Source: Gordonia westfalica (GTDB taxonomy: Bacteria; Actinomycetota; Actinomycetes; Mycobacteriales; Mycobacteriaceae). Taken from it: DNA of 64,000 nt. Positions 1-64,000 of this stretch are shown piece by piece. Position numbers and translations under genes: made by a program. A model generated the notes under the pieces. That model did no database searches. It saw only the letters and a list, made by a program, of their open reading frames with translations, and was not told where the DNA came from. Within the stretch, counting starts at the first letter, position 1, and each line of letters starts with the position of its first letter. The DNA is taken from positions 1 to 64,000 of the forward strand of contig NZ_FNLM01000034.1 in NCBI RefSeq assembly GCF_900105725.1, given 5' to 3'.

Positions 1-3918
<3,918 letters not shown>

Positions 3919-4060
3919 ACAACACTGTTGTTCACACAGCAAGACCCCTACATGTTTTTGGGGGTTCACGGGGGCGTAGCCCCCGTGTGATCGCATCCAC
4001 TATGACACTTCTGAAACAACACACAACAAACAAATAGCCTGTTGTGGGTTGTTTTATAGA
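3919..4060 (+). other. 23S-5S spacer with hairpin and 3' processing arm
   Basis: This 140-base spacer contains the hairpin CACGGGGGC-GTA-GCCCCCGTG (3967-3987), related to the hairpin in front of 23S. It also contains the 3' processing arm (3991-4020) that pairs with 608-636. There is no gene here. Confidence 0.75.
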
Positions 4061-4178
4061 GTTACGGCGGCCATAGCGGAGGGGAAACGCCCGGCCCCAT
4101 TCCGAACCCGGAAGCTAAGCCCTCCAGCGCCGATGGTACTGCACCTTAATCAGTGTGGGAGAGTAGGACACCGCCGAA
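4061..4178 (+). rRNA. rrf: 5S ribosomal RNA
   Basis: This is about 118 bases starting GTTACGGCGGCCATAGCGG and ending CACCGCCGAAC. The two ends pair (ACGGCGG with CCGCCG). The central CCCATTCCGAACCCGGAAG loop is the bacterial 5S signature. It sits 140 bases after 23S and directly before a strong terminator. Confidence 0.95.
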
Positions 4179-4193
4179 CACAATTTCAGAAGG

Positions 4194-4236
4194 GCCCCGT
4201 ATTCGATGAAATTTTTCGTCGGATACGGGGCTTTTC
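4194..4236 (+). terminator. rRNA operon terminator
   Basis: The perfect 9-bp stem GCCCCGTAT (4194-4202) pairs with ATACGGGGC (4223-4231). A further inner pairing and a CTTTTCT tail follow. It lies 15 bases after 5S and so ends the rRNA transcript. Confidence 0.9.
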
Positions 4237-4308
4237 TCGTTCGCCCACGTCGTCTCGACGTGGGCGTCGGTGCTTCCCACCAAGGTTCAAGGGCATAGAT
4301 TGGCAGCT

Positions 4309-6540
4309 ATGAGTGATCGTGATCGTCCGCAGCGCGACGGACGCGGTGAGCGTGATACACGAGATCAGCGGGAGTCTCGGGGCCAGGGCGGTCCCCGAGG
4401 TCAGCGGGGATCCCGCGGTCAGAGCGACTCGGGTCGAGGGCGACGTCCGGAACGCCCGGGCCGCGAGCGCGGCGACGGTGGTCGCCGGCAGCAGGGCCCT
4501 CCGTTCCCCGATGATGTCAATGCGTCGGACCTCGACCCGGAGGTTCGTCGCGACCTCCTGACTCTCGACAAGACCAACGCCGAGATCGTCGCCAAGCACC
4601 TGGTGATGGTCTCGCGACTCCTCCTCGAAGAGCCTGCCCTGGCTCTCGAACACGCTCGTGCCGCCCGCGGCCGCGCATCGCGTGTCGGTGTGGTCCGGGA
4701 GACGGCGGGCATCGCCGCCTACAACGCCGGCGAGTGGCAGGAGTCGGCCACCGAGCTGCGTGCCGCTCGTCGGATCACCGGCAACACCTCGTTGCTGCCC
4801 CTCATCGCGGACTGCGAGCGTGGGCTCGGTCGTCCGGAGCGTGCCGTCGAGATCGCCCGCGGCGACGACGGTCGTGCGCTCAAGGGTGAGGATGCCACCG
4901 AGATGCGCATCGTCGAAGCCGGTGCACGGATCGACCTCGGCGAGCCCGAGAAGGCGGTCGTGACGCTGCAGGCCGAGAATCTCAAGCCCGGCCAGGTCGG
5001 CACCGGTCCCGCGCGACTGTTCTACGCGTACGCGTCCGCGCTGTACGCATCCGGCCGACGCGACGAATCGGTCACCTGGTTCATGAATGCGGCCGCTGCC
5101 GACATCGATGACGTGACCGACGCCGAGTTCCGTCTGACCGAGCTCGCCGGCGACGACGCACCCGCGGCCGTCGACGAGCAGGATGTCAACGGCGTCGATG
5201 TGCTCGCCGATTCCGCGGTCTCGGCTGCACCGGCGGCAGAACCCGAGAGCCCAGCTCCGGTCTCCGCAGCTCCGGTCTCTACCGAGCCCGCCGAGACCGA
5301 GCCTGTTTCCGTCGAACCTGCCGTCGAGTCGACCCCAGCCAGGTCGACCGCAGCCGAGTCGAGTGCTGCGCCCGCGAAGGTCGAGGACGAGACCCCCGAC
5401 GTCGCGGTCCCGGAGGCGGTGAACGAGACTGTGCGCGAGCAGCAGTCCGTCGACGCCGACTCGATCGAGAGTGTGGAGGGCACCGCCGACCTGTCGGCGA
5501 CGTCGAGCTACGTCGCGGAGGACGGCGCCGGGTCGCAGGCACTCGTCGATCGTTACGACGCGCTCCTGCTCGACCTCGACGGGACCGTGTTCGCCGGACA
5601 CCAGGCCCTGCCGAATGCGGTCGACACCCTCGACCGGCTCGACATCCCGCGTTTCTTCGTGACCAACAACGCCAGCCGTCGGCCCGCCGAGGTCGCCGCG
5701 CACCTCCGTGAACTCGGCTTCGACGCCACCGAAGACCTGGTCGTCACCAGTGCGCAGTCGGGAGCCCGGTTGCTGTCCGAACATCTCGCACCGGGTTCGA
5801 GGGCGCTGGTCATCGGCACGGACGGCCTGGCGCAAGAGGTCCGCGAAGTCGGCATCGGTGTCACGCGGAGCGCCGACGATCGGCCCGCAGCCGTGATCCA
5901 GGGCCATTCGACCGACACCGGCTGGGCACAGCTCTCCGAGGCCGCATTGGCGATCCGAGCCGGCGCCCTGTGGGTGGCGACCAACGTCGACGCCACGTTG
6001 CCGTCCGAACGCGGGCTGCTCGTGGGCAACGGCTCGATGGTGGCCGCCCTGCGCAATGCGACCGGCAAGGAACCGCTCGTCGCCGGCAAGCCCGCCGCGC
6101 CGCTGATGGCGGATGCCATCACGCGGGCTGCGGCCAACGCCCCGCTCGTCGTCGGCGATCGTCTCGACACCGACATCGAGGGTGCACACGCCGTCGGCAT
6201 CGAGAGCGCTCTGGTCCTCACCGGCGTCAGCACGGTCACCGACCTGCTGGCCGCGCCACCGGAACAGCGACCCACCTACGTCGTCGACGATCTGGCCGGC
6301 ATGTTCGACGACATCGACTCGGTGCGCGTGTCCGACCAGCCCGGCTGGAAGGTGGACGTGGACGGATCCACCGTCACCGTGTCCGGCTCGGGCGACCAGA
6401 TCGGTCTCGTGCCGGCGGTTGCAGCCGCCACCTGGGCGGCGGTCGACGCCGGTGTCGCCGATCCCGAGGAGCTGAGGATTCGTGCCGAGGGCACGGCGCG
6501 GGACAAGCTGGCTTCGCTGGGTGTCACCCTCGTCGGCTAG
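4309..6540 (+). CDS. TPR-like / HAD-IIA phosphatase fusion protein
   Basis: This 743-residue protein has four parts. Residues 1-65 are an Arg/Gly-rich disordered tail. Residues about 68-283 are alanine-rich helical repeats of tetratricopeptide type. Residues about 285-410 are an acidic Ala/Pro/Glu linker. From about 413 there is a complete HAD-IIA domain with motif I LLLDLDGTVFAG, motif II VTNNASRR and a C-terminal GDRLDTDIEG loop. In M. tuberculosis the two halves are separate adjacent genes, Rv1691 and Rv1692; Rv1692 is reported as a glycerol-3-phosphate phosphatase. The downstream gene order matches that locus. I chose the ATG at 4309; an in-frame ATG at 4270 would add 13 residues but overlaps the rRNA operon trailer. 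The substrate here is inferred. Confidence 0.88.
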   Translation: MSDRDRPQRDGRGERDTRDQRESRGQGGPRGQRGSRGQSDSGRGRRPERPGRERGDGGRRQQGPPFPDDVNASDLDPEVRRDLLTLDKTNAEIVAKHLVMVSRLLLEEPALALEHARAARGRASRVGVVRETAGIAAYNAGEWQESATELRAARRITGNTSLLPLIADCERGLGRPERAVEIARGDDGRALKGEDATEMRIVEAGARIDLGEPEKAVVTLQAENLKPGQVGTGPARLFYAYASALYASGRRDESVTWFMNAAAADIDDVTDAEFRLTELAGDDAPAAVDEQDVNGVDVLADSAVSAAPAAEPESPAPVSAAPVSTEPAETEPVSVEPAVESTPARSTAAESSAAPAKVEDETPDVAVPEAVNETVREQQSVDADSIESVEGTADLSATSSYVAEDGAGSQALVDRYDALLLDLDGTVFAGHQALPNAVDTLDRLDIPRFFVTNNASRRPAEVAAHLRELGFDATEDLVVTSAQSGARLLSEHLAPGSRALVIGTDGLAQEVREVGIGVTRSADDRPAAVIQGHSTDTGWAQLSEAALAIRAGALWVATNVDATLPSERGLLVGNGSMVAALRNATGKEPLVAGKPAAPLMADAITRAAANAPLVVGDRLDTDIEGAHAVGIESALVLTGVSTVTDLLAAPPEQRPTYVVDDLAGMFDDIDSVRVSDQPGWKVDVDGSTVTVSGSGDQIGLVPAVAAATWAAVDAGVADPEELRIRAEGTARDKLASLGVTLVG

Positions 6541-6551
6541 CGTGGTTCACG

Positions 6552-6884
6552 ATGACCTATCCGAGTGACGAGAGCGGTCGTTCGGACCTGAGCAGCGGTC
6601 CGACACCGAACAGCATGGCGCCCCGACCCGGTCCGGGCGCCATGCCGCGTCACCAGTACGACCCGATGGCAGCCCTGGACGACGACGCGCCGTCGGGCCC
6701 GGATTCCGAGCTTGACCTCCCGGACGTCGAAGCCACGGTGTCGGAGCTCCTGGCGCAGGTCGACGAGGTCCGCGAGTCCGTCGGGGACACCTTCTCGCTC
6801 GCTGCCCTCGAGCGCCAGGCGAATCTCCTCGAGCAGGCTCACGACTCGCTCACCGCTGCGCTCGATGCGGTGGACCGCCGATGA
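6552..6884 (+). CDS. small coiled-coil protein (Rv1693-like position)
   Basis: This 110-residue protein is unknown to me by family. The N-terminal ~50 residues are Pro/Ser/Asp-rich and look disordered. The C-terminal half (VEATVSELLAQVDEVRES, then LERQANLLEQAHDSLTAAL) is amphipathic helix of coiled-coil type. It starts 11 bases after the HAD fusion and ends 24 bases before tlyA. Its position equals that of the small gene Rv1693 in M. tuberculosis. No function can be read from the sequence. Confidence 0.8.
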   Translation: MTYPSDESGRSDLSSGPTPNSMAPRPGPGAMPRHQYDPMAALDDDAPSGPDSELDLPDVEATVSELLAQVDEVRESVGDTFSLAALERQANLLEQAHDSLTAALDAVDRR

Positions 6885-6908
6885 GCCAAACCCGGACGCG
6901 GCACTGAC

Positions 6909-7769
6909 GTGGCGACCAGAGCACGACTCGACGCGGAACTCGTCCGACGCGGATTGGCACGGTCCCGGGAACAGGCCCGCGAACTCGTCGACGCCGGCGT
7001 CGTGAAGGTCAACGGAACGGTGGCGGCGAAAGCCGCGACCGGAGTCACCCGCGACACCCCGATCGTCGTCGTCGAGGCACCGAAGGACGACTGGGCGTCA
7101 CGCGGTGCCCACAAACTGCTGGGGGCGCTCGAGGCGTTCGAACCCCAGGGTCTGACGCTGGCCGGACGCCGGTGTCTCGATGCCGGGGCGTCGACAGGTG
7201 GCTTCACCGACGTCCTGCTGCGTCGCGGCGTGCGCGAGGTCGTCGCCGTGGATGTCGGCTACGGACAACTGATCTGGCGTCTGCAGAACGACGACCGCGT
7301 CCATGTGCATGACCGCACCAACGTGCGGCACCTCGAGCCGGAGGCGATCGGTGGTCCGGTCGACGTCGTCGTCGCCGACCTGTCCTTCATCTCGCTCGGA
7401 CTCGTCCTTCCCGCGTTCGCCCGATGCGCGCGGCCGGGGGCCGATCTGCTGCCGATGGTCAAACCCCAGTTCGAGGTGGGGAAGGACCGCGTCGGGTCCG
7501 GTGGCGTCGTACGCGATCCCGCGTTGCGGGCCGAGGCCGTCCTGGGAGTGGCGACCGAGGCCGCCGCCCTCGGGCTGGAGACCTGTGGCGTCGTGGCCAG
7601 TCCGCTGCCCGGACCGTCGGGCAATGTCGAATTCTTCCTCTGGCTGCGCAACGGGCCCGGTGACCGGGCAGGCGAGGAGTCGGGGGAGAGCGATAGGGTC
7701 GACCGGTCGGGCTCGTCCGACGAGCTCCGCTCCATGATCGATCGTGCGGTTGCGGAGGGGCCGCGCTGA
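6909..7769 (+). CDS. tlyA: TlyA 16S/23S rRNA 2'-O-methyltransferase
   Basis: This 286-residue protein has an S4 RNA-binding domain at the N-terminus (LDAELVRRGLARSREQARELV, residues about 6-26). An FtsJ-type SAM methyltransferase domain follows, with the SAM-binding motif CLDAGASTGGFTDVLL near residue 90. In mycobacteria TlyA 2'-O-methylates C1409 of 16S and C1920 of 23S rRNA, and its loss gives capreomycin resistance. It starts with GTG. The C-terminal ~40 residues are low-complexity (Gly/Glu/Ser/Asp) and longer than usual. It sits upstream of NAD kinase as in M. tuberculosis. Confidence 0.94.
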   Translation: MATRARLDAELVRRGLARSREQARELVDAGVVKVNGTVAAKAATGVTRDTPIVVVEAPKDDWASRGAHKLLGALEAFEPQGLTLAGRRCLDAGASTGGFTDVLLRRGVREVVAVDVGYGQLIWRLQNDDRVHVHDRTNVRHLEPEAIGGPVDVVVADLSFISLGLVLPAFARCARPGADLLPMVKPQFEVGKDRVGSGGVVRDPALRAEAVLGVATEAAALGLETCGVVASPLPGPSGNVEFFLWLRNGPGDRAGEESGESDRVDRSGSSDELRSMIDRAVAEGPR

Positions 7770-7851
7770 GTCCGTACCGACCGGCGCCTGTTCAGTTCGA
7801 TCCTGCTCGACCGCACCTGTCCGACCACACTTCTCTGGGAGGGAACCACCA

Positions 7852-8871
7852 GTGACCGACGATTCGGTAACCGAGTCCGCCGGTGCCCGCGAGTTCTTGG
7901 TGGTCGCCCACACCGGACGCGAGAACGTCCTCGAGACGATCGAGGCCATCGCCCGGCACTGCGGAGCCGCCGGTGTCGCGCTGCGCGTCGTCGACCACGA
8001 CACCCTCGACCGGGATGCTCCCGACCATGACGTGATCTACCGGAACCGGGAGGGCGAGCCGGAGCGGCCGGGCAACATCCCGGTCGATCCCGAATATCTC
8101 CGCTCCCTGGGCGCCGTCGTCGAGGTCACCACGGCCGAGTCCGCGTCGGCCGAGGGCTGCGAGCTCGTCATCGTCCTCGGCGGTGACGGCACGTTCCTGC
8201 GCGCCGCCGAGTTGGCCTACCCGGCGGAGGTGCCGGTCCTGGGCATCAATCTCGGGCACATCGGATTCCTCGCCGAGTCCGAGGCGCACAAGGTCGACGA
8301 GGTGATGACCCAGCTCATCGCCCGTGACTATCGCATCGAGCCGCGCATGACGCTCGAGATCGACATCGTCGACCCGGCGGACCCTGACCCGCCGACGGCG
8401 AGCAGCTGGGCGCTCAACGAGGTGGCGATCCTCAACACCAGCAAGAACGGCGTGCTCGAACTCGTCACCGAGGTCGACGGACGCCCGGTGTCGGCGTTCG
8501 GCGCCGACGGTGTGCTGGTCGCGACCCCGACCGGGTCGACGGCCTACGCGTTCTCGGCGGGCGGTCCGGTGATGTGGCCGGACCTCGAGGCCATCCTCGT
8601 GGTCCCGAACAACGCCCATGCGTTGTTCGCGCGGCCCATGGTGACGAGCCCGCGGTCGCGCATCGCCGTGGAAGTGGACAAGAACGGACGCTCGGCGGTG
8701 GCGCTGTGCGACGGCCGTCGAGCACTCGACGTGCCGGCCGGCGCCCGCGTCGAGGTCGTACGCAGCGAGCGCTCGGTGAGCTGGATCCGGATCGACTCCG
8801 ATCCGTTCGCCGACCGGCTCGTGACCAAGTTCGCCCTCCCGGTCACGGGATGGCGAGGGAGGCAGGCATAG
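7852..8871 (+). CDS. nadK: NAD kinase
   Basis: This 339-residue protein phosphorylates NAD to NADP. It carries the ATP-NAD kinase GGDGTFLRAAE motif near residue 110, then NLGHIGFLAE and the conserved DGVLVATPTGSTAYAFSAGGP block. The GTG at 7852 is preferred over an upstream in-frame start at 7744, because a clear GGGAGGG ribosome site lies about 10 bases before it and conserved sequence begins soon after (EFLVVAHTGRENVLET). It is followed by recN with only a two-base gap, as in M. tuberculosis (Rv1695-Rv1696). Confidence 0.95.
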   Translation: MTDDSVTESAGAREFLVVAHTGRENVLETIEAIARHCGAAGVALRVVDHDTLDRDAPDHDVIYRNREGEPERPGNIPVDPEYLRSLGAVVEVTTAESASAEGCELVIVLGGDGTFLRAAELAYPAEVPVLGINLGHIGFLAESEAHKVDEVMTQLIARDYRIEPRMTLEIDIVDPADPDPPTASSWALNEVAILNTSKNGVLELVTEVDGRPVSAFGADGVLVATPTGSTAYAFSAGGPVMWPDLEAILVVPNNAHALFARPMVTSPRSRIAVEVDKNGRSAVALCDGRRALDVPAGARVEVVRSERSVSWIRIDSDPFADRLVTKFALPVTGWRGRQA

Positions 8872-8873
8872 GG

Positions 8874-10628
8874 GTGCTCGAAGAACTGTCGATCACCGGA
8901 CTCGGTGTCATCGAGGAGGCGCAGGCGCGCTTCCATCCGGGTTTCACGGTGCTCACCGGCGAGACGGGTGCGGGCAAGACGATGATCGTCACCAGCCTGC
9001 ACCTGCTGTCCGGGGCGCGTGCAGACGCGACCCGGGTCCGCTCCGGCAGCGCCAAGGCGATCGTCGAGGGCCGGTTCCGGCTGGCGAACGCCGAGGGCGT
9101 GCAGAAGGACCCGATGGTCGCCGAGATCCTCGACTCCACCGGCGCCGAACTCGACGACGACGACACCGTCATCGCGGTCCGGTCGGTCAGCGCCGACGGA
9201 CGATCACGGGCACACCTGGGTGGCCGGTCGGTACCGGTCGGCGTGATGGGCCAGCTCACCACCGCAGTCCTCGCCATCCACGGCCAGAACGATCAGCTCC
9301 GTCTGCTGCGACCGGAGCATCAGCGCGCCGCGCTCGACACCTTCGGCGGTTCGAAGGCGACTGCTGCACTGGAGGCGTACCGCAAAGCGCGGACCACGTG
9401 GGTGCAGATCCTCGACGAACTCGACGCCCGACGCGCCAACTACCGCGAGCTCGCCCAGGAAGCCGACCGGCTGCGGTTCGGCATCGAGGAGATCGCCGCG
9501 GTCGACCCGGTCCCGGGTGAGGACGAGGAACTCACCGCGACGATCCGGCGCCTGTCCGACCTGGAATCCATTCGCGGCGCCGCCGACCAGGCGCACCACA
9601 TCGTCGCCGGCGACTCGGGGTCGTCGGTCATCGAAGGGCTGGGTACGGTTCGCACGCTCCTCGAAGGGGCTGCCGACGACACGTTGCGCGGTCTGGTCCC
9701 GCGGGTCGCCGAGGCGCTCACGGTCATCACCGACGTGGGTGCCGAACTGACGGCGTTCACCTCGAGCCTGCCGGCCGATGCCGACGAACTCGACAAACTC
9801 CTCGCGCGTCAGGCCGAGCTCAAGTCACTCGTGCGCAAGTACGCGCCCGATGTCGACGGGGTCATCGACTGGCGGCACAAGGCGCAGGCCCGCCTGGCCG
9901 AGATCGAGGACCCCCGGTCGTCGATCGAAGAACTGGAGACCAAGGCCGCCGCGGCGCTGGAGAAGGTCGAGTCCGCCGCGACAAAGCTGCACACCCTGCG
10001 CGTCAAGGCGGCGTCGTCGATGGCCGACAAGGTGTCCAAGGAACTCAAGGGCCTCGCGATGGGCGACTCGGCGCTGGCGGTCTCCGTGGGGCCCGAACCG
10101 GCCTCGCCCGAGGACCGACTCGCGATCACGGTCGACGGCACCCGTGCCCATGCCGGCGCGGACGGCGCCGACAAGGTCGAATTCGCTCTCGTCGCACATC
10201 CCGGGGCCACGCCGCTGCCGATCGCGAAATCTGCGTCGGGCGGCGAACTGTCGCGCGTGATGCTCGCGCTGGAGGTGGTGCTCGCGGCCCCGACCTCCGG
10301 CTCGGTCATGGTGTTCGACGAGGTCGACGCCGGCGTCGGCGGGCGCGCCGCCGTCGAGATCGGCAAGCGGCTCTCACGTCTGGCCCGCGCCCACCAGGTC
10401 ATCGTCGTCACCCACCTCCCGCAGGTCGCGGCCTTCGCCGACAACCACCTCGTCATCGGCAAGTCCAAGAAGGGCGCGCTGGTCACCAGCAGTGTGCGGA
10501 CCCTCGACCGGGACGAACGGGTCGCCGAGCTGGCGCGCATGCTCGCCGGCCTGGGGGAGTCCGACACCGGACGCGCCCACGCGGAGGAACTGCTCGCCAT
10601 CGCGGAGGCGGAGCGGGCCGCTCACTGA
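8874..10628 (+). CDS. recN: DNA repair protein RecN
   Basis: This 584-residue SMC-like ATPase acts in double-strand break repair. The Walker A motif TGETGAGKT is near residue 30. A long coiled-coil arm fills the middle. The ABC signature SASGGELSRVMLALE is near residue 455, followed by Walker B VMVFDEVDAGVGG and the HLPQVAAFAD D-loop/H-loop region. The start is set at GTG 8874 (MLEELSITGLGVI), which matches the usual RecN N-terminus. An ATG at 8850 inside nadK would add eight residues. Confidence 0.95.
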   Translation: MLEELSITGLGVIEEAQARFHPGFTVLTGETGAGKTMIVTSLHLLSGARADATRVRSGSAKAIVEGRFRLANAEGVQKDPMVAEILDSTGAELDDDDTVIAVRSVSADGRSRAHLGGRSVPVGVMGQLTTAVLAIHGQNDQLRLLRPEHQRAALDTFGGSKATAALEAYRKARTTWVQILDELDARRANYRELAQEADRLRFGIEEIAAVDPVPGEDEELTATIRRLSDLESIRGAADQAHHIVAGDSGSSVIEGLGTVRTLLEGAADDTLRGLVPRVAEALTVITDVGAELTAFTSSLPADADELDKLLARQAELKSLVRKYAPDVDGVIDWRHKAQARLAEIEDPRSSIEELETKAAAALEKVESAATKLHTLRVKAASSMADKVSKELKGLAMGDSALAVSVGPEPASPEDRLAITVDGTRAHAGADGADKVEFALVAHPGATPLPIAKSASGGELSRVMLALEVVLAAPTSGSVMVFDEVDAGVGGRAAVEIGKRLSRLARAHQVIVVTHLPQVAAFADNHLVIGKSKKGALVTSSVRTLDRDERVAELARMLAGLGESDTGRAHAEELLAIAEAERAAH

Positions 10629-10729
10629 CCGTCGACGGGTTGGAACCCGTGTTACTCGTGTGACAAAAGTTTCTCGTGTTACGGCGCGCCTCCCTGGCTC
10701 GGCCGTGTCTTCGGTCAATCATTGCGGTC

Positions 10730-11917
10730 ATGAAGATGCCTGCACTGCTCGCGCGTAACACCGAAGAACTGCCTGGCGTGACCGGTATCGCCAGGATCGA
10801 CAAGAACACCAAACGGCTGCTGAGTCGGGTCGGCCCCGGTGACATCGCCATCCTCGACGAGGTGGATCTCGACCGCGTGACCGCCGACGCGCTCGTCGAG
10901 GCGAACGTCGTCGCGGTGGTCAACGTCTCGCGCTCCATCACCGGCCGCTACCCGAACCTCGGTCCGGAGGTGCTGGTCGCATCGGGCATCGTCCTGCTCG
11001 ACGACGTGGGCCCGGAGATCTTCAAGCGCGTCAAGGACGGCGCCAAGGTGCGGGTCCACGATGACCGTCTGTTCGTCGGTGAGCGTCGCCTGGCACTCGG
11101 CACCGAACTCGACGAGCGTGACATCGCCGACATCATGATCGGCGCCAAGGCGGGTCTGGTCGACCACCTGGAGGCCTTCTCCGGCAACACCATCGAGTTC
11201 ATCCGGAGCGAGTCGCCGCTGCTGATCGACGGCGTCGGCGTGCCGGAGATCGACGCAAACCTCGCCGGCCGGCATGTGGTCATCGTCGGCGAGGGCGCCG
11301 ACCGCGCTGCGGATCTGCGTTCGCTCAAGCCGTTCATCAAGGAGTACCAGCCGGTGATGGTGGGTGTCGGCACCGGTGCGGACACCTTGATGAAGGCCGG
11401 GTACAAGCCCGCGATCATCGTCGGCGATCCCGAGCACATCAAGACGCCGACGCTGAAATCCGGTGCGCAGCTGGTGCTCCCGGCCGACACCGACGGTCAC
11501 GCGACCGGCCTGGAACGCATCCAGGATCTCGGCATCGGCGCGACCACCTTCCCCGCGGCCGGCTCCGCGGAAGACCTCGCCCTGCTGCTGACCGACTACC
11601 ACGGCGCCGACCTGATCGTCACCGTCGGCTACCCCGGATCGCTCGACGACTTCTTCGACCGTTCGCGCCGCGAGAGCAACCCGTCGATGTTCCTGACCCG
11701 ACTCAAGGTGGGGCAGAAGCTCGTCGACGCGAAAGCCGTTGCGACGCTGTACCGCAGCCGCGTGTCCGGCGCCGCCATCGCATGTGTCGTCCTGGCCGCA
11801 CTGGTCGCCGTGATCGCGGCGCTGCTGCTGTCCAACACCGGCACCGACGTCACCGATTGGATTGTCACGCAGTGGAATGCGCTGCTGGACTGGGCGCGAG
11901 AGGTCTGGAACCGATAG
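10730..11917 (+). CDS. steA: SteA cytokinetic ring protein
   Basis: This 395-residue protein is homologous to Rv1697 / corynebacterial SteA, which with SteB links the division ring to peptidoglycan hydrolase control. It has a thiamin pyrophosphokinase-like fold (FIRSESPLLIDG, then HVVIVGEGADRAADL). A single C-terminal membrane helix (AAIACVVLAALVAVIAALLL, about residues 345-364) has a short tail after it. The ATG at 10730 follows a 100-base gap after recN that holds two copies of a TCGTGT(G/T)AC-like sequence. It is followed after 3 bases by steB. Confidence 0.88.
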   Translation: MKMPALLARNTEELPGVTGIARIDKNTKRLLSRVGPGDIAILDEVDLDRVTADALVEANVVAVVNVSRSITGRYPNLGPEVLVASGIVLLDDVGPEIFKRVKDGAKVRVHDDRLFVGERRLALGTELDERDIADIMIGAKAGLVDHLEAFSGNTIEFIRSESPLLIDGVGVPEIDANLAGRHVVIVGEGADRAADLRSLKPFIKEYQPVMVGVGTGADTLMKAGYKPAIIVGDPEHIKTPTLKSGAQLVLPADTDGHATGLERIQDLGIGATTFPAAGSAEDLALLLTDYHGADLIVTVGYPGSLDDFFDRSRRESNPSMFLTRLKVGQKLVDAKAVATLYRSRVSGAAIACVVLAALVAVIAALLLSNTGTDVTDWIVTQWNALLDWAREVWNR

Positions 11918-11920
11918 GCG

Positions 11921-12856
11921 ATGATTTCGCTACGACAGCATGCGATCTCACTGGTCGCGGTATTCCTGGCATTGGCGCTCGGACTGTTCCTCGGCTCGGG
12001 GTTCGTCGGCGATCGGGTGAATTCGATGACCGGCACCAGCCGGGACCGGATCGGTGATCTCGAGGACCAGCGTGACGACCTGAACGCGAAACTGAACGCG
12101 TCCAACAGTTTCGATCTGGCGATCGGGCCCCGGCTCATCGCCAACACCCTGCGCGGACAGTCAGTTCTGGTGGTGACCGCCCCCAACGCGGCCGACGCCG
12201 ACGTCGACGCCGTGAAGGAGAACATCTCCGGGGCCGGTGCGCGCTTCGCCGGTCAGATCGCGCTCACCGAGTCGCTGCTGAGCGACCAGAACGCCGAGCA
12301 ACTGCGCACCATCGTCGACCAGACGATCCCGCCGGGCGCGATGCTCCGTGCCGAGCTGACCGACTCGGGCAGCCGGGCCGGTGACCTCCTCGGAACGCTG
12401 GTGCTCTCCGGCAAGACCACCCGGCCGGCGTCGTCCGGCGACCGTCGGACCGGTCTGGCGGCCCTGCGCGACGGCGGATTCATCGACTACGCCAACAACG
12501 CCGTCACACCGGCGGATCTGATGGTCGTGGTCACCGGAGACGAGTTCGGTCCCGACTCGGGTGCACAGGGTGCGCTCGTGGCCCGGCTTGCCGCGGCGGC
12601 ATCCGTCCGCGGCGTGGGCGGGGTGCTCGTGGGTAGGACCGGTTCGGCGAACGGGGGCTCACCCATCGCCGTGGTTCGTGCCGACCCGTCGCTGGCCAAC
12701 GCGGTGTCCACGGTCGACAACGTCGACCAGCCGACCGGTCTCATCACGACGGTCCTGGCGCTCGCCGCCGAGGGCAAGGGTGCGACCGGGGCCTACGGCA
12801 CCGGCGCCGGCGCCACCGCGGTCACCGTCGGGGCCGACGGCAAACCGGCCGCCTGA
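11921..12856 (+). CDS. steB: SteB / MctB-type membrane-anchored protein
   Basis: This 311-residue protein has an N-terminal membrane helix (HAISLVAVFLALALGLFLGS, residues about 6-25), then a coiled-coil segment (DRIGDLEDQRDDLNAKLNA) and a periplasmic domain. It is the counterpart of Rv1698, described both as the copper-resistance channel MctB and, in Corynebacterium, as SteB, the partner of SteA. The coupling to steA with a 3-base gap favours the SteA partner role. Copper transport is not evident from motifs here. Confidence 0.85.
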   Translation: MISLRQHAISLVAVFLALALGLFLGSGFVGDRVNSMTGTSRDRIGDLEDQRDDLNAKLNASNSFDLAIGPRLIANTLRGQSVLVVTAPNAADADVDAVKENISGAGARFAGQIALTESLLSDQNAEQLRTIVDQTIPPGAMLRAELTDSGSRAGDLLGTLVLSGKTTRPASSGDRRTGLAALRDGGFIDYANNAVTPADLMVVVTGDEFGPDSGAQGALVARLAAAASVRGVGGVLVGRTGSANGGSPIAVVRADPSLANAVSTVDNVDQPTGLITTVLALAAEGKGATGAYGTGAGATAVTVGADGKPAA

Positions 12857-12974
12857 CCACCGTCCCGGCCGCCACCGCCTGTGTAATCCGGTCCCGGAGT
12901 GAGGGCCGCCACGCCGCGCGCCGGTGTGGCGGTACGGTGGCCGTGCCGAGTGGTGTTACCCTGGAGTCCCGTAG

Positions 12975-14804
<1,830 letters not shown>

Positions 14805-14809
14805 CCGGG

Positions 14810-15433
14810 TTGGGCGACCACGAGTTCGATGTCACCGGCACCCGCACCGTCTACGACGGTGCGATCATCACGTTGCGCGTCGACGACGTGGCCATGCCCG
14901 GCGGCCGGATCGCCGAGCGGGAAGTCGTCGAGCACTTCGGTGCGGTGGCGATCCTCGCCCGTGACGAGAACGGCCGGATCGCCATGGTGCGCCAGTATCG
15001 GCACCCGATCGGCCGTCGTCTCCTGGAGCTGCCGGCCGGCCTTCTCGACCAGGACGGTGAGGCGCCGCTGACCGCGGCGCAGCGCGAACTGGGCGAGGAG
15101 GCCGACCTGGCCGCCGACACCTGGCACGTCCTCGTCGATCTGGCGCTCTCGCCGGGTTTCACCGACGAAGCACTCCGTCTCTACCTCGCCGAGGACCTGC
15201 ACCATCTCGACGAGGCGGAGCGGGTCGACGAGGAAGCCGACCTGGAGGTCGAATGGGTGTCGCTCGACGACGCCGTCGCGATGGTCCTGGCCGGTGAGAT
15301 CGTGAACGCCACCAGTGTCGCCGGCATCCTGGCCGCTTCGACGGCGGAGCGGACGGGGAGCAGGCTGCGCGGCGTCGACGCCCCGTGGACCGACGAGCCG
15401 ACCGCGCTCCGCGGCCGCCGGCGTCGCCCGTGA
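14810..15433 (+). CDS. Nudix hydrolase, ADP-ribose pyrophosphatase type
   Basis: This 207-residue protein has a Nudix box GX5EX7REXXEEX (from [20 protein letters not shown], about residues 77-96) preceded by RRLLELPAG, as in ADP-ribose pyrophosphatases. Such enzymes hydrolyse ADP-ribose to AMP and ribose-5-phosphate. The position between pyrG and xerD equals Rv1700, a characterised ADP-ribose pyrophosphatase. It starts at TTG 14810, six bases after the pyrG stop. The C-terminal ~25 residues are Arg/Gly-rich and not conserved. Confidence 0.9.
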
Positions 15434-15455
15434 ACGGGCCGGTCGTGGGTCGCCC

Positions 15456-16373
15456 GTGACGATCGCCGCCGACATCTCGCGTTTCCTCGATCACCTCACC
15501 GTCGAACGGGGTGCGGCGGCCAACACCGTGTCGTCGTACCGCCGTGATCTCGAGCGGTACCGGCGGTATCTCGAATCACGAGACGTCGCGGCGTTGGACG
15601 CCGTGACCGAGGAGGATGTGCGCGAGTTCCTCGTCGACCTGCGTCGGGGCGATCCGGATGCCGGGTTCACGCCTCTCGCCGACAGCTCGATCGCGCGAAC
15701 CCTGGTGGCGACCAGGCGTTTTCACAAGTTCGCGGTCGAGGAGGGGATGGTCGCGACCGACGTCGCGCACACGGTTCGTCCACCGAAGCCGGCGCGTCGT
15801 CTCCCCAAATCGCTGCCCGTCGACGAGGTGCTGGCGATCCTCGAGGCCGCCGGTGCCGAAGACCATCCCCGCGCTCTGCGCGATCGGGCGTTGCTGGAGT
15901 TCCTCTACAGCTGCGGCGCCCGGATCTCCGAGGCCACCTCACTCGACGTCGACGACCTCGACCTCGAGACCCGGGCCGTGCGCCTGCGGGGCAAGGGCGG
16001 CAAGGAGCGTCTCGTCCCGCTCGGCGGACCGGCGATCGACGCCATCGACGCCTACCTGGTCCGCGGTCGTCCCGCGTTGGTGTCGCGGGCGACGCCGGCG
16101 CTGTTCCTCAATGCGCGGGGCGGACGCCTCTCGCGGCAGTCGGCATGGCAGGTGCTGGTCACCGCGGCCGAACGCGCCGGGCTGGACAAGGCGGTGTCGC
16201 CGCACACCCTGCGGCACAGTTTCGCGACGCATCTCCTCGACGGCGGCGCCGATGTCCGCGTCGTCCAGGAACTGCTGGGGCATGCTTCGGTGACCACCAC
16301 GCAGGTCTACACACTCGTGACCGTGAACACGATGCGCGAGGTGTATGCCGTCGCACATCCCCGCGCCCGCTGA
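15456..16373 (+). CDS. xerD: Site-specific tyrosine recombinase XerD
   Basis: This 305-residue recombinase resolves chromosome dimers with XerC at dif. A core-binding SAM-like domain ([20 protein letters not shown]) is followed by the catalytic domain. The catalytic Arg is in [13 protein letters not shown] (near 154), the [15 protein letters not shown] block is near 250, and the nucleophile Tyr is in [12 protein letters not shown] (near 284). I chose the GTG at 15456, because the longer open frame upstream is the out-of-frame 3' end of the Nudix gene. It matches Rv1701 in order. Confidence 0.93.
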
Positions 16374-16499
16374 CCGCGCGCCGACCGCGGGATGACGGCA
16401 GCCATGTCCTAGGCTGATACGAGTCGTCGTCCACGGACCGGCAATCGCCGACTGGCCGACATGCATCGGGCACCGAAGAGTGAAGGGAGCGGCGGACAC

Positions 16500-16565
16500 G
16501 TGACCACTCCGAGCGCACCGCAGTCTCCGAACCCGACTCGAGGGTTCGGGGGAAGGCGGTCGTGA
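16500..16565 (+). CDS. possible 21-codon leader peptide before the ParA gene
   Basis: A GTG at 16500 follows a GAAGGGAGCGG ribosome site. It opens 21 codons (starting VTTPSAPQSPNPTRG) that end at a TGA (16563-16565) overlapping the GTG start of the next gene. It could be a translationally coupled leader, or chance. There is no coding evidence beyond the ribosome site and the overlap. Confidence 0.2.
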   Translation: MTTPSAPQSPNPTRGFGGRRS

Positions 16566-17479
16566 CCTCCGCGGGGGATCAGTACAGCATCCAGGTGTCG
16601 CCGGGAAAGGACACCGAGGAAGCCCACGACATCGACGAGATCGGCCCCACCGGTCGCCCGTATCGAGAGGTGCCCGATCCGAGGCCGCTCGATCGTCATG
16701 GACCGGCCACCGTCATCGCCGTGTGCAATCAGAAGGGCGGGGTCGGCAAGACCACCTCGACCATCAATCTGGGTGCTGCTCTCGCCGAGTACGGGCGTCG
16801 CGTGCTGCTCGTCGACCTCGACCCGCAGGGCGCGTTGTCGGCAGGTCTCGGTGTGCCGCACCACGAGCTCGAGCAGACCGTCTACAACCTTCTCGTCCCG
16901 CCGCAGGTGGCTACCGACGAGGTGCTGATGCGTACCCGCGTCGACGGACTCGACCTGCTTCCGAGCAACATCGACCTCTCGGCCGCGGAGATCCAGCTCG
17001 TCACCGAGGTGGGTCGCGAACAGTCTCTGGCCCGTGCCCTGCACCCCGTGCTGGACCGCTACGACGTGGTGCTGATCGACTGCCAGCCGTCGCTGGGCCT
17101 GCTCACCGTGAACGCCCTCGCCTGCTCGGACACCGTGCTCATCCCGATGGAGTGCGAGTACTTCTCGCTGCGAGGTCTGGCGCTGCTCACCGACACGATC
17201 AACAAGGTGCGCGACCGTCTCAACCCGCGCCTGGACCTCGGCGGCATCCTCGTCACCATGTTCGACGCCCGCACGCTGCACTCCCGCGAGGTGATGGCAC
17301 GTGTCGTCGAGGTGTTCGGCGAGGCCGTCTACGACACCGTGATCTCCCGGACCGTCCGTTTCCCGGAGACGAGCGTCGCCGGTGAACCGATCACCTCGTG
17401 GGCACCCCGCTCGGCCGGCGCGAAGGCCTACCGGGCGCTGGCGCGCGAGGTGATCGCGCGCAACGTCAAGGGCGCATGA
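16562..17479 (+). CDS. ParA-family ATPase (Rv1708-like)
   Basis: This 305-residue deviant Walker A ATPase has the P-loop CNQKGGVGKTTSTINLG near residue 57, VLLVDLDPQGALSAGLG, and the switch DYVVLIDCQPSLGLLTVNAL-like region. It starts with a ~45-residue acidic tail. It lies directly before scpA/scpB with an ATGA overlap, the same order as Rv1708-Rv1710. This ATPase is distinct from the origin-linked parA and probably works with the condensin kleisin ScpA; that link is inferred from context. Confidence 0.88.
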   Translation: MTSAGDQYSIQVSPGKDTEEAHDIDEIGPTGRPYREVPDPRPLDRHGPATVIAVCNQKGGVGKTTSTINLGAALAEYGRRVLLVDLDPQGALSAGLGVPHHELEQTVYNLLVPPQVATDEVLMRTRVDGLDLLPSNIDLSAAEIQLVTEVGREQSLARALHPVLDRYDVVLIDCQPSLGLLTVNALACSDTVLIPMECEYFSLRGLALLTDTINKVRDRLNPRLDLGGILVTMFDARTLHSREVMARVVEVFGEAVYDTVISRTVRFPETSVAGEPITSWAPRSAGAKAYRALAREVIARNVKGA

Positions 17480-18402
17480 CCGTCGATACCGACCCCGGCG
17501 TGTCCGATCCCACCGTCACCGAGCCCGACTCGGCGGTGACAGACGAGGCGGGGACCGAATCGGCGGTGACAGACGAGGCGGGGACCGAATCGGCAGAAGC
17601 CGACGAGGTCACCGAATCCGGGTTCCGGGTCAAACTCCGCAACTTCGAGGGTCCGTTCGACCTGCTGCTGAACCTGATCTCGCAGCATCGGCTCGATGTC
17701 ACCGAGGTCGCGCTGCACGAGGTGACCGACGACTTCATCGCCTACACGCGTGAGATGGGCCCGGAGATGGGCCTCGATCAGACCACCGAGTTCCTCGTCG
17801 TGGCGGCCACCCTGCTCGATCTGAAAGCGGCGCGGTTGCTGCCGTCCGGCGAGGTCGACGATCCCGAGGACCTGGCACTGCTCGAAGCGCGCGACCTCCT
17901 GTTCGCCCGACTGCTGCAGTACCGCGCGTACAAGCAGGTGGCGCAGCTGTTCGGCGAGCTGGAAGCGGCGGCGCTGCAACGCTATCCGCGTGCCGTCTCC
18001 CTGGAGCAACGGTTCGAGGATCTGCTGCCGGAGGTCACGCTCGGCGTCGACGCGAACGGTTTCGTCCAGGTGGCCGCGACCGCTTTGACGCCGCGGCCGG
18101 TGCCGACGGTCGGACTCGACCATCTCCACGACGTGCAGTCGGTGTCGGTGCCGGGCCAGGCCCGCCGGATGGCCGCGCTGCTGAGCGCGTCGGTCGGGGA
18201 GTGGGTCGCGTTCCGCGATCTCACCGCCGACTGCGAGAGCGGGCTGGAGATCGTCGGCAGCTTCCTGGGCCTGCTGGAGCTCTACCGTGAACAGGCCATC
18301 ACCTTCGAACAGCCCGAGGCCCTCGGCGATCTCGCGGTGATGTGGACCGGCGAGCGCCAGATCGACGACCTGCGCATCGACAAGGCAGAGGATTACGGAT
18401 GA
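17476..18402 (+). CDS. scpA: Segregation and condensation protein ScpA
   Basis: This 308-residue kleisin of the SMC-ScpAB condensin has the N-terminal SMC-binding motif FRVKLRNFEGPFDLLLNLIS near residue 50. The AATLLDLKAARLLPSGE helix and a C-terminal winged helix near QITFEQPEALGDL-type sequence follow. The ATG at 17476 overlaps the parA stop, and its own stop overlaps scpB. The first ~48 residues are acidic and contain a perfect 10-residue repeat (TDEAGTESAV/E) from a 30-bp tandem duplication. That extension is absent from most family members. Confidence 0.93.
   Translation: MTVDTDPGVSDPTVTEPDSAVTDEAGTESAVTDEAGTESAEADEVTESGFRVKLRNFEGPFDLLLNLISQHRLDVTEVALHEVTDDFIAYTREMGPEMGLDQTTEFLVVAATLLDLKAARLLPSGEVDDPEDLALLEARDLLFARLLQYRAYKQVAQLFGELEAAALQRYPRAVSLEQRFEDLLPEVTLGVDANGFVQVAATALTPRPVPTVGLDHLHDVQSVSVPGQARRMAALLSASVGEWVAFRDLTADCESGLEIVGSFLGLLELYREQAITFEQPEALGDLAVMWTGERQIDDLRIDKAEDYG
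17530..17589 (+). repeat. 30-bp tandem repeat inside scpA
   Basis: Two adjacent perfect copies of a 30-bp unit containing GGTGACAGACGAGGCGGGGA encode TDEAGTESA twice in the disordered N-terminal tail of ScpA. The period keeps the frame. Confidence 0.9.
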
Positions 18403-19250
18403 CCGACGGACCGATCGACGACGCCGACGACGTGAACGACGAGGCGGTCGCCGACGAGACAGGGGCCGACGAGACAGGGGCCGACGAGACAAGGGCCGGA
18501 GCAACTTCCGACGAGGGTGCTTCCGACGGGGCCGCGCCGGAGGACAGTGCGAGCGATCCCGGCCCGGCCGATCCCGAGCAGACGGCGCTGACGGGGGAGG
18601 ACGAGGTCGAGGTCCTCGACGACGCGACTCTGCGGTCGGCGCTGGAGGCCGTGCTGCTCGTCGTCGACACCCCGGTGACCACCGAGGAACTGGCCAACGC
18701 CGTCGACCAGGACCGGACCCGGGTGCGCGAGATGCTCAACGCCATGTCGTCGGAGCTCACGGCGGCGCGCAGCGGTTTCGATCTGCGCTTCGCCGGCGAC
18801 GGCTGGCGCTACTACACGCGGGCGGACTACGCGCCGTATGTGGAGCGGTTGCTGCTGGACGGGGCGCGGTCGAAGCTCACGCGCGCGGCCCTGGAAACGC
18901 TCGCCGTGATCGCCTACCGGCAGCCGGTGACGCGTGCGCGGGTCAGCGCGATCCGCGGCGTGAACGTCGACGGTGTGATCCGGACGCTGGTCGCCCGCGG
19001 CCTGATCAACGAGGTCGGCCAGGACCCGCAGACCAACGCCACCACCTATGCGACGACCGAGATGTTCCTCGAGCGACTCGGCCTCGCATCGCTGTCCGAA
19101 CTGCCCGATCTGGCGCCGCTGCTGCCCGACGTCGACCTCATCGACGACCTCGACGACGAGTTGTTGTCGGATCCCCGATTCGCCAAATTGTCCTCTCAGC
19201 CGTCAGACTCGAAGGTACTGGTCACCGACGGTGACCTGAATGATGACTAG
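18399..19250 (+). CDS. scpB: Segregation and condensation protein ScpB
   Basis: This 283-residue partner of ScpA has two winged-helix domains. LRSALEAVLLVVDTPVTTEEL opens the first (about residue 72), and LTRAALETLAVIAYRQPVTR marks the second (about 160). The ATG at 18399 overlaps the scpA stop, so the two are translationally coupled. The N-terminal ~70 residues are acidic, with ADETG repeated. The C-terminus has a further acidic tail (DLIDDLDDELL). Confidence 0.93.
   Translation: MTDGPIDDADDVNDEAVADETGADETGADETRAGATSDEGASDGAAPEDSASDPGPADPEQTALTGEDEVEVLDDATLRSALEAVLLVVDTPVTTEELANAVDQDRTRVREMLNAMSSELTAARSGFDLRFAGDGWRYYTRADYAPYVERLLLDGARSKLTRAALETLAVIAYRQPVTRARVSAIRGVNVDGVIRTLVARGLINEVGQDPQTNATTYATTEMFLERLGLASLSELPDLAPLLPDVDLIDDLDDELLSDPRFAKLSSQPSDSKVLVTDGDLNDD
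18451..18495 (+). repeat. 15-bp tandem repeat inside scpB
   Basis: Three copies of CCGACGAGACAGGGG (the third slightly changed) with period 15 encode ADETG repeats in the disordered N-terminal tail of ScpB. It parallels the repeat in the scpA tail. Confidence 0.85.
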
Positions 19251-19287
19251 AACCGCATAGATCTACCGACACACAGGATCGAGAACA

Positions 19288-20223
19288 ATGGCTTCCGCTG
19301 GCCGAGATGGCTCACCGGGAAAACGCCGCAAGGGCGCCCCCGCACAGCAACCGCGAACCAAGAAGACGCACCGCAAGGGGTCGTCGACACCGAACGCAGA
19401 CGTCGGGAAGATCCGGCTCAACAACGCCCGGCCCGCGCGGCATCAGGTGGCGCCTGAGCAGGTGAGCGGCAACGGTCCCGCCTTCGTCGCAGACGGCGTC
19501 CGACTCCAGAAGGTCCTGGCCCAGGCGGGTGTCGCCTCGCGCCGCGGCGCGGAGGAGATGATCGCCGCCGGTCGGGTGAAGGTCGACGGCAAGGTCGTCA
19601 CCGAGCAGGGCCTGCGCATCAACCCCGACACCGCGATCATCCACGTCGACGATGCGCGCGTCATCATGGACGAGACCAAGCAGTACCTCGCGTTCAACAA
19701 GCCCAAGGGCTGGCAGTCGACCATGGCCGACGACCAGGGCCGCCCGTGCGTCGGCGATGTGGTCGCCGAACGCGTGATGGCCGGACAGCGTCTGTTCCAC
19801 GTCGGCCGGCTCGACGCCGACACCGAGGGACTGCTCCTGCTGACCAACGACGGTGAGCTCGCTCACCGTCTGATGCACCCGTCGTTCGAGGTGCCCAAGA
19901 CCTATCTGGCCACGCTCAAGGGCGAGGTGCCGCGCGGGATCGCCCGTCACCTGCGCGAGGGCATCGAACTCGAGGACGGCCCGGTCAAGGTCGACAAGTT
20001 CACCGTCATCGAGGTCCACGAGGGCCAGTCGCTGGTGCGGATCACCCTGCACGAGGGTCGTAACCGCATCGTGCGCCGCATGATGGACGAGGTCGGCTTC
20101 CCGGTCACGAAACTCGTTCGCACCCATGTGGGTACGGTCGCGCTCGGCGAGCAGCGGCCGGGCAGCCTGCGTGTCCTCGGCAGCGACGAGGTCGGTGGCC
20201 TGTACAAGGCGGTCGGACTGTGA
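19288..20223 (+). CDS. rluB: rRNA large-subunit pseudouridine synthase, RluB type
   Basis: This 311-residue protein has a basic N-terminal tail ([20 protein letters not shown]), an S4 RNA-binding domain ([20 protein letters not shown], near residue 70) and a RsuA/RluB-type catalytic domain with the aspartate motif [20 protein letters not shown] (near 172). It isomerises a uridine in 23S rRNA. It follows scpB and is coupled to cmk by a GTGA overlap, as Rv1711-Rv1712. The exact target base is inferred from the family. Confidence 0.9.
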
Positions 20224-20915
20224 CCGAGGGTGCAACCCGCGTCGTCGCCATCGACGGGCCGGCCGGGACGGGTAAGTCGTCGGTGTCGAAGCTGCTCGCC
20301 GACAAGGTCGGCGCCAGCTATCTCGACACCGGGGCGATGTACCGCGCGGTGACCTTGGCGGTTCTCGACGCCGGTGTGGCCCTTGATGATCCGGCCGGTA
20401 TCGCCCGAGTGGTGGATGCGGTCGACATCGAGCTGATCCCCAACGGCGAAGGATCGTCGACGGTGCTTCTCGGTGGACGCGATGTATCGGGTCCGATCCG
20501 GACCGATCACGTCACCAGCGCTGTCTCGGCCGTGTCCGCGGTTCCCGAGGTGCGCACCAAACTCGTTGCGCTGCAGCGGCAGAACGCACAGGGCCGGTTC
20601 GTGGTGGTCGAGGGACGCGACATCGGGACCGTGGTGTTCCCGACGGCCGATGTCAAGATCTTCCTGACCGCGACGCCCGAGGCGCGAGCCGACCGGCGTC
20701 ACAAGCAGAACCTGGCCGCCGGACGCGACAGCGACTATGCGGCCGTCCTCGAGAGCGTCAACCGTCGTGATCATCTGGATTCGACGCGCACGGTGTCGCC
20801 GCTGCGTGCCGCCGACGACGCCGTCGTCGTCGACACCAGTGACAAGACCCTCATGGAGGTCCTCGACGAACTGAGCGGCCTCGTGGAGGCCCGGATCGGA
20901 GCATCAGAGCTGTGA
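20220..20915 (+). CDS. cmk: Cytidylate kinase
   Basis: This 231-residue enzyme phosphorylates CMP/dCMP. The P-loop is [20 protein letters not shown] (residues about 11-30), followed by the family motif [16 protein letters not shown], the [21 protein letters not shown] block and the [14 protein letters not shown] region. It starts at GTG 20220, overlapping rluB, and its stop overlaps der. Confidence 0.95.
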
Positions 20916-22351
20916 GCGACAACTTCGAAACCGATGTGGCGGCGTTGCCGGGTGACGGCACGTGGTCGGACGAGGCCGACTGGCAGCTGACCGACATCGA
21001 GGGCGCCGACGGTGCCGCCGAGGTCGAGCACATGCCGGTGCTGGCGATCGTCGGGCGGCCCAACGTGGGCAAGTCCACTCTCGTCAACCGCATCCTGGGC
21101 CGGCGTGAGGCCGTGGTCGAGGACATCCCGGGCGTCACACGTGACCGTGTGTCCTACTCGGCGAGCTGGTCGGGACGACGCTTCACCGTCGTCGACACCG
21201 GCGGCTGGGAGCCCGATGCGAAGGGCCTGCAGCAGGCCGTCGCGGCGCAGGCCGAGCTCGCGATGCGGACCGCCGACGCGATCGTCGTGGTCGTCGACGC
21301 GACTGTGGGCGCCACCGCCACCGACGAGGCCGTGGCGCGTGTCCTGCGCCGGTCCAAGACGCCGGTGATCTTGTGCGCCAACAAGGTCGACAGCGAGCGT
21401 GCGGAAGCCGATACGGCTGCCCTGTGGTCGTTGGGACTCGGTGAGCCGCATCCGGTGTCGGCCGCGCACGGTCGTGGTGCCGGTGATTTGCTCGACGTCA
21501 TCCTGGAGAAGCTCCCCGCGACTCCGCGGGAGGCACCCGTGCTGGGCGGCCCGCGTCGTGTGGCACTCGTCGGCAAGCCGAACGTGGGCAAGAGTTCGCT
21601 GCTGAACAAGCTGGCGGGCACCGAACGTTCGGTGGTCGACAACGTCGCGGGTACCACCGTCGATCCCGTCGACGAGATCGTCGAACTGGGTGGCAAGACC
21701 TGGAATTTCGTCGACACCGCGGGCCTGCGCCGCAAGGTGCGCACCGCCAGCGGCCACGAGTACTACGCGTCCCTGCGGACGCGGGCGGCACTCGACGCCG
21801 CCGAGGTCGCGATCCTGCTGATCGACGCCTCGGAACCGATCACCGAGCAGGACCTGCGGGTGCTCTCGCTCATCATCGACAGCGGCCGCGCCCTGGTGAT
21901 CGCGTTCAACAAGTGGGACCTCGTCGACGAGGATCGTCGCTATCAGCTCGACAAGGAGATCGACCGCGAACTCGCCCGCGTGCCGTGGGCGCGTCGGGTG
22001 AACATCTCCGCGTCGACCGGTCGCTCGGTGCAGAAGCTGGTGCCGGCGATGGAGAGCGCGCTCGACGCGTGGGACAAGCGCATCTCGACCGGACCGCTGA
22101 ACAGCTGGCTCAAGGACGTCATCGCGGCCAACCCGCCGCCTCTGCGCGGTGGTCGTCAGCCGCGCGTGATGTTCGCGACCCAGGCGTCGGTGCGACCGCC
22201 GACCTTCGTGCTGTTCACCACGGGCTTCCTCGAGGCCGGCTACCGCCGCTTCCTGGAGCGTCGTCTGCGCGAGGAGTTCAACTTCGACGGTTCGCCGGTG
22301 CGCATCAACGTGCGTGTGCGTGACAAGCGGGAGCAGCGCCGCAAACGCTGA
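20912..22351 (+). CDS. der: Ribosome biogenesis GTPase Der (EngA)
   Basis: This 479-residue protein has tandem Era-like GTPase domains. The first is [20 protein letters not shown] (near 47) with NKVD; the second is [20 protein letters not shown] (near 218) with NKWD. A C-terminal KH-like domain ends in a basic tail ([10 protein letters not shown]). It acts in 50S subunit assembly. It is the last gene of the rluB-cmk-der overlap series and corresponds to Rv1713. Confidence 0.96.
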
Positions 22352-22359
22352 CCGACTCC

Positions 22360-22431
22360 ACAAACCCACCCTTTTTCGGCAGACCCACCCCCGCGTCGGG
22401 TGGTGCGTTTGCCGAAAACTGGTGGGTTTGT
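22360..22431. repeat. 72-bp interrupted palindrome after der
   Basis: The outer arms ACAAACCCACC (22360-22370) and GGTGGGTTTGT (22421-22431) are perfect inverted repeats. The inner arms TTTTCGGCA (22373-22381) with TGCCGAAAA (22410-22418) and CCACCC with GGGTGG also pair. It begins about 10 bases after the der stop. It could serve as a transcription terminator, but its size and nested symmetry also fit a small dispersed palindromic element. Confidence 0.75.
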
Positions 22432-22486
22432 CGGTTACTGGTGCGGCCTGGACGTTTGTGGGAGGCGCTGTGACATACCGCGTCTC

Positions 22487-22750
22487 GTGCTCATCTTGGC
22501 AATCATCGTCTTCGGAATGGTCATCGGTGCCCTGGCTCAGCTCATCATCGGTGGCAAGAACATGTGGAGTATCGACTGGGGTCTGGCGATCGTCGCCGGC
22601 GTCGTCGGCTCCTTCATCGGCGGGTTGCTGATCAGCCTGATCACCGGTCACGGCGTCGAGCTGCATCCCAGCGGCATCATCGGTTCGCTCGTCGGCGCGC
22701 TGATCGTCACCGGCGGCTGGATCTGGTTCAAGAAGCGTTCCGCGGTCTAG
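22487..22750 (+). CDS. GlsB/YeaQ/YmgE family small membrane protein
   Basis: This 87-residue protein has three hydrophobic segments (ILAIIVFGMVIGALAQLIIG; LAIVAGVVGSFIGGLLISL; IIGSLVGALIVTGGWIWF) ending in KKRSAV. It is the transglycosylase-associated/YeaQ family, whose function is unclear beyond stress association. The GTG at 22487 begins the first membrane helix, as in relatives; the only clear GGAGG lies over 20 bases upstream, so the start is uncertain. A longer in-frame start at 22400 would run into the palindrome and is less likely. Confidence 0.75.
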   Translation: MLILAIIVFGMVIGALAQLIIGGKNMWSIDWGLAIVAGVVGSFIGGLLISLITGHGVELHPSGIIGSLVGALIVTGGWIWFKKRSAV

Positions 22751-22754
22751 GCAT

Positions 22755-22810
22755 CGGCAGTAGATGTCGTTGATCGTGGCGGTCGACGCCACGTTTCGCG
22801 ACATCTGCCG
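22755..22810. terminator. hairpin after the small membrane protein gene
   Basis: Outer arms CGGCAG-TA-GATGTCG (22755-22769) and CGACATCTGCCG (22799-22810) enclose an inner stem CGTGGCG (22775-22781) with CGCCACG (22787-22793). It starts 5 bases after the stop codon. There is no T-run, so it is a probable L-shaped terminator or mRNA-stabilising structure. Confidence 0.55.
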
Positions 22811-22901
22811 ACCGGCCGGAAACCCCGCCTGACCAGGCGATTGGTTCCGAACGGCAGTCGTCGGCTAGGCTTTACATCGCTCCGCTTCAGCAGGGAGCAA
22901 A

Positions 22902-22975
22902 CGGGCTGTGGCGCAGTTTGGTAGCGCACTTGACTGGGGGTCAAGTGGTCGCAGGTTCAAATCCTGTCAGCCCGA
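22902..22975 (+). tRNA. tRNA-Pro (GGG)
   Basis: This is a 74-base cloverleaf. The acceptor arms are CGGGCTG and CAGCCCG plus discriminator A. The anticodon stem CTTGA/TCAAG has loop CTGGGGG, giving anticodon GGG. The T-arm is GCAGGTTCAAATCCTGT. CCA is not encoded. Its 3' end is the attachment site of the island that follows. Confidence 0.95.
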
Positions 22976-22976
22976 C
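22952..22976 (+). repeat. attachment site attL (25-bp direct repeat within tRNA-Pro)
   Basis: The 25 bases starting CAGGTTCAAATCCTG and ending AGCCCGAC occur again, identical, at 27442-27466. The left copy forms the T-arm and 3' end of tRNA-Pro, so the tRNA stays intact. This is the classic outcome of tyrosine-integrase insertion into a tRNA 3' end. Confidence 0.9.
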
Positions 22977-22979
22977 GTT

Positions 22980-23012
22980 ATGACCAGCACTTTTGTGCTG
23001 GTCATTCGTCTT
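22980..23012 (+). terminator. hairpin just inside attL
   Basis: The perfect 11-bp stem ATGACCAGCAC (22980-22990) pairs with GTGCTGGTCAT (22995-23005) around a TTTT loop, followed by TCGTCTTTG. It would terminate tRNA-Pro transcription after the island replaced the native downstream sequence. Confidence 0.7.
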
Positions 23013-23193
23013 TGTGCAATAAGCGTGCAATACCGGCCTCGGCTCCGTTCGGAGTTGGGGCCGTCTGTTGTTGCACGGCTGTGTCGTCGGCAAGGTCCTC
23101 CGACACCACCCAACCCGAGGTTGTCGGACGGTTTGGGGCCGGGGTGCGAGTCTTTCCGCGATGTCTGACCTGCGTCGGGTTAGATGTTGCTCC

Positions 23194-24546
23194 ATGGACA
23201 AGAAGCTTCGCGAGGCCCTCGTCGGCACCATGGGCCACTTCTGGACCTCCCTCCAGGACTTCCCCGAGAGTGAAACTGGCAGGCCTGGTCACGGGTCGAA
23301 GGTTGGACCACACTATGCCGTCCGCACGATGAAGACCGCCGAGGAAGGATGGAGGCTTGACCACGAGCGGCAGTACCCCGCGGCTGTCGTCGGGGCCACC
23401 GAGCAAGGAGGGTTTCTCGCGTACGACATCCGCGACATGCCCGAGAACAGCATTTTCGGCGGCGGTGCAACGACCCCAGTCAAGAGCTATCACGCGCGAG
23501 CGATCGTAGTTGGCATAGATCCTTTTGACCTCGCCAGCACTGACCTGCTTGCGATTAGCGCAACCTTCCCTGGAGTTATCGAGTGGTGTGGTGCAAAGGC
23601 GGTCGTCGCGAAGACCAAGAAAGGCTCCGACGGAAAACCGGAATCAGCTACATTTGAACTTAGGAAGATTCACCCCGTCACGGCCAAACTTAAACGAGGT
23701 GCCAGTGTAGAAATCGGTGTTCCGTGGAAAGCCCGCGGAATAGATGCCGAGGGTTTTATCGGTGCAGCTCCCCTCCAGTTTACGGTGGAGTATGAGCGTG
23801 CGAAGAATTGGTACGATCTGATAAACCCGGTGGCGAACTTTCAGGCGTTGTTGAGTCTTGCCTACGATAACCTTGTGCTCGCCGGGGAGGGCACGGCCGT
23901 GATCGAGGCGAACGCCAATGAAGATCCGAGCAACAAGGGGAAGCTATGGTCGTCCGCACTCATGGAGGTGCCGCGTGGCGTATCTGAGCCAGCGGAGCGC
24001 AGGAGCTGGCCGAGTTTCTACCTAGCGACAATCGGGGGAATGCCCGGGGTGGCGCGGTGGATTAGGCTTTGCGCCGAATATCCGCGTGCGACGTACCCGT
24101 TAACTAATAAGTACTCGATCGGCACAGGGACCGTTGAGATCGAGATGATAAACATATCTGTTGCTATCGAGTACTGGGTCGGATCTTGCAAGAGGAATGG
24201 CCGACCTAAATGGACCAAGTCTGGCGGTAAGAATCATGCGCTAACGCTTGCAAGGCACGTTGGGTCAGAGTTCGCCACCTTTGTGGGCGACATCGATAAG
24301 TGGGCCGAACTATTTTGGAACAGATACAATGCACTCAAGCATCAACCGGGTATTAAGTATGACGCGTATGAGATGTCCTATCTCATGAGAACTGGTCGCA
24401 TCCTGCTAATGTGCGCTCTCTTAAATCGCGTATCGAGCACGAAATCGCCCACGAAATCAATTTGTTCATCTCATATGCACGACAGCTTAGGTCACCGCAT
24501 CCGCGAACTGCTCGACAGCAACCCGACTCTGTTCGAAGGCTGGTAA
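23194..24546 (+). CDS. probable ApeA-like HEPN anti-phage protein
   Basis: This 450-residue protein has two apparent parts. The N-terminal ~270 residues look like the beta-rich ApeA N-terminal domain (AVVGATEQGGFLAYDI, then ISATFPGVIEW near residue 120). The C-terminal ~150 residues are helical and contain an R-x5-H motif, RYNALKH, after DIDKWAELFWN. That is the HEPN ribonuclease signature R-x4-6-H. ApeA proteins are single-gene abortive-infection systems. The gene is less GC-rich than the core genes and is the only intact cargo between the att repeats. The start is taken at ATG 23194; ATG 23161 is an in-frame alternative and neither has a clear ribosome site. The family call rests on recalled motif pattern only. 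Confidence 0.5.
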   Translation: MDKKLREALVGTMGHFWTSLQDFPESETGRPGHGSKVGPHYAVRTMKTAEEGWRLDHERQYPAAVVGATEQGGFLAYDIRDMPENSIFGGGATTPVKSYHARAIVVGIDPFDLASTDLLAISATFPGVIEWCGAKAVVAKTKKGSDGKPESATFELRKIHPVTAKLKRGASVEIGVPWKARGIDAEGFIGAAPLQFTVEYERAKNWYDLINPVANFQALLSLAYDNLVLAGEGTAVIEANANEDPSNKGKLWSSALMEVPRGVSEPAERRSWPSFYLATIGGMPGVARWIRLCAEYPRATYPLTNKYSIGTGTVEIEMINISVAIEYWVGSCKRNGRPKWTKSGGKNHALTLARHVGSEFATFVGDIDKWAELFWNRYNALKHQPGIKYDAYEMSYLMRTGRILLMCALLNRVSSTKSPTKSICSSHMHDSLGHRIRELLDSNPTLFEGW

Positions 24547-24554
24547 GAACCCTT

Positions 24555-24586
24555 GGCCCCGGATCTCCACCTGGAGATCCGGGGCC
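24555..24586. terminator. bidirectional terminator between HEPN gene and capsid-like 3' end
   Basis: A perfect 14-bp stem GGCCCCGGATCTCC (24555-24568) pairs with GGAGATCCGGGGCC (24573-24586) around an ACCT loop. It lies between two converging genes, 9 bases after the + strand stop and 10 before the - strand stop. Confidence 0.8.
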
Positions 24587-24860
24587 GTTGTTACATCACG
24601 CGGCCTGGGTGGCCACCTTGTAGGTGGCGGCGGGCTGGTAGACGCTGACACCGATCCGGGTTTCCACGCGGGCTTGGATCTGGTTGCGGGAGAACAGCTC
24701 TCCGCTCTCGGTGGACCATTCGATGTCCAGGCCGCCGAGGGTGTCGATGCTGACCACGTTGGGGTCGAGGACCAGCGCGATCCTGGCCGGGAGTGTGGTC
24801 GAGAGGACCGCGCGTACCCAGATCTTGCATTCGCCTTGGTCCAGCGGGACGCCGCGGCCG

Positions 24861-24935
24861 TCCACGCGGGTGACTGCGCGCCGGACGGTCACGGCCAGGC
24901 TGTCCTTCGACATGTCGAGATCCGAGCGCTGGAGT
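24861..24935. repeat. 75-bp target duplication of the IS (second copy 26570-26644)
   Basis: Bases 24861-24935 and 26570-26644 are identical (starting TCCACGCGGGTGACTGCGCG) and directly flank the insertion sequence. The sequence belongs to the integrase gene, so both integrase fragments carry it. Such long, variable target duplications are the hallmark reported for IS1634 itself. Confidence 0.9.
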
Positions 24936-26569
24936 CCTGACTTTTATCACCGAATCGGACATTGGCTCACGGCGATGCCGTGACCTGCGGTGATGGGTCG
25001 TGGCGGGCGTGGATTTGCGCACTAATTCGGGGTTCGTAGGCTACAAGGTGTGGCGTATGTGCGGACCGTGAAGACCGCGTCGGGAGCGACGGCGGTCCAG
25101 ATCGTGCATTCCTCAAGGCGCGGGTCGCGCGATATCGAGCATTTGGGTTCAGCCCATGATGCTGCTGCTGTCGCGGCGCTGAAAGCTGTTGCCGCCCAGC
25201 GGATCGCTGGGGATCAGGTCGAGTTGGATCTGGGGATCGGCGCGACCACGGTTCCCGGAGGGCCGCTGCCGATCACCGCCTCAAAGATGGCGCACCTGTG
25301 CGATGCGCTCTCGGGGGTGTACCGCGAACTCGGATTCGCCCGTGCCACCGGCGATGACCAGGTGTTCGAGGAGTTGGTGATCGCCCGCATCCTGGAACCG
25401 ACCAGCAAACTCGACTCCCTGCGCGTCCTCGAGGAAGCGGGGTTGGCGCCGATGTCGTATCCGACGCTCAATCGGCGTGCCCCAAAATCCGCTGAGCCGC
25501 TATGGCGGCAGAAACTCGCCGCCGCGTGCGCCGCCTACGCCGGGCTGGGATCGGCGACGCTCGTGCTGTACGACGTGACGACGCTTTACTTCGAGACCGA
25601 CAAGGCCGACGGATTCCGGGAGCCCGGATTCTCCAAGGAACGCCGCTTGGAACCGCAGATCACCGTTGGCTTGTTGACCGACGCGTCGGGGTTTCCGCTG
25701 ATGGTGGAGGCCTTCGAGGGCAACAAAGCCGAAACCCTCACGCTGATGCCGACATTGCGCGCGTTCATGACTGCCCATCACCTCACCAACGTCACCGTCG
25801 TCGCTGATGCCGGCATGATCTCCGCAGACAACAAAGCAGCGATCGAGGCTGCCGGGCTCTCGTTCATCCTCGGCGAGAAGATCCCCACCATCCCGTACGT
25901 GATCAGTAAGTGGCACAACGATAATCCCGGCCGTGAGATCCCCGACGGCCTGTTCCTGACCCAGCGGTGGCCGGCGAACAGCAAGACACGCCATCGCCGC
26001 CACCAAGTCGTCTACTACCAGTACAAGGCGGATCGGGCACGCCGATCGGTGCGCGGTATCAACGAGCAGATCGCCAAGGCCGAGAAGGCCGTCGAGGGCA
26101 AGATCCCGATCAAACGCAACCGATTCGTCACCCTCAAAGACAAGAAATCGAGCGTGAACCGCAGCTTGGAAACCAAAGCCCGGACACTGGCCGGATGGAA
26201 AGCGTACGCCACCAATATCGACGCTCCGACAAGCAATTTCGTGATCAGCACCTACCACGAGCTGTGGCGGATCGAGAAAAGTTTCCGCATGTCCAAATCA
26301 GACCTTGCAGCGCGGCCGATCTACCATCGCACCGAGGACTCGATCCGCGCCCACCTCACCGTCGTGTTCGCCGCCCTCGCCGTCACCCGGGTCATCGAGG
26401 CCCGCACCGGCTGGTCGATCAAGAAATTCGTCACCACCGCCCGGCGCTACCGCACCGTCACCATCCAAGCCGGCGAACAGACCATCACCGCCGCCGACCC
26501 CATCCCCGACGACCTCAACGAAGCACTCCAAGCCATCAGCAACCTGCGCACTAATTGATAAAAGTCAGG
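24936..26569 (+). mobile_element. IS1634-family insertion sequence
   Basis: The element is about 1634 bp with perfect 14-bp terminal inverted repeats. The left end is CCTGACTTTTATCA (24936-24949) and the right end is TGATAAAAGTCAGG (26556-26569). It holds one transposase gene. It interrupts the - strand integrase-capsid fusion and is flanked by a 75-bp direct repeat. A GCGCACTAATT sequence occurs both before the transposase start (about 25016-25026) and at the right end (about 26546-26556). All parts look intact, so it may be recent. Confidence 0.9.
25050..26558 (+). CDS. IS1634-family DDE transposase
   Basis: This 502-residue transposase has an RNase H-like fold. The acidic residues can be placed in LVLYDVTTLYFETDKADGF (first Asp), VTVVADAGMISADN (second Asp) and STYHELWRIEKSFRMSKSDL (Glu), a spacing typical of the IS1634/IS4-related group. 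It starts at GTG 25050 (MAYVRTVKTASGATA). Its stop falls within the right terminal inverted repeat. There are no frameshifts, so the protein is probably functional. Confidence 0.93.
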   Translation: MAYVRTVKTASGATAVQIVHSSRRGSRDIEHLGSAHDAAAVAALKAVAAQRIAGDQVELDLGIGATTVPGGPLPITASKMAHLCDALSGVYRELGFARATGDDQVFEELVIARILEPTSKLDSLRVLEEAGLAPMSYPTLNRRAPKSAEPLWRQKLAAACAAYAGLGSATLVLYDVTTLYFETDKADGFREPGFSKERRLEPQITVGLLTDASGFPLMVEAFEGNKAETLTLMPTLRAFMTAHHLTNVTVVADAGMISADNKAAIEAAGLSFILGEKIPTIPYVISKWHNDNPGREIPDGLFLTQRWPANSKTRHRRHQVVYYQYKADRARRSVRGINEQIAKAEKAVEGKIPIKRNRFVTLKDKKSSVNRSLETKARTLAGWKAYATNIDAPTSNFVISTYHELWRIEKSFRMSKSDLAARPIYHRTEDSIRAHLTVVFAALAVTRVIEARTGWSIKKFVTTARRYRTVTIQAGEQTITAADPIPDDLNEALQAISNLRTN

Positions 26570-27441
26570 TCCACGCGGGTGACTGCGCGCCGGACGGTCA
26601 CGGCCAGGCTGTCCTTCGACATGTCGAGATCCGAGCGCTGGAGTGCGGTCAGCTCACCGAACCGGAGTCCGGAGAACCCGGCCAGGAGGACCCAGGCCTT
26701 GTAGCGCGGCGTGATCTTGTCGGCCAATGCCCGGATCTCCTCCGCGGACAGGGCCACCGGCTCTGACTTGCGATGTTTGACCGCGCCACGCTTTACCCGG
26801 CATGGGTTGGTGTCCAGGATCTCGTCATCCACCGCTTGGTTGAGGATCGTCCGCAGGAGGCGGTAGGCATTGGCGTTGCGGGTGGGGAAGTCCTCCAGGC
26901 CCGCGAACCACTCCCGGACCTCGGCCACGGTGAGGGCCTTGAGCGGCCGGTCACCGAGGCCGGGGAGGATCACGTTGTCCAAGTACCCGCGATTGAGCGC
27001 GCGCGTCCTCGGCTTGTGCCGGTTGACCGTCTCGTCATGCCAGCGGTCGGCGTATGTCTTGAGGGCGAGGCCCTTCGCGGTGTTGGCCTCAGCGCGCGTG
27101 GCCGGTGGCGTCCAGGCTCCGCTCTCGATGAGTCGGCGCTCTGTGGCCAGCCAGCCCTCCGCGTCGATTATGGCCGAGAACGTCGTTGGTGCGGTGTACC
27201 GGGTGAGTTCGGCCCCGTGGATGTAGCTGGCCTGGAACCGCTTGGACGGTAGTTTGCGGATCGCCCCGAATGAGCGCCGGGTCTTGCCTGCCGTAGTCGT
27301 GGGGTCCTCCTGGAGCGTGCAATAGGAGGTGACATCCATGTCCGTGACGTGCGGCTATGTCCGATGGGTGCTCGGCCGAATAGCCCTGGTACTGACGGTG
27401 TTAGCGCTGGTCACGCTCGCTTTCCGGGTCATAAAGCGTGA

Positions 27442-27466
27442 CAGGTTCAAATCCTGTCAGCCCGAC
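27442..27466 (+). repeat. attachment site attR (25-bp direct repeat)
   Basis: This is the second identical copy of the tRNA-Pro 3' end (see 22952-22976). Only 25 bases are present, with no other tRNA parts. It marks the right boundary of the island. The native chromosome resumes here with a strong terminator, presumably that of tRNA-Pro before integration. Confidence 0.9.
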
Positions 27467-27472
27467 AGAAAT

Positions 27473-27509
27473 GTGAGCCCCTCCCGTCTGGGAGGGGCTC
27501 ACTCATTTT
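27473..27509. terminator. terminator after attR
   Basis: A perfect 13-bp stem GTGAGCCCCTCCC (27473-27485) pairs with GGGAGGGGCTCAC (27490-27502) with loop GTCT, followed by TCATTTT. It lies 7 bases after attR and is probably the original tRNA-Pro terminator. Confidence 0.85.
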
Positions 27510-27573
27510 GTATGTGACGGACCGCAAGGACCGGCTTTCGTCAAGAAGCAGGTATCGGTCCGGCCGGGGCCGC

Positions 27574-28548
27574 CTAGGTGTACTGACCTGAGAGGTTGGG
27601 TACGCGACTGGCGGGTGTGTCGCCTCCGAATGCGGTGTGGCCGCGATGGTGATTGTAGGTGTGGAGCCACCGAGAGGGTATTCGGCGTCGCTGGTGTAGA
27701 GGCGCGGATAGGCCCATTCGTCTGCCGGTGTGCGGTGAAGGCGTTCAACTTTGCCGTTGGTCTGGGGCCGATAGGGGAGGGTGCGGCGGTGCTCGATGCC
27801 GTCGAGTGCGTCACGGAAGGCGTGGGATCGATAGCAGAAACCGTTGTAGTCAGGACATTTCGGACTGTGATTCCGCAATAGTTGAACCAGGAGTTGGCGC
27901 GAATCCAGAATGCGGCCGCGGTCTTCTTGCGCTCGTCGGCAAGCAGTTCCCTGTAGACCAGTCGTGAGTGCGTCGATCGCGGTGTGTAGGAAGTGATAGC
28001 CTCGGGCGGGGTCGCCATTGTGGCTGCGCAACCCGGTGCTCCTATCCGCTCGGGAATTGCGACTGCCGATCGTGCGCCCCTGCATCCGCCATCCGCCGCC
28101 TGCGGGGATCTTTCCGACCTTCTTGACGTCGATATGGGCCAATTCACCGACCGCAGCCGTGTCGATGCGACGCACGGTACGGCGGGTCGGCCGGTCGATC
28201 CAGCGCAGCCGGGCTAGCCCGTCACGGGTCAGCACCCGGTGCGCGGTGGAGGGATGGACACCGAGCAGATACCCGATCCGAGCTGGGCCCCAGCGGCGGA
28301 TGACTCGGACTTTGACTATGCGTCGCTCGGTTCGAGTCGGTGTTTGGTGGGGCTTCGGTGCGGTCGGGAGCTGCGATCGGTCATGCCGGCCGGTCCGAAT
28401 TCGCGATAGCGGTTGGCCCAGCGCCGGGCTGCAGTGGCGGCGATTTGAAACCGGTCAGCAGCCCGTCGTAGCGGCCATCCCTCCTCGACAACACAACGAG
28501 CCAGGCGCAGACGGCCAGTTTCTGACAACGGGCATTACGGTGGGACAC
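27574..28548 (-). pseudogene. IS481-family transposase, several frameshifts
   Basis: Reading from a GTG at 28548, family segments appear in order but in changing frames. They are SETGRLRLARCVVEEGWPLR (HTH domain), then LLGVHPSTAHRVLTRDGLAR and GELAHIDVKKVGKIPAGGGW (first Asp region), then RNHSPKCPDYNGFCY and RRTLPYRPQTNGKVERLHRT (Asn-Gly-Lys-Val-Glu block). The frame ends in VPNLSGQYT with a stop at 27576-27574 inside the terminal repeat. At least three single-base shifts are needed, including one right after the start (NAR / SETG). The gene is dead. Confidence 0.85.
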
Positions 28549-28653
28549 GAAGACCTCCAAGTTCGGGGAGCGTTCCTAGACAGCTCGCACTCCACTCGGA
28601 GGTCTTCGTCATGTCACGACGCCACGCCGTACCTGACGTCCGTGGTCAGTACA
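27579..28653 (-). mobile_element. IS481-family insertion sequence (decayed)
   Basis: The ends are inverted repeats TGTACTGACC (27579-27588) and GGTCAGTACA (28644-28653). Each is flanked by the palindrome CCTAGG, which fits the NCTAGN target preference of this family. The stop codon TAG of the transposase lies in the flanking CTAG. The length of about 1.07 kb is normal. It separates the prophage relic from the SIR2 gene. Confidence 0.85.
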
Positions 28654-28784
28654 CCTAGGGCAGCCAACGCATACACCGAGTTCGCTGAGCCGAGGATGCT
28701 GTGGCGCGCAGCGGACCTGAGTGGACGTTCTATGCACTGCGACAGGAATGGCGTGTACTGCTGAAAGGCGCTCTCGTGCGTTTG

Positions 28785-28790
28785 TAGACT
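28785..28790 (+). promoter_or_regulatory. probable -10 box of the SIR2 gene (leaderless start)
   Basis: TAGACT fits the TAnnnT -10 consensus and lies six bases before the ATG at 28797. Transcription would then begin at or next to the start codon, giving a leaderless mRNA, which is common in actinobacteria. No ribosome site precedes the ATG. Inferred from sequence only. Confidence 0.45.
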
Positions 28791-28796
28791 CCCCGC

Positions 28797-31700
28797 ATGT
28801 ACTTCGGCAGCGTTGAACTTCCTGCACAGCTCATCGATGCTCACGCCGCCGGACGGTTGGTTATCTTCGTCGGTGCTGGTGCATCGATCGGCCGGCCTTC
28901 GTCGCTCCCCAGTTTTGAAGGCTTGGTGGGTGAGATCCGAGACGGAAGCAATCTTTCCTCCGTCTTTTCGGACGAGGATCTCAAGAGGTTGCCATTGGAC
29001 GAGATCCTTGGAAGGCTTCGTGACGACTACGGCGTCGACGTTCACCGCCGGGTGTTTGAGATCGTGTCTAGAAAAGACTCGCGACCAGCGCCGCTACACA
29101 AAGCCATCGCCGCGTTGTCATCTGCCTCGACTATTCGAATAGTGACTACAAACTACGACGTTCACCTGTCCTCTGTACTTGGGGATCATGATCTAGTCGA
29201 GTACCTCGCGCCTGCCCTGCCACTCGGAGATGACTTCGCGGGGATGGTGTACCTCCACGGGCGACTTGATCAGGAGCATCATCGCCTAATCGTGACCGAC
29301 GAGGACTTTGGCAAGGCATACCTGACCGATGCGTGGGCCGCACGTTTTCTTGACCGAATGTTCGGCGAGTACCCAGTGCTTTTTGTTGGATATAGCCACA
29401 ACGACACAATCATGAAGTATCTGGCCCGCGGACTGGGGAGACGTGCGGATAAAAGGTATGCGTTGACGTCGGACCCGGATACGACATTCTGGCGGCGACT
29501 GGGGATCAGTGCGATCTGCTGTCCTCGTGAGGAACAGGCAGCGGTTCTGAACGACTGGGCTACCCGAAGCACGGAGGGGCTACTCGGTACGCGTGACCGG
29601 GTGAGGCGGATAGTTGCGGACCAAGAACCATCGCCGGTGCCGGAGGCTGTTTCCTTCCTTGAAGAGGTTCTGGCGAACAGAGATAGCGTCCGGTTCTTCT
29701 GCGAGTTTGCGAGAGGTGATGGGTGGCTTCAGTGGGTCTCTGGCAGACATGAGTTCGCTTCAGTCTTTCATTCATCGCCTAATATCGATCCAGAAATTAC
29801 ACGCGAACTCGCGAACTGGTTTGCTGAGACGTATATTCTTGATGATAACGAGTCGGACACAGCGTTCGAGCTTGCTGTTAATGCCGGAGGCGCATTGGGT
29901 GATGACCTCAGCATTGCGGTAGTTCGGCAGCTGATGGAGTTAGGCCCTCCACTCTCAGAGCGAGTGAGGCGTTGGTTGCTCTTGGTTGCCAGCGGTCGGA
30001 ATAACCGCAATTTGTCCTCGTACCTGGCGATGTTACTTGAAAATCACACCTTAGAGCAGGATTCTGACGTTGCCCTATTCTTGATCGATTATTTATCTGA
30101 ACCGATGATATTGCCGGCGAGTTCATTTTCCCAGATCTTAGGGGCAAGATTTGAGCCCTCGATGCGCGAGAGTGACGCATCACTCAGGGACGCATGGGAA
30201 CGAATTTTCCGCCCTCATTTAGGAGAATTCTCCCACCAACTTCTCGATATCGTGGAGAGGCATCTTCGTCGCGCTGACCTGCAACTGAGGGTGGCCGGCG
30301 ACGATGACCGGCGCCGGCCGTCGAGTATTTATGTCTCGAGCATTTCGGTCGGTACTGGCATCGGTGGCTCGATTGGGCTTCTTGTAGACATTGGCCGTGA
30401 ATGTCTGGAAAAGATGTTGGAGGCAGGGGGTCATGACGTTGAGATGCGGCTTCGCTCATGGCAATCCAGCGAGGTTGTCCTGCTACGCCGGTTGGCTGTA
30501 CTCGGATGGACACAACGCCAGGACGTGACGGGTGATGAGAAGACTGGGTGGCTCCTAGGGGCTGGGTGGCTAACTGACTACCAGCTAAGGGAAGAGATAG
30601 GCGGGTTGGTATCGGAGAGTTGCTCTTCGGCCAGCGACCAGTCGATTGCGTCGCTTGTAGATGCTATCCGTGAGCATTGGGAAGAGGACAAGTACGCTCC
30701 GCGTCGAGCAAAGAGTCTGCTGAAGCTGATCAGCGAGTCCGCCGAAGCAAGTTCGCAAGAACCGGTCATTGCGGCACTTGCCGAGCTACAGGCAGCTCAT
30801 CCCGAACTGGTTGAGAACGAGAACGCGGTCGAGTCCGTATCCGAGCCGGGCAACTGGGCGGCAGCTCCGCCCTCTGACAAACTTGAGCTGCATCGGCAAC
30901 TGGTGGACGAGCCCAAGTCCACGGTGGAGGCCCTAGTGAAATGCGAGTCGTCCCTCTCGGGCTGGGACGATGAGCGACGGTGGGAAGCTCTCGCTGGGGC
31001 TATGCGTGCTGTGTTGCAGGAGTCGCCAGACCTAGGGCTCGTGGTGCTCGATGAAGGTGGTAACGGCCGGTCGTTGGTCGAAAGGGTAGTCGTCCAGGGG
31101 TGGAGTGTGGCGAATCCGGATGACGCGTTGGCGAGCATCATCCTCAAGCGTATCGCTGCTATGCAGATCGAACCCATCTTGGGAAATGTGACAAGCATGA
31201 TTGGTGGCTTTGTAGCTACAGGAGAAGCGTTGGTCGAGTGGTTTCGCTACGACGAGAGTGAGGAGCTTGCCAAGAAGTGTTGGCTATCAATGGATCCAAC
31301 TACCACGAGTTTCATTCAGCGTGCCGACGATCACGCCTTGCTTGCGCTCAACCATCCTGCTGGCCATCTCGCTGAATACTGGGTAGATAGAATCGGTCAT
31401 CTCTGGCGTATGGCTGAAGACAGTTGGCGAGGCATTCCACCAAATGTCGCTGACTATATTGCTGAAATGATTGAGGGGAATGATTCCCGGAGCGAGTCGG
31501 CTGTAATTAGATTCTGCGGATTTCTAGCCTTCTTCCATTCCGCAGACCCGATTTGGTGTAAGCAATACCTTTTTCCTTTGCTAATTTGGAATGATAGTTC
31601 GAGTGCTGCCAAAGCATGGAGTGGTTTTCTCTCGCACGGTCAATGGAGCCAGAAGCTCCTTGACGATGGATTCTTGGGCATGCTGATAGGTTCAGTCCCG

Positions 31701-32288
31701 CATCGAGAAGACCTTGACGGTCCAGGTCAGAGGCATCTGCCTTTCCTACTGGCTAAGGTTGCCGTCGCTGCCGAAACTAATCCTTCGGACTGGCTGGCTG
31801 ACTTCGTAACTAGCAGTGAAGTGTCTGATCGGGTGTCGTGGGCGCAGGCTATCGGGCGTGAACTCGGCAAGCTTGACGCAGCGTCGGCCGAGCAACAGTG
31901 GGAACGCTGGATAGGTGCCTATGTGCGTGATCGCATCCGAAGCGTTCCGCGGATGCTTGATAGCGATGAGGCGTCTGCAATGCTCAGCTGGCCACTTGCG
32001 CTGACCACTTCGCTTGAGCAGGCAATCGACTTGATCCTGGAGGTCGAGACCTCGGGTCTCGAAAATCGTGATCTGTTCCTTCACAACCTAACCGACGAGC
32101 GGATTGCCCTTGCGCCCCAGAAGATTGCGGAATTGCTGTATCACGTGTTGAAGGACACTGCTGCGGACTTCTATATGGGGCACCTACTAAAAGATGTGCA
32201 TAATCGCTTGAAATTTTCTGGGGTCAATTCGGAGACTCTTCGCAGGATTGAGGAAGAAGCAATGCGGTTGGGGTTCGGAATTGACTAA
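28797..32288 (+). CDS. SIR2-DUF4020-type anti-phage protein
   Basis: This large 1163-residue protein opens with a SIR2 NAD-binding domain in residues about 15-260: LVIFVGAGASIGRPSSLPSF, IRIVTTNYDVHLSSVLGD, the MVYLHGRLDQEHHRLIVTDE histidine segment, and VLFVGYSHNDTIMKYLARGL. The rest is helical repeat sequence. Residues about 850-1150 resemble DUF4020 (ALNHPAGHLAEYWVDRIGHL, then SAAKAWSGFLSHGQW). SIR2 proteins with large C-terminal sensor regions are NAD-depleting abortive-infection systems. The codon use is far less GC-rich than the flanking genes, with many A/T-ending codons, which indicates transfer. A 250-base stretch without a gene follows it. The DUF4020 assignment is from recall. Confidence 0.78.
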   Translation: MYFGSVELPAQLIDAHAAGRLVIFVGAGASIGRPSSLPSFEGLVGEIRDGSNLSSVFSDEDLKRLPLDEILGRLRDDYGVDVHRRVFEIVSRKDSRPAPLHKAIAALSSASTIRIVTTNYDVHLSSVLGDHDLVEYLAPALPLGDDFAGMVYLHGRLDQEHHRLIVTDEDFGKAYLTDAWAARFLDRMFGEYPVLFVGYSHNDTIMKYLARGLGRRADKRYALTSDPDTTFWRRLGISAICCPREEQAAVLNDWATRSTEGLLGTRDRVRRIVADQEPSPVPEAVSFLEEVLANRDSVRFFCEFARGDGWLQWVSGRHEFASVFHSSPNIDPEITRELANWFAETYILDDNESDTAFELAVNAGGALGDDLSIAVVRQLMELGPPLSERVRRWLLLVASGRNNRNLSSYLAMLLENHTLEQDSDVALFLIDYLSEPMILPASSFSQILGARFEPSMRESDASLRDAWERIFRPHLGEFSHQLLDIVERHLRRADLQLRVAGDDDRRRPSSIYVSSISVGTGIGGSIGLLVDIGRECLEKMLEAGGHDVEMRLRSWQSSEVVLLRRLAVLGWTQRQDVTGDEKTGWLLGAGWLTDYQLREEIGGLVSESCSSASDQSIASLVDAIREHWEEDKYAPRRAKSLLKLISESAEASSQEPVIAALAELQAAHPELVENENAVESVSEPGNWAAAPPSDKLELHRQLVDEPKSTVEALVKCESSLSGWDDERRWEALAGAMRAVLQESPDLGLVVLDEGGNGRSLVERVVVQGWSVANPDDALASIILKRIAAMQIEPILGNVTSMIGGFVATGEALVEWFRYDESEELAKKCWLSMDPTTTSFIQRADDHALLALNHPAGHLAEYWVDRIGHLWRMAEDSWRGIPPNVADYIAEMIEGNDSRSESAVIRFCGFLAFFHSADPIWCKQYLFPLLIWNDSSSAAKAWSGFLSHGQWSQKLLDDGFLGMLIGSVPHREDLDGPGQRHLPFLLAKVAVAAETNPSDWLADFVTSSEVSDRVSWAQAIGRELGKLDAASAEQQWERWIGAYVRDRIRSVPRMLDSDEASAMLSWPLALTTSLEQAIDLILEVETSGLENRDLFLHNLTDERIALAPQKIAELLYHVLKDTAADFYMGHLLKDVHNRLKFSGVNSETLRRIEEEAMRLGFGID

Positions 32289-32542
32289 GAGGGCGCTCTC
32301 GCGACATTGACCGGGTGGAAATCGATTCGGGATAGTCAGGCTAGCGAATCTTGTCTACCTTCTATTCGGGGAGTGTGGGTGGTTCGTCGAAGTGGTCCGA
32401 GAACGGGGCGATGAGCATTGTCAGGACCAATGTGAGTAGTGACGGCACGCTATTCGAACGGATCAGCACATCAGATTCAGATCGGGTTATTCATTGGCGA
32501 GGTTGGGCTCGCCCGCTAGCTTGGCGAATAGGGCGTCTGATT

Positions 32543-33631
32543 TCAGATGCCGAGCGGTACCGCGACGTCGGCGCCGCCCTCTTCGGTGATCCGCGCCCCC
32601 ATCCGGGTGAAATGTGGGTGTGGGGATGAATCCGCCGGCGAAGAGTGCTTCTCCTTGCCGGAATTCGGGGGACTCCGCCAGCATGTGTTCGCCGACGAAC
32701 CCGAAGGTGTCGGCCAGCTCGGCGAGATCGCGCGGCGCGTTCATCCGCATCAGGCACAGGTTGTCGCACTGGGACAGCACGTTGGGGTGGATCTTGGTCG
32801 GGCGCTGCGTCGAAAGCAGAAGCCAGAGACCGAATTGGCGGCCTTCGGCGGCGATCTGCACGACACGCTCGATCAGGGCCTGCTCCACCGCGGTGGTGGC
32901 GTTGGGTGGGCAGATGTTGTGGGCCTCGTCGATCACGATGAGGATGGGACGGCGTTCCTCGCGGCGCGCCCCCAGGTGCTCGAGGACGCTGAGCGCCGCG
33001 ACCTTGGGTTCGGCCGGATGGGCGAAGCCGCCCAGATCGAGGACCGTCGCCTGCGGACGCTCGTCGATGATGTCGGTGGCCGCCACCTCGCCCAGAGGTC
33101 CCAGTTGAGGACCTGGAGATTCTCGATTCGTGTGGCCAGCCGCCGGTGTCCGGGGTCGTCGGAGGAGCGCAGCGCGGTGGCATACGTGCCCTCGTCGAGC
33201 GGGCCCGCGTCGCTGAGGTTGGCGTCGGCGTGCAGCAGGACGTTGTACTCGTCGGCGTCGGCGATCGGATCCAGCTGCAGGACGGCGGCCTTCGCGGTCA
33301 GTGGCAGTTCGGTGAACCGCGTCCGCAACTGAGGGAGGTCGCGCCGGGTCGAGTGCAGCACTCGGATGTCGGCTGCGACGATGGCGGCGGCGGTTTCGGG
33401 GTCACTGGTGTCGCGCGTCTCCGGCATCCGGGTGAAGTCGGCGTTCGGATCGAGGATGAGCAAGGGGAGTCGAGTGTTCAAGAGCAGCTGCTCCAGCACC
33501 ACCCCGAGGGCGTAGGTCTTTCCCGATCCGCTCTGACCGCACCAGAAGGTGTGCCGGTTGAACTTGTGCGCGGAGAGGACGACCTCGCTCGTCGAATCGT
33601 CGCGATGATCTCCCACTGTCAGCTGAACCAC
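32543..33631 (-). pseudogene. HerA-like ATPase, frameshifted copy
   Basis: This is a second copy of the gene at 38461-39555, in the same orientation. The first part is intact from GTG 33631 (VVQLTVGDHRDDSTSEVVLS, then FWCGQSGSGKTYALGVVLEQ). A deletion of about five bases near 33088 after NWDLWA breaks the frame; it resumes as TDIIDERPQATVLDLGGFAH with IVIDEAHNICPP. One extra base near 32610 breaks it again close to the 3' end. The original frame would have ended at 32543. Similarity to the intact copy runs from about 32556 to 33685, with many silent differences, so the duplication is not recent. Confidence 0.88.
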
Positions 33632-33782
33632 GACTGAACAATACGGCTTCGGCGGTCTCGGCATCGAGTCGCAGGGTTGCGCGGCGCGGCGTCGAGGAAC
33701 CACTATCTGAGGCCACAGTCACGATTTCCGGCCAGCGCGTCTGAGCCTTGACCAGCGACTTCGCGGGGCTGCCGGATCGTGG

Positions 33783-34730
33783 TCAACACCGGTCGAGCCC
33801 ACCGAACCGGGCGAGCAGCCGGTCGATCGCGCTGCAGTCCTGGAGGAATCGCGAGCGGTCGGGATCGTCGGCGACCTCGCGCAGCATCGCGTCGCCGTCC
33901 GGGATCTGCTCGGCGGCGAGGATCGCCGACCACACGGCCGTGTCGGTGGCCGTGAACGCCTCGACCCCGTCGCGCAGGGCCCGCGCCAGGAACGTCCGGT
34001 CGTCGGAGTCCAGCTTGTCGTGCACCATCGCGATCATCTCGACGGCGACCGAGGCGTGCGCGCGTTCGTCGCGGCGGTGCAATGCGACGGTGGCCTGGTG
34101 CACCGGCTGGATCGTCGGGTCGGTGGCGATCAAGGTCAGGTAGTCGCCGATGGAGGTCTCCGCGACCGTCGCGTACGCCAGGGTCGTCAGGGCCGCCGCT
34201 CGTGGCGAGTCCGCCCGCGCGACCGCCTCCCGATGCCCGCGCACGGTCGACGACTGCGGCAGCGTTGCGTCCGGCAGCGCCCAGCCGCGACGACGGCGGG
34301 TGAGCGCGGACGCGTTCAGGTGCATCAGCGTGTGGTATTCCTCGTCGACCATCGACTGCACCACCGCCGCCCGGCCGGCATCCGAGAACCCGGTGCCGAA
34401 GGCGTCGCGGAACAACAGTCCGAAAGCGGGTGTCACGACGTCCTGTTCGACGTCGACGACGTCCTTGTTGTAGGCGATCCACCCCCACGCACGGACCCGG
34501 GACCGGACATCCTCGTCGAGCCGCTCCCAGTTCGGGTGCCCGGCGAACGGGAGCAGCGACTCGGGGTAGTCGACACGGGTGTCGTCGTAGAGGTCGTCCA
34601 TCGTGGGTACGTCGAGTTCGGTTTCGTTGCGCCGCACCGTCGCCCGCCGCGGCCAGCTGCGGACCAGCCCGCTGATCACCGCCGTCTCCAGCGGATCGGA
34701 GGCGTCGTGATCGGGGAGGTGGCCGGTCAT
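33783..34730 (-). CDS. AurF-type diiron arylamine N-oxygenase
   Basis: This 315-residue all-helical protein has the AurF/CmlI ligand pattern: Glu in VVDVEQDVVTPAFGLL, then VDEEYHTLMH, Glu in YATVAETSIGDYL, then HRRDERAHASVAVE. That is two E-x(n)-(D)ExxH half-sites plus an extra His. AurF oxidises p-aminobenzoate to p-nitrobenzoate, and CmlI oxidises the arylamine of the chloramphenicol precursor. The ATG at 34730 overlaps the stop of the dehydrogenase gene (ATGA), so it is the last gene of the operon. The context points to 4-aminophenylalanine or 4-aminophenylpyruvate as substrate. The N-terminus begins MTGHLPDHDASDPLE. Substrate and final oxidation state are inferred. Confidence 0.8.
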   Translation of the reverse strand: MTGHLPDHDASDPLETAVISGLVRSWPRRATVRRNETELDVPTMDDLYDDTRVDYPESLLPFAGHPNWERLDEDVRSRVRAWGWIAYNKDVVDVEQDVVTPAFGLLFRDAFGTGFSDAGRAAVVQSMVDEEYHTLMHLNASALTRRRRGWALPDATLPQSSTVRGHREAVARADSPRAAALTTLAYATVAETSIGDYLTLIATDPTIQPVHQATVALHRRDERAHASVAVEMIAMVHDKLDSDDRTFLARALRDGVEAFTATDTAVWSAILAAEQIPDGDAMLREVADDPDRSRFLQDCSAIDRLLARFGGLDRC

Positions 34731-35608
34731 GGCGACAGTCCTTCGAACATCCGCGCGCACAGTTTCGCGTACTCGTCTGCGTGACCGCCCAGCGGGACAC
34801 CGGCGTCGACGAGCAGTGCGGTGAAATCGTCCGTGTCACCATCGGCGGCGGCAGAAACCCGGGACACGGCCCGCGCCAACGCCTCCCGCGCCGCCGGCGC
34901 ACAACGGTTGGACGCCTGCACGTCCCGATACACCGCGGGCGAACCGCCGGTGACCCGCGCCAGCAGCGCCGACATCGTCGTGAACGGGGGCGTGGCCAGT
35001 GCCGCCGCCTCGTCGGCGTCCACCCCGAGATCGGCGAGCGCACATCCGAACGCCAGGATCGTCGCGTGCGTGAGGGCCTGTACCGCGGCGCACACCCGGT
35101 CGTGGCGGTCCGCGGTCGTGACCTCGATCCGGGCGCCCCACCGGGCCAGGTCCTCGAGCAGACCGTCCGCGCCCGGGCCGTCACGATGGACGACCACCGC
35201 AACCGGACGGCCGGGCAACCCCAGGGACGGCGCGAACATCGGGTTGATCCCGACGATCGGCCCGCCCCGATCGGGATCGGCCCCGCCCAGATCGGCTACG
35301 GCCGCAGCGAACTGAGACTTGACCGATAGCGTCTCGACCACCAGCGCCGTCGGCCGTAGCCGCGATCGCAACGCCTCCACCGCAGTGAGGGCCACCTCCT
35401 CCGGCACCGCGAGGGCCACGACGTCCGCCTCGTACAGTCGTGCAGACGCTTCCGGGCCCGGACATCGGATGTCGTCGCCGCAGCGGGCATCGAGGACGTG
35501 TACGGTGTTCCCGTCAGCGCGCCACCGGTCGGCGAGCATCGTCCCGACGGCCCCCGCTCCTCCGGCGACGACCACCGACCGAGCGCCGGGGGCGGGCGAT
35601 CCGGTCAC
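34727..35608 (-). CDS. papC: 4-amino-4-deoxyprephenate dehydrogenase (PapC/CmlC-like)
   Basis: This 293-residue protein has an N-terminal Rossmann NAD(P) domain (SVVVAGGAGAVGTMLADRW, residues about 11-29) and the prephenate dehydrogenase landmarks VVETLSVKSQFA (about 90) and GINPMFAPSLGLPGRPV (about 117). A helical C-terminal domain contains HDRVCAAVQALTHATILAFG. TyrA-type enzymes oxidatively decarboxylate prephenate. Here the partner genes make the 4-amino analogue, so the product would be 4-aminophenylpyruvate. It starts at GTG 35608, overlapping the synthase stop. PapC is named by analogy with the pristinamycin pathway. Confidence 0.78.
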   Translation of the reverse strand: MTGSPAPGARSVVVAGGAGAVGTMLADRWRADGNTVHVLDARCGDDIRCPGPEASARLYEADVVALAVPEEVALTAVEALRSRLRPTALVVETLSVKSQFAAAVADLGGADPDRGGPIVGINPMFAPSLGLPGRPVAVVVHRDGPGADGLLEDLARWGARIEVTTADRHDRVCAAVQALTHATILAFGCALADLGVDADEAAALATPPFTTMSALLARVTGGSPAVYRDVQASNRCAPAAREALARAVSRVSAAADGDTDDFTALLVDAGVPLGGHADEYAKLCARMFEGLSP

Positions 35609-37728
35609 GGCTCCTTCTCATCGGCGACGGACAGGCAGCGTCGCATCGACAGTGCCTTCACCATCGTCTCCTCGAACTCGTCGTCCGGATCCGACAAGGC
35701 GACGATCGCGCCCCCGACCCCGAACGTCACCTCGGAATCGGTCGCGACCATCGTGCGGATCACGATCGACAGGTCGGCGGTTCCCGTCAGCGAGAAGTAG
35801 CCGATCGCTCCCGAATACACCCCGCGCGGACCGGCTTCGAGTTTGTCGATGATCTCCATCGTGCGGATCTTCGGCGCCCCGGTCATCGAGCCGCCCGGGA
35901 ATGCGGCCCGCACACAGTCGACCGCCGAGCACTCCTCACGGAGCGTCCCGCGCACCGTCGACACCAGCTGGTGCACCGGCGCGTACGTCTCCACGTCGAA
36001 CAGTGACGGGACGTGCACCGACCCGGGCACGCAGACGCGCGACAGGTCGTTGCGGACGAGATCGACGATCATCAGGTTCTCCGCCCGATCCTTCTCGCTT
36101 TGTCGAAGGTCGGACTGTAACCCCCGATCCTGCACGGGATCCGCCGACCGCGGCCGGGTGCCCTTGATCGGTTTCGACTCCACCGTCCGGTCCGCCCCCA
36201 CCTTCAAGAACCGCTCCGGGGACGCGCTGAGCACCGATATCCCCGAGAACTGCAGCAACGCGCTGTACGGCATCGGGCTGATCTCGCGCAGGCACGAGTA
36301 GCCGGACGTTGGGTCGAGGCTGCGGTGCACGGTCGCCGAGTTCGTCAGGCACACCTCGTACGACTCGCCGGACCGGATCTCGGCGAGGCATTGTTCGATG
36401 AGTCGCAGATACGTCGGGTGGTCGTGCCGGAATACGACCGGCACCTCGTGCGGCGCCTGGATGAGCGGGGGAGCAGTCGCCGCCGGTCCGGGCAGCGGGT
36501 CGCGCATGTCCCGGATGGTCGACGCCGTCTCGCACAACCACTGCGCGGTCTCGGGGTCTGCGGTGTCGGGGTCTGGGCTGTTGACCGGCTCGAGTGCGAG
36601 CAAGTACGCGCACCCGCGCTCGTGATCGATCACCACGGCCCGGTCCGCGAACACCAGGGCCGCGTCGGCCTGCTCGGAGGCGTGTGCCAACTGTCCGCCG
36701 GTGTCCGCTTTGAGTTCGTAACCGAGATAGCCGACATAGCCGAGACAGAACCCGAACGGTAGATCCGACTGCGGCGCCACCGACCGTTCCCGCAGTTGCG
36801 CGTCGAGGTAATCGAAGAAGGTACTGCGGATCTCCTCCACGCCACCGTCCGAATGTTCCACCCGCACGGTCATTTCCGGGACCCGGTAGGTCACGTATTC
36901 GGCGCGCGGCCCCGAGCAGTCGCCCATCACGGAGAATCGGCTGCCTGCTTCGTTGGCCGCGGACCCGTCCAGCCAGTAGCTGTTCGGTCCACCGGCGAAC
37001 AGCCGCTGATATACCGCCTCAGGGTCGACGATCCGGTCCACCCGCTCCGACCGAACGCGGTAACGGTGTGCCGGAGTCGCCGGCGTTGCCTGTGCCACCC
37101 CGGTTGTCGGCAGGGTCGGGGAAACTGTCGCAGTCGTCGGTACCGACCGGCGTGCCCGCACCGGCGTCGCCGCCGCGAAGTTCGCCAGCAGCTCGCGACC
37201 GAACTCCGTGCAGATCGACTCCGGATGGAACTGCACGCCCCACAACGGCAGTTCCCGGTGACGCACCGCCATCAGGACACCGTCGTCCGACCACGCCTGT
37301 GCCTCCAGCACGTCGGGGATGTTCATCACCGCCAGCGAGTGGTATCTCACCGCCCGGAACGGGGACGGCAGCCCGGCGAACAGGTCTCGGCCGTCGTGGT
37401 GGACACTGCTGATCCGTCCGTGTCGCGGCTCAGGGGACGGCACCACCGGACTGCCGAACACATGACACAGGCCCTGATGTCCCAGGCAGACCCCGAGCAC
37501 GGGAAGTCCGCCGTCGGTCATGGCCCGCGTGCTGATCCCGAAGTCGCGGACGTAGTCCGGGCGACCCGGGCCGGGGGAGACGACCACGTTGTCGAACGCC
37601 CCCAGGTCCACCGACGCCCATGGCACGTCGTTGGCGACGACCACTGGTTCCCGGCCGTTGACCTCGGTCAACAAGGCGTACAGGTTGTACGTGAACGAGT
37701 CGTAGTTATCGATCAGCAGTGTGCGCAC
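35605..37728 (-). CDS. papA: 4-amino-4-deoxychorismate synthase, fused PabA-PabB (PapA-like)
   Basis: This 707-residue fusion begins with a class I glutamine amidotransferase (residues 1-190: LLIDNYDSFTYNLYALLTEV, nucleophile in GVCLGHQGLCH, triad partners in GVQFHPES). After a Pro/Ala/Thr linker comes a chorismate-utilising domain (from about 230) with PIKGTRPRS, ENLMIVDLVRNDLSRV, GSMTGAPKIRTMEIIDKLE and YSGAIGYFS. The lysine in PIKGT is characteristic of aminodeoxychorismate synthases rather than anthranilate synthases, which have PIAGT. Such fusions occur in antibiotic pathways (PapA, CmlB). I chose the GTG at 37728 (MRTLLIDNYDSF) with GAGG about 10 bases upstream. Confidence 0.88.
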   Translation of the reverse strand: MRTLLIDNYDSFTYNLYALLTEVNGREPVVVANDVPWASVDLGAFDNVVVSPGPGRPDYVRDFGISTRAMTDGGLPVLGVCLGHQGLCHVFGSPVVPSPEPRHGRISSVHHDGRDLFAGLPSPFRAVRYHSLAVMNIPDVLEAQAWSDDGVLMAVRHRELPLWGVQFHPESICTEFGRELLANFAAATPVRARRSVPTTATVSPTLPTTGVAQATPATPAHRYRVRSERVDRIVDPEAVYQRLFAGGPNSYWLDGSAANEAGSRFSVMGDCSGPRAEYVTYRVPEMTVRVEHSDGGVEEIRSTFFDYLDAQLRERSVAPQSDLPFGFCLGYVGYLGYELKADTGGQLAHASEQADAALVFADRAVVIDHERGCAYLLALEPVNSPDPDTADPETAQWLCETASTIRDMRDPLPGPAATAPPLIQAPHEVPVVFRHDHPTYLRLIEQCLAEIRSGESYEVCLTNSATVHRSLDPTSGYSCLREISPMPYSALLQFSGISVLSASPERFLKVGADRTVESKPIKGTRPRSADPVQDRGLQSDLRQSEKDRAENLMIVDLVRNDLSRVCVPGSVHVPSLFDVETYAPVHQLVSTVRGTLREECSAVDCVRAAFPGGSMTGAPKIRTMEIIDKLEAGPRGVYSGAIGYFSLTGTADLSIVIRTMVATDSEVTFGVGGAIVALSDPDDEFEETMVKALSMRRCLSVADEKEP

Positions 37729-37738
37729 CGCGACCACC

Positions 37739-38170
37739 TCAGTCCACGTCGATGTTGCCGGCGCCGTCCGCGGCCGTCCGCTCGGCGAGGACACGATCCG
37801 GGCCCTCGTGCCCGACCGGAACCCCGTTCGTCCGCAACTCCTCGGTCGCGACGATGAGGTCTTCCACACGGCAGGTCTCCGCGATGAGCAGGTCATAGAG
37901 GTCGTGCAGGAACTGTGGGGAGAGCCCGTGGTCGAGGGCGTACCGGTGGGCGTGCTCGTGCACCGCTCCGACGCGGCGCGGCTGCATCACCGGAATGGCG
38001 GGCCGCTCCTTGAGATGCGCGATGCGGGTGCACACCTCTATCCGGGCGCGCACGTCCTCGAGGAGCCGGTCGTCGATGTCGTCCAGCTCCGCACGCAGAT
38101 GCCCGAGTTCCCGTGTGCCGAGGTCGCCGTCGCCCCTCATCGGCGCATTGTTGCCCGTCGATCCATTCAT
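37739..38170 (-). CDS. papB: chorismate mutase-type enzyme (4-amino-4-deoxychorismate mutase, PapB-like)
   Basis: This 143-residue AroQ-fold protein contains LRAELDDIDDRLLEDVRARI, VCTRIAHLKERPAIPVMQPR and HDLYDLLIAETCRVEDLIVA, with the AroQ active-site Arg and Lys positions visible. It would rearrange 4-amino-4-deoxychorismate to 4-amino-4-deoxyprephenate. It is the first gene of the operon. It ends 10 bases before the synthase start. The ATG at 38170 gives the normal family length; the frame stays open upstream but without conserved sequence. Confidence 0.82.
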   Translation of the reverse strand: MNGSTGNNAPMRGDGDLGTRELGHLRAELDDIDDRLLEDVRARIEVCTRIAHLKERPAIPVMQPRRVGAVHEHAHRYALDHGLSPQFLHDLYDLLIAETCRVEDLIVATEELRTNGVPVGHEGPDRVLAERTAADGAGNIDVD

Positions 38171-38262
38171 GGCACGACCACCTTGCACTGTCCGAAGGAG
38201 AGTGCGGCCCGCCAACTTGAACCGCTCGAATCGCGGCGCGGGCGCCGAACTGACACTGCGCC

Positions 38263-38282
38263 CGGTTCGCATTCGCGAACCG
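38263..38282. promoter_or_regulatory. inverted repeat upstream of the papB operon
   Basis: A perfect CGGTTCGC-ATTC-GCGAACCG palindrome lies about 93 bases before the papB start. It sits in a 290-base stretch (38171-38460) that otherwise holds no gene. It could be the operator of the operon or the end of the neighbouring ATPase transcript; no regulator gene adjoins it. Confidence 0.4.
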
Positions 38283-38460
38283 CGTTTCCCGACTCGATCC
38301 ATGGTCGCACCGACGCCGCGTACGGCGAAGGCCTTGGCATCACCAGCTGATCACGATTCACCAACGACCGTGCCGTCACCGTCATCCGTTCGGATGGTCG
38401 GGCGTCCGTTTTATCGCAGTCGGTCCGATCGAACGCGGGCTCACCGCAGAGAAGCTGCGC

Positions 38461-39555
38461 TCAGGCGAGCAACGGCACCCCGACGTCGGCGCCGCCCTCT
38501 TCGGTGATCCGAGCCCCCATTCGGGTGAAGGTGGGCGTGGTGATGAATCCGCCGGCGAAGAGGGCTTCACCCTGGCGGAATTCGGGTGACTCGGCCAGCA
38601 GGTGTTCGCCGACGAATCCGAAGGTGTCGGCGAGTTCGGCGAGGTCGCGTGGTGCGTTCATCCGCATGAGGCACAGGTTGTCGCACTGGGACAGCACGTT
38701 GGGGTGGATCTTCGTCGGGCGTTGTGTCGACAGGAGAAGCCAGAGTCCGAATTTGCGGCCCTCGGCGGCGATCTGCACGACGCGATCGATCAGGGCCTGC
38801 TCGACGGCGCTGGTGGCGACGGGCGGGCAGATGTTGTGGGCCTCGTCGATCACGATGAGGACGGGGCGTCGTTCTTCACGGCGGGCCCACAGGTGTTCGA
38901 GCACGCTGAGTGCGGCGACCTTGGGTTCGGCCGGGTGGGCGAACCCGCCCAGGTCGAGCACTGTGGCCTGTGGGCGTTCGTCGATGATGTCGGTGGCCGC
39001 GACCTCGCCCCGCGCCCACAGGTCCCAGTCGAGGACCTGGAGGTTCTCGATCCGTTTGGCGAGCCGCTGGTGGCCGGGGTCGTCGGAGGCGCGTAGCGCG
39101 GTGAGGTAGGTGCTCTGGTCGGGACTGGCGGCGCCGGAGATGGCGGCGTCGGCGTGGAGCAGGACGTTGTATTCGTCGGCGTCGGCGATCGGATCCAGCT
39201 GCAGGACGGCGGCCTTGGCCGTCAGCGGTAGTTCGGTGAACCGCGTCCGCAACTGGGGCAGGTCGCGTCGGGTCGTGTGCAGTACCCGGATGTCGGATTC
39301 TTCGACGGCCGCGGCGACGTCGGGGTCGGTGGTGTCACGCGTCTCCGGTAGCCGGGTGAAGTCGGCGTTCGGGTCGAGGATGAGCAGTGGGAGCCGTGTG
39401 TTGAGGAGCAGTTGCTCCAGCACCACTCCGAGTGCGTAGGTCTTTCCCGATCCGCTCTGGCCGCACCAGAAGGTGTGCCGGTTGAACTTGTGTGCGGAGA
39501 GAACGACTTCGGACGTCGCGTCGTCGCGATGGCTTCCCACTGTCAGCTGAACCAC
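38461..39555 (-). CDS. HerA-like ATPase (intact copy)
   Basis: This 364-residue P-loop ATPase of the HerA/FtsK-like DUF87 group has Walker A in FWCGQSGSGKTYALGVVLEQ (near residue 32), Walker B in RPVLIVIDEAHNICPP (near 225), a sensor-type WLLLSTQRPTKIHPN, and an arginine segment MRMNAPRDLAELADT. Unlike archaeal HerA there is no HAS-barrel domain of normal length at the N-terminus. It begins at GTG 39555 (VVQLTVGSHRDDATSEVVLS). It probably acts on DNA, but no nuclease partner lies beside it. It follows a 100-residue hypothetical protein and a recombinase-like protein on the same strand. Confidence 0.78.
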   Translation of the reverse strand: MVQLTVGSHRDDATSEVVLSAHKFNRHTFWCGQSGSGKTYALGVVLEQLLLNTRLPLLILDPNADFTRLPETRDTTDPDVAAAVEESDIRVLHTTRRDLPQLRTRFTELPLTAKAAVLQLDPIADADEYNVLLHADAAISGAASPDQSTYLTALRASDDPGHQRLAKRIENLQVLDWDLWARGEVAATDIIDERPQATVLDLGGFAHPAEPKVAALSVLEHLWARREERRPVLIVIDEAHNICPPVATSAVEQALIDRVVQIAAEGRKFGLWLLLSTQRPTKIHPNVLSQCDNLCLMRMNAPRDLAELADTFGFVGEHLLAESPEFRQGEALFAGGFITTPTFTRMGARITEEGGADVGVPLLA

Positions 39556-39665
39556 GAGTGAACAATACGGCGTCGGTGGACTCGGCACCGACTCGCAGGG
39601 CCGCGTGCCGTCGGGCAAAGTCGGTCAGATCCGTTCGACCTCGTCGAACACGATGGTGTCGCTGC

Positions 39666-39968
39666 TCATCTGCCGGCGTGCCGCAGGTGCCCGTACAGTG
39701 CCGCGCGGTATCCGCGCGTGTAGCTGGGTTCCTCGTCATCCGGGTCGGGCGGGCAGTCGAGGGTCGACGACGCGAGCTGACGTGCCCACGGTGCCGGGAG
39801 TGAACACAGGGCGGCCTCCGCGTCGTCGAACCCCTTTTGGAACAGATCGGGATCGAGGTGCTCGTCGAGGTCGGCGTCGTAGATGGGGAACGAGGTGGGC
39901 AGCCGCGTGACGACGCCGTATTCGGTGACGATGTCGAGTTCGGGGAGCTCGTTCTCATGATTCGTCAA
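39666..39968 (-). CDS. hypothetical acidic protein
   Basis: This 100-residue protein is strongly acidic (DADLDEHLDPDLFQKGFDDA, then PPDPDDEEPSYTRGYRAAL). I recognise no family. The ATG at 39968 overlaps the stop of the upstream recombinase-like gene (ATGA), so the two are translationally coupled. It ends 110 bases before the ATPase gene. Confidence 0.7.
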   Translation of the reverse strand: MTNHENELPELDIVTEYGVVTRLPTSFPIYDADLDEHLDPDLFQKGFDDAEAALCSLPAPWARQLASSTLDCPPDPDDEEPSYTRGYRAALYGHLRHAGR

Positions 39969-40573
39969 CGGACCGTACGCCTTTCGGCGAGGGTGCGGTA
40001 GAGCGTCGCGCGACTGACTCCCAGCGCCTGGGCGATCCTCGGTACGGATTCGCCTGCGGCCCGCATCTGTTCGGCGCGCAGCACCTGCTCGTCGTCGAGG
40101 ACTCGCGGGCGCCCGACGGTCGACGCCGGTCGCCGGCTCGCCGTCGTCAGTGGTCTCGCCGAGTCGAGCGTGGGGGAGGGGTCGTCGAGTTCGGCCAGGG
40201 ACGCGAGGACGCCGACGACCATCGCGCCGGTGGGATCGTCGGTGTCGATCCCCTCACGCAACGAGCGGAGGCCGATGCGGCGTTTCGCGAGTTCGCGTGT
40301 GATGGCCATGACTTCGCGAATGTTACGGCCGAGGCGATCGATTCCCACAACGACGGTCGTGTCACCGGCCCGCGCGTAGTCCAGCAGCGCATTCATGCCC
40401 GCCCGACGGTCCGCGGACCGAACCCGGTCGGCGGCGTCGGAGTAGATCCGTCCCGGATCCACCCCGGCTTCCGTCAATGCGTCGATCTGTGGACCGAGAG
40501 CGTGGGCTCCCGGGGTCTCGCGCGCGTATCCGAGGGCCATTCCCGGTGCGCCACCTCTCGCTTCGTCCGTCAC
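39965..40573 (-). CDS. serine recombinase-like protein lacking the catalytic serine
   Basis: This 202-residue protein has a resolvase N-terminal fold: MALGYARETPGAHALGPQID, then IYSDAADRVRSADRRAGMNA, TTVVVGIDRLGRNIREVMAI, and RSLREGIDTDDPTGAMVVGV. A linker and a resolvase-type HTH follow (GRPRVLDDEQVLRAEQMRAA, then VPRIAQALGVSRATLYRTL). The usual YxRVST motif with its nucleophilic serine reads YARETP here, so the nucleophile is replaced by threonine or shifted. The long E-helix after the LAELD segment is also shortened. It may therefore bind DNA as a regulator without recombining. It starts at GTG 40573. Confidence 0.75.
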   Translation of the reverse strand: MTDEARGGAPGMALGYARETPGAHALGPQIDALTEAGVDPGRIYSDAADRVRSADRRAGMNALLDYARAGDTTVVVGIDRLGRNIREVMAITRELAKRRIGLRSLREGIDTDDPTGAMVVGVLASLAELDDPSPTLDSARPLTTASRRPASTVGRPRVLDDEQVLRAEQMRAAGESVPRIAQALGVSRATLYRTLAERRTVR

Positions 40574-40594
40574 GAACCAAACCTTATCTCAAAA

Positions 40595-40712
40595 GTCTCG
40601 ATACGGTTTCTGAGACGCGCCGAGATTCGAGACGGAATTTGGAGAAGTCTCCTAGCAGCGCGTATTTTCAGAACTTTGGTGTCGCAAAATAGGGTCTCGT
40701 AAGTTTCGAGAC
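40595..40712. promoter_or_regulatory. cluster of CGAGAC/GTCTCG half-sites (operator or res-like site)
   Basis: Six hexamers of the type GTCTCG/CGAGAC (with TGAGAC and GTCTCC variants) occur at 40595, 40611, 40628, 40647, 40694 and 40707. At least two pairs are arranged as inverted repeats: 40595-40616, and TCTCG-N7-CGAGA at 40695-40711. They lie in the 340-base gap between the divergent recombinase-like gene and the monooxygenase gene. Subsite-like arrays of this kind are typical of resolvase res sites and of self-regulated promoters. Confidence 0.55.
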
Positions 40713-40913
40713 ATTGTCGGATTACGAGCTGCGTGTGCTGGGCCCCGGGCCACCGGACAGAACCCGAGGTGATCGGACGCTGCGTCGCAGGGGGAGTGCG
40801 CGCCGACTGTCGGGTTTCGATCACGGTGCGCACAAGCAGTGCCCCGGCAAACCGGACGCACCTAGGGTGCAGCAGTCGTAGTCGCGTCCCTCGTCGTGAA
40901 AGAAGCAGCACTC

Positions 40914-42332
40914 GTGTCCCAAGAACCTGTCCGTCCACTCCACTTCGCGGCGTTCGTCATGAACACCACGAGCCACATCGTCCAGGGCACGTGGCGTCGC
41001 CCGTCGTCGAGGTCGGCAGACTTCAACGATCTCGACCACTGGGTGAATCTCGCGAAGACGCTCGAGCGTGGAAAGTTCGACGCCATATTCTTCGCCGACG
41101 TCGTCGGGCTCTACGCCCCGTACCGCGGTGACGAGCGGAAGTACTTCGAAGCGGGTCTGCAGGTCCCGAGCAACGACCCGAGCGTGCTCGCCAGCGCGAT
41201 CGCCTATGCGACCGAGCATCTCGGGATCGCATTCACCGCGAGCATTCTGCAGGAGCATCCGTTCAACTTCGCCCGCCGGATCTCGACGCTCGACCACGCG
41301 ACGAAGGGTCGTATCGCATGGAACATCGTGACGAACTACCTGCCCAATGCCAGCCGCAACTTCGGTCTCGAAGGACTGACCGCCCACGATGCGCGTTACG
41401 CGTGGGCCGACGAGTACGTCGACGTCACCTACAAGCTCTGGGAGGGCAGTTGGGACGACGACGCGCTGCTGCAGGACCGTGAGCGCGGCATCCACGCCGA
41501 ATACGACAAGGTCCACCGCATCAACCACATCGGAGAGCGGTACCAGGTCGAAGGGCCACACCTGGTGTCGCCGAGCCCCCAGCGCACGCCGTTCCTGTTC
41601 CAGGCGGGTGCCTCCGAGGCCGGCCGTGACTTCGCGGCGCAGAACGCCGAAGCAGTGTTCCTCGGAACACCCAACCGTGAAGCCGCACTGCGGGACACCT
41701 CCGACATCCGCAGGCGTGCGGTCGCGCTCGGGCGCCGAGCCGACGACCTGAAGTTCTTCCAGGGCCTGTACGTCGTGCCGACGTCGACCGAAGCCGAAGG
41801 AGCACGAGTCGCGGCGGAACTCGACGAGTGGATCGACCACGACGGCCACCTCGCGCACATGTCGGGCTCCATCGGCATCGACTTCGGTCACGACGACCTC
41901 GACACCCCGGTCGGCGAGATCAAGACCGAGGGAGTCCGGTCCATGATCGGCTGGATCAACGACCTCGTGACCGACCGCCCGGCCACGCTGCGCGATGTCG
42001 CGCACCACACCGCGACCAATCTCCGCATCGTCGGGACCCCGGAGAAGATCGCCGACGAGCTCGCTGCCTGGCAGCAGAGCGGCGTCGACGGCATCAACCT
42101 CATGAACTACGAGATCCCCACCTCATACGAGGATTTCGTCGACCAGGTGATCCCGACTCTGCGCAAGCGTGGTCTCATCCAGAGCGAGTACTCCGACGGT
42201 ACGCTGCGTCAGAAGATCTTCGGCGAAGGGGATCGGTTGCCGGATCGCCATCACGCCACGCGGTACCGCGGTGCGTTCGGGGCGGGAGTGACCAGAGCTC
42301 CGGACGAGACGCTCGCAGGTGCGGTGAACTGA
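40914..42332 (+). CDS. NtaA/DszA-family flavin-dependent monooxygenase
   Basis: This 472-residue bacterial luciferase-like TIM-barrel enzyme has MNTTSHIVQGTWRRP near residue 16, then FDAIFFADVVGLY, ISTLDHATKGRIAWNIVTNY, the flavin-site segment FLFQAGASEAGRDFAAQNAE, and a C-terminal GTPEKIADELAAW. Members cleave nitrilotriacetate, sulfones (DszA) and alkanesulfonate-like substrates with FMNH2 supplied by a separate reductase. I chose GTG 40914 because AAAGAAG lies about 9 bases before it; GTG 40896 is the alternative. A second, related copy is encoded at 43820-45202. The substrate is unknown. Confidence 0.85.
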   Translation: MSQEPVRPLHFAAFVMNTTSHIVQGTWRRPSSRSADFNDLDHWVNLAKTLERGKFDAIFFADVVGLYAPYRGDERKYFEAGLQVPSNDPSVLASAIAYATEHLGIAFTASILQEHPFNFARRISTLDHATKGRIAWNIVTNYLPNASRNFGLEGLTAHDARYAWADEYVDVTYKLWEGSWDDDALLQDRERGIHAEYDKVHRINHIGERYQVEGPHLVSPSPQRTPFLFQAGASEAGRDFAAQNAEAVFLGTPNREAALRDTSDIRRRAVALGRRADDLKFFQGLYVVPTSTEAEGARVAAELDEWIDHDGHLAHMSGSIGIDFGHDDLDTPVGEIKTEGVRSMIGWINDLVTDRPATLRDVAHHTATNLRIVGTPEKIADELAAWQQSGVDGINLMNYEIPTSYEDFVDQVIPTLRKRGLIQSEYSDGTLRQKIFGEGDRLPDRHHATRYRGAFGAGVTRAPDETLAGAVN

Positions 42333-42509
42333 CGAATACGCAGCTCTTCGTGCCCGCGGTGATCACCAGATCGTCGCGGGCACAGTGTATTGCACGGGTT
42401 ACCCGGACTGAGGTCGCGTGCGACATCGCTTAGGACGCGCGAACTCGGCCGAAGGTGCAGAGCCTGATCGACATCGCGTGCGACTTCGTTCCGGCGGAGG
42501 GAATGCGAC

Positions 42510-42542
42510 AAGGGCCTGGCGACGTGATGTCGCCAGGCCCTT
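42510..42542. terminator. bidirectional terminator between converging monooxygenase genes
   Basis: A perfect 14-bp stem AAGGGCCTGGCGAC (42510-42523) pairs with GTCGCCAGGCCCTT (42529-42542) with loop GTGAT. The gene-free stretch 42333-42623 holds nothing else that I can recognise. Confidence 0.75.
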
Positions 42543-42623
42543 CGAGGCTCGTCGCTTGCGCTCCTCGCACTCAGGGAGCAGTTGGGTGTGTCTAGCTCTG
42601 AGCTCCAGGGTGCAGTGGTGCGG

Positions 42624-43823
42624 TCAGAAGTACCCGTTCGCCGGCAGGGGAGTGTCGTTGACCAGGAGGTCACCCAGGGCGATCGCCTTGTACGACGTCG
42701 GGTTGTGCAGGGTCACGGTGCGGATGTTGCGCCAGTGCCGGTCGAGGTTCTTGGCCCGGCTCGCCGACGACGCTCCGCCGACGTCGAACAGGTCTGCGGC
42801 AGCACGCAGTCCGACACGATCGATGTGGACCTTCACCCGCGCGGCCGCCACCGACGCCTTGACGAACAGATCGGGCTCGATCATGCCGCTGCGTGCCGGC
42901 GCGAACGCCTCCTCGACGGTCCGTGCGGCGTCGAGGACGGCGGCCCGCGCCACGTGGGCGGCTGCGTCGATCTCACCCACGGTCCCGAGCAGTACCGGAT
43001 CATGACGCGGTTCATCTGCCGGAGCGTGATCGAAAGTCCTTGAGCGCGAACGCAGCAGGGCGGTCGCATCATCGGTGACCGACAACAGGATTCCGGTGAT
43101 GAGTGCCTGCAGATAGAGCTGCAGGAACGGCCCGTCGTTGGCGATCGCCGCGGTCGACGCCGGGTCGGTGAAGGCGAGGACGTCGTCGGCGGTCACCCGG
43201 ACGTTGTCCAGGGTGGTGGTGCCGGTACCGGTGCGGTTCTGGCCGATCCCGTCCCAGTCGTCGACGATGCTGATGCCGGCCCGGTCGACGGGCAGGACGA
43301 TCCGCGCGACCTGGCCGTCGAAGTCCCCGCCTCGTACGGTCGCGGTGACCGAGACGTAGTCCGAGAACGCGGTGCCGGTGCTGTAGAACTTGGCCCCGGT
43401 CAGCAGCCACCCGCCGTCGACTGCTTTCAGCTGGGTCTGGAAGGACAGCGATCCGGCGTTTCCGGTGCGTTCGCTGGTCGCGTTCCCGAACACCTTGCCC
43501 GCGGCGATCTCCGCGACCCACCGGTCGCGCACGGACCCGTCGGGGAACCGGCGGATCTGCTCGACGAACCAGAAGTGCGCCCGCAGGATGTGGGCGACGA
43601 TCGGGTCTGCACGCGCCAGATCGATGAGGAACTCGAACAGCTCGGGTGCGCCGGCCCCGGGGCCGGACGCATCGTCGAGAGTCAAAGCGGTGTAACCCGA
43701 TTCGCTCAGCAATCGCACCTGGGCGTGCGGGTCGGTCCCGGTCAGCTCACGCGCAGCCGCATCGGCCGCGATCTCGGCCAGGACTGTCGAACGGTCGGCG
43801 ACGACCCGGGTCAGGACGCTCAC
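42624..43823 (-). CDS. DszC/SfnB-like flavin monooxygenase (acyl-CoA dehydrogenase fold)
   Basis: This 399-residue protein has the acyl-CoA dehydrogenase fold (FGNATSERTGNAGSLSFQTQ, GGWLLTGAKFYSTGTAFSDY, then the C-terminal HWRNIRTVTLHNPTSYKAIA). The RTVTLHNP ending is characteristic of the DszC/SfnB monooxygenases, which use FMNH2 and oxygen to oxidise sulfur or nitrogen substrates rather than acyl-CoA. It starts at GTG 43823, overlapping the stop of the NtaA-like gene (GTGA). The two enzymes are therefore made together, as DszC with DszA in desulfurisation operons. Confidence 0.83.
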   Translation of the reverse strand: MSVLTRVVADRSTVLAEIAADAAARELTGTDPHAQVRLLSESGYTALTLDDASGPGAGAPELFEFLIDLARADPIVAHILRAHFWFVEQIRRFPDGSVRDRWVAEIAAGKVFGNATSERTGNAGSLSFQTQLKAVDGGWLLTGAKFYSTGTAFSDYVSVTATVRGGDFDGQVARIVLPVDRAGISIVDDWDGIGQNRTGTGTTTLDNVRVTADDVLAFTDPASTAAIANDGPFLQLYLQALITGILLSVTDDATALLRSRSRTFDHAPADEPRHDPVLLGTVGEIDAAAHVARAAVLDAARTVEEAFAPARSGMIEPDLFVKASVAAARVKVHIDRVGLRAAADLFDVGGASSASRAKNLDRHWRNIRTVTLHNPTSYKAIALGDLLVNDTPLPANGYF

Positions 43824-45202
43824 ACCGGCACCTCGACCTTTTCCGCGAACGCACCGCGGTACGCCGCGGCGGGATGCGTCTCCGGCAGGGTGTCCCGACC
43901 GGTCAGCTTGCGCCGCGTCGTGCCGGGCGCATAGTCGTGCTGCGCGAGTCCGCGTTCACGCAGTACCGGCAGGACGTGCTCGGCGAACTCGACGTACGTG
44001 CCCGGGATCGTCGCGTTGATGACGTTGATGCCACCGACGCCGGCATCGCGCCACTCCGCCAGGCGATCGGCGATCTGTTCCGGAGTGCCGACGACACGTC
44101 CGCTGCGACTGCGCAGTTCGGCCAGGTCGCGGACGGTCGGTTCGCGGTCCGGCACGGCCTCGCGCAGCCACAGCAACGTGCTCTGCGTGCCCTCGGTCTT
44201 GATCTCGCCGATCGGGGTGTCGAGGTCGTAGAACCCGAGATCGAACCCCAGGCCGCCGGCCGAGTGGGCGATGATCGTACTCGGGTCGATGTACTGGTCG
44301 AGCTCGGCCGCCTTCCGGCGTGCCTCCTCCTCGGTACTCCCGATGACGAACGAAAGACCTTGGAAGAACTGGATGTCCTGCGGGTCCCGGCCGGCTTCGG
44401 CAGCCAGACGACGGGTGTCGTCGACGAGTCCCTTCGCAGCCTGCGGCGTGGGCGAGACGATGAACTGCGCCTCGGCATTACGGGCGGCGAACCGGCGGCC
44501 CGTCGGGGACGAACCGGCCTGGAACAGCACCGGCGTGCGCTGCGGCGAGGGCGCCACCAGGTGTGGACCCTCGACCCGATAGCGGTCGCCGACGTGATTG
44601 ATCTTGTGGACCTTGTCGAAATCGGCGTGGATGCCGCTGGCCTTGTCCTGGACCAGGGCGCCGTCATCCCAGCTGCCCTCCCAGAGCTTGAAGACGACGT
44701 CGACGTACTCCTCGGCCCACGCGTAGCGGTCGTCGTGGGCGGTGATCCCGTCGTATCCGAAGTTGCGCCAAGCATTTTGGGAGAGGCTCGTGACGATGTT
44801 CCACGCGATGCGCCCGTTGGAGGCGTGATCGAGCGTGGAGATCTTCCGGGCGAAGTCGAAGGGGTGTTCCTGCAGGATCGAGCTGGTGATGGCGATACCC
44901 AGGTTCTCGGTGTGCGACGCGAGTGCGGACGCGAGAACGAGCGGGTCGTTGCTGGGGATCTGCAGTCCGGTGTCGACGAATTTCTTCCAGTCGCCCTGGT
45001 AGTCGTCGTAGAGTCCGACGACGTCGGCGAAGAAGACGAAGTCGAACTTGGCTTTCTCCAACGTCTTCGCGAGGTCGATCCAGTGCTGCAGCGAGTTGAA
45101 ATCCGTCTGCCGGGCATCGGGAGCGCGCCACGCCCCGTGCAGGATGTGGGACGTCGTGTTCATCACAAAGGCGGCGAAACGCAAGGGTTTTGGCTCTGAC
45201 AC
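43820..45202 (-). CDS. NtaA/DszA-family flavin-dependent monooxygenase, second copy
   Basis: This 460-residue paralogue of the enzyme at 40914-42332 has the same landmarks: FAAFVMNTTSHILHGAWRAP, FDFVFFADVVGLYDDY, ISTLDHASNGRIAWNIVTS, and VLFQAGSSPTGRRFAARNAE. It starts at GTG 45202 and is coupled to the DszC-like gene behind it. It diverges from the transporter operon across a 211-base promoter region. Together they suggest uptake followed by oxidative cleavage of the same compound. Confidence 0.86.
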   Translation of the reverse strand: MSEPKPLRFAAFVMNTTSHILHGAWRAPDARQTDFNSLQHWIDLAKTLEKAKFDFVFFADVVGLYDDYQGDWKKFVDTGLQIPSNDPLVLASALASHTENLGIAITSSILQEHPFDFARKISTLDHASNGRIAWNIVTSLSQNAWRNFGYDGITAHDDRYAWAEEYVDVVFKLWEGSWDDGALVQDKASGIHADFDKVHKINHVGDRYRVEGPHLVAPSPQRTPVLFQAGSSPTGRRFAARNAEAQFIVSPTPQAAKGLVDDTRRLAAEAGRDPQDIQFFQGLSFVIGSTEEEARRKAAELDQYIDPSTIIAHSAGGLGFDLGFYDLDTPIGEIKTEGTQSTLLWLREAVPDREPTVRDLAELRSRSGRVVGTPEQIADRLAEWRDAGVGGINVINATIPGTYVEFAEHVLPVLRERGLAQHDYAPGTTRRKLTGRDTLPETHPAAAYRGAFAEKVEVPV

Positions 45203-45413
45203 CCGGATGACGGTACTTTCGCCCCCCGCCGTGTGCGTCGTTGTACTCAGGGTGAATCCAATGCCTGACGCAGATGTCTCCGATCACTACCGTACGGAGC
45301 TGACCGCGGGTGCACCGTGCCGACTCGACGGTGCCGAACCACCGGTGCCGACCCGCCGATTCTCTCTTTCCACCCTGTCGTTTCACGACTCTCGAACTCG
45401 AGGAGTACCTGGC
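45203..45413. promoter_or_regulatory. divergent promoter region of monooxygenase and transporter operons
   Basis: This 211-base intergenic region lies between two divergent start codons. It is the only place for the promoters of both operons. A GAGGAG ribosome site (45400-45405) lies eight bases before the substrate-binding protein start. No regulator gene adjoins, and I see no clear riboswitch. Confidence 0.5.
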
Positions 45414-47081
45414 GTGTTCAGATCTGTCCGTTCCAGACGGACTCGAGCTTTACTGGCAGTGGGCCTGTCGGCCGCGGCGTTGCTGTCGGCGTGCGGTGAG
45501 CGCCCGGCAACCGGAGACGGCACGTCGACGGGCGTTCCCGCTGCGGCCGGCGAGTACCTCGACGGCGGCGTCATCGAGTACGGGCACGAGCAGGAACCGC
45601 CGTGCATCCACGGCGGCTGGGTCCAGAACGCTTACCTGGCGCGGCAATACCTCGACAATCTGGTCTCGCTCGACGACAACGGGACTCCCGTGCCGTGGCT
45701 GGCGACGAACTGGGAGATCTCGCCCGACCGCAAGACCTACACCTTCCACCTGAAGTCCGACGTGAAGTTCAGCGACGGAACCGATCTCGATGCCGCGGCG
45801 GTGAAGACGAACTTCGACAAGTACCTCGACCCGGACGCGCCGAACGGGACGGTCATGGCGTACATCGGCCAGTACTACGCAGGCGGAGAGGTCATCGACC
45901 GCAACACCTACGCGCTGCATCTCAAGCAGCCGTACAGTCCGCTGCTAACCGTTCTGACCCAGGGCTACTTCGGAATTCAGTCGCCGACGGCGCTCGCGCG
46001 CGGGAAGAAGGCGAACTGCTCGAAGCCGGTGGGGTCCGGACCGTTCATCATCGAACGCTGGGATCGCAACCGCAGCATCACCTTCGTGCGCAACCCGCAC
46101 TACAACTCGGCGCCGGCCAATGCGAAGCATCAGGGACCGGCCTACGTCGACAAGGTGATCTGGAAGTTCCTCAAGGATCCGGTCCTGCGATACGGCTCGC
46201 TGACCAGCGGTTCGTCCGACGTCATCTACAACGTCCCGGCCATCAACTGGGCCGACGCGACGACGCGGTTCCAGACCAGGCAGTACGTGACGCCGGGTCG
46301 ACCCAACGCGATCACGCTCAACGTCGATCACGCACCGTTCGACGATGTCCGGGTGCGCCAGGCGTTCGCCTACTCGGCGGACCGCGAGAAGGCCGTGGAG
46401 ACCGCGTTTCTCGGTGTGGTGCCGTTCAATTCGAACGGTGCGCTGAGTCAGAGCACTCCGGACTACGATCCCGCTGCCGGCGCCTACGTCCGCGATCCGG
46501 ACAAGGCGAACGCGCTACTCGACCAGGCCGGGTGGACCTCGCGCGACTCCGACGGTATCCGCACGAAGGACGGCCGTCGCCTGACCGCACGCGTCGTGTA
46601 CGCGGCCGACGCCATCGTCGGACCCGAGGGGGCGGCGATCCTGCAGAACATCGCCTACCAGGCCCGCGACGTCGGCTTCGACATCGAACTCGTCCCGGCC
46701 ACGCAGAGCGAGTACTTCGGCGGAAACTACGCCAAGGCGCCCACCTACGACGCCTACGTCGGCTACTGGACGAGCCCGACCCCGGGCCTCCTCTACATCA
46801 ACTGGCGTCAGCGGCTCGAGGACTCACCCAACCCGCACAACACGGCCTACTACAACGACCCGATCCTGCAGGGGCTGATCGAGAAGGCCAACAGTTCGGC
46901 AGATCCGGCCGAGCAGCGTGAGTTCTACAGCCAGGCCCAGAGGCTGATCGGTGACCAGGCGCTGTCCATCGGGCTGTACACGCAGACGACCTCGATCGCG
47001 GCCAACCCGAAGCTGCACGACGTGTGGGTCGAGAAATCCCAAGGTGAACCGGTGTTCGCGGATGCGAGGTTTGTGCGATGA
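45414..47081 (+). CDS. ABC transporter substrate-binding lipoprotein (family 5)
   Basis: This 555-residue exported binding protein has a signal peptide with basic start (FRSVRSRRTRALLAVGLSAA) and lipobox LLSAC, so the mature Cys is near residue 24. SBP_bac_5 signatures follow: VPWLATNWEISPDRKTYTFH, LKSDVKFSDGTDLDAAAVKT, and FDDVRVRQAFAYSADREKAV. The family binds peptides, nickel or other small solutes. I chose GTG 45414; the frame is open 366 bases further upstream but antisense to the monooxygenase gene. It overlaps the next gene by ATGA. Confidence 0.9.
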   Translation: MFRSVRSRRTRALLAVGLSAAALLSACGERPATGDGTSTGVPAAAGEYLDGGVIEYGHEQEPPCIHGGWVQNAYLARQYLDNLVSLDDNGTPVPWLATNWEISPDRKTYTFHLKSDVKFSDGTDLDAAAVKTNFDKYLDPDAPNGTVMAYIGQYYAGGEVIDRNTYALHLKQPYSPLLTVLTQGYFGIQSPTALARGKKANCSKPVGSGPFIIERWDRNRSITFVRNPHYNSAPANAKHQGPAYVDKVIWKFLKDPVLRYGSLTSGSSDVIYNVPAINWADATTRFQTRQYVTPGRPNAITLNVDHAPFDDVRVRQAFAYSADREKAVETAFLGVVPFNSNGALSQSTPDYDPAAGAYVRDPDKANALLDQAGWTSRDSDGIRTKDGRRLTARVVYAADAIVGPEGAAILQNIAYQARDVGFDIELVPATQSEYFGGNYAKAPTYDAYVGYWTSPTPGLLYINWRQRLEDSPNPHNTAYYNDPILQGLIEKANSSADPAEQREFYSQAQRLIGDQALSIGLYTQTTSIAANPKLHDVWVEKSQGEPVFADARFVR

Positions 47082-48100
47082 CCATTCCGGTCGACAAGAC
47101 GACGATCATCGACGCGGCTCCGGCGGCCGCGGCGACCAGGGGTCGACGCGGCGGGGGTGCCGCGGTGTGGTTGCGGTGGCTCGGCAAACTCGGCTCGGCC
47201 GTGTTCGTGCTGTGGGCGGCCGCGACGATCACGTTCCTCCTGCAGGTGCTCGCACCGGGTGACCGCGCCACCCTGCTGCTGAACCTGTCGTCGGGAGAGA
47301 GTCGCGAACGCACTCCCGAGGAGCTGGGTCCGGTCAACGACCAGTTCGGGTTCACCGACTCGATCTGGCAGCAGTATCTGCACTACCTCCAGGGGCTCCT
47401 GCACGGTGACCTCGGTACGTCGTACCAGCTGAGCGAGCCGGTCACCGACGTCATCGCCGCTCAGCTCGGCCCGACTCTGGTCCTGACCATCAGCGCGCTG
47501 ATCGTCGCGTGGCTGTTGGTGCTGGTGACCACGACGCTGACGGCAGGTCGTCGCGGGCCGGGCGGTGCGGTCGGCGCTCTGCTCGATACCGTGAGCGCCG
47601 GACTCCCGCAGTACTGGTTGGGTTCGATCCTGCTGGTCGTCTTCGCGATCAACCTCGCGTGGTTCCCGGTCGAGAGCGGCGACTCGCTGCGCGGTCTGGT
47701 CCTCCCGGTGCTCACGCTGGCGATCCCGCTCGCCGGGTTCCTCGGCAGCGTCGCCCGCGACGAGTTCGCACGGGCGCTCGACCAGCCCTTCGTGCTCACG
47801 GCCCGGAGTCGCGGACTCGGCGACCTGTCGGTCCGTGCCCGACACGTGCTGCGCCACTCCGTCATTCCCGCGGTGACCGTCTCAGGCTGGGCGATGGGTG
47901 CCCTGCTGTCGGGTGCGGTGATCGCCGAGACCGTGTTCGCGAGGGCCGGCATCGGACAGACCCTCGTCGCGGCCGCCAGTTCTCGCGATGTTCCGCTGGT
48001 CAGCGGCATCGTCGTGCTCGTCGCTGCGATCTACACCGTCGCCAATCTGCTGGTGGACTTCCTGTACACCGTCATCGACCCCCGGATCGAGGTCCCGTGA
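47078..48100 (+). CDS. ABC transporter permease, DppB type
   Basis: This 340-residue inner-membrane permease has about six helices. The first (VFVLWAAATITFLLQVLAPG) is followed by the large periplasmic loop typical of DppB/OppB. The EAA-like cytoplasmic loop (EFARALDQPFVLTARSRGLG) couples to the ATPase. The ATG overlaps the binding-protein stop, and its own stop overlaps the second permease. Confidence 0.9.
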   Translation: MTIPVDKTTIIDAAPAAAATRGRRGGGAAVWLRWLGKLGSAVFVLWAAATITFLLQVLAPGDRATLLLNLSSGESRERTPEELGPVNDQFGFTDSIWQQYLHYLQGLLHGDLGTSYQLSEPVTDVIAAQLGPTLVLTISALIVAWLLVLVTTTLTAGRRGPGGAVGALLDTVSAGLPQYWLGSILLVVFAINLAWFPVESGDSLRGLVLPVLTLAIPLAGFLGSVARDEFARALDQPFVLTARSRGLGDLSVRARHVLRHSVIPAVTVSGWAMGALLSGAVIAETVFARAGIGQTLVAAASSRDVPLVSGIVVLVAAIYTVANLLVDFLYTVIDPRIEVP

Positions 48101-48981
48101 CCACCACCCAGAAACCGTCCATCAAGACGTCGCGGAGTACGGTCACCGCGCTACCGGAGACGCCACGGCGGCCGTGGTCGCTGCCACCCACGGTCATCGC
48201 CGCGCTCGGGGTGCTGGTCCTGCTGGCCCTCGCCGCGGTGGTCCCCGGGCTGATCGCGCCGTACGACCCGCTCGCGATCAACCTCGACGCGACGCTGTCG
48301 CCGCCGACCTGGGCGCATTGGTTCGGCACCGACCTGTCGGGGCGCGACCTGCTGAGCCGCATCATCTTCGGCACCAGGCAGTCCCTCGCCATCGGACTCG
48401 GCGCGGTGGGCGTCGCCCTCGTGCTGGCCGTGACACTGGGGATCACGGCCGGGCTCTCGGGACGGATTGCACAGGCACTGGCCAATCGTTGGATCGACGT
48501 CCTGTTCGCCTTCCCGACGATCCTGCTCGGCCTCCTGCTGACGTCGGTGTTCGGCCCCGGACCGTACACGCTGATCTTCGCGATCGGGATCGGCATCGCC
48601 CCGGGCTATGCCCGGATCATCCGCGGACAGGTCCTGACGGTCCGCAACGCCGCCTACATCGAGGCGGCGACCGCGCTGGGACACTCGCGAACGCGGATCC
48701 TGGTGCAGCACATCGCTCCGAACGCTCTGCGACCGATGATCGTCACCGCCACGCTCGGTATCGGTCAGGCGATCATCTGGGCGTCCGGCCTGGCCTACCT
48801 CGGTCTCGGCGTCGCCCCGCCGTCGCCGGAATGGGGTGCGCTGCTCGACGCCGGCCGCACCTACATCACCGTCGCCTGGTGGCTCGAGATCTTCCCCGGT
48901 CTCGTCATCGTGATCACCGCACTCGCATTCACCACCGTGGGACGCCACCTCGGCGCCCGACTGGAAGGAACCACCCGATGA
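48097..48981 (+). CDS. ABC transporter permease, DppC type
   Basis: This 294-residue permease has the DppC/OppC N-terminal segment (LSPPTWAHWFGTDLSGRDLL) and the EAA loop YIEAATALGHSRTRILVQHI. It has about six membrane helices, the first being VIAALGVLVLLALAAVVPGL. It starts at GTG 48097, overlapping the first permease, and overlaps the ATPase gene by ATGA. Confidence 0.9.
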   Translation: MTTTQKPSIKTSRSTVTALPETPRRPWSLPPTVIAALGVLVLLALAAVVPGLIAPYDPLAINLDATLSPPTWAHWFGTDLSGRDLLSRIIFGTRQSLAIGLGAVGVALVLAVTLGITAGLSGRIAQALANRWIDVLFAFPTILLGLLLTSVFGPGPYTLIFAIGIGIAPGYARIIRGQVLTVRNAAYIEAATALGHSRTRILVQHIAPNALRPMIVTATLGIGQAIIWASGLAYLGLGVAPPSPEWGALLDAGRTYITVAWWLEIFPGLVIVITALAFTTVGRHLGARLEGTTR

Positions 48982-50687
48982 CCGCAGTCGCGACCTCCAT
49001 CGAGGACCGCACCGACGACGCCGGTACCCGGACACCCCTCGCCGAGATCCGGGACCTGCACGTGTCCTTCGGCGGACGGGAGGTCGTCAAGGGCGTCTCG
49101 TTCTCGGTGAACGCGGGCGAATGCCTGGCCATCGTCGGTGAGTCCGGATCGGGCAAGTCGGTGACCGCGCGCACGCTCATCGGGCTCACCGGCGAGGGCG
49201 CCCGGATCAGCGCCGAGGCCATCGCCTTCGACGGTCGGTCGCTGGTCGGATACAAGGATCGGGACTGGCGCCGGCTGCGTGGACGGGAGATCGGATTCGT
49301 CCTGCAGGACGCGCTGGTGTCGCTGGATCAGTTGCGCACCGTCGGAAGCGAGATCGGGGAAGCGCTGACTGCGCACTCGGAATCAGGGGGCAGCAGCGTC
49401 TTTCGAAATCGATCGCCGCTCCGCCGTGCGGAACGCGACGAGAAGGTCGTCGAACTGTTGACTCTGGTGGGCGTTCCCGAACCCCGTGTGCGGGCCGCCC
49501 AACGTCCTCACGAACTCTCCGGTGGACTACGCCAGCGCGCGCTGATCGCATCGGCTCTCGCGCAGGATCCGAAGCTGCTCATCGCGGATGAACCGACCAC
49601 CGCCCTCGACGCCACCGTGCAGGCTCAGATCCTCGACGTCCTCGGCGAGGCCAAGGGGCGCGGCAACGGCGTCATCCTGATCTCCCACGACCTCGCCGTG
49701 GTCGCCCGGCTCGCCGACCGCGTCGCGGTCATGCGGCACGGCGAGATCGTCGAATACGGCTCCACCGACGAAGTGCTGCGTAACCCGACGCACGAGTACA
49801 CCAGGAGCCTGCTCGCATCGGTGCCGTCGCGCACCTCCAAGGGCACCCTCCTGACGAGTGGCGAGACCCTTCCCGACGCACCGAGGGGTTCCGGTGCCGA
49901 CACGCCTCCCGCGCTGCGCGTACGCGATCTCCGAAAGTCGTTCGAGGGCAGACACAGGACGGTGAGGCCGGCCGTGCAGGGCGTCAGTTTCGACGTCCTG
50001 CCCGGCAAGACGCTGGGGATCGTCGGCGAATCCGGATCGGGCAAGACGACGACGGCCCGGATGGTCCTCGGGCTCACCGACCCGGACTCGGGGACCGTCG
50101 AGCTCAACGGGCGTCCGTGGAGCGCGCTGAGCGACGTCGAACGTCGTGCGAACCGTCACCTGATGTCGGTCATCTACCAGGACCCGCTCAGCTCGTTCGA
50201 TCCGCGGTGGAACGTCGAACGCATCCTGCGCGACAGTCTGCGTTCCCGGGACCTGCGCGGCAAGGCACTCGACGACCGCATCTCCGAGCTCCTCGACAGC
50301 GTCGGACTCTCCGATGCGTTCCGTCGACGTCACCCGCTGCACCTGTCCGGTGGACAGCGGCAGCGCGTCGCCATCGCCCGCGCGCTGGCACCCGAGCCGT
50401 CGGTGATCGTGTGCGACGAGCCGGTGTCGGCCCTCGACGTGTCGATCCAGGCCCGAATCCTCGACCTGCTCGCGATGCTGCAGGTGGAAACCGGTGTCTC
50501 ACTGGTCTTCATCTCGCACGACCTCGGTGTCATCCACCACGTCGCCGACGACATCCTGGTGATGCGCGGGGGAGAGGTCGTCGAATACGGCGACGCCGAC
50601 CGCGTCTTCGGGAGCCCGGAGCATCCCTACACGCGTGAACTCCTCGATGCGGTGCCCACCATCGAGGCCGAGGAGTCCATCGCCTGA
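48978..50687 (+). CDS. ABC transporter ATPase with two nucleotide-binding domains (DppD-DppF fusion)
   Basis: This 569-residue protein has two complete ABC domains. The first has Walker A GESGSGKSVTARTLIGL (near 54), signature ELSGGLRQRALIASALAQDP and Walker B LLIADEPTTALDATV. The second has GESGSGKTTTARMVLGL (near 353), signature HLSGGQRQRVAIARALAPEP and VIVCDEPVSALDVSI. It powers the permease pair before it. It is the last gene of the four-gene transporter operon. Confidence 0.93.
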   Translation: MTAVATSIEDRTDDAGTRTPLAEIRDLHVSFGGREVVKGVSFSVNAGECLAIVGESGSGKSVTARTLIGLTGEGARISAEAIAFDGRSLVGYKDRDWRRLRGREIGFVLQDALVSLDQLRTVGSEIGEALTAHSESGGSSVFRNRSPLRRAERDEKVVELLTLVGVPEPRVRAAQRPHELSGGLRQRALIASALAQDPKLLIADEPTTALDATVQAQILDVLGEAKGRGNGVILISHDLAVVARLADRVAVMRHGEIVEYGSTDEVLRNPTHEYTRSLLASVPSRTSKGTLLTSGETLPDAPRGSGADTPPALRVRDLRKSFEGRHRTVRPAVQGVSFDVLPGKTLGIVGESGSGKTTTARMVLGLTDPDSGTVELNGRPWSALSDVERRANRHLMSVIYQDPLSSFDPRWNVERILRDSLRSRDLRGKALDDRISELLDSVGLSDAFRRRHPLHLSGGQRQRVAIARALAPEPSVIVCDEPVSALDVSIQARILDLLAMLQVETGVSLVFISHDLGVIHHVADDILVMRGGEVVEYGDADRVFGSPEHPYTRELLDAVPTIEAEESIA

Positions 50688-50707
50688 GGTCGTGCGACCT
50701 GCCGGCC

Positions 50708-51247
50708 TCAGAACAACGTGGGCGGGAGTGCGCCCTCGAATTCCAGGAGCCGACGCTTCGTCGTCAGGCCTTCTCCGGCTGGGCCTCCGGAGTACCCGCC
50801 CAGACCGTCGCCTGCGACGACGCGGTGACAGGGGATCAGCAGCGGCACGGGGTTGATACCCATGATCGTCCCGACGCTCCGAGCGGGCACGGTGGTGCCG
50901 CTCATCGTCGCGAGCTGACCGTAGGTGACCGTCGATCCGAACGGCACGTCCCGGTGCAGTGCCGTCAGGACGGCGCGGGCCGAGTCGGAGACGTCGGGCA
51001 GTGCGATCGGGAGATCGAACGACGTCAGCTCACCGTCGAAGTACGCGCGGAGCTGTCGGACCGCCTCGGCCAGGAGCGGATCGGCAAGAGCCGGATCCGC
51101 CGGGGCGCATTCCATCGCCTCGGCCGTTTCACGCCAGGCGACACGGATGATCGCCCGGCCGTTGCCTGTGACCGTGATCGAGCCGACCGGCGTCGGCATG
51201 GAAAGGCTGGTCGTCGAGCCGGCATCTCGATCCTGTGCTGAGGTCAT
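50708..51247 (-). CDS. ogt: Methylated-DNA--protein-cysteine methyltransferase
   Basis: This 179-residue suicide enzyme repairs O6-alkylguanine. The active-site motif is LLIPCHRVV with Cys 140, followed by GLGGYSGG. The helix-turn-helix segment is GSTVTYGQLATMSGTTVPAR. The ATG at 51247 overlaps the TGA stop of the aldo/keto reductase frame (ATGA), which indicates a common transcript. It converges on the transporter operon with a 20-base gap. Confidence 0.93.
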   Translation of the reverse strand: MTSAQDRDAGSTTSLSMPTPVGSITVTGNGRAIIRVAWRETAEAMECAPADPALADPLLAEAVRQLRAYFDGELTSFDLPIALPDVSDSARAVLTALHRDVPFGSTVTYGQLATMSGTTVPARSVGTIMGINPVPLLIPCHRVVAGDGLGGYSGGPAGEGLTTKRRLLEFEGALPPTLF

Positions 51248-52399
51248 CGGCGTCTCTGTTGCTCGTGCGGGTGGGTCTGGCGCGCCCCACTGTATCGGGA
51301 CGCCTCTGACACACTGCCCGCGACGACACACGGCCCGAGGTCGGGTGAGCCGTAGCGGGTCAGACAGCAGCGGCGCGCTCGTGGACGGGCCGACGCGACA
51401 TGGATCGGTTCAGAACGGCCCGGGGGCAGATAGGTCTGGTCGAGCCTGCCGATGTCGGTTCCGGGCGGGACGATCTCATCGATGCGGTCGAGGACATCGT
51501 CGGGCAGTGCCACGTCGAGCCCTTTGAGAAGGTCGTCGAGCTGCGGGATCGTGCGCGGTCCGATCAGGGCACTGGTGATGCCGGGATGGGTGATGGCGAA
51601 CGACATCGCCAGGTGGGTGATCGGGATGCCCGACTCCGTGGCCAACCTGAGGAATTGCTCGACCTTCTCGAGCCGCCTCTCGTCGTCGAGAGCCTTGATC
51701 ATGCCTGTGCGGACGAGATCGCTCTTCTGTCCTCGCCGGACCCGCCCGGTCAACATGCCCTGGCCCAGCGGCCCCAAGCGATGACGCCCATGCCGAAACG
51801 CTGTGCGGTCGGCAGGATCTCGGTTTCGATGCCGCGGTTGAGCAGTGAGTACGGTGCCGGGTCGGTGCGGAACCGGCGCAAGCCGTGGCGCTCGGCGACC
51901 CACTGTCCGTCGACGATGTCCGAGACCAGGGTGTTCGACGAACCGATGGCGCGGACCTTGCCGCTGCTCATCAGGTCGGTGAGTGCGGCGAGAGTCTCTT
52001 CGAGATCGGTGTCGGGGTCGGGGTGGTGGACTGGTAGAGATCGATGTAATCGGCCTGGAGGCGACGGAGGGACTCTTCCACCGCGCGCACGATCCATCGG
52101 CGCGAGGTGCCCCGCCGGTTCGGGTCGCCGCCCATCGGGCGACTGAATTTCGTTGCCAGAACGACATTTTCGCGTCGTCCTCGAAGCGCTTTGCCGACCA
52201 CCACCTCCGAAGCGCCATGCGGCGGCAGGGAGTACGCGTCGGCCGTGTCGATGAAGTTGATCCCGGCGTCGAGCGCGGTGTGGATGAGTCGGACCGACTC
52301 GTCATGGTCGGGGCTGCCCATCGATGCCCCGAGTAGCAGGGTGCCGAGTGCGTACGGGCTGACCTGGATCCCCGTTCGGCCGAGTGTGCGGTACTGCAT
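51244..52399 (-). pseudogene. aldo/keto reductase, two single-base frameshifts
   Basis: From ATG 52399 the protein reads MQYRTLGRTGIQVSPYALG with catalytic-region FIDTADAYSLPPHG, then LQADYIDLYQ. One base is missing near 52030: the frame jumps to HHPDPDTDLEETLAALTDLM. A second base is missing near 51773: VIAWG jumps to GPLGQGMLTGRVRRGQKSDL. The rest ends SALIGPRTIPQLDDLLKGLD and a long tail whose stop overlaps the ogt start. With both bases restored it would be a normal NADPH-dependent AKR. Both shifts lie at or beside short G/C runs, so base-calling error is possible. Confidence 0.85.
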
Positions 52400-52463
52400 G
52401 GGGCTCTCCTCGGTGAGGTGGTTGTGGGAGAGGGCCACCGGACGGCGACCGCCGCGCCTAACT

Positions 52464-52500
52464 GGAATGCTGTTCCGATTAATATACGGAAAGGCATTCC
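52464..52500. promoter_or_regulatory. 37-bp nested palindrome, probable TetR operator
   Basis: GGAATGC (52464-52470) and TTCCG (52473-52477) mirror CGGAA (52487-52491) and GCATTCC (52494-52500) around an AT-rich centre ATTAATATA, which could hold a -10 box. It lies between the divergent aldo/keto reductase and TetR genes, where a TetR repressor would be expected to bind. Confidence 0.7.
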
Positions 52501-52516
52501 GGTAGACAAGGCCAAC

Positions 52517-52533
52517 CGGAAGACTTTTCCGGA
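52517..52533. promoter_or_regulatory. second shorter palindrome near the TetR start
   Basis: CCGGAA (52517-52522) pairs with TTCCGG (52528-52533). It shares the CGGAA/TTCCG core with the 37-bp palindrome 30 bases upstream, so it may be a second operator. It lies about 27 bases before the TetR ATG. Confidence 0.5.
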
Positions 52534-52559
52534 ACGCCTGATCGTGACAGGGTGGTGCC

Positions 52560-53176
52560 ATGCAGACGCACGAGGTCGACCCCGCCGCCGACGCCGGGCT
52601 TCGGCCGCGGCGCAAGCGCGCCGATGCGCAGCGCAACGTCGTCGCGCTGATCGATGCGGCAAGAATCGTCTTCGCGAGATCCGGGGTGGACGCGCCCGCC
52701 AAGGAGATCACCGACGCGGCCGGGGTCGGGGTGGGCACGCTCTACCGCCACTTTCCGAAGCGGTCCACCCTGGTGGTAGCTGTCCTCGAGAAGGAGATCG
52801 ACGCCTGCGCGGACCTCGCCGAGGAGTTGCGGGACTCTCTTCGACCGGCCGACGCGCTGGCCGGGTGGGTCGACCGGTACATCGAACTCGTGGGCACCAA
52901 GCGAGGTCTCGCCTCGGCTCTGCACTCGGGGATCCGGCCTTCGGTTCGTTGGCAGACCACATCGTGGATCGACTCGAGCCGGCGGTGGACTCGCTGTTGG
53001 CCGCAGGTTCCGACGACCTGCGGGCGGACATCGGCGCGACGATGCTGTTGCACGGGATTGCCCTGTTGTGTCAGCCGGTGCCCGGGGAAGGGTTCGACTG
53101 CAACCGGCGGCTGGTGGATGTGTTCGTCGACGGTTTGTACGTCCGGCCCGGTGGCGCGTCCGACGCTTCTGCGTGA
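52560..53176 (+). pseudogene. TetR-family regulator, one single-base frameshift
   Basis: The N-terminal DNA-binding domain is intact (LIDAARIVFARSGVDAPAKE, then ITDAAGVGVGTLYRHFPKRS). The frame is lost at the GGGG run near 52928-52931: ALHSG should continue DPAFGSLADHIVDRLEPAVD, which is in the next frame and ends ...FVDGLYVRPGGASDASA at 53176. Restoring one G gives a normal ~205-residue protein. It is divergent from the aldo/keto reductase, the usual target arrangement. Sequencing error is as likely as true decay. Confidence 0.83.
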
Positions 53177-53230
53177 CGGTGAACGGGTCGTCGAGGGAAT
53201 AACGGCCGGCGACAGGGTGTTCCCTGCACC

Positions 53231-53653
53231 ATGAGTGCCAACGCAGAATTGAGTCCTGAAGGCTGGGTCCGCGAGCAGACCGAGAAGATCCTGGAGCAGG
53301 GCACCACCGATGGTGTCCAGGTGATGGATCGTCCCATCGTGCTGTTCACCACCACCGGCGCGAAGTCGGGCAAGAAGCGGTACGTGCCGCTCATGCGTGT
53401 GGAGGAGAACGGAAAGTACGCGATGGTCGCCTCCAAGGGCGGGGCGCCCGAGCATCCTGCCTGGTACTTCAACGTCAAGGCCAACCCGCGTGTCACCGTG
53501 CAGGACGGGACCGAGGTCAAGGAACTGACCGCGCGTGAGATCAGCGGCGACGAGCGCGCCCACTGGTGGGAGCTCGCGGTCGCGGCCTACCCGCCCTACG
53601 CCGAGTACCAGACCAAGACCGACCGCCAGATCCCGGTGTTCGTTCTGGAGTGA
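53231..53653 (+). CDS. Ddn-like deazaflavin (F420)-dependent nitroreductase family protein
   Basis: This 140-residue split-barrel protein has the landmarks LFTTTGAKSGKKRYVPLMRV, YAMVASKGGAPEHPAWYFNV and KANPRVTVQDG, then AYPPYAEYQTKTDRQIPVFV. The family in mycobacteria includes Ddn, an F420H2-dependent quinone reductase that also activates nitroimidazoles. The ATG at 53231 lies 54 bases after the TetR stop. It ends at a strong terminator. Confidence 0.9.
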   Translation: MSANAELSPEGWVREQTEKILEQGTTDGVQVMDRPIVLFTTTGAKSGKKRYVPLMRVEENGKYAMVASKGGAPEHPAWYFNVKANPRVTVQDGTEVKELTAREISGDERAHWWELAVAAYPPYAEYQTKTDRQIPVFVLE

Positions 53654-53672
53654 TCCGTCTGCAGCCCGCAGG

Positions 53673-53708
53673 CATCAGAGCCCCCGACCCGCGTCGGGGG
53701 CTCTGATG
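53673..53708. terminator. terminator after the Ddn-like gene
   Basis: A perfect 16-bp stem CATCAGAGCCCCCGAC (53673-53688) pairs with GTCGGGGGCTCTGATG (53693-53708) with loop CCGC. There is no T-tract, but the stem is very stable. It starts 20 bases after the stop codon. Confidence 0.75.
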
Positions 53709-53710
53709 TT

Positions 53711-53854
53711 GTACCGGCCGAATGTGAGACAGGGAAGTGGCAGACCCGAATCCTCGCCGAGGAACTCGAATCGGAGTTCAAGTTCGCGCGTCAGAAGTCG
53801 AAGCTCGCCGGGGCCATTCGCGGTTCGTACTTCGTGATCAAGGGTGAGTACTGA
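53711..53854 (+). pseudogene. orphan coding fragment without a start codon
   Basis: One frame reads ETGKWQTRILAEELESEFKF, then ARQKSKLAGAIRGSYFVIKG, and ends at a TGA (53852-53854). The composition and codon positions look coding. There is no ATG, GTG or TTG in frame before it, only a stop at 53651 in front of the hairpin. It may be the 3' end of a lost gene. I do not recognise the family. It overlaps the 3' end of the converging CDF gene by 17 bases. Confidence 0.3.
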
Positions 53855-54896
53855 TCGGGTGCTCGTGATCGTCGTGTGCGGGATAAGCGTGGATCAGCGC
53901 GCTGGCGAGCTTCGGAACGGCATGGGTCAGTTCGTGTTCGGCGTCGTGCGCGATGGTGTGCGCCTCGGTCAGCCGTAGGTTCGGATCGACGTCGAGTTCG
54001 GCGTCGGCGTGGAGGCGATGTCCGATCCAGCGCATGCGAACGCTGCGGACGGCCAGGACTCCCGGACGTTCGGCGAGGGTCTTCTCGGCGGTCTCGACGA
54101 GTGCCGGGTCCACGCCGTCGAGGAGGCGGCGGAAGACGTTTCGCACCGCGGTGCGCAGGACCGCGAGGATGGCGACCGTGATCAGCAGTCCGATGATCGG
54201 ATCGGCGAGCGGAATCCCCACTGCCGCACCGGCTGCGCTGAGCAGCACCGCAAGGGACGTGAAACCGTCTGTGCGTGCGTGGAGTCCGTCGGCGACGAGG
54301 GCGGCTGAACCGATGCGTCTGCCGACCCGGATGCGGTACAGCGCCACCCATTCGTTGCCGATGAAGCCGACGAGACCGGCCAGCGCCACCCACCCGACGT
54401 GTTCGATGGGGCGGGGATTCATGAGTCTTCCGATGGCTTCGTATCCGGCGATGATCACCGACAACGCGATCATCGCGACGACGAACAGGCCGGCCAGATC
54501 TTCGACGCGCCCGAACCCGTAGGTGTAGCGGCGCGTGGCTCGCCGGGTGCCCATCGCGAAGGCGATCCAGAGCGGTACCGCGGTGAGGGCATCCGAGAAG
54601 TTGTGAATCGTGTCGGCGGCCAGTGCAATCGAGCCCGATACGGCGACGACGCCGGCCTGTGCCAGCGCGGTGACGCCCAGGACCACCAGGCTGATCTTCA
54701 CTGCTCGGATACCCGCTCGCGACGATTCGAGCGCGGAATCGACGCTGTCGGCGGCGTCATGGGAATGCGGCGCGAAGATCTCGGCGATCACCCCGGTGAA
54801 GCCGTGTCGGTGCGGGTGGTCGTGGTGATGCGGATGGCCGTGTGCATGGTGGTCAGGCTGCTCGTTCGCATGCGGGTCGCGGGGGAGATGTGTCAT
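53838..54896 (-). CDS. Cation diffusion facilitator (CDF) metal exporter
   Basis: This 352-residue transporter has a His-rich N-terminus (HHAHGHPHHHDHPHRHG, residues about 16-32). About six membrane helices follow, with metal-site residues in ALAADTIHNFSDALTAVPLW (H-x3-D) and LVADGLHARTDGFTSLAVLL (H-x3-D). The cytoplasmic C-terminal domain (VRSVRMRWIGHRLHADAELD) completes the family length. CDF proteins export Zn, Co, Ni or Cd by proton exchange. It lies 3 bases behind an ArsR/SmtB repressor, so it is probably induced by the metal it exports. Which metal is not clear. Confidence 0.92.
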   Translation of the reverse strand: MTHLPRDPHANEQPDHHAHGHPHHHDHPHRHGFTGVIAEIFAPHSHDAADSVDSALESSRAGIRAVKISLVVLGVTALAQAGVVAVSGSIALAADTIHNFSDALTAVPLWIAFAMGTRRATRRYTYGFGRVEDLAGLFVVAMIALSVIIAGYEAIGRLMNPRPIEHVGWVALAGLVGFIGNEWVALYRIRVGRRIGSAALVADGLHARTDGFTSLAVLLSAAGAAVGIPLADPIIGLLITVAILAVLRTAVRNVFRRLLDGVDPALVETAEKTLAERPGVLAVRSVRMRWIGHRLHADAELDVDPNLRLTEAHTIAHDAEHELTHAVPKLASALIHAYPAHDDHEHPISTHP

Positions 54897-54899
54897 CGC

Positions 54900-55283
54900 T
54901 CAGGCCTCGCGGCCGACACCCGGATCGACGGAGCGCAGCGTGGGGTCGTCGCGATGGTGTGGAGGTACGCCGGGCCCGGCGTGCTCGGCGTTGAAGACCG
55001 CGTCCGTGACGAGCCGTTGGACGTGTTCGTTCTCGAGGCTGTAGTAGATCGTGGTCCCGGCGCGTCGGGTGCGGACCAGCCGCGCCATCCGGAGTTTGGC
55101 GAGATGTTGTGACACCGAGGGCCCGGGCTTGCCTACCACGTCTGCGAGTTCGCTGACCGACATCTCGGTGTCGGTCAGCGCCCACAGCAGCTGGATCCGG
55201 GTTGGATCGGCAAGCATCCGGAAGACCTCGACCACCAATCGCACCTGGTCTTCAGCGATCGGTGAATGCTTATCTGCATTCAT
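54900..55283 (-). CDS. ArsR/SmtB-family metal-sensing repressor
   Basis: This 127-residue winged-helix repressor has FRMLADPTRIQLLWALTDTE, a recognition helix in KPGPSVSQHLAKLRMARLV and a wing RTRRAGTTIYYSLENEHVQR. There is no alpha-3 Cys pair. The C-terminal helix ENEHVQRLVTDAVFNAEH has His residues near the alpha-5 positions used by NmtR/CzrA sensors, and the tail adds PPHHRDD. Zinc, nickel or cobalt sensing is therefore likelier than arsenic. It is the first gene of the operon with the CDF exporter. Its own start codon lies inside its likely operator. Confidence 0.9.
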   Translation of the reverse strand: MNADKHSPIAEDQVRLVVEVFRMLADPTRIQLLWALTDTEMSVSELADVVGKPGPSVSQHLAKLRMARLVRTRRAGTTIYYSLENEHVQRLVTDAVFNAEHAGPGVPPHHRDDPTLRSVDPGVGREA

Positions 55284-55293
55284 ATGCAGATAA
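55270..55293. promoter_or_regulatory. ArsR operator palindrome overlapping the start codon
   Basis: TTATCTGCAT (55270-55279) and ATGCAGATAA (55284-55293) are a perfect 10-4-10 inverted repeat of the AT-rich kind bound by ArsR/SmtB repressors. The four-base centre TCAT contains the start codon of the repressor (complement of 55281-55283). Binding would thus cover the translation start and the transcription start if the mRNA is leaderless. Confidence 0.78.
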
Positions 55294-55323
55294 TAGCGCT
55301 CCCCGGCGTCGGGGGAACCGACG

Positions 55324-56373
55324 TCAGGAGAAGCGGATGTTCATGGTCGCGAGACCGAACACCTTCCGGCCACCCGACTTCGCGACGATGATCACGACGC
55401 CGGTCCGGGTCTCCGGGTCCAGCGACTTGATGCGTCCGCTGAACTCGATCTCGCCACCGTTGTCGGCCGAGACGGGGACCGTCTGCGAGAGCCGGACCGA
55501 GTAGCGGGTGACCGCGCCGGGGTCGCCGGACCACGAGGCGACGAAAGCCGCGCCGAGGCCCATGGTGAGCATGCCGTGCGCGATGACGTCGGGCAGCCCG
55601 GCGAGCTTAGCGACCGCCTCGTCCCAGTGGATGGGGTTGGCGTCACCGGCGACGCCACCGTAGTTGACCAGGTCGCCGCGCGAGATGCGGGCGTTGTGGA
55701 TGGGCAGTTCGTCGCCGACGGACAGCTCGTCGAAGGACCGGGCGCCGGACGGGCGCGCCGAGCCGTCGGCGACGCGGATCTCACCCTCGGGCCGGACTGT
55801 CTTCTCGTACAGGTGGTGGGTGTCCTCGTGGCTGAAGATGTTGACGTCGTGCATCATCACCTTGCGCACCGCCGGGCCGAGGGTCGGATCGACCTCGTCG
55901 GCCGTGACGCCGACGACGGTCGTGTGCATCGTGTGCACCTTCTCGCCCGCGGCGTCGGTCATGGTGTTGGTCACCGTGATCAGTTCCCGGCCCGCGACCT
56001 TGCGCACGCTCGACAGTTCGACATCGGTGACGAGCTCGTCTCCGGCCACGATCGGGCGGTGCTGCTCGAAGACCTGCTCGGTCTGCACGTAGGTGTCGTA
56101 GCCGACGATCACCGACTCGAACAGCTCGCGGTTCGCGGCCATCGCCGGGATCGAGGTGAACGTCAGCGGCGCGGCGAGTCCCGAATATCCCAGAGCGGCA
56201 GCGGCTTCGGGCTCCCAGTGGGCGGGGTGGTAGTCCTGGACCGCGCGGGCGTATTCGCGGACCTTCTCGCGTCCGACCTCATAGGAGCCGTCGAGGACGT
56301 AATAGTGGCCGACGCGCGCCTCGAGGTCGGGGGCCTCGCCGGCTGTCGGTTCCGTGATCGGGGGTTGGGTCAT
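55324..56373 (-). CDS. fused HadA/HadB (3R)-hydroxyacyl-ACP dehydratase
   Basis: This 349-residue protein joins two hot-dog domains. Residues about 20-170 match HadA (YEVGREKVREYARAVQDYHP, then GYSGLAAPLTFTSIPAMAA). Residues about 215-345 match HadB (FDELSVGDELPIHNARISRG, then the hydratase motif YGGVAGDANPIHWDE with its catalytic Asp and His, and IAHGMLTMGLGAAFV). In mycobacteria HadA and HadB are separate subunits of the FAS-II dehydratase that elongates meromycolic acids. The fused form occurs in some relatives. It stands alone here, not in a fatty-acid operon. A role in mycolate chain elongation is inferred. Confidence 0.88.
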   Translation of the reverse strand: MTQPPITEPTAGEAPDLEARVGHYYVLDGSYEVGREKVREYARAVQDYHPAHWEPEAAAALGYSGLAAPLTFTSIPAMAANRELFESVIVGYDTYVQTEQVFEQHRPIVAGDELVTDVELSSVRKVAGRELITVTNTMTDAAGEKVHTMHTTVVGVTADEVDPTLGPAVRKVMMHDVNIFSHEDTHHLYEKTVRPEGEIRVADGSARPSGARSFDELSVGDELPIHNARISRGDLVNYGGVAGDANPIHWDEAVAKLAGLPDVIAHGMLTMGLGAAFVASWSGDPGAVTRYSVRLSQTVPVSADNGGEIEFSGRIKSLDPETRTGVVIIVAKSGGRKVFGLATMNIRFS

Positions 56374-56455
56374 TTCGACAACGCTAATCGTGCGGGTTGC
56401 GGTGACAAAACCGTGGCGTCCTGCCGGTCACGCGCTCGACCCGGCCGAGCAGGCG

Positions 56456-57730
56456 TCAGCGTCGCAGCCCCTTGCCGTGCGTGAACTCGGCCGGGCGGCC
56501 CGACGACTGCCAGTCGTGCCAATTCTCCCGATGCCGGCACATCGCCTTCTCGTGGAGGCGGCGGAACGTCGGGGACACCCGGCGCAGTGTCTCGACGAGA
56601 GTCACCGCGGGCAGCCGCAGGAGGATCAGCGCGAGGCCCGGGATCGGGTTGGGCATGTCGTAGCGAAAGCGCGTCGTCGGCATCATGTAGATCGTCGAGT
56701 AGGCGGCGTACATCATGGCGTTGTACTTGCCGCGGATGCGTTTGAGGCCCTTGGCGTTCTCGTTGGCGAATGCGGCGGGGAACGACTCGATGAGTTCGGC
56801 GCCTTCGGCACCCGCGTCGTAGCTGCGTGTCGTGTTGACGAAGGCCAGCAGTCGTAGCGAGTCGGCGATGGTCTCGGGGAACCATTGGGTGCGCACGCCG
56901 AGCAGGTGTCCGAGGTAGCGCTGATAGTGCAGCAGGACCCGTATCTCTCGAGGTGTGGTCTGGACCCCGGTCAGCCACAGGGCCGACGCCGGTACGACGC
57001 TGCCGCCGAGCAGCGTCAGCAGCTGATACGACTGGCTGATCGGCTCGCCCCACCGTTCGACGTCCCATTCGGGATGCTCGGCGACGGTGCGTCGAACCCA
57101 CACATGCATCACGCGGACCCGCATGGCCGTCGCGCGTCCGGCTGATCCGGGCGTCAGCAGCGCGCCGGGCTGGGAGACGTCGATCCAGAACCGGGAGGTC
57201 TCCAGGAATCGGCGCAGCGCGTTGTCGCCGGCGTATCCGCCGGCCAGTGACAGCGGCTTGGCGACCGCGGCCTCGGTGTACATCTCCAGCGTGATCCCGC
57301 CGGCGACGCTGAACAGGCCGGTACCCCAGCGGCGCCAGATCTCCTCACCCTCGGCGATGAGCGCCGGATCGACCCACTCCGGAATGGTCTCGAACTCCTC
57401 GAACAGCTCGACCAGCGCGGGCGGCGGGTTCTCGATGCTCTCGAGTCCCTCGGTGAGCGCCTTGTCCAACAGTGCGCGGGCGGCCTCGGGTCCGAGGGTG
57501 CCGTAGACCTCGTCGACGAACCGTTCGGCCACCGGGTCGGTGCGGAACATGTCCTCGGCGAAGGTGCGCAGATGATCCGGCTCCGGGTAGAGATCCTTGC
57601 CGGTCACCTTGCGGACCAGGGCGCGCGCCCGGGTCAGGCCCCGGTTCGACGTCGCCGCGTCGTAGGTGACGGCGCTCGGGAAGGAGGGAGCGCCGGGCTC
57701 GGTGGTGCGATGCGACAGTACGGCGGACAC
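56456..57730 (-). CDS. MpaB/DUF2236-family oxygenase (latex-clearing-protein related)
   Basis: This 424-residue, mostly helical protein of the oxygenase MpaB family, which includes the rubber oxygenase Lcp, has segments such as EEIWRRWGTGLFSVAGGITL, RVRVMHVWVRRTVAEHPEWD, WGEPISQSYQLLTLLGGSVV and the C-terminal MMPTTRFRYDMPNPIPGLAL. Family members bind heme and oxidise hydrophobic substrates, but Lcp itself has extra features that I cannot confirm here. I chose GTG 57730 with TGGGAG just upstream; a longer start at 57772 is possible. No export signal is visible. Confidence 0.78.
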   Translation of the reverse strand: MSAVLSHRTTEPGAPSFPSAVTYDAATSNRGLTRARALVRKVTGKDLYPEPDHLRTFAEDMFRTDPVAERFVDEVYGTLGPEAARALLDKALTEGLESIENPPPALVELFEEFETIPEWVDPALIAEGEEIWRRWGTGLFSVAGGITLEMYTEAAVAKPLSLAGGYAGDNALRRFLETSRFWIDVSQPGALLTPGSAGRATAMRVRVMHVWVRRTVAEHPEWDVERWGEPISQSYQLLTLLGGSVVPASALWLTGVQTTPREIRVLLHYQRYLGHLLGVRTQWFPETIADSLRLLAFVNTTRSYDAGAEGAELIESFPAAFANENAKGLKRIRGKYNAMMYAAYSTIYMMPTTRFRYDMPNPIPGLALILLRLPAVTLVETLRRVSPTFRRLHEKAMCRHRENWHDWQSSGRPAEFTHGKGLRR

Positions 57731-57870
57731 GGAACTCCCAACGATTGAGACGAATCCGTACATGTGTATCACCCGGCGGAGGGGTCGTGCATCACCGGCT
57801 CCTTGACCTCAAGCTCACTTGAAGTTGCACCGTGAGGGTTGAACCGCCACCGATCACCGAGGAGACCCCG

Positions 57871-58515
57871 ATGCGACAGGTGCTACCCGACCTCTGGGAG
57901 ACCGCGACCGACCACCCGTTCCCCGGCCTCACCACGCACGCCTATCTGTGGACATCCGACCGCAACGCGTTGTTCTACTCGGTGGCGTCCGCCGCCGAGT
58001 TCGACGACCTGGAAAAGCTGGGCGGCGTCGACGACCAGTATCTGTCCCACCAGGACGAAGCCGGTCCGGTGCTCCGCCGCATCGAAGACCGATTCGGGGC
58101 GACACTGCATGCTCCCGCCCCCGAGGTCGACCGGATCGGCCGGTACGCGCGCGTCGACATCGCGCTCGCCGAACGGTACGTCGACGACAACGGTGTCGAG
58201 GTGATCCCGACGCCCGGCCACACGCCCGGCAGCACCTGTTACCTCGTTCCCGGCGACGACGGCGTGCGCTACCTGTTCACCGGAGACACGTTGTACGTCG
58301 ATGCGTCCGGGAGATGGACAGCCGGCTACCTACCGTTCAGTGATGCAGCGACTCTTGCGCAGAGTCTGCATCTACTGGCGCACGTGGAGCCCGACGTGGT
58401 CATCTCGAGTGCGTTCGCCGGCGAGTCGGCGGTGCATCAGGTCACCGAAGGGGAGTGGTCGAGTCATCTGGAGGAAGCCCTCGAGGGATTGGCGATCGCG
58501 TCCGAGAGGCGTTGA
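57871..58515 (+). CDS. MBL-fold hydrolase with atypical metal motif
   Basis: This 214-residue protein of the metallo-beta-lactamase fold has VIPTPGHTPGSTCYLVPGDD, YLFTGDTLYV (metal-bridging Asp) and a late EPDVVISSAF strand. The usual HxHxDH motif is not present; the position after GGVDDQY holds LSHQDEAGPVLR. The metal site is therefore unusual or reduced. The ATG at 57871 follows GAGGAG about 9 bases upstream. The divergent gene 57730 lies 140 bases away. The substrate is unknown. Confidence 0.8.
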   Translation: MRQVLPDLWETATDHPFPGLTTHAYLWTSDRNALFYSVASAAEFDDLEKLGGVDDQYLSHQDEAGPVLRRIEDRFGATLHAPAPEVDRIGRYARVDIALAERYVDDNGVEVIPTPGHTPGSTCYLVPGDDGVRYLFTGDTLYVDASGRWTAGYLPFSDAATLAQSLHLLAHVEPDVVISSAFAGESAVHQVTEGEWSSHLEEALEGLAIASERR

Positions 58516-58600
58516 CTTGTCGAGGGATCGAACTGGTGGGCGGGCCTTGTTGGGGGGACGGATCATCGCACCGCTCCTCGGAGGGCGACGAATATGAGCC

Positions 58601-60337
58601 TCAGTCGAACAACCGCCGGAACACGTTGGTCTCGGCGAGATCGACGAGTTCGTCGCCGCGGCCGGACATGACGGTCCGCAGAGCGTAGAGGGTGAACCCC
58701 TTGGCCTGTGCGGCGGTGATGGTCGGCGGGATCGACAGTTCCTGTCGGGCCGTCGTCACGTCGAGCAACGCCGGGCCGTCGTGGGCGAGGAAATCGTCGA
58801 CGGCACCGGCGAGGTCGTCGGGTTGCTCGACCTTGCGGCCGTGGATGCCGACGGATTCTGCGAGCTTCGCGAAGTCGGGGTTCTCCAGATCGGTTCCGTA
58901 AGTGACGAATCCGGCCGCCTTCATCTCGAGCTCGACGAAGTTCAACGACGAGTTGTTGTAGACGACGATCTTCACCGGCAGCTTGTTCTGGGTGATGGTG
59001 AGCAACTCGCCGAGCAGCATTGTGAGTCCGCCGTCACCGGCGAGCGCGATGATCTGACGATCGGGGTAGGCGGACTGCGCGCCGATCGCCTGCGACACCG
59101 CATTCGCCATCGACCCGTGGTTGAAGGAGCCGATCAGGCGGCGGGCGCCGTTCATCACCAGATATCGCGCGGCCCACACGACAGGAGAGCCGACATCGGG
59201 GATGAAGACGGCGTCCGCGCTCGCCTTTTCACTGATGAGCCGGGTGAGGTACTGCGGATGGATCGGTGGCCGGTTCCGGTCGTTGTCGGCCAGTTCGTCC
59301 AGGCGACGGCGCGCCTTGGTGTAGTGGGCGAGTGAGGCCGTCAGGTGTTCCGGATCGCGGTCTGCCGAGATCAGCGGGAGCAGTGCGCGCACCGTGTCGC
59401 CGACGTCGCCGACCAACGGAATGTCGACCGGGCAGCGTCGCCCGATCTGTTCGCCGCGGATGTCGACCTGGATGATGGTCGCCTTGGACGGATAGAACTG
59501 CTGGTACGGGAAGTCGGTGCCCAGCATCAGCAGGGTGTCGCATTTCTCGATCGCGCGATAGCCCGACGAAAAGCCCAGCAGCCCGGTCATTCCCACGTCA
59601 TACGGGTTGTCGTATTCGATGAACTCCTTGCCGCGTAACGCATGCACCACCGGCGCCTGCAATGCCCGGGCGAGTTCGACGACCTCGTCGTGTGCGCCCT
59701 GGACACCGGCTCCGGCGAGGATCGTGACCCGCTGGGCGGCGTTCAGCGTGTCCGCGGTACGGGTCACGTCCGCGTCGGTGGGGCGGACCACGCGCGGTAC
59801 CTGGCGGATCGGAGCGCCGGCGCGCCGTTTGGGACACGGCTTGAGGAAAACCTCACCGGGGATCACGAGCACGGCCACGTCGCGTTGTTCGACGGCGGTT
59901 CGCAACGCGACGTCGAGCAGCCGCGGCATCTGATCGGGGGTGCTGACCATCTCGCAGAACGCGCTGCACTCGCGGAAGAGCTGTTCAGGATGGGTTTCCT
60001 GGAAGTAGCCGCTCCCGATCTCCGCCCCGGGGATGTGGGCGGCGATCGCGAGCACCGGGACACGGCTGCGATGGGCGTCGAAGAGTCCGTTGATCAGGTG
60101 GAGATTGCCCGGACCGCAACTGCCCGCGCAGACCGCGAGTTCGCCGGTGAGCGCGGCTTCGGCGGACGCGGCGAAGGCGGCGGCCTCCTCGTGGCGGACG
60201 TGTTGCCAGGTGATGGATTCGGTGGTGCGCAGGGCGTCGGTGAGACCGTTGAGGGAATCGCCCGGAAGCCCGTGCACACGCTGCACTCCGGCACGTTCGA
60301 GCTCTTCGACGATCCTCTCGGCGACTGTTGTCGGCAT
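58601..60337 (-). CDS. poxB: Pyruvate dehydrogenase (quinone) / pyruvate oxidase type
   Basis: This 578-residue thiamin-diphosphate enzyme has the catalytic Glu in ITWQHVRHEEAAAFAASAEA (near residue 50), the FAD-type middle domain (RVTILAGAGVQGAHDEVVEL), and the ThDP motif ALAGDGGLTMLLGELLTITQ (near 430) with NNSSLNF at its end. The sequence ESIxxxQETHPEQLF-type region (GSGYFQETHPEQLFRECSAF) is typical of PoxB. It oxidatively decarboxylates pyruvate to acetate and passes electrons to quinone. It stands alone and converges on the MBL gene. Confidence 0.88.
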   Translation of the reverse strand: MPTTVAERIVEELERAGVQRVHGLPGDSLNGLTDALRTTESITWQHVRHEEAAAFAASAEAALTGELAVCAGSCGPGNLHLINGLFDAHRSRVPVLAIAAHIPGAEIGSGYFQETHPEQLFRECSAFCEMVSTPDQMPRLLDVALRTAVEQRDVAVLVIPGEVFLKPCPKRRAGAPIRQVPRVVRPTDADVTRTADTLNAAQRVTILAGAGVQGAHDEVVELARALQAPVVHALRGKEFIEYDNPYDVGMTGLLGFSSGYRAIEKCDTLLMLGTDFPYQQFYPSKATIIQVDIRGEQIGRRCPVDIPLVGDVGDTVRALLPLISADRDPEHLTASLAHYTKARRRLDELADNDRNRPPIHPQYLTRLISEKASADAVFIPDVGSPVVWAARYLVMNGARRLIGSFNHGSMANAVSQAIGAQSAYPDRQIIALAGDGGLTMLLGELLTITQNKLPVKIVVYNNSSLNFVELEMKAAGFVTYGTDLENPDFAKLAESVGIHGRKVEQPDDLAGAVDDFLAHDGPALLDVTTARQELSIPPTITAAQAKGFTLYALRTVMSGRGDELVDLAETNVFRRLFD

Positions 60338-60685
60338 GGTGATCCGTTCGGTCGAGTCGGTGTGCTCCCCACTGTAGACGCGACTCGAGCGACAGCGACC
60401 TGGTCGAACTCTCTCGCGCGGTGAGTCTCGGCGTGTCCGCCGGTATCACCGGTGACCCGATCTGTCCACGCCACCGCGCGGTGAACCACTGCGGGAAGTC
60501 GGCTTCCTGACGAGCGGGCGGTTCGACGAGCCGGACCACCTGCAGATCGTCGGGGACCTCGCCGGACGTCTCGGGCCAGCGTCGGGATGGTCGTCGGCTG
60601 ATCGTCCGGGCTTCTCGGCGGCCGAATCTGCTTCGGTGCTGCGACTTCGATCGAGGTCGCATCACCGAAGCGGAGTCGCATGGAC
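60338..60685. other. gene-free stretch between poxB and the SDR gene
   Basis: This is about 350 bases upstream of poxB and downstream of the SDR gene. I find no open frame with a believable start, no strong hairpin and no RNA gene. It must carry the poxB promoter at its left end. Confidence 0.5.
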
Positions 60686-61540
60686 TCAGTCCTGGTTATC
60701 GGAGGTCACCGCGAGTTCTTTCGCGGCGTCGAACTCGGTACGCAGCGCCTCGAGGCGGGCGTCGGCGAACTCGAGGGAGTCCGACCCGAGGAGCTGGTGC
60801 ATCGGGGCGCCGCCCGCGACGGCGACGGTGATGATCGCCGACGCCGCGCGGGCCGGCTCGCCGAGCTGGGTGCCGGGCATCGCCTGGTGTGCCCGGGTCA
60901 TCTCGCGGATGGCGGGGTAGGCGTCGACCGTGGACTCCGGCAGGCCCAGCGACGTGGGTCGCAGGAAGTCGGTCCGCATGTATCCGGGTTCGATCAGGTT
61001 CACGGCGATGTCGAAGTCCGCGACCTCGGCGGCCAGCGACTCGGTGAGACCTTCCAACGCGAACTTGCCGGCGCAGTACAGGCCCCAACCGGGGAAGGTC
61101 GTCAGACCGAGGATCGACGACACATTGATGATGTGGCCGCTGCGGCGTGCCCGCATCTGTGGGAGCGCGGCGCGGAGTACGTTCCAGACTCCGAAGATCT
61201 GGACGTCGAACATCTCGCGGGCCTCGGCGTCGGTCACTTCCTCGACCGCGGTGAGGAAGCCGTAGCCCGCGTTGTTGACGACCACGTCGATGCCGCCGAA
61301 GTGTTCCCCGGTGGCCGCAACCGCGGCCTTGACGTCGGCCTCGTCCGCGAGCGAGACCTCAAGCGGGAGAAGGCGGCTCGTGTCGACATCGGCAAGAGCG
61401 TCGGTCAGCCGACCGGAGGAGCGAGTGGTGGCCGCGACGTTGTCGCCGCGCTGCAGCAGCTGCGTGACCAGCTCCAGACCGAGGCCGCGCGAGGCGCCGG
61501 TGACGAACCAGGTTGCCGGACGATCGGTGGGGTAGCTCAT
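60686..61540 (-). CDS. Short-chain dehydrogenase/reductase
   Basis: This 284-residue classical SDR has the cofactor motif FVTGASRGLGLELVTQLLQR (residues about 12-31), NNAG in VVVNNAGYGFLTAVEEV, catalytic Ser in HIINVSSILGLTTF, and YCAGK as the YxxxK motif. The substrate is unknown. The ATG at 61540 follows AGGAGAG five bases upstream. It is divergent from the MmyB-like regulator, which may control it. Confidence 0.9.
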   Translation of the reverse strand: MSYPTDRPATWFVTGASRGLGLELVTQLLQRGDNVAATTRSSGRLTDALADVDTSRLLPLEVSLADEADVKAAVAATGEHFGGIDVVVNNAGYGFLTAVEEVTDAEAREMFDVQIFGVWNVLRAALPQMRARRSGHIINVSSILGLTTFPGWGLYCAGKFALEGLTESLAAEVADFDIAVNLIEPGYMRTDFLRPTSLGLPESTVDAYPAIREMTRAHQAMPGTQLGEPARAASAIITVAVAGGAPMHQLLGSDSLEFADARLEALRTEFDAAKELAVTSDNQD

Positions 61541-61763
61541 GATCTCTCCTGTGGGTTGGGCTGGCTTCGATACGGCTCCGCGCAAGCTCGGGGCGCCTAC
61601 TCAACCAGCGGGTTCGCGGCCCGTCTCTCGAGCCGGTGACATCAGAATCCCGCGTCGAAAGGCCCTGTGGGGAGCCATAACTGACCATCCCGTACCCAGG
61701 ATCGGTCAACCTAGGACTGCAAGACCCAGGCACGGCGCACAACGGACGCGCATGATGGTGGGC

Positions 61764-62625
61764 ATGGCCGATCTGAATCGAGAACTCGCGGACTTCCTCC
61801 GCCGTGCTCGTGCCGCGCGCGACCCGCAGGAGGCCGGACTCCCCGACGACGGGCGTGTCCGCCGCGTCAAAGGGTTGCGGCGCGAAGAGGTGGCCCTACT
61901 GGCCGGGGTGTCCACCGACTACTACACGCGACTCGAGCAGGGCCGGCGTATCGTGCCGTCGACGCAGGTCATCGACGCGATCTCGCGGGCGATCGGGCTC
62001 GACGACGTGGGCCGCACCCACCTGCACGACCTCGTCTCGTCGACGCGGACGCCCCGGGCGGCGGCGCAGCGCGTCCGCCCCGGCACTTCGCCAGCTCCTC
62101 GATTCACTCGACGCACATCCCGCGCTGGTCCTCGGCCGCCGGACCGAGGTGCTGGCAGCCAACCGGATGGCGTGTGCGTTGTTCGCCGACTTCGAGCGCA
62201 TGCCCGGACGTGAACGGAACTATGCACGCTGGATATTGCTCGCCGACGACGCGCGGAACCTGTTCGTCGACTGGGAGTTGCAGGCCCGCAACGCCGTCGA
62301 GAGTCTTCGCCTCGAGGCCGGCCGGTCACCGGAGGATCGCGACGTCATCGAACTGGTCGGGGAGTTGTCGGTGTCGAGCCCGGAGTTCCGGCGGTGGTGG
62401 TCGGAGCATCAGGTCCATCAACGCACCTTCGGTTCCAAACGGCTCGTGCACCCGGTCGTCGGCGAACTCACCGTCGACTACGAGACCTTTGTGCTGCCCG
62501 GTGACAGCGACCAGGCGCTGTATCTCACAACGGAGCCGGGATCGCCGTCCCGCCAAGCGATCTCGATCCTCGCGAGCTGGAGTCAGCCGGCGCGGGAGCC
62601 GGAGTCCGAGCCGTCGGAGGGGTGA
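61764..62625 (+). pseudogene. MmyB-like XRE-family regulator, one single-base frameshift
   Basis: The N-terminal HTH is intact (LADFLRRARAARDPQEAG, then GLRREEVALLAGVSTDYYTR and LEQGRRIVPSTQVIDAISRA). The MmyB ligand-binding domain follows in another frame (LRQLLDSLDAHPALVLGRRT, then VLAANRMACALFADF, then PEFRRWWSEHQVHQRTFGSK). The shift is near 62082 in a CCCCGG run; removing one base joins VRP to ALRQLL and gives a normal ~286-residue protein. ATG 61752 or 61755 are alternative starts. It overlaps the 3' end of the next gene by 43 bases. Confidence 0.83.
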
Positions 62626-63206
62626 AGGGGGCTCGCCGGGACCCGCCCACCGAAGCACATCAGCAGCTCACGGATCGGCGCTTCGACGACCCGCCCCGAC
62701 CCGACCGCGAAGTCGACGTCGGTGGCCACGAAGCGTAGACCCCGATTGTGGCGACGGGCGAAGAAGGGGAACGTCATGTCCCAGATCTCCTGTGCCGCAG
62801 TTGCTGCGGCGTCGACCGGCATCGGACGATCGATCCCGAGCGGAACGGTGATGTCCTGGCCGTGCAGCAGGGAGTCGATGAGGGGTGCTCGCTCGTTGGT
62901 CCCGAACGGGTGGCGACGTGACCCGACCATCGCACGCAGTTTCTCCGCGGCCTCGGGTGGAGTCGTCCGGTCGCGGATCGCCATTTCGCGGATCATCGTG
63001 TTGAAGCGGAAGCCGTATCGGATGGCCTCGGGGAACACCTGACGCGCGTCGGCGTGCGATTGCGTGAGGTGCACCGCGACGTCGCGCACGGTCCAGCCCG
63101 CGCACAGCGATGGCGTGGCGAGATGCTCGTCGGAGAGGGATTCGATCAGGGCGGCCAGGTCGATTCGCTGTTCGTCGACGTGGTTCCAGAGAGTGTCGCT
63201 GTCCAT
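62583..63206 (-). CDS. maleylpyruvate isomerase-family (mycothiol-dependent type) protein
   Basis: This 207-residue DinB-like four-helix protein has LIESLSDEHLATPSLCAGWT followed by VRDVAVHLTQSHADARQVF (metal-binding His in the first and second helices) and LIDSLLHGQDITVPLGI (third His). This is the MDMPI N-terminal pattern. The C-terminal part contains FVATDVDFAVGSG and LLMCFGGR. Members often use mycothiol as cofactor or thiol substrate; the reaction here is unknown. The ATG at 63206 is divergent from a MarR gene 73 bases away. Confidence 0.85.
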   Translation of the reverse strand: MDSDTLWNHVDEQRIDLAALIESLSDEHLATPSLCAGWTVRDVAVHLTQSHADARQVFPEAIRYGFRFNTMIREMAIRDRTTPPEAAEKLRAMVGSRRHPFGTNERAPLIDSLLHGQDITVPLGIDRPMPVDAAATAAQEIWDMTFPFFARRHNRGLRFVATDVDFAVGSGRVVEAPIRELLMCFGGRVPASPLHPSDGSDSGSRAG

Positions 63207-63228
63207 GACGTGTTCCCGTTTCCGAATT

Positions 63229-63245
63229 GGTCAGGATGCCTGACC
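63229..63245. promoter_or_regulatory. probable MarR operator
   Basis: GGTCAGG-ATG-CCTGACC is a perfect 7-3-7 palindrome between the divergent genes 62583-63206 and 63280-63717. A further half-site AGTCAGG lies nearby (63251-63257). A MarR dimer encoded next door is the likely binder and would control both genes. Confidence 0.7.
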
Positions 63246-63279
63246 ATATTAGTCAGGATTCCGTACTAAAGTCAATGGC

Positions 63280-63717
63280 ATGCCCGACGAACTGCCGGCC
63301 CTCGGCGTCCTGATGTTCGTGGCCCACCGGTCCATCGAACGGCGGGTGATGGCGCGTCTCGCCGACGCCGGGGCCGACGACATCACCCTCGCGCAGAGTC
63401 GCGTGGTTCAGCGGCTCGCACCCGAGCCGATGCGCCTGACCGATCTTGCCGAACAGGCGGGCGTCACCAAGCAGACCGCCGGTGGCATCGTCGACCAGCT
63501 CGAGGCCGCGGGTTACCTGATGCGGGTGCCGGATCCCTCGGATCGCCGGGCGCGACTGGTGACCCTCAGTGACCGCGGCGTCGAACTGTGTGAGATCGCC
63601 GCGCAGGAGGTCGAGGCCGTCGAGCGGGAATGGCGTGACCACCTGGGTGCCGACGACTATGCGGCGCTGGAGAAGTCGCTGATTCGTCTGCGTGAGATCA
63701 CCGACCCCTATCGCTGA
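63280..63717 (+). CDS. MarR-family transcriptional regulator
   Basis: This 145-residue winged-helix protein has MRLTDLAEQAGVTKQTAGGI (HTH, residues about 52-71) and the wing VPDPSDRRARLVTLSDRG typical of MarR. It is divergent from the mycothiol-type enzyme with a palindrome between them. The family usually senses phenolic or other small ligands. It overlaps the 3' end of the converging GyrI-like gene by 10 bases. Confidence 0.9.
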   Translation: MPDELPALGVLMFVAHRSIERRVMARLADAGADDITLAQSRVVQRLAPEPMRLTDLAEQAGVTKQTAGGIVDQLEAAGYLMRVPDPSDRRARLVTLSDRGVELCEIAAQEVEAVEREWRDHLGADDYAALEKSLIRLREITDPYR

Positions 63718-64000
63718 GCCCTCTCGACCGGCTGGCGCAGGATCGTGCGGAGCTTCTCCGGTGCCACCTTGCGGAAGTCGCTGAAGTAGATCTCGTGGTG
63801 GTGTCCGCTCATGCGCAGGTCGTTGTCCGGGATGAACTCATGGTGCATCCGCTCCAGGACGGGTGCCTCGTCGTCGAAGGAGCCGAGGTGCAGGGTCTGC
63901 ACGCAGAGCCCCTCGTCGAGCGTGGCGGTGCGCAGGTCATCGAGCCGGGGCGGTGGCTTCTTCGCGCCCACCGTCGCGATTGCCGCGGTGATCATGTCGT
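63708..64000 (-). CDS. GyrI-like small-molecule-binding domain protein (partial)
   Basis: Only the C-terminal ~97 residues are in the window; the 5' end lies beyond position 64000. The visible part (FDDEAPVLERMHHEFIPDND, then MSGHHHEIYFSDFRKVAPEK, then LRTILRQPV) matches the end of stand-alone GyrI-like domain proteins. These bind cationic or aromatic small molecules. An ATG at 63995 is present but the reading frame continues past the window edge, so it is probably internal. Confidence 0.75.
   Translation of the reverse strand, partial: DMITAAIATVGAKKPPPRLDDLRTATLDEGLCVQTLHLGSFDDEAPVLERMHHEFIPDNDLRMSGHHHEIYFSDFRKVAPEKLRTILRQPVERAQR

Follow-up and report, generated by a model that had tools for sequence, protein, structure and literature searches.

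A coupled four-gene operon in Gordonia with predicted 4-aminophenylpyruvate and N-oxidation chemistry, and its relatives beside NRPS genes

Introduction

In pristinamycin biosynthesis three enzymes, encoded by papA, papB and papC within an antibiotic cluster, convert chorismate to 4-aminophenylpyruvate, the amine of which is dimethylated and not oxidised; in chloramphenicol biosynthesis CmlI makes the nitro group. The Gordonia operon described here shares the route to 4-aminophenylpyruvate with pristinamycin, N-oxidation being predicted only in the former. The chloramphenicol genes cmlB, cmlC, cmlD and cmlI of Streptomyces venezuelae provide the same set of synthase, mutase, dehydrogenase and diiron N-oxygenase, as which CmlI is named (excerpted text of PMC4249514), and the Gordonia oxygenase is nearest to CmlI and the synthase to the solved structure 8hx6. 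According to the same excerpts, however, the cml genes lie in one cluster with the NRPS CmlP, the hydroxylase CmlA and the halogenase CmlS, with three genes between cmlI and cmlB, whereas the four Gordonia genes are coupled and have no NRPS near them.

The obafluorin genes obaDEF and obaC of Pseudomonas fluorescens are associated with the same proposed chemistry, 4-aminophenylpyruvate formation followed by N-oxidation, which gives a C3 acid with a nitro group (excerpts of PMC5490192). In that account ObaC is proposed to convert 4-aminophenylpyruvate to 4-nitrophenylpyruvate, shares 25% identity with AurF and 19% with the chloramphenicol enzyme, and the shunt products include 4-nitrophenylethanol and 4-nitrophenylacetic acid; obaF is a fused mutase/dehydrogenase, whereas these are separate genes in Gordonia, and the cluster holds a transaldolase and an NRPS, in contrast to the Gordonia operon with no NRPS beside it. 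AurF, the aureothin N-oxygenase (2jcd, 3chh), has the same fold and seven iron ligands, and is 32–33% identical to the Gordonia oxygenase. Among Rhodococcus loci (within L045-L141, L150 and L151), 67 share the four genes in the same order, with oxygenases mostly 45–75% identical; a convergent NRPS is present in 59 of the 67 and at least two ABC-2 exporter families in 16, neither of which is found in Gordonia. No description of this large Rhodococcus group was found in the open-access literature searched. In excerpts of PMC5550956, on Rhodococcus clusters, and of PMC9680422, on Gordonia metabolism, neither the operon nor a nitro-aryl product is named, and the two main texts contain no word beginning chorismate, aminobenzo, oxygenase or chloramphenicol; the sole N-oxygenase named in the excerpts of PMC12153302 is a lysine N-oxygenase.

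Organization of the operon

The window, by which we mean the whole 64-kb stretch of DNA analysed, carries the four genes on the minus strand of the Gordonia chromosome, in the following order:

37739..38170, minus strand: AroQ-type mutase, PapB/CmlD-like (predicted 4-amino-4-deoxychorismate mutase); matches to CM_2 and TIGR01803
35605..37737, minus strand: fused PabA-PabB, CmlB-like (predicted 4-amino-4-deoxychorismate synthase); matches to 8hx6 and TIGR00553
34727..35608, minus strand: TyrA-like dehydrogenase, PapC/CmlC-like; PDH_C, 2pv7 alignment, Asn122, GTGA overlap with PabA-PabB
33783..34730, minus strand: predicted CmlI-like diiron arylamine N-oxygenase, 315 aa; PF11583, 5hyg/5hyh, ligand columns, ATGA overlap

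The original prediction of four coupled genes on one strand is confirmed. The AroQ stop and the PabA-PabB start may be 1 base apart (the latter is GTG 37737 or 37728, in an open frame reaching ATG 37896), and the next two junctions are a GTGA overlap (synthase/dehydrogenase) and an ATGA overlap (dehydrogenase/oxygenase). For the oxygenase, the start first given fits an upstream GTG at 34760; relatives favour ATG 34730. Pairwise dN/dS values of the operon genes, against eight or nine Gordonia relatives, are 0.14–0.44, which speaks against chance or dead frames and suggests that the genes are in use in Gordonia. A consensus promoter scan, which is uninformative for this GC-rich genus, found none.

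Predicted functions of the four proteins

There are several indications that the PabA-PabB fusion is an aminodeoxychorismate rather than an anthranilate synthase, in agreement with the original prediction. First, in addition to its GATase (3.6e-45) and Chorismate_bind (1.8e-87) domains, it scores 359.2 bits with TIGR00553 pabB, above the cut-off of 328.4, whereas trpE_most reaches 309 against 517.7 and all TrpE models among the 25 of 45 matching families listed fall below their cut-offs. Second, its best PDB match is 8hx6 (813 bits), a solved 4-amino-4-deoxychorismate synthase. The fungal-type TIGR01823 is also below cut-off (402.1 against 442.55). The PIKGT lysine had been correctly recognised, and is kept in 77 of 78 locus matches. 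An anthranilate or folate role is rejected on the pabB/TrpE scores, the 8hx6 match, and the further PabB/TrpE-like and PabA/TrpG-like matches found elsewhere in the same genome.

The AroQ protein, with its frame extended to 38302, matches Pfam CM_2 (8.8e-15) and passes the NCBIfam CM-like model TIGR01803 (78.8 bits, cut-off 73.35), and is predicted to be a PapB/CmlD-like 4-amino-4-deoxychorismate mutase. The dehydrogenase matches PDH_C (7.9e-10; 39.4 bits against a cut-off of 22), with PDH_N just under its cut-off (25 against 26.5), and aligns with 2pv7 (7.8e-18) in a TyrA-type fold. Asn122, in the motif GINPMF, replaces the motif His of solved prephenate dehydrogenases (GLHPMF in 2pv7, GGHPMA in 2f1k), which we take to be the catalytic residue of TyrA. 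Asn occupies this position in 110 of 110 locus homologues, and [GA]xNPM is found in 111 of 120 database homologues (the other nine are not matched by the pattern); the comparison covers solved prephenate dehydrogenases and locus and database homologues. Together the PDH_C match, the 2pv7 alignment and the Asn for His substitution support a PapC-like assignment for this TyrA-like protein.

The oxygenase matches Pfam AurF (PF11583, 5.4e-46) and is predicted to be a CmlI-like arylamine N-oxygenase. The full diiron ligand set that had been reported is present; we take the seven ligands, placed by alignment, to be E95, E130, H133, E191, H218, E222 and H225, counted from ATG 34730. These columns are invariant in 33 aligned oxygenase homologues and each ligand is kept in 115–117 of 117 locus matches (two matches end before four of the ligands, and in another a Tyr replaces one of the His ligands). 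The earlier designation as AurF-type thus holds for the arylamine N-oxygenase fold and the ligands, but the protein is nearer to CmlI than to AurF, both in matches (248 bits versus 142 bits) and in fold comparison (42% identity and a TM of 0.82 with CmlI, 5hyg/5hyh, versus 32–33% identity with AurF). Membership in AurF proper, the 4-aminobenzoate N-oxygenase, is rejected, with 164.1 bits to NCBIfam NF045603 against a cut-off of 620.

Genomic neighbourhood

The following genes lie near the operon:

38461..39618, minus strand: HerA-like ATPase, upstream copy, open frame, a neighbour outside the pathway; DUF87/HerA_C, PADLOC HerA 5.6e-31
32487..33703, minus strand: second HerA-like copy, downstream, with a disrupted frame (blastn of the copies, comparison with relatives)
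39965..40573, minus strand: serine resolvase-type recombinase gene; PF00239 3.6e-20, neighbour families c10/c11

The two HerA-like copies flank the operon and are 87% identical in DNA (blastn); the resolvase gene, with a 100-aa ORF at 39666-39968, also lies close to the operon in several other loci of the genus. Directly next to the operon the window has no exporter, no resistance gene and no downstream enzyme. The claim that no transporter or self-resistance gene adjoins applies to the immediate neighbours, HerA-like on both sides, but not farther out, where there are a permease gene (47078-48100) and a cation-efflux gene (53838-54896). It had also been stated that no NRPS adjoins, and indeed there is no match at E 1e-4 anywhere in the 64-kb window; neither a CmlA hydroxylase nor a CmlS halogenase is among the selected window ORFs scanned. 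The annotated neighbours common to Gordonia loci, an annotation that leaves out families c18, c19 and c24-c28, are core genes, a GNAT protein, HerA, the resolvase and a DUF6389 protein, with luciferase-like and acyl-CoA-dehydrogenase-like neighbours in some loci.

Relatives of the operon and their association with NRPS genes

Among 401 sampled genomes of the family, 109 have a relative of the oxygenase, and the Gordonia carriers (10 of 59 genomes) form one clade. Of the 99 loci outside Gordonia that retain the dehydrogenase, each scored over a stretch of about 20 kb, 88 have a convergent NRPS no more than about 10 kb away, in every case on the opposite strand; since the NRPS-linked loci share ancestry, these are not 88 independent events. 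The association holds both for four-gene loci (59 of 67) and for two-gene loci with dehydrogenase and oxygenase (29 of 31), against a positional base rate of at least 2.9–4.0% in three genomes assembled as single contigs; this is a minimum, since it counts 60 of their 129 A-domain matches. In 44 of the 99 loci, two or more of the three families of ABC-2 exporter genes are also present.

None of the ten Gordonia loci (the 64-kb window and nine further loci of about 20 kb) has an NRPS beside the operon, and eight other four-gene loci also have none in their stretch of about 20 kb. The operon is, however, not stand-alone by nature, as an NRPS lies beside most of its non-Gordonia relatives; the lack of an NRPS holds for Gordonia and the eight other loci. 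In the oxygenase and PabA-PabB trees Gordonia is sister to the loci of R. triatomae and Rhodococcus sp. RD6.2 (support 1.0), both NRPS-linked, and the carriers' clade is nested among NRPS-linked Rhodococcus. All four genes are kept in nine of the ten Gordonia loci; G029 has lost the mutase and PabA-PabB genes from its operon, and a close relative, G021, has only a 41-residue oxygenase remnant.

In the g6 genomes tested, the locus is missing the mutase and PabA-PabB genes and both are found elsewhere, adjoining an NRPS end, in 8 of 8; this end matches the thioesterase region of the probe at 55–75%. These genomes are a precedent for the same pathway spread over distant loci.

A candidate NRPS elsewhere in Gordonia

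A five-module NRPS encoded elsewhere in the genome is a weak candidate for the consumer of the operon product. All 10 operon carriers, but only 2 of 49 other genomes, have an orthologue of its second-module A domain, which is missing from G021; as the carriers are one clade, this co-occurrence may reflect ancestry. G011 lacks the operon and yet has A-domain pocket codes that are nearly identical, and G029 retains the NRPS despite the losses from its operon. The frame is split in module 3 in the G. westfalica genome and is open for only 2350 aa in G015. Identity to the operon-adjacent Rhodococcus NRPSs is 37–46% (best and L137 matches), so that it is not their orthologue. The main clade of A domains from operon-linked Rhodococcus loci (DAFF/DGFF/DALFV codes) contains none of the 60 A domains read from two Gordonia carriers; one A domain of L137 clusters with that of module 5 in the Gordonia NRPS, although the best L137 stretches show only 33–39% identity. 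No R. triatomae NRPS orthologue turned up in the carriers, with at most 53% identity among the matches listed (17 candidates scored per genome). Pocket codes, at positions set from motif anchors, were rejected as proof of 4-aminophenylalanine use, similar DALF.../DAF... codes being common in the 60 A domains.

Discussion

Conversion of chorismate to 4-aminophenylpyruvate together with N-oxidation is well supported as the predicted chemistry of the operon. PabA-PabB would make 4-amino-4-deoxychorismate, for which sequence support is good; the AroQ protein would convert this to 4-amino-4-deoxyprephenate, and the TyrA-like enzyme, with Asn for the motif His, would oxidise and decarboxylate it to 4-aminophenylpyruvate. 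A general aminotransferase, for which the operon has no gene, could then give 4-aminophenylalanine, and the CmlI-like oxygenase may take the amine, free or after loading, to a nitro group. From the trees and synteny we infer the direction of events, in which the Gordonia clade would have received or kept only the precursor genes here. Although we hold it with middling confidence, we favour the reading that the coupled operon is a detached module providing a precursor of a nonribosomal peptide whose genes lie elsewhere in the genome, with 4-nitro- or 4-aminophenylalanine probably supplied in trans to the NRPS.

The main rival, which we regard as a real if unlikely possibility, is that the product of the operon is a free small molecule which is itself used or released: 4-nitrophenylalanine, 4-nitrophenylpyruvate or a derivative, for example 4-nitrophenylethanol. 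If the oxygenase acts on free 4-aminophenylpyruvate, as proposed for ObaC, no aminotransferase is needed, and the operon lacks one; the 10 of 10 Gordonia loci with no NRPS in window or flanks, the eight further four-gene loci and the obafluorin shunt products 4-nitrophenylethanol and 4-nitrophenylacetic acid (excerpts of PMC5490192) all fit. Against this, 88 of the 99 loci outside Gordonia have the gene set linked to an NRPS, the window shows neither an exporter nor a resistance gene or downstream enzyme directly beside the operon, and the annotated neighbours shared in Gordonia are those listed above. A new end product or use, as originally suggested, is possible in Gordonia, but the usual neighbour of the gene set is an NRPS.

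It is improbable that the oxygenase stops at a hydroxylamine or nitroso stage, giving an azoxy or metal-binding nitroso product: its nearest solved relative is CmlI, the maker of the chloramphenicol nitro group, although AzoC, of the AurF family, makes a nitroso analogue for azoxymycins (excerpts of PMC6783550). That the operon is decaying horizontal-transfer cargo with no current role is very unlikely, given that nine of ten Gordonia loci have all four genes, with low dN/dS and with ligands and PIKGT kept, notwithstanding the losses in G029 and G021. That the set is an additional primary-metabolism route to tyrosine, tryptophan or the p-aminobenzoate of folate is hardly credible, for although every domain belongs to a family that also includes primary-metabolism enzymes, the pabB score is above and the listed TrpE scores below cut-off, the genome has other PabB/TrpE-like and PabA/TrpG-like matches, the dehydrogenase has Asn for His, and a predicted arylamine oxygenase is coupled to the set.

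The detached-module reading can be extended, more tentatively, to the family. Gordonia may have inherited from Rhodococcus the whole 4-nitrophenylalanine operon but not the NRPS, and kept it under selection as a free-standing source of a nitro-aromatic amino acid, which would either be an end product or serve an NRPS at a distance of megabases; the parental Rhodococcus clusters may make an undescribed, widespread family of nitro- or amino-aryl peptides. Amino acids with a nitroaryl group occur rarely in nature and are of use as building blocks, and four genes in so compact and naturally coupled a set, with a CmlI-type oxygenase among them, would offer a ready-made part. A further outcome of the survey is the large group of Rhodococcus loci: the oxygenase occurs in 109 of the 401 genomes sampled across the family, and of the 99 loci outside Gordonia that retain the dehydrogenase 88 are linked to an NRPS.

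Organization of the operon

Four genes were located on the minus strand where the original prediction had placed them, and both that observation and its coordinates are borne out:

38170-37739, minus: AroQ mutase
37737-35605, minus: PabAB
35608-34727, minus: TyrA-like dehydrogenase
34730-33783, minus: CmlI-like oxygenase

Only a single base lies between the AroQ stop and the earliest possible PabAB start, and the PabAB/dehydrogenase and dehydrogenase/oxygenase junctions are GTGA and ATGA overlaps, respectively; because of this spacing the four genes are probably translated together. There is an upstream oxygenase start (GTG) at 34760, and the ATG at 34730 gives 315 aa, the length found in close relatives. 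Pairwise dN/dS against other Gordonia is 0.14–0.44 over the four genes, which therefore appear to be maintained.

In relatives, der, cmk, rluB-like, scpB, scpA, parA-like, and xerD-like genes form a core block on one side of the operon; several have on its other side a HerA-like ATPase together with a resolvase and a 100-aa ORF. Within the window, der is separated from the operon by an island of about 10 kb that carries defence-like and mobile genes, and the surrounding features are:

20912-22348: der
23068-24546: ApeA-like HEPN protein
25050-26558: DDE transposase
26551-27339: integrase-like ORF
28797-32288: SIR2-domain protein (1163 aa), Dsr1-like by PADLOC and NCBIfam (under the NCBIfam cut-off)
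32487-33703: HerA-like ATPase copy, downstream of the operon, frame disrupted
38461-39618: HerA-like ATPase copy, other flank
40896-45202: two luciferase-like monooxygenases and an acyl-CoA-dehydrogenase-like protein
58601-60337: ThDP-dependent enzyme, about 20 kb from the operon

The HerA-like copies flanking the operon are 87% identical in DNA, and since in some Gordonia the gene is downstream only and in others upstream only, the window genome looks intermediate in arrangement. The SIR2-domain gene, which lies in a lower-GC stretch adjoining the broken HerA copy, looks like an anti-phage defence gene. The segment 23068-27339 is a mobile, defence-like island with der on one side and the operon on the other, and relatives of the luciferase-like and acyl-CoA-dehydrogenase-like genes are on the same side in three further loci (L016, L017, and L019).

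Predicted enzymes

The chemistry of the operon is very likely a route to 4-aminophenylpyruvate together with N-oxidation. First, the closest solved structure to PabAB is a 4-amino-4-deoxychorismate synthase (8hx6, 813 bits), the NCBIfam model TIGR00553 (pabB) scores above its cut-off while, among the models shown, those for TrpE fall below theirs, and the window protein shares the PIKGT motif with 77 of 78 locus matches. Second, AroQ matches CM_2, with a CM-like subfamily model above cut-off. Third, the dehydrogenase, a modest match to PDH_C and slightly under the cut-off for PDH_N, has the motif GINPMF as compared with GLHPMF (2pv7) and GGHPMA (2f1k); the Asn is found in all 110 locus matches, and [GA]xNPM fits 111 of 120 database homologues, with nine outside the pattern. 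We take the His of the TyrA motif to be the catalytic residue contacting the 4-hydroxyl of prephenate, so the Asn is suggestive of an amino substrate and not proof of one. Finally, the oxygenase scores 248 bits against CmlI (5hyg) and 142 against AurF (3chh), and its predicted model (mean pLDDT 88.8) matches CmlI 5hyh with TM 0.82/0.90 and 42% identity, as against 32–33% identity to AurF. Its seven presumed iron ligands, positioned by alignment, are invariant across 33 aligned homologues and retained in 115–117 of 117 locus matches, the exceptions being two matches that end before four of the ligands and one with Tyr for the first His.

Published accounts served for comparison with obafluorin (PMC5490192), chloramphenicol (PMC4249514), and azoxymycin (PMC6783550); no description of the operon in Rhodococcus or Gordonia was found in the open-access library searched.

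Distribution and history

Of the 401 genomes sampled across the family, 109 have the oxygenase, and they fall in 7 of 31 genera. Within Gordonia it occurs in 10 of 59 genomes, the same 10 that have the dehydrogenase, and nine of these carriers have the complete operon; in the tenth (G029) the locus is without mutase and PabAB, and no PabAB is encoded elsewhere in that genome. The search counted an eleventh match, G021, which has only a 41-residue oxygenase remnant. Ranking genomes by identity to the der protein of one carrier places the carriers and G021 nearest (for G035 on a partial match of 270 residues at 99%), so that a single gain and a single loss would suffice. In trees of the oxygenase and of PabAB, the Gordonia proteins nest inside Rhodococcus sequences as sister to R. 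triatomae and Rhodococcus sp. RD6.2 (support 1.0 each), both of which have an NRPS at the locus. We infer the direction of operon transfer.

NRPS and exporter genes in relatives

Up to 20 kb around each of 107 non-Gordonia matches (several contigs are shorter) was scored with the window proteins and an NRPS as queries. An NRPS is present in the fetched stretch of 59 of the 67 four-gene loci and absent from eight; loci with only the dehydrogenase and oxygenase number 31 (29 with an NRPS, two without), and one partial locus on a 4.4-kb contig has none. Eight more have no pap gene in order: seven lone oxygenases without an NRPS, and L149, which has an NRPS and its remaining pap genes 7–9 kb off. 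An NRPS therefore accompanies the in-place dehydrogenase at 88 of 99 loci, always on the opposite strand (88 of 88), although these loci have common ancestry and are not independent events. In three single-contig genomes at least 2.9–4.0% of the chromosome is within 10 kb of an A domain, and the true base rate is higher because only the best 60 of 129 A-domain matches were counted. Two or all of three ABC-2 exporter families, each identified by annotation of one member, occur in 44 of the 99 loci (four-gene, 14 + 2; two-gene, 27 + 1).

In loci L082–L131 (genus g6 and some of g23) the dehydrogenase and oxygenase lie near a three-gene ABC-2 exporter and ribosomal protein genes, the latter identified by eye from families f8 and f9. 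An oxygenase paralogue with neighbours of its own is found at seven Rhodococcus loci of g23 (L142–L148); families f52–f54 are shared by all of them, and the fetched stretch contains no pap genes.

Where g6 loci lack the mutase and PabAB, both were found elsewhere in all eight genomes tested, adjoining an NRPS end that matches the probe's thioesterase region (8/8), and in four with both places on one contig (G190, G345, G324, and G329) the distance is about 1 Mb. Pathway genes are thus split across the chromosome in relatives.

Role of the operon in Gordonia

No R. triatomae NRPS orthologue is among the matches listed for the carriers (17 candidates scored per genome), where the best identity is 53%, compared with 69–82% between Rhodococcus NRPSs of that type. 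A five-module NRPS, read in G000 (the window genome), G003, and G011, is a lead as consumer of the product:

L234 925-19418 (G000:C36): five-module NRPS, frame split in module 3 (3474 + 2731 aa)

Orthologues of its module-2 A domain occur in 12 of the 59 Gordonia genomes: every one of the 10 carriers as well as G011 and G052, whereas G021 lacks one. In 10 of the 12 the open frame measures about 6000–6250 aa, against 3474 aa in G000 and 2350 aa in G015. However, it is disfavoured because G011, whose frame is open over the fetched stretch and whose pocket codes are nearly identical, has no operon, the G000 frame is split, identity to the best-matching operon-linked Rhodococcus NRPSs is only about 40–46%, and the carriers form a clade.

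The original prediction read the operon as a possible stand-alone pathway with no adjoining NRPS. This holds locally, for Gordonia and for the eight other four-gene loci, but not for the group, which is mostly NRPS-linked; that the operon makes a free product is a tentative and rather doubtful reading. We give even chances to the proposal that in Gordonia the operon is a detached supply for an NRPS.
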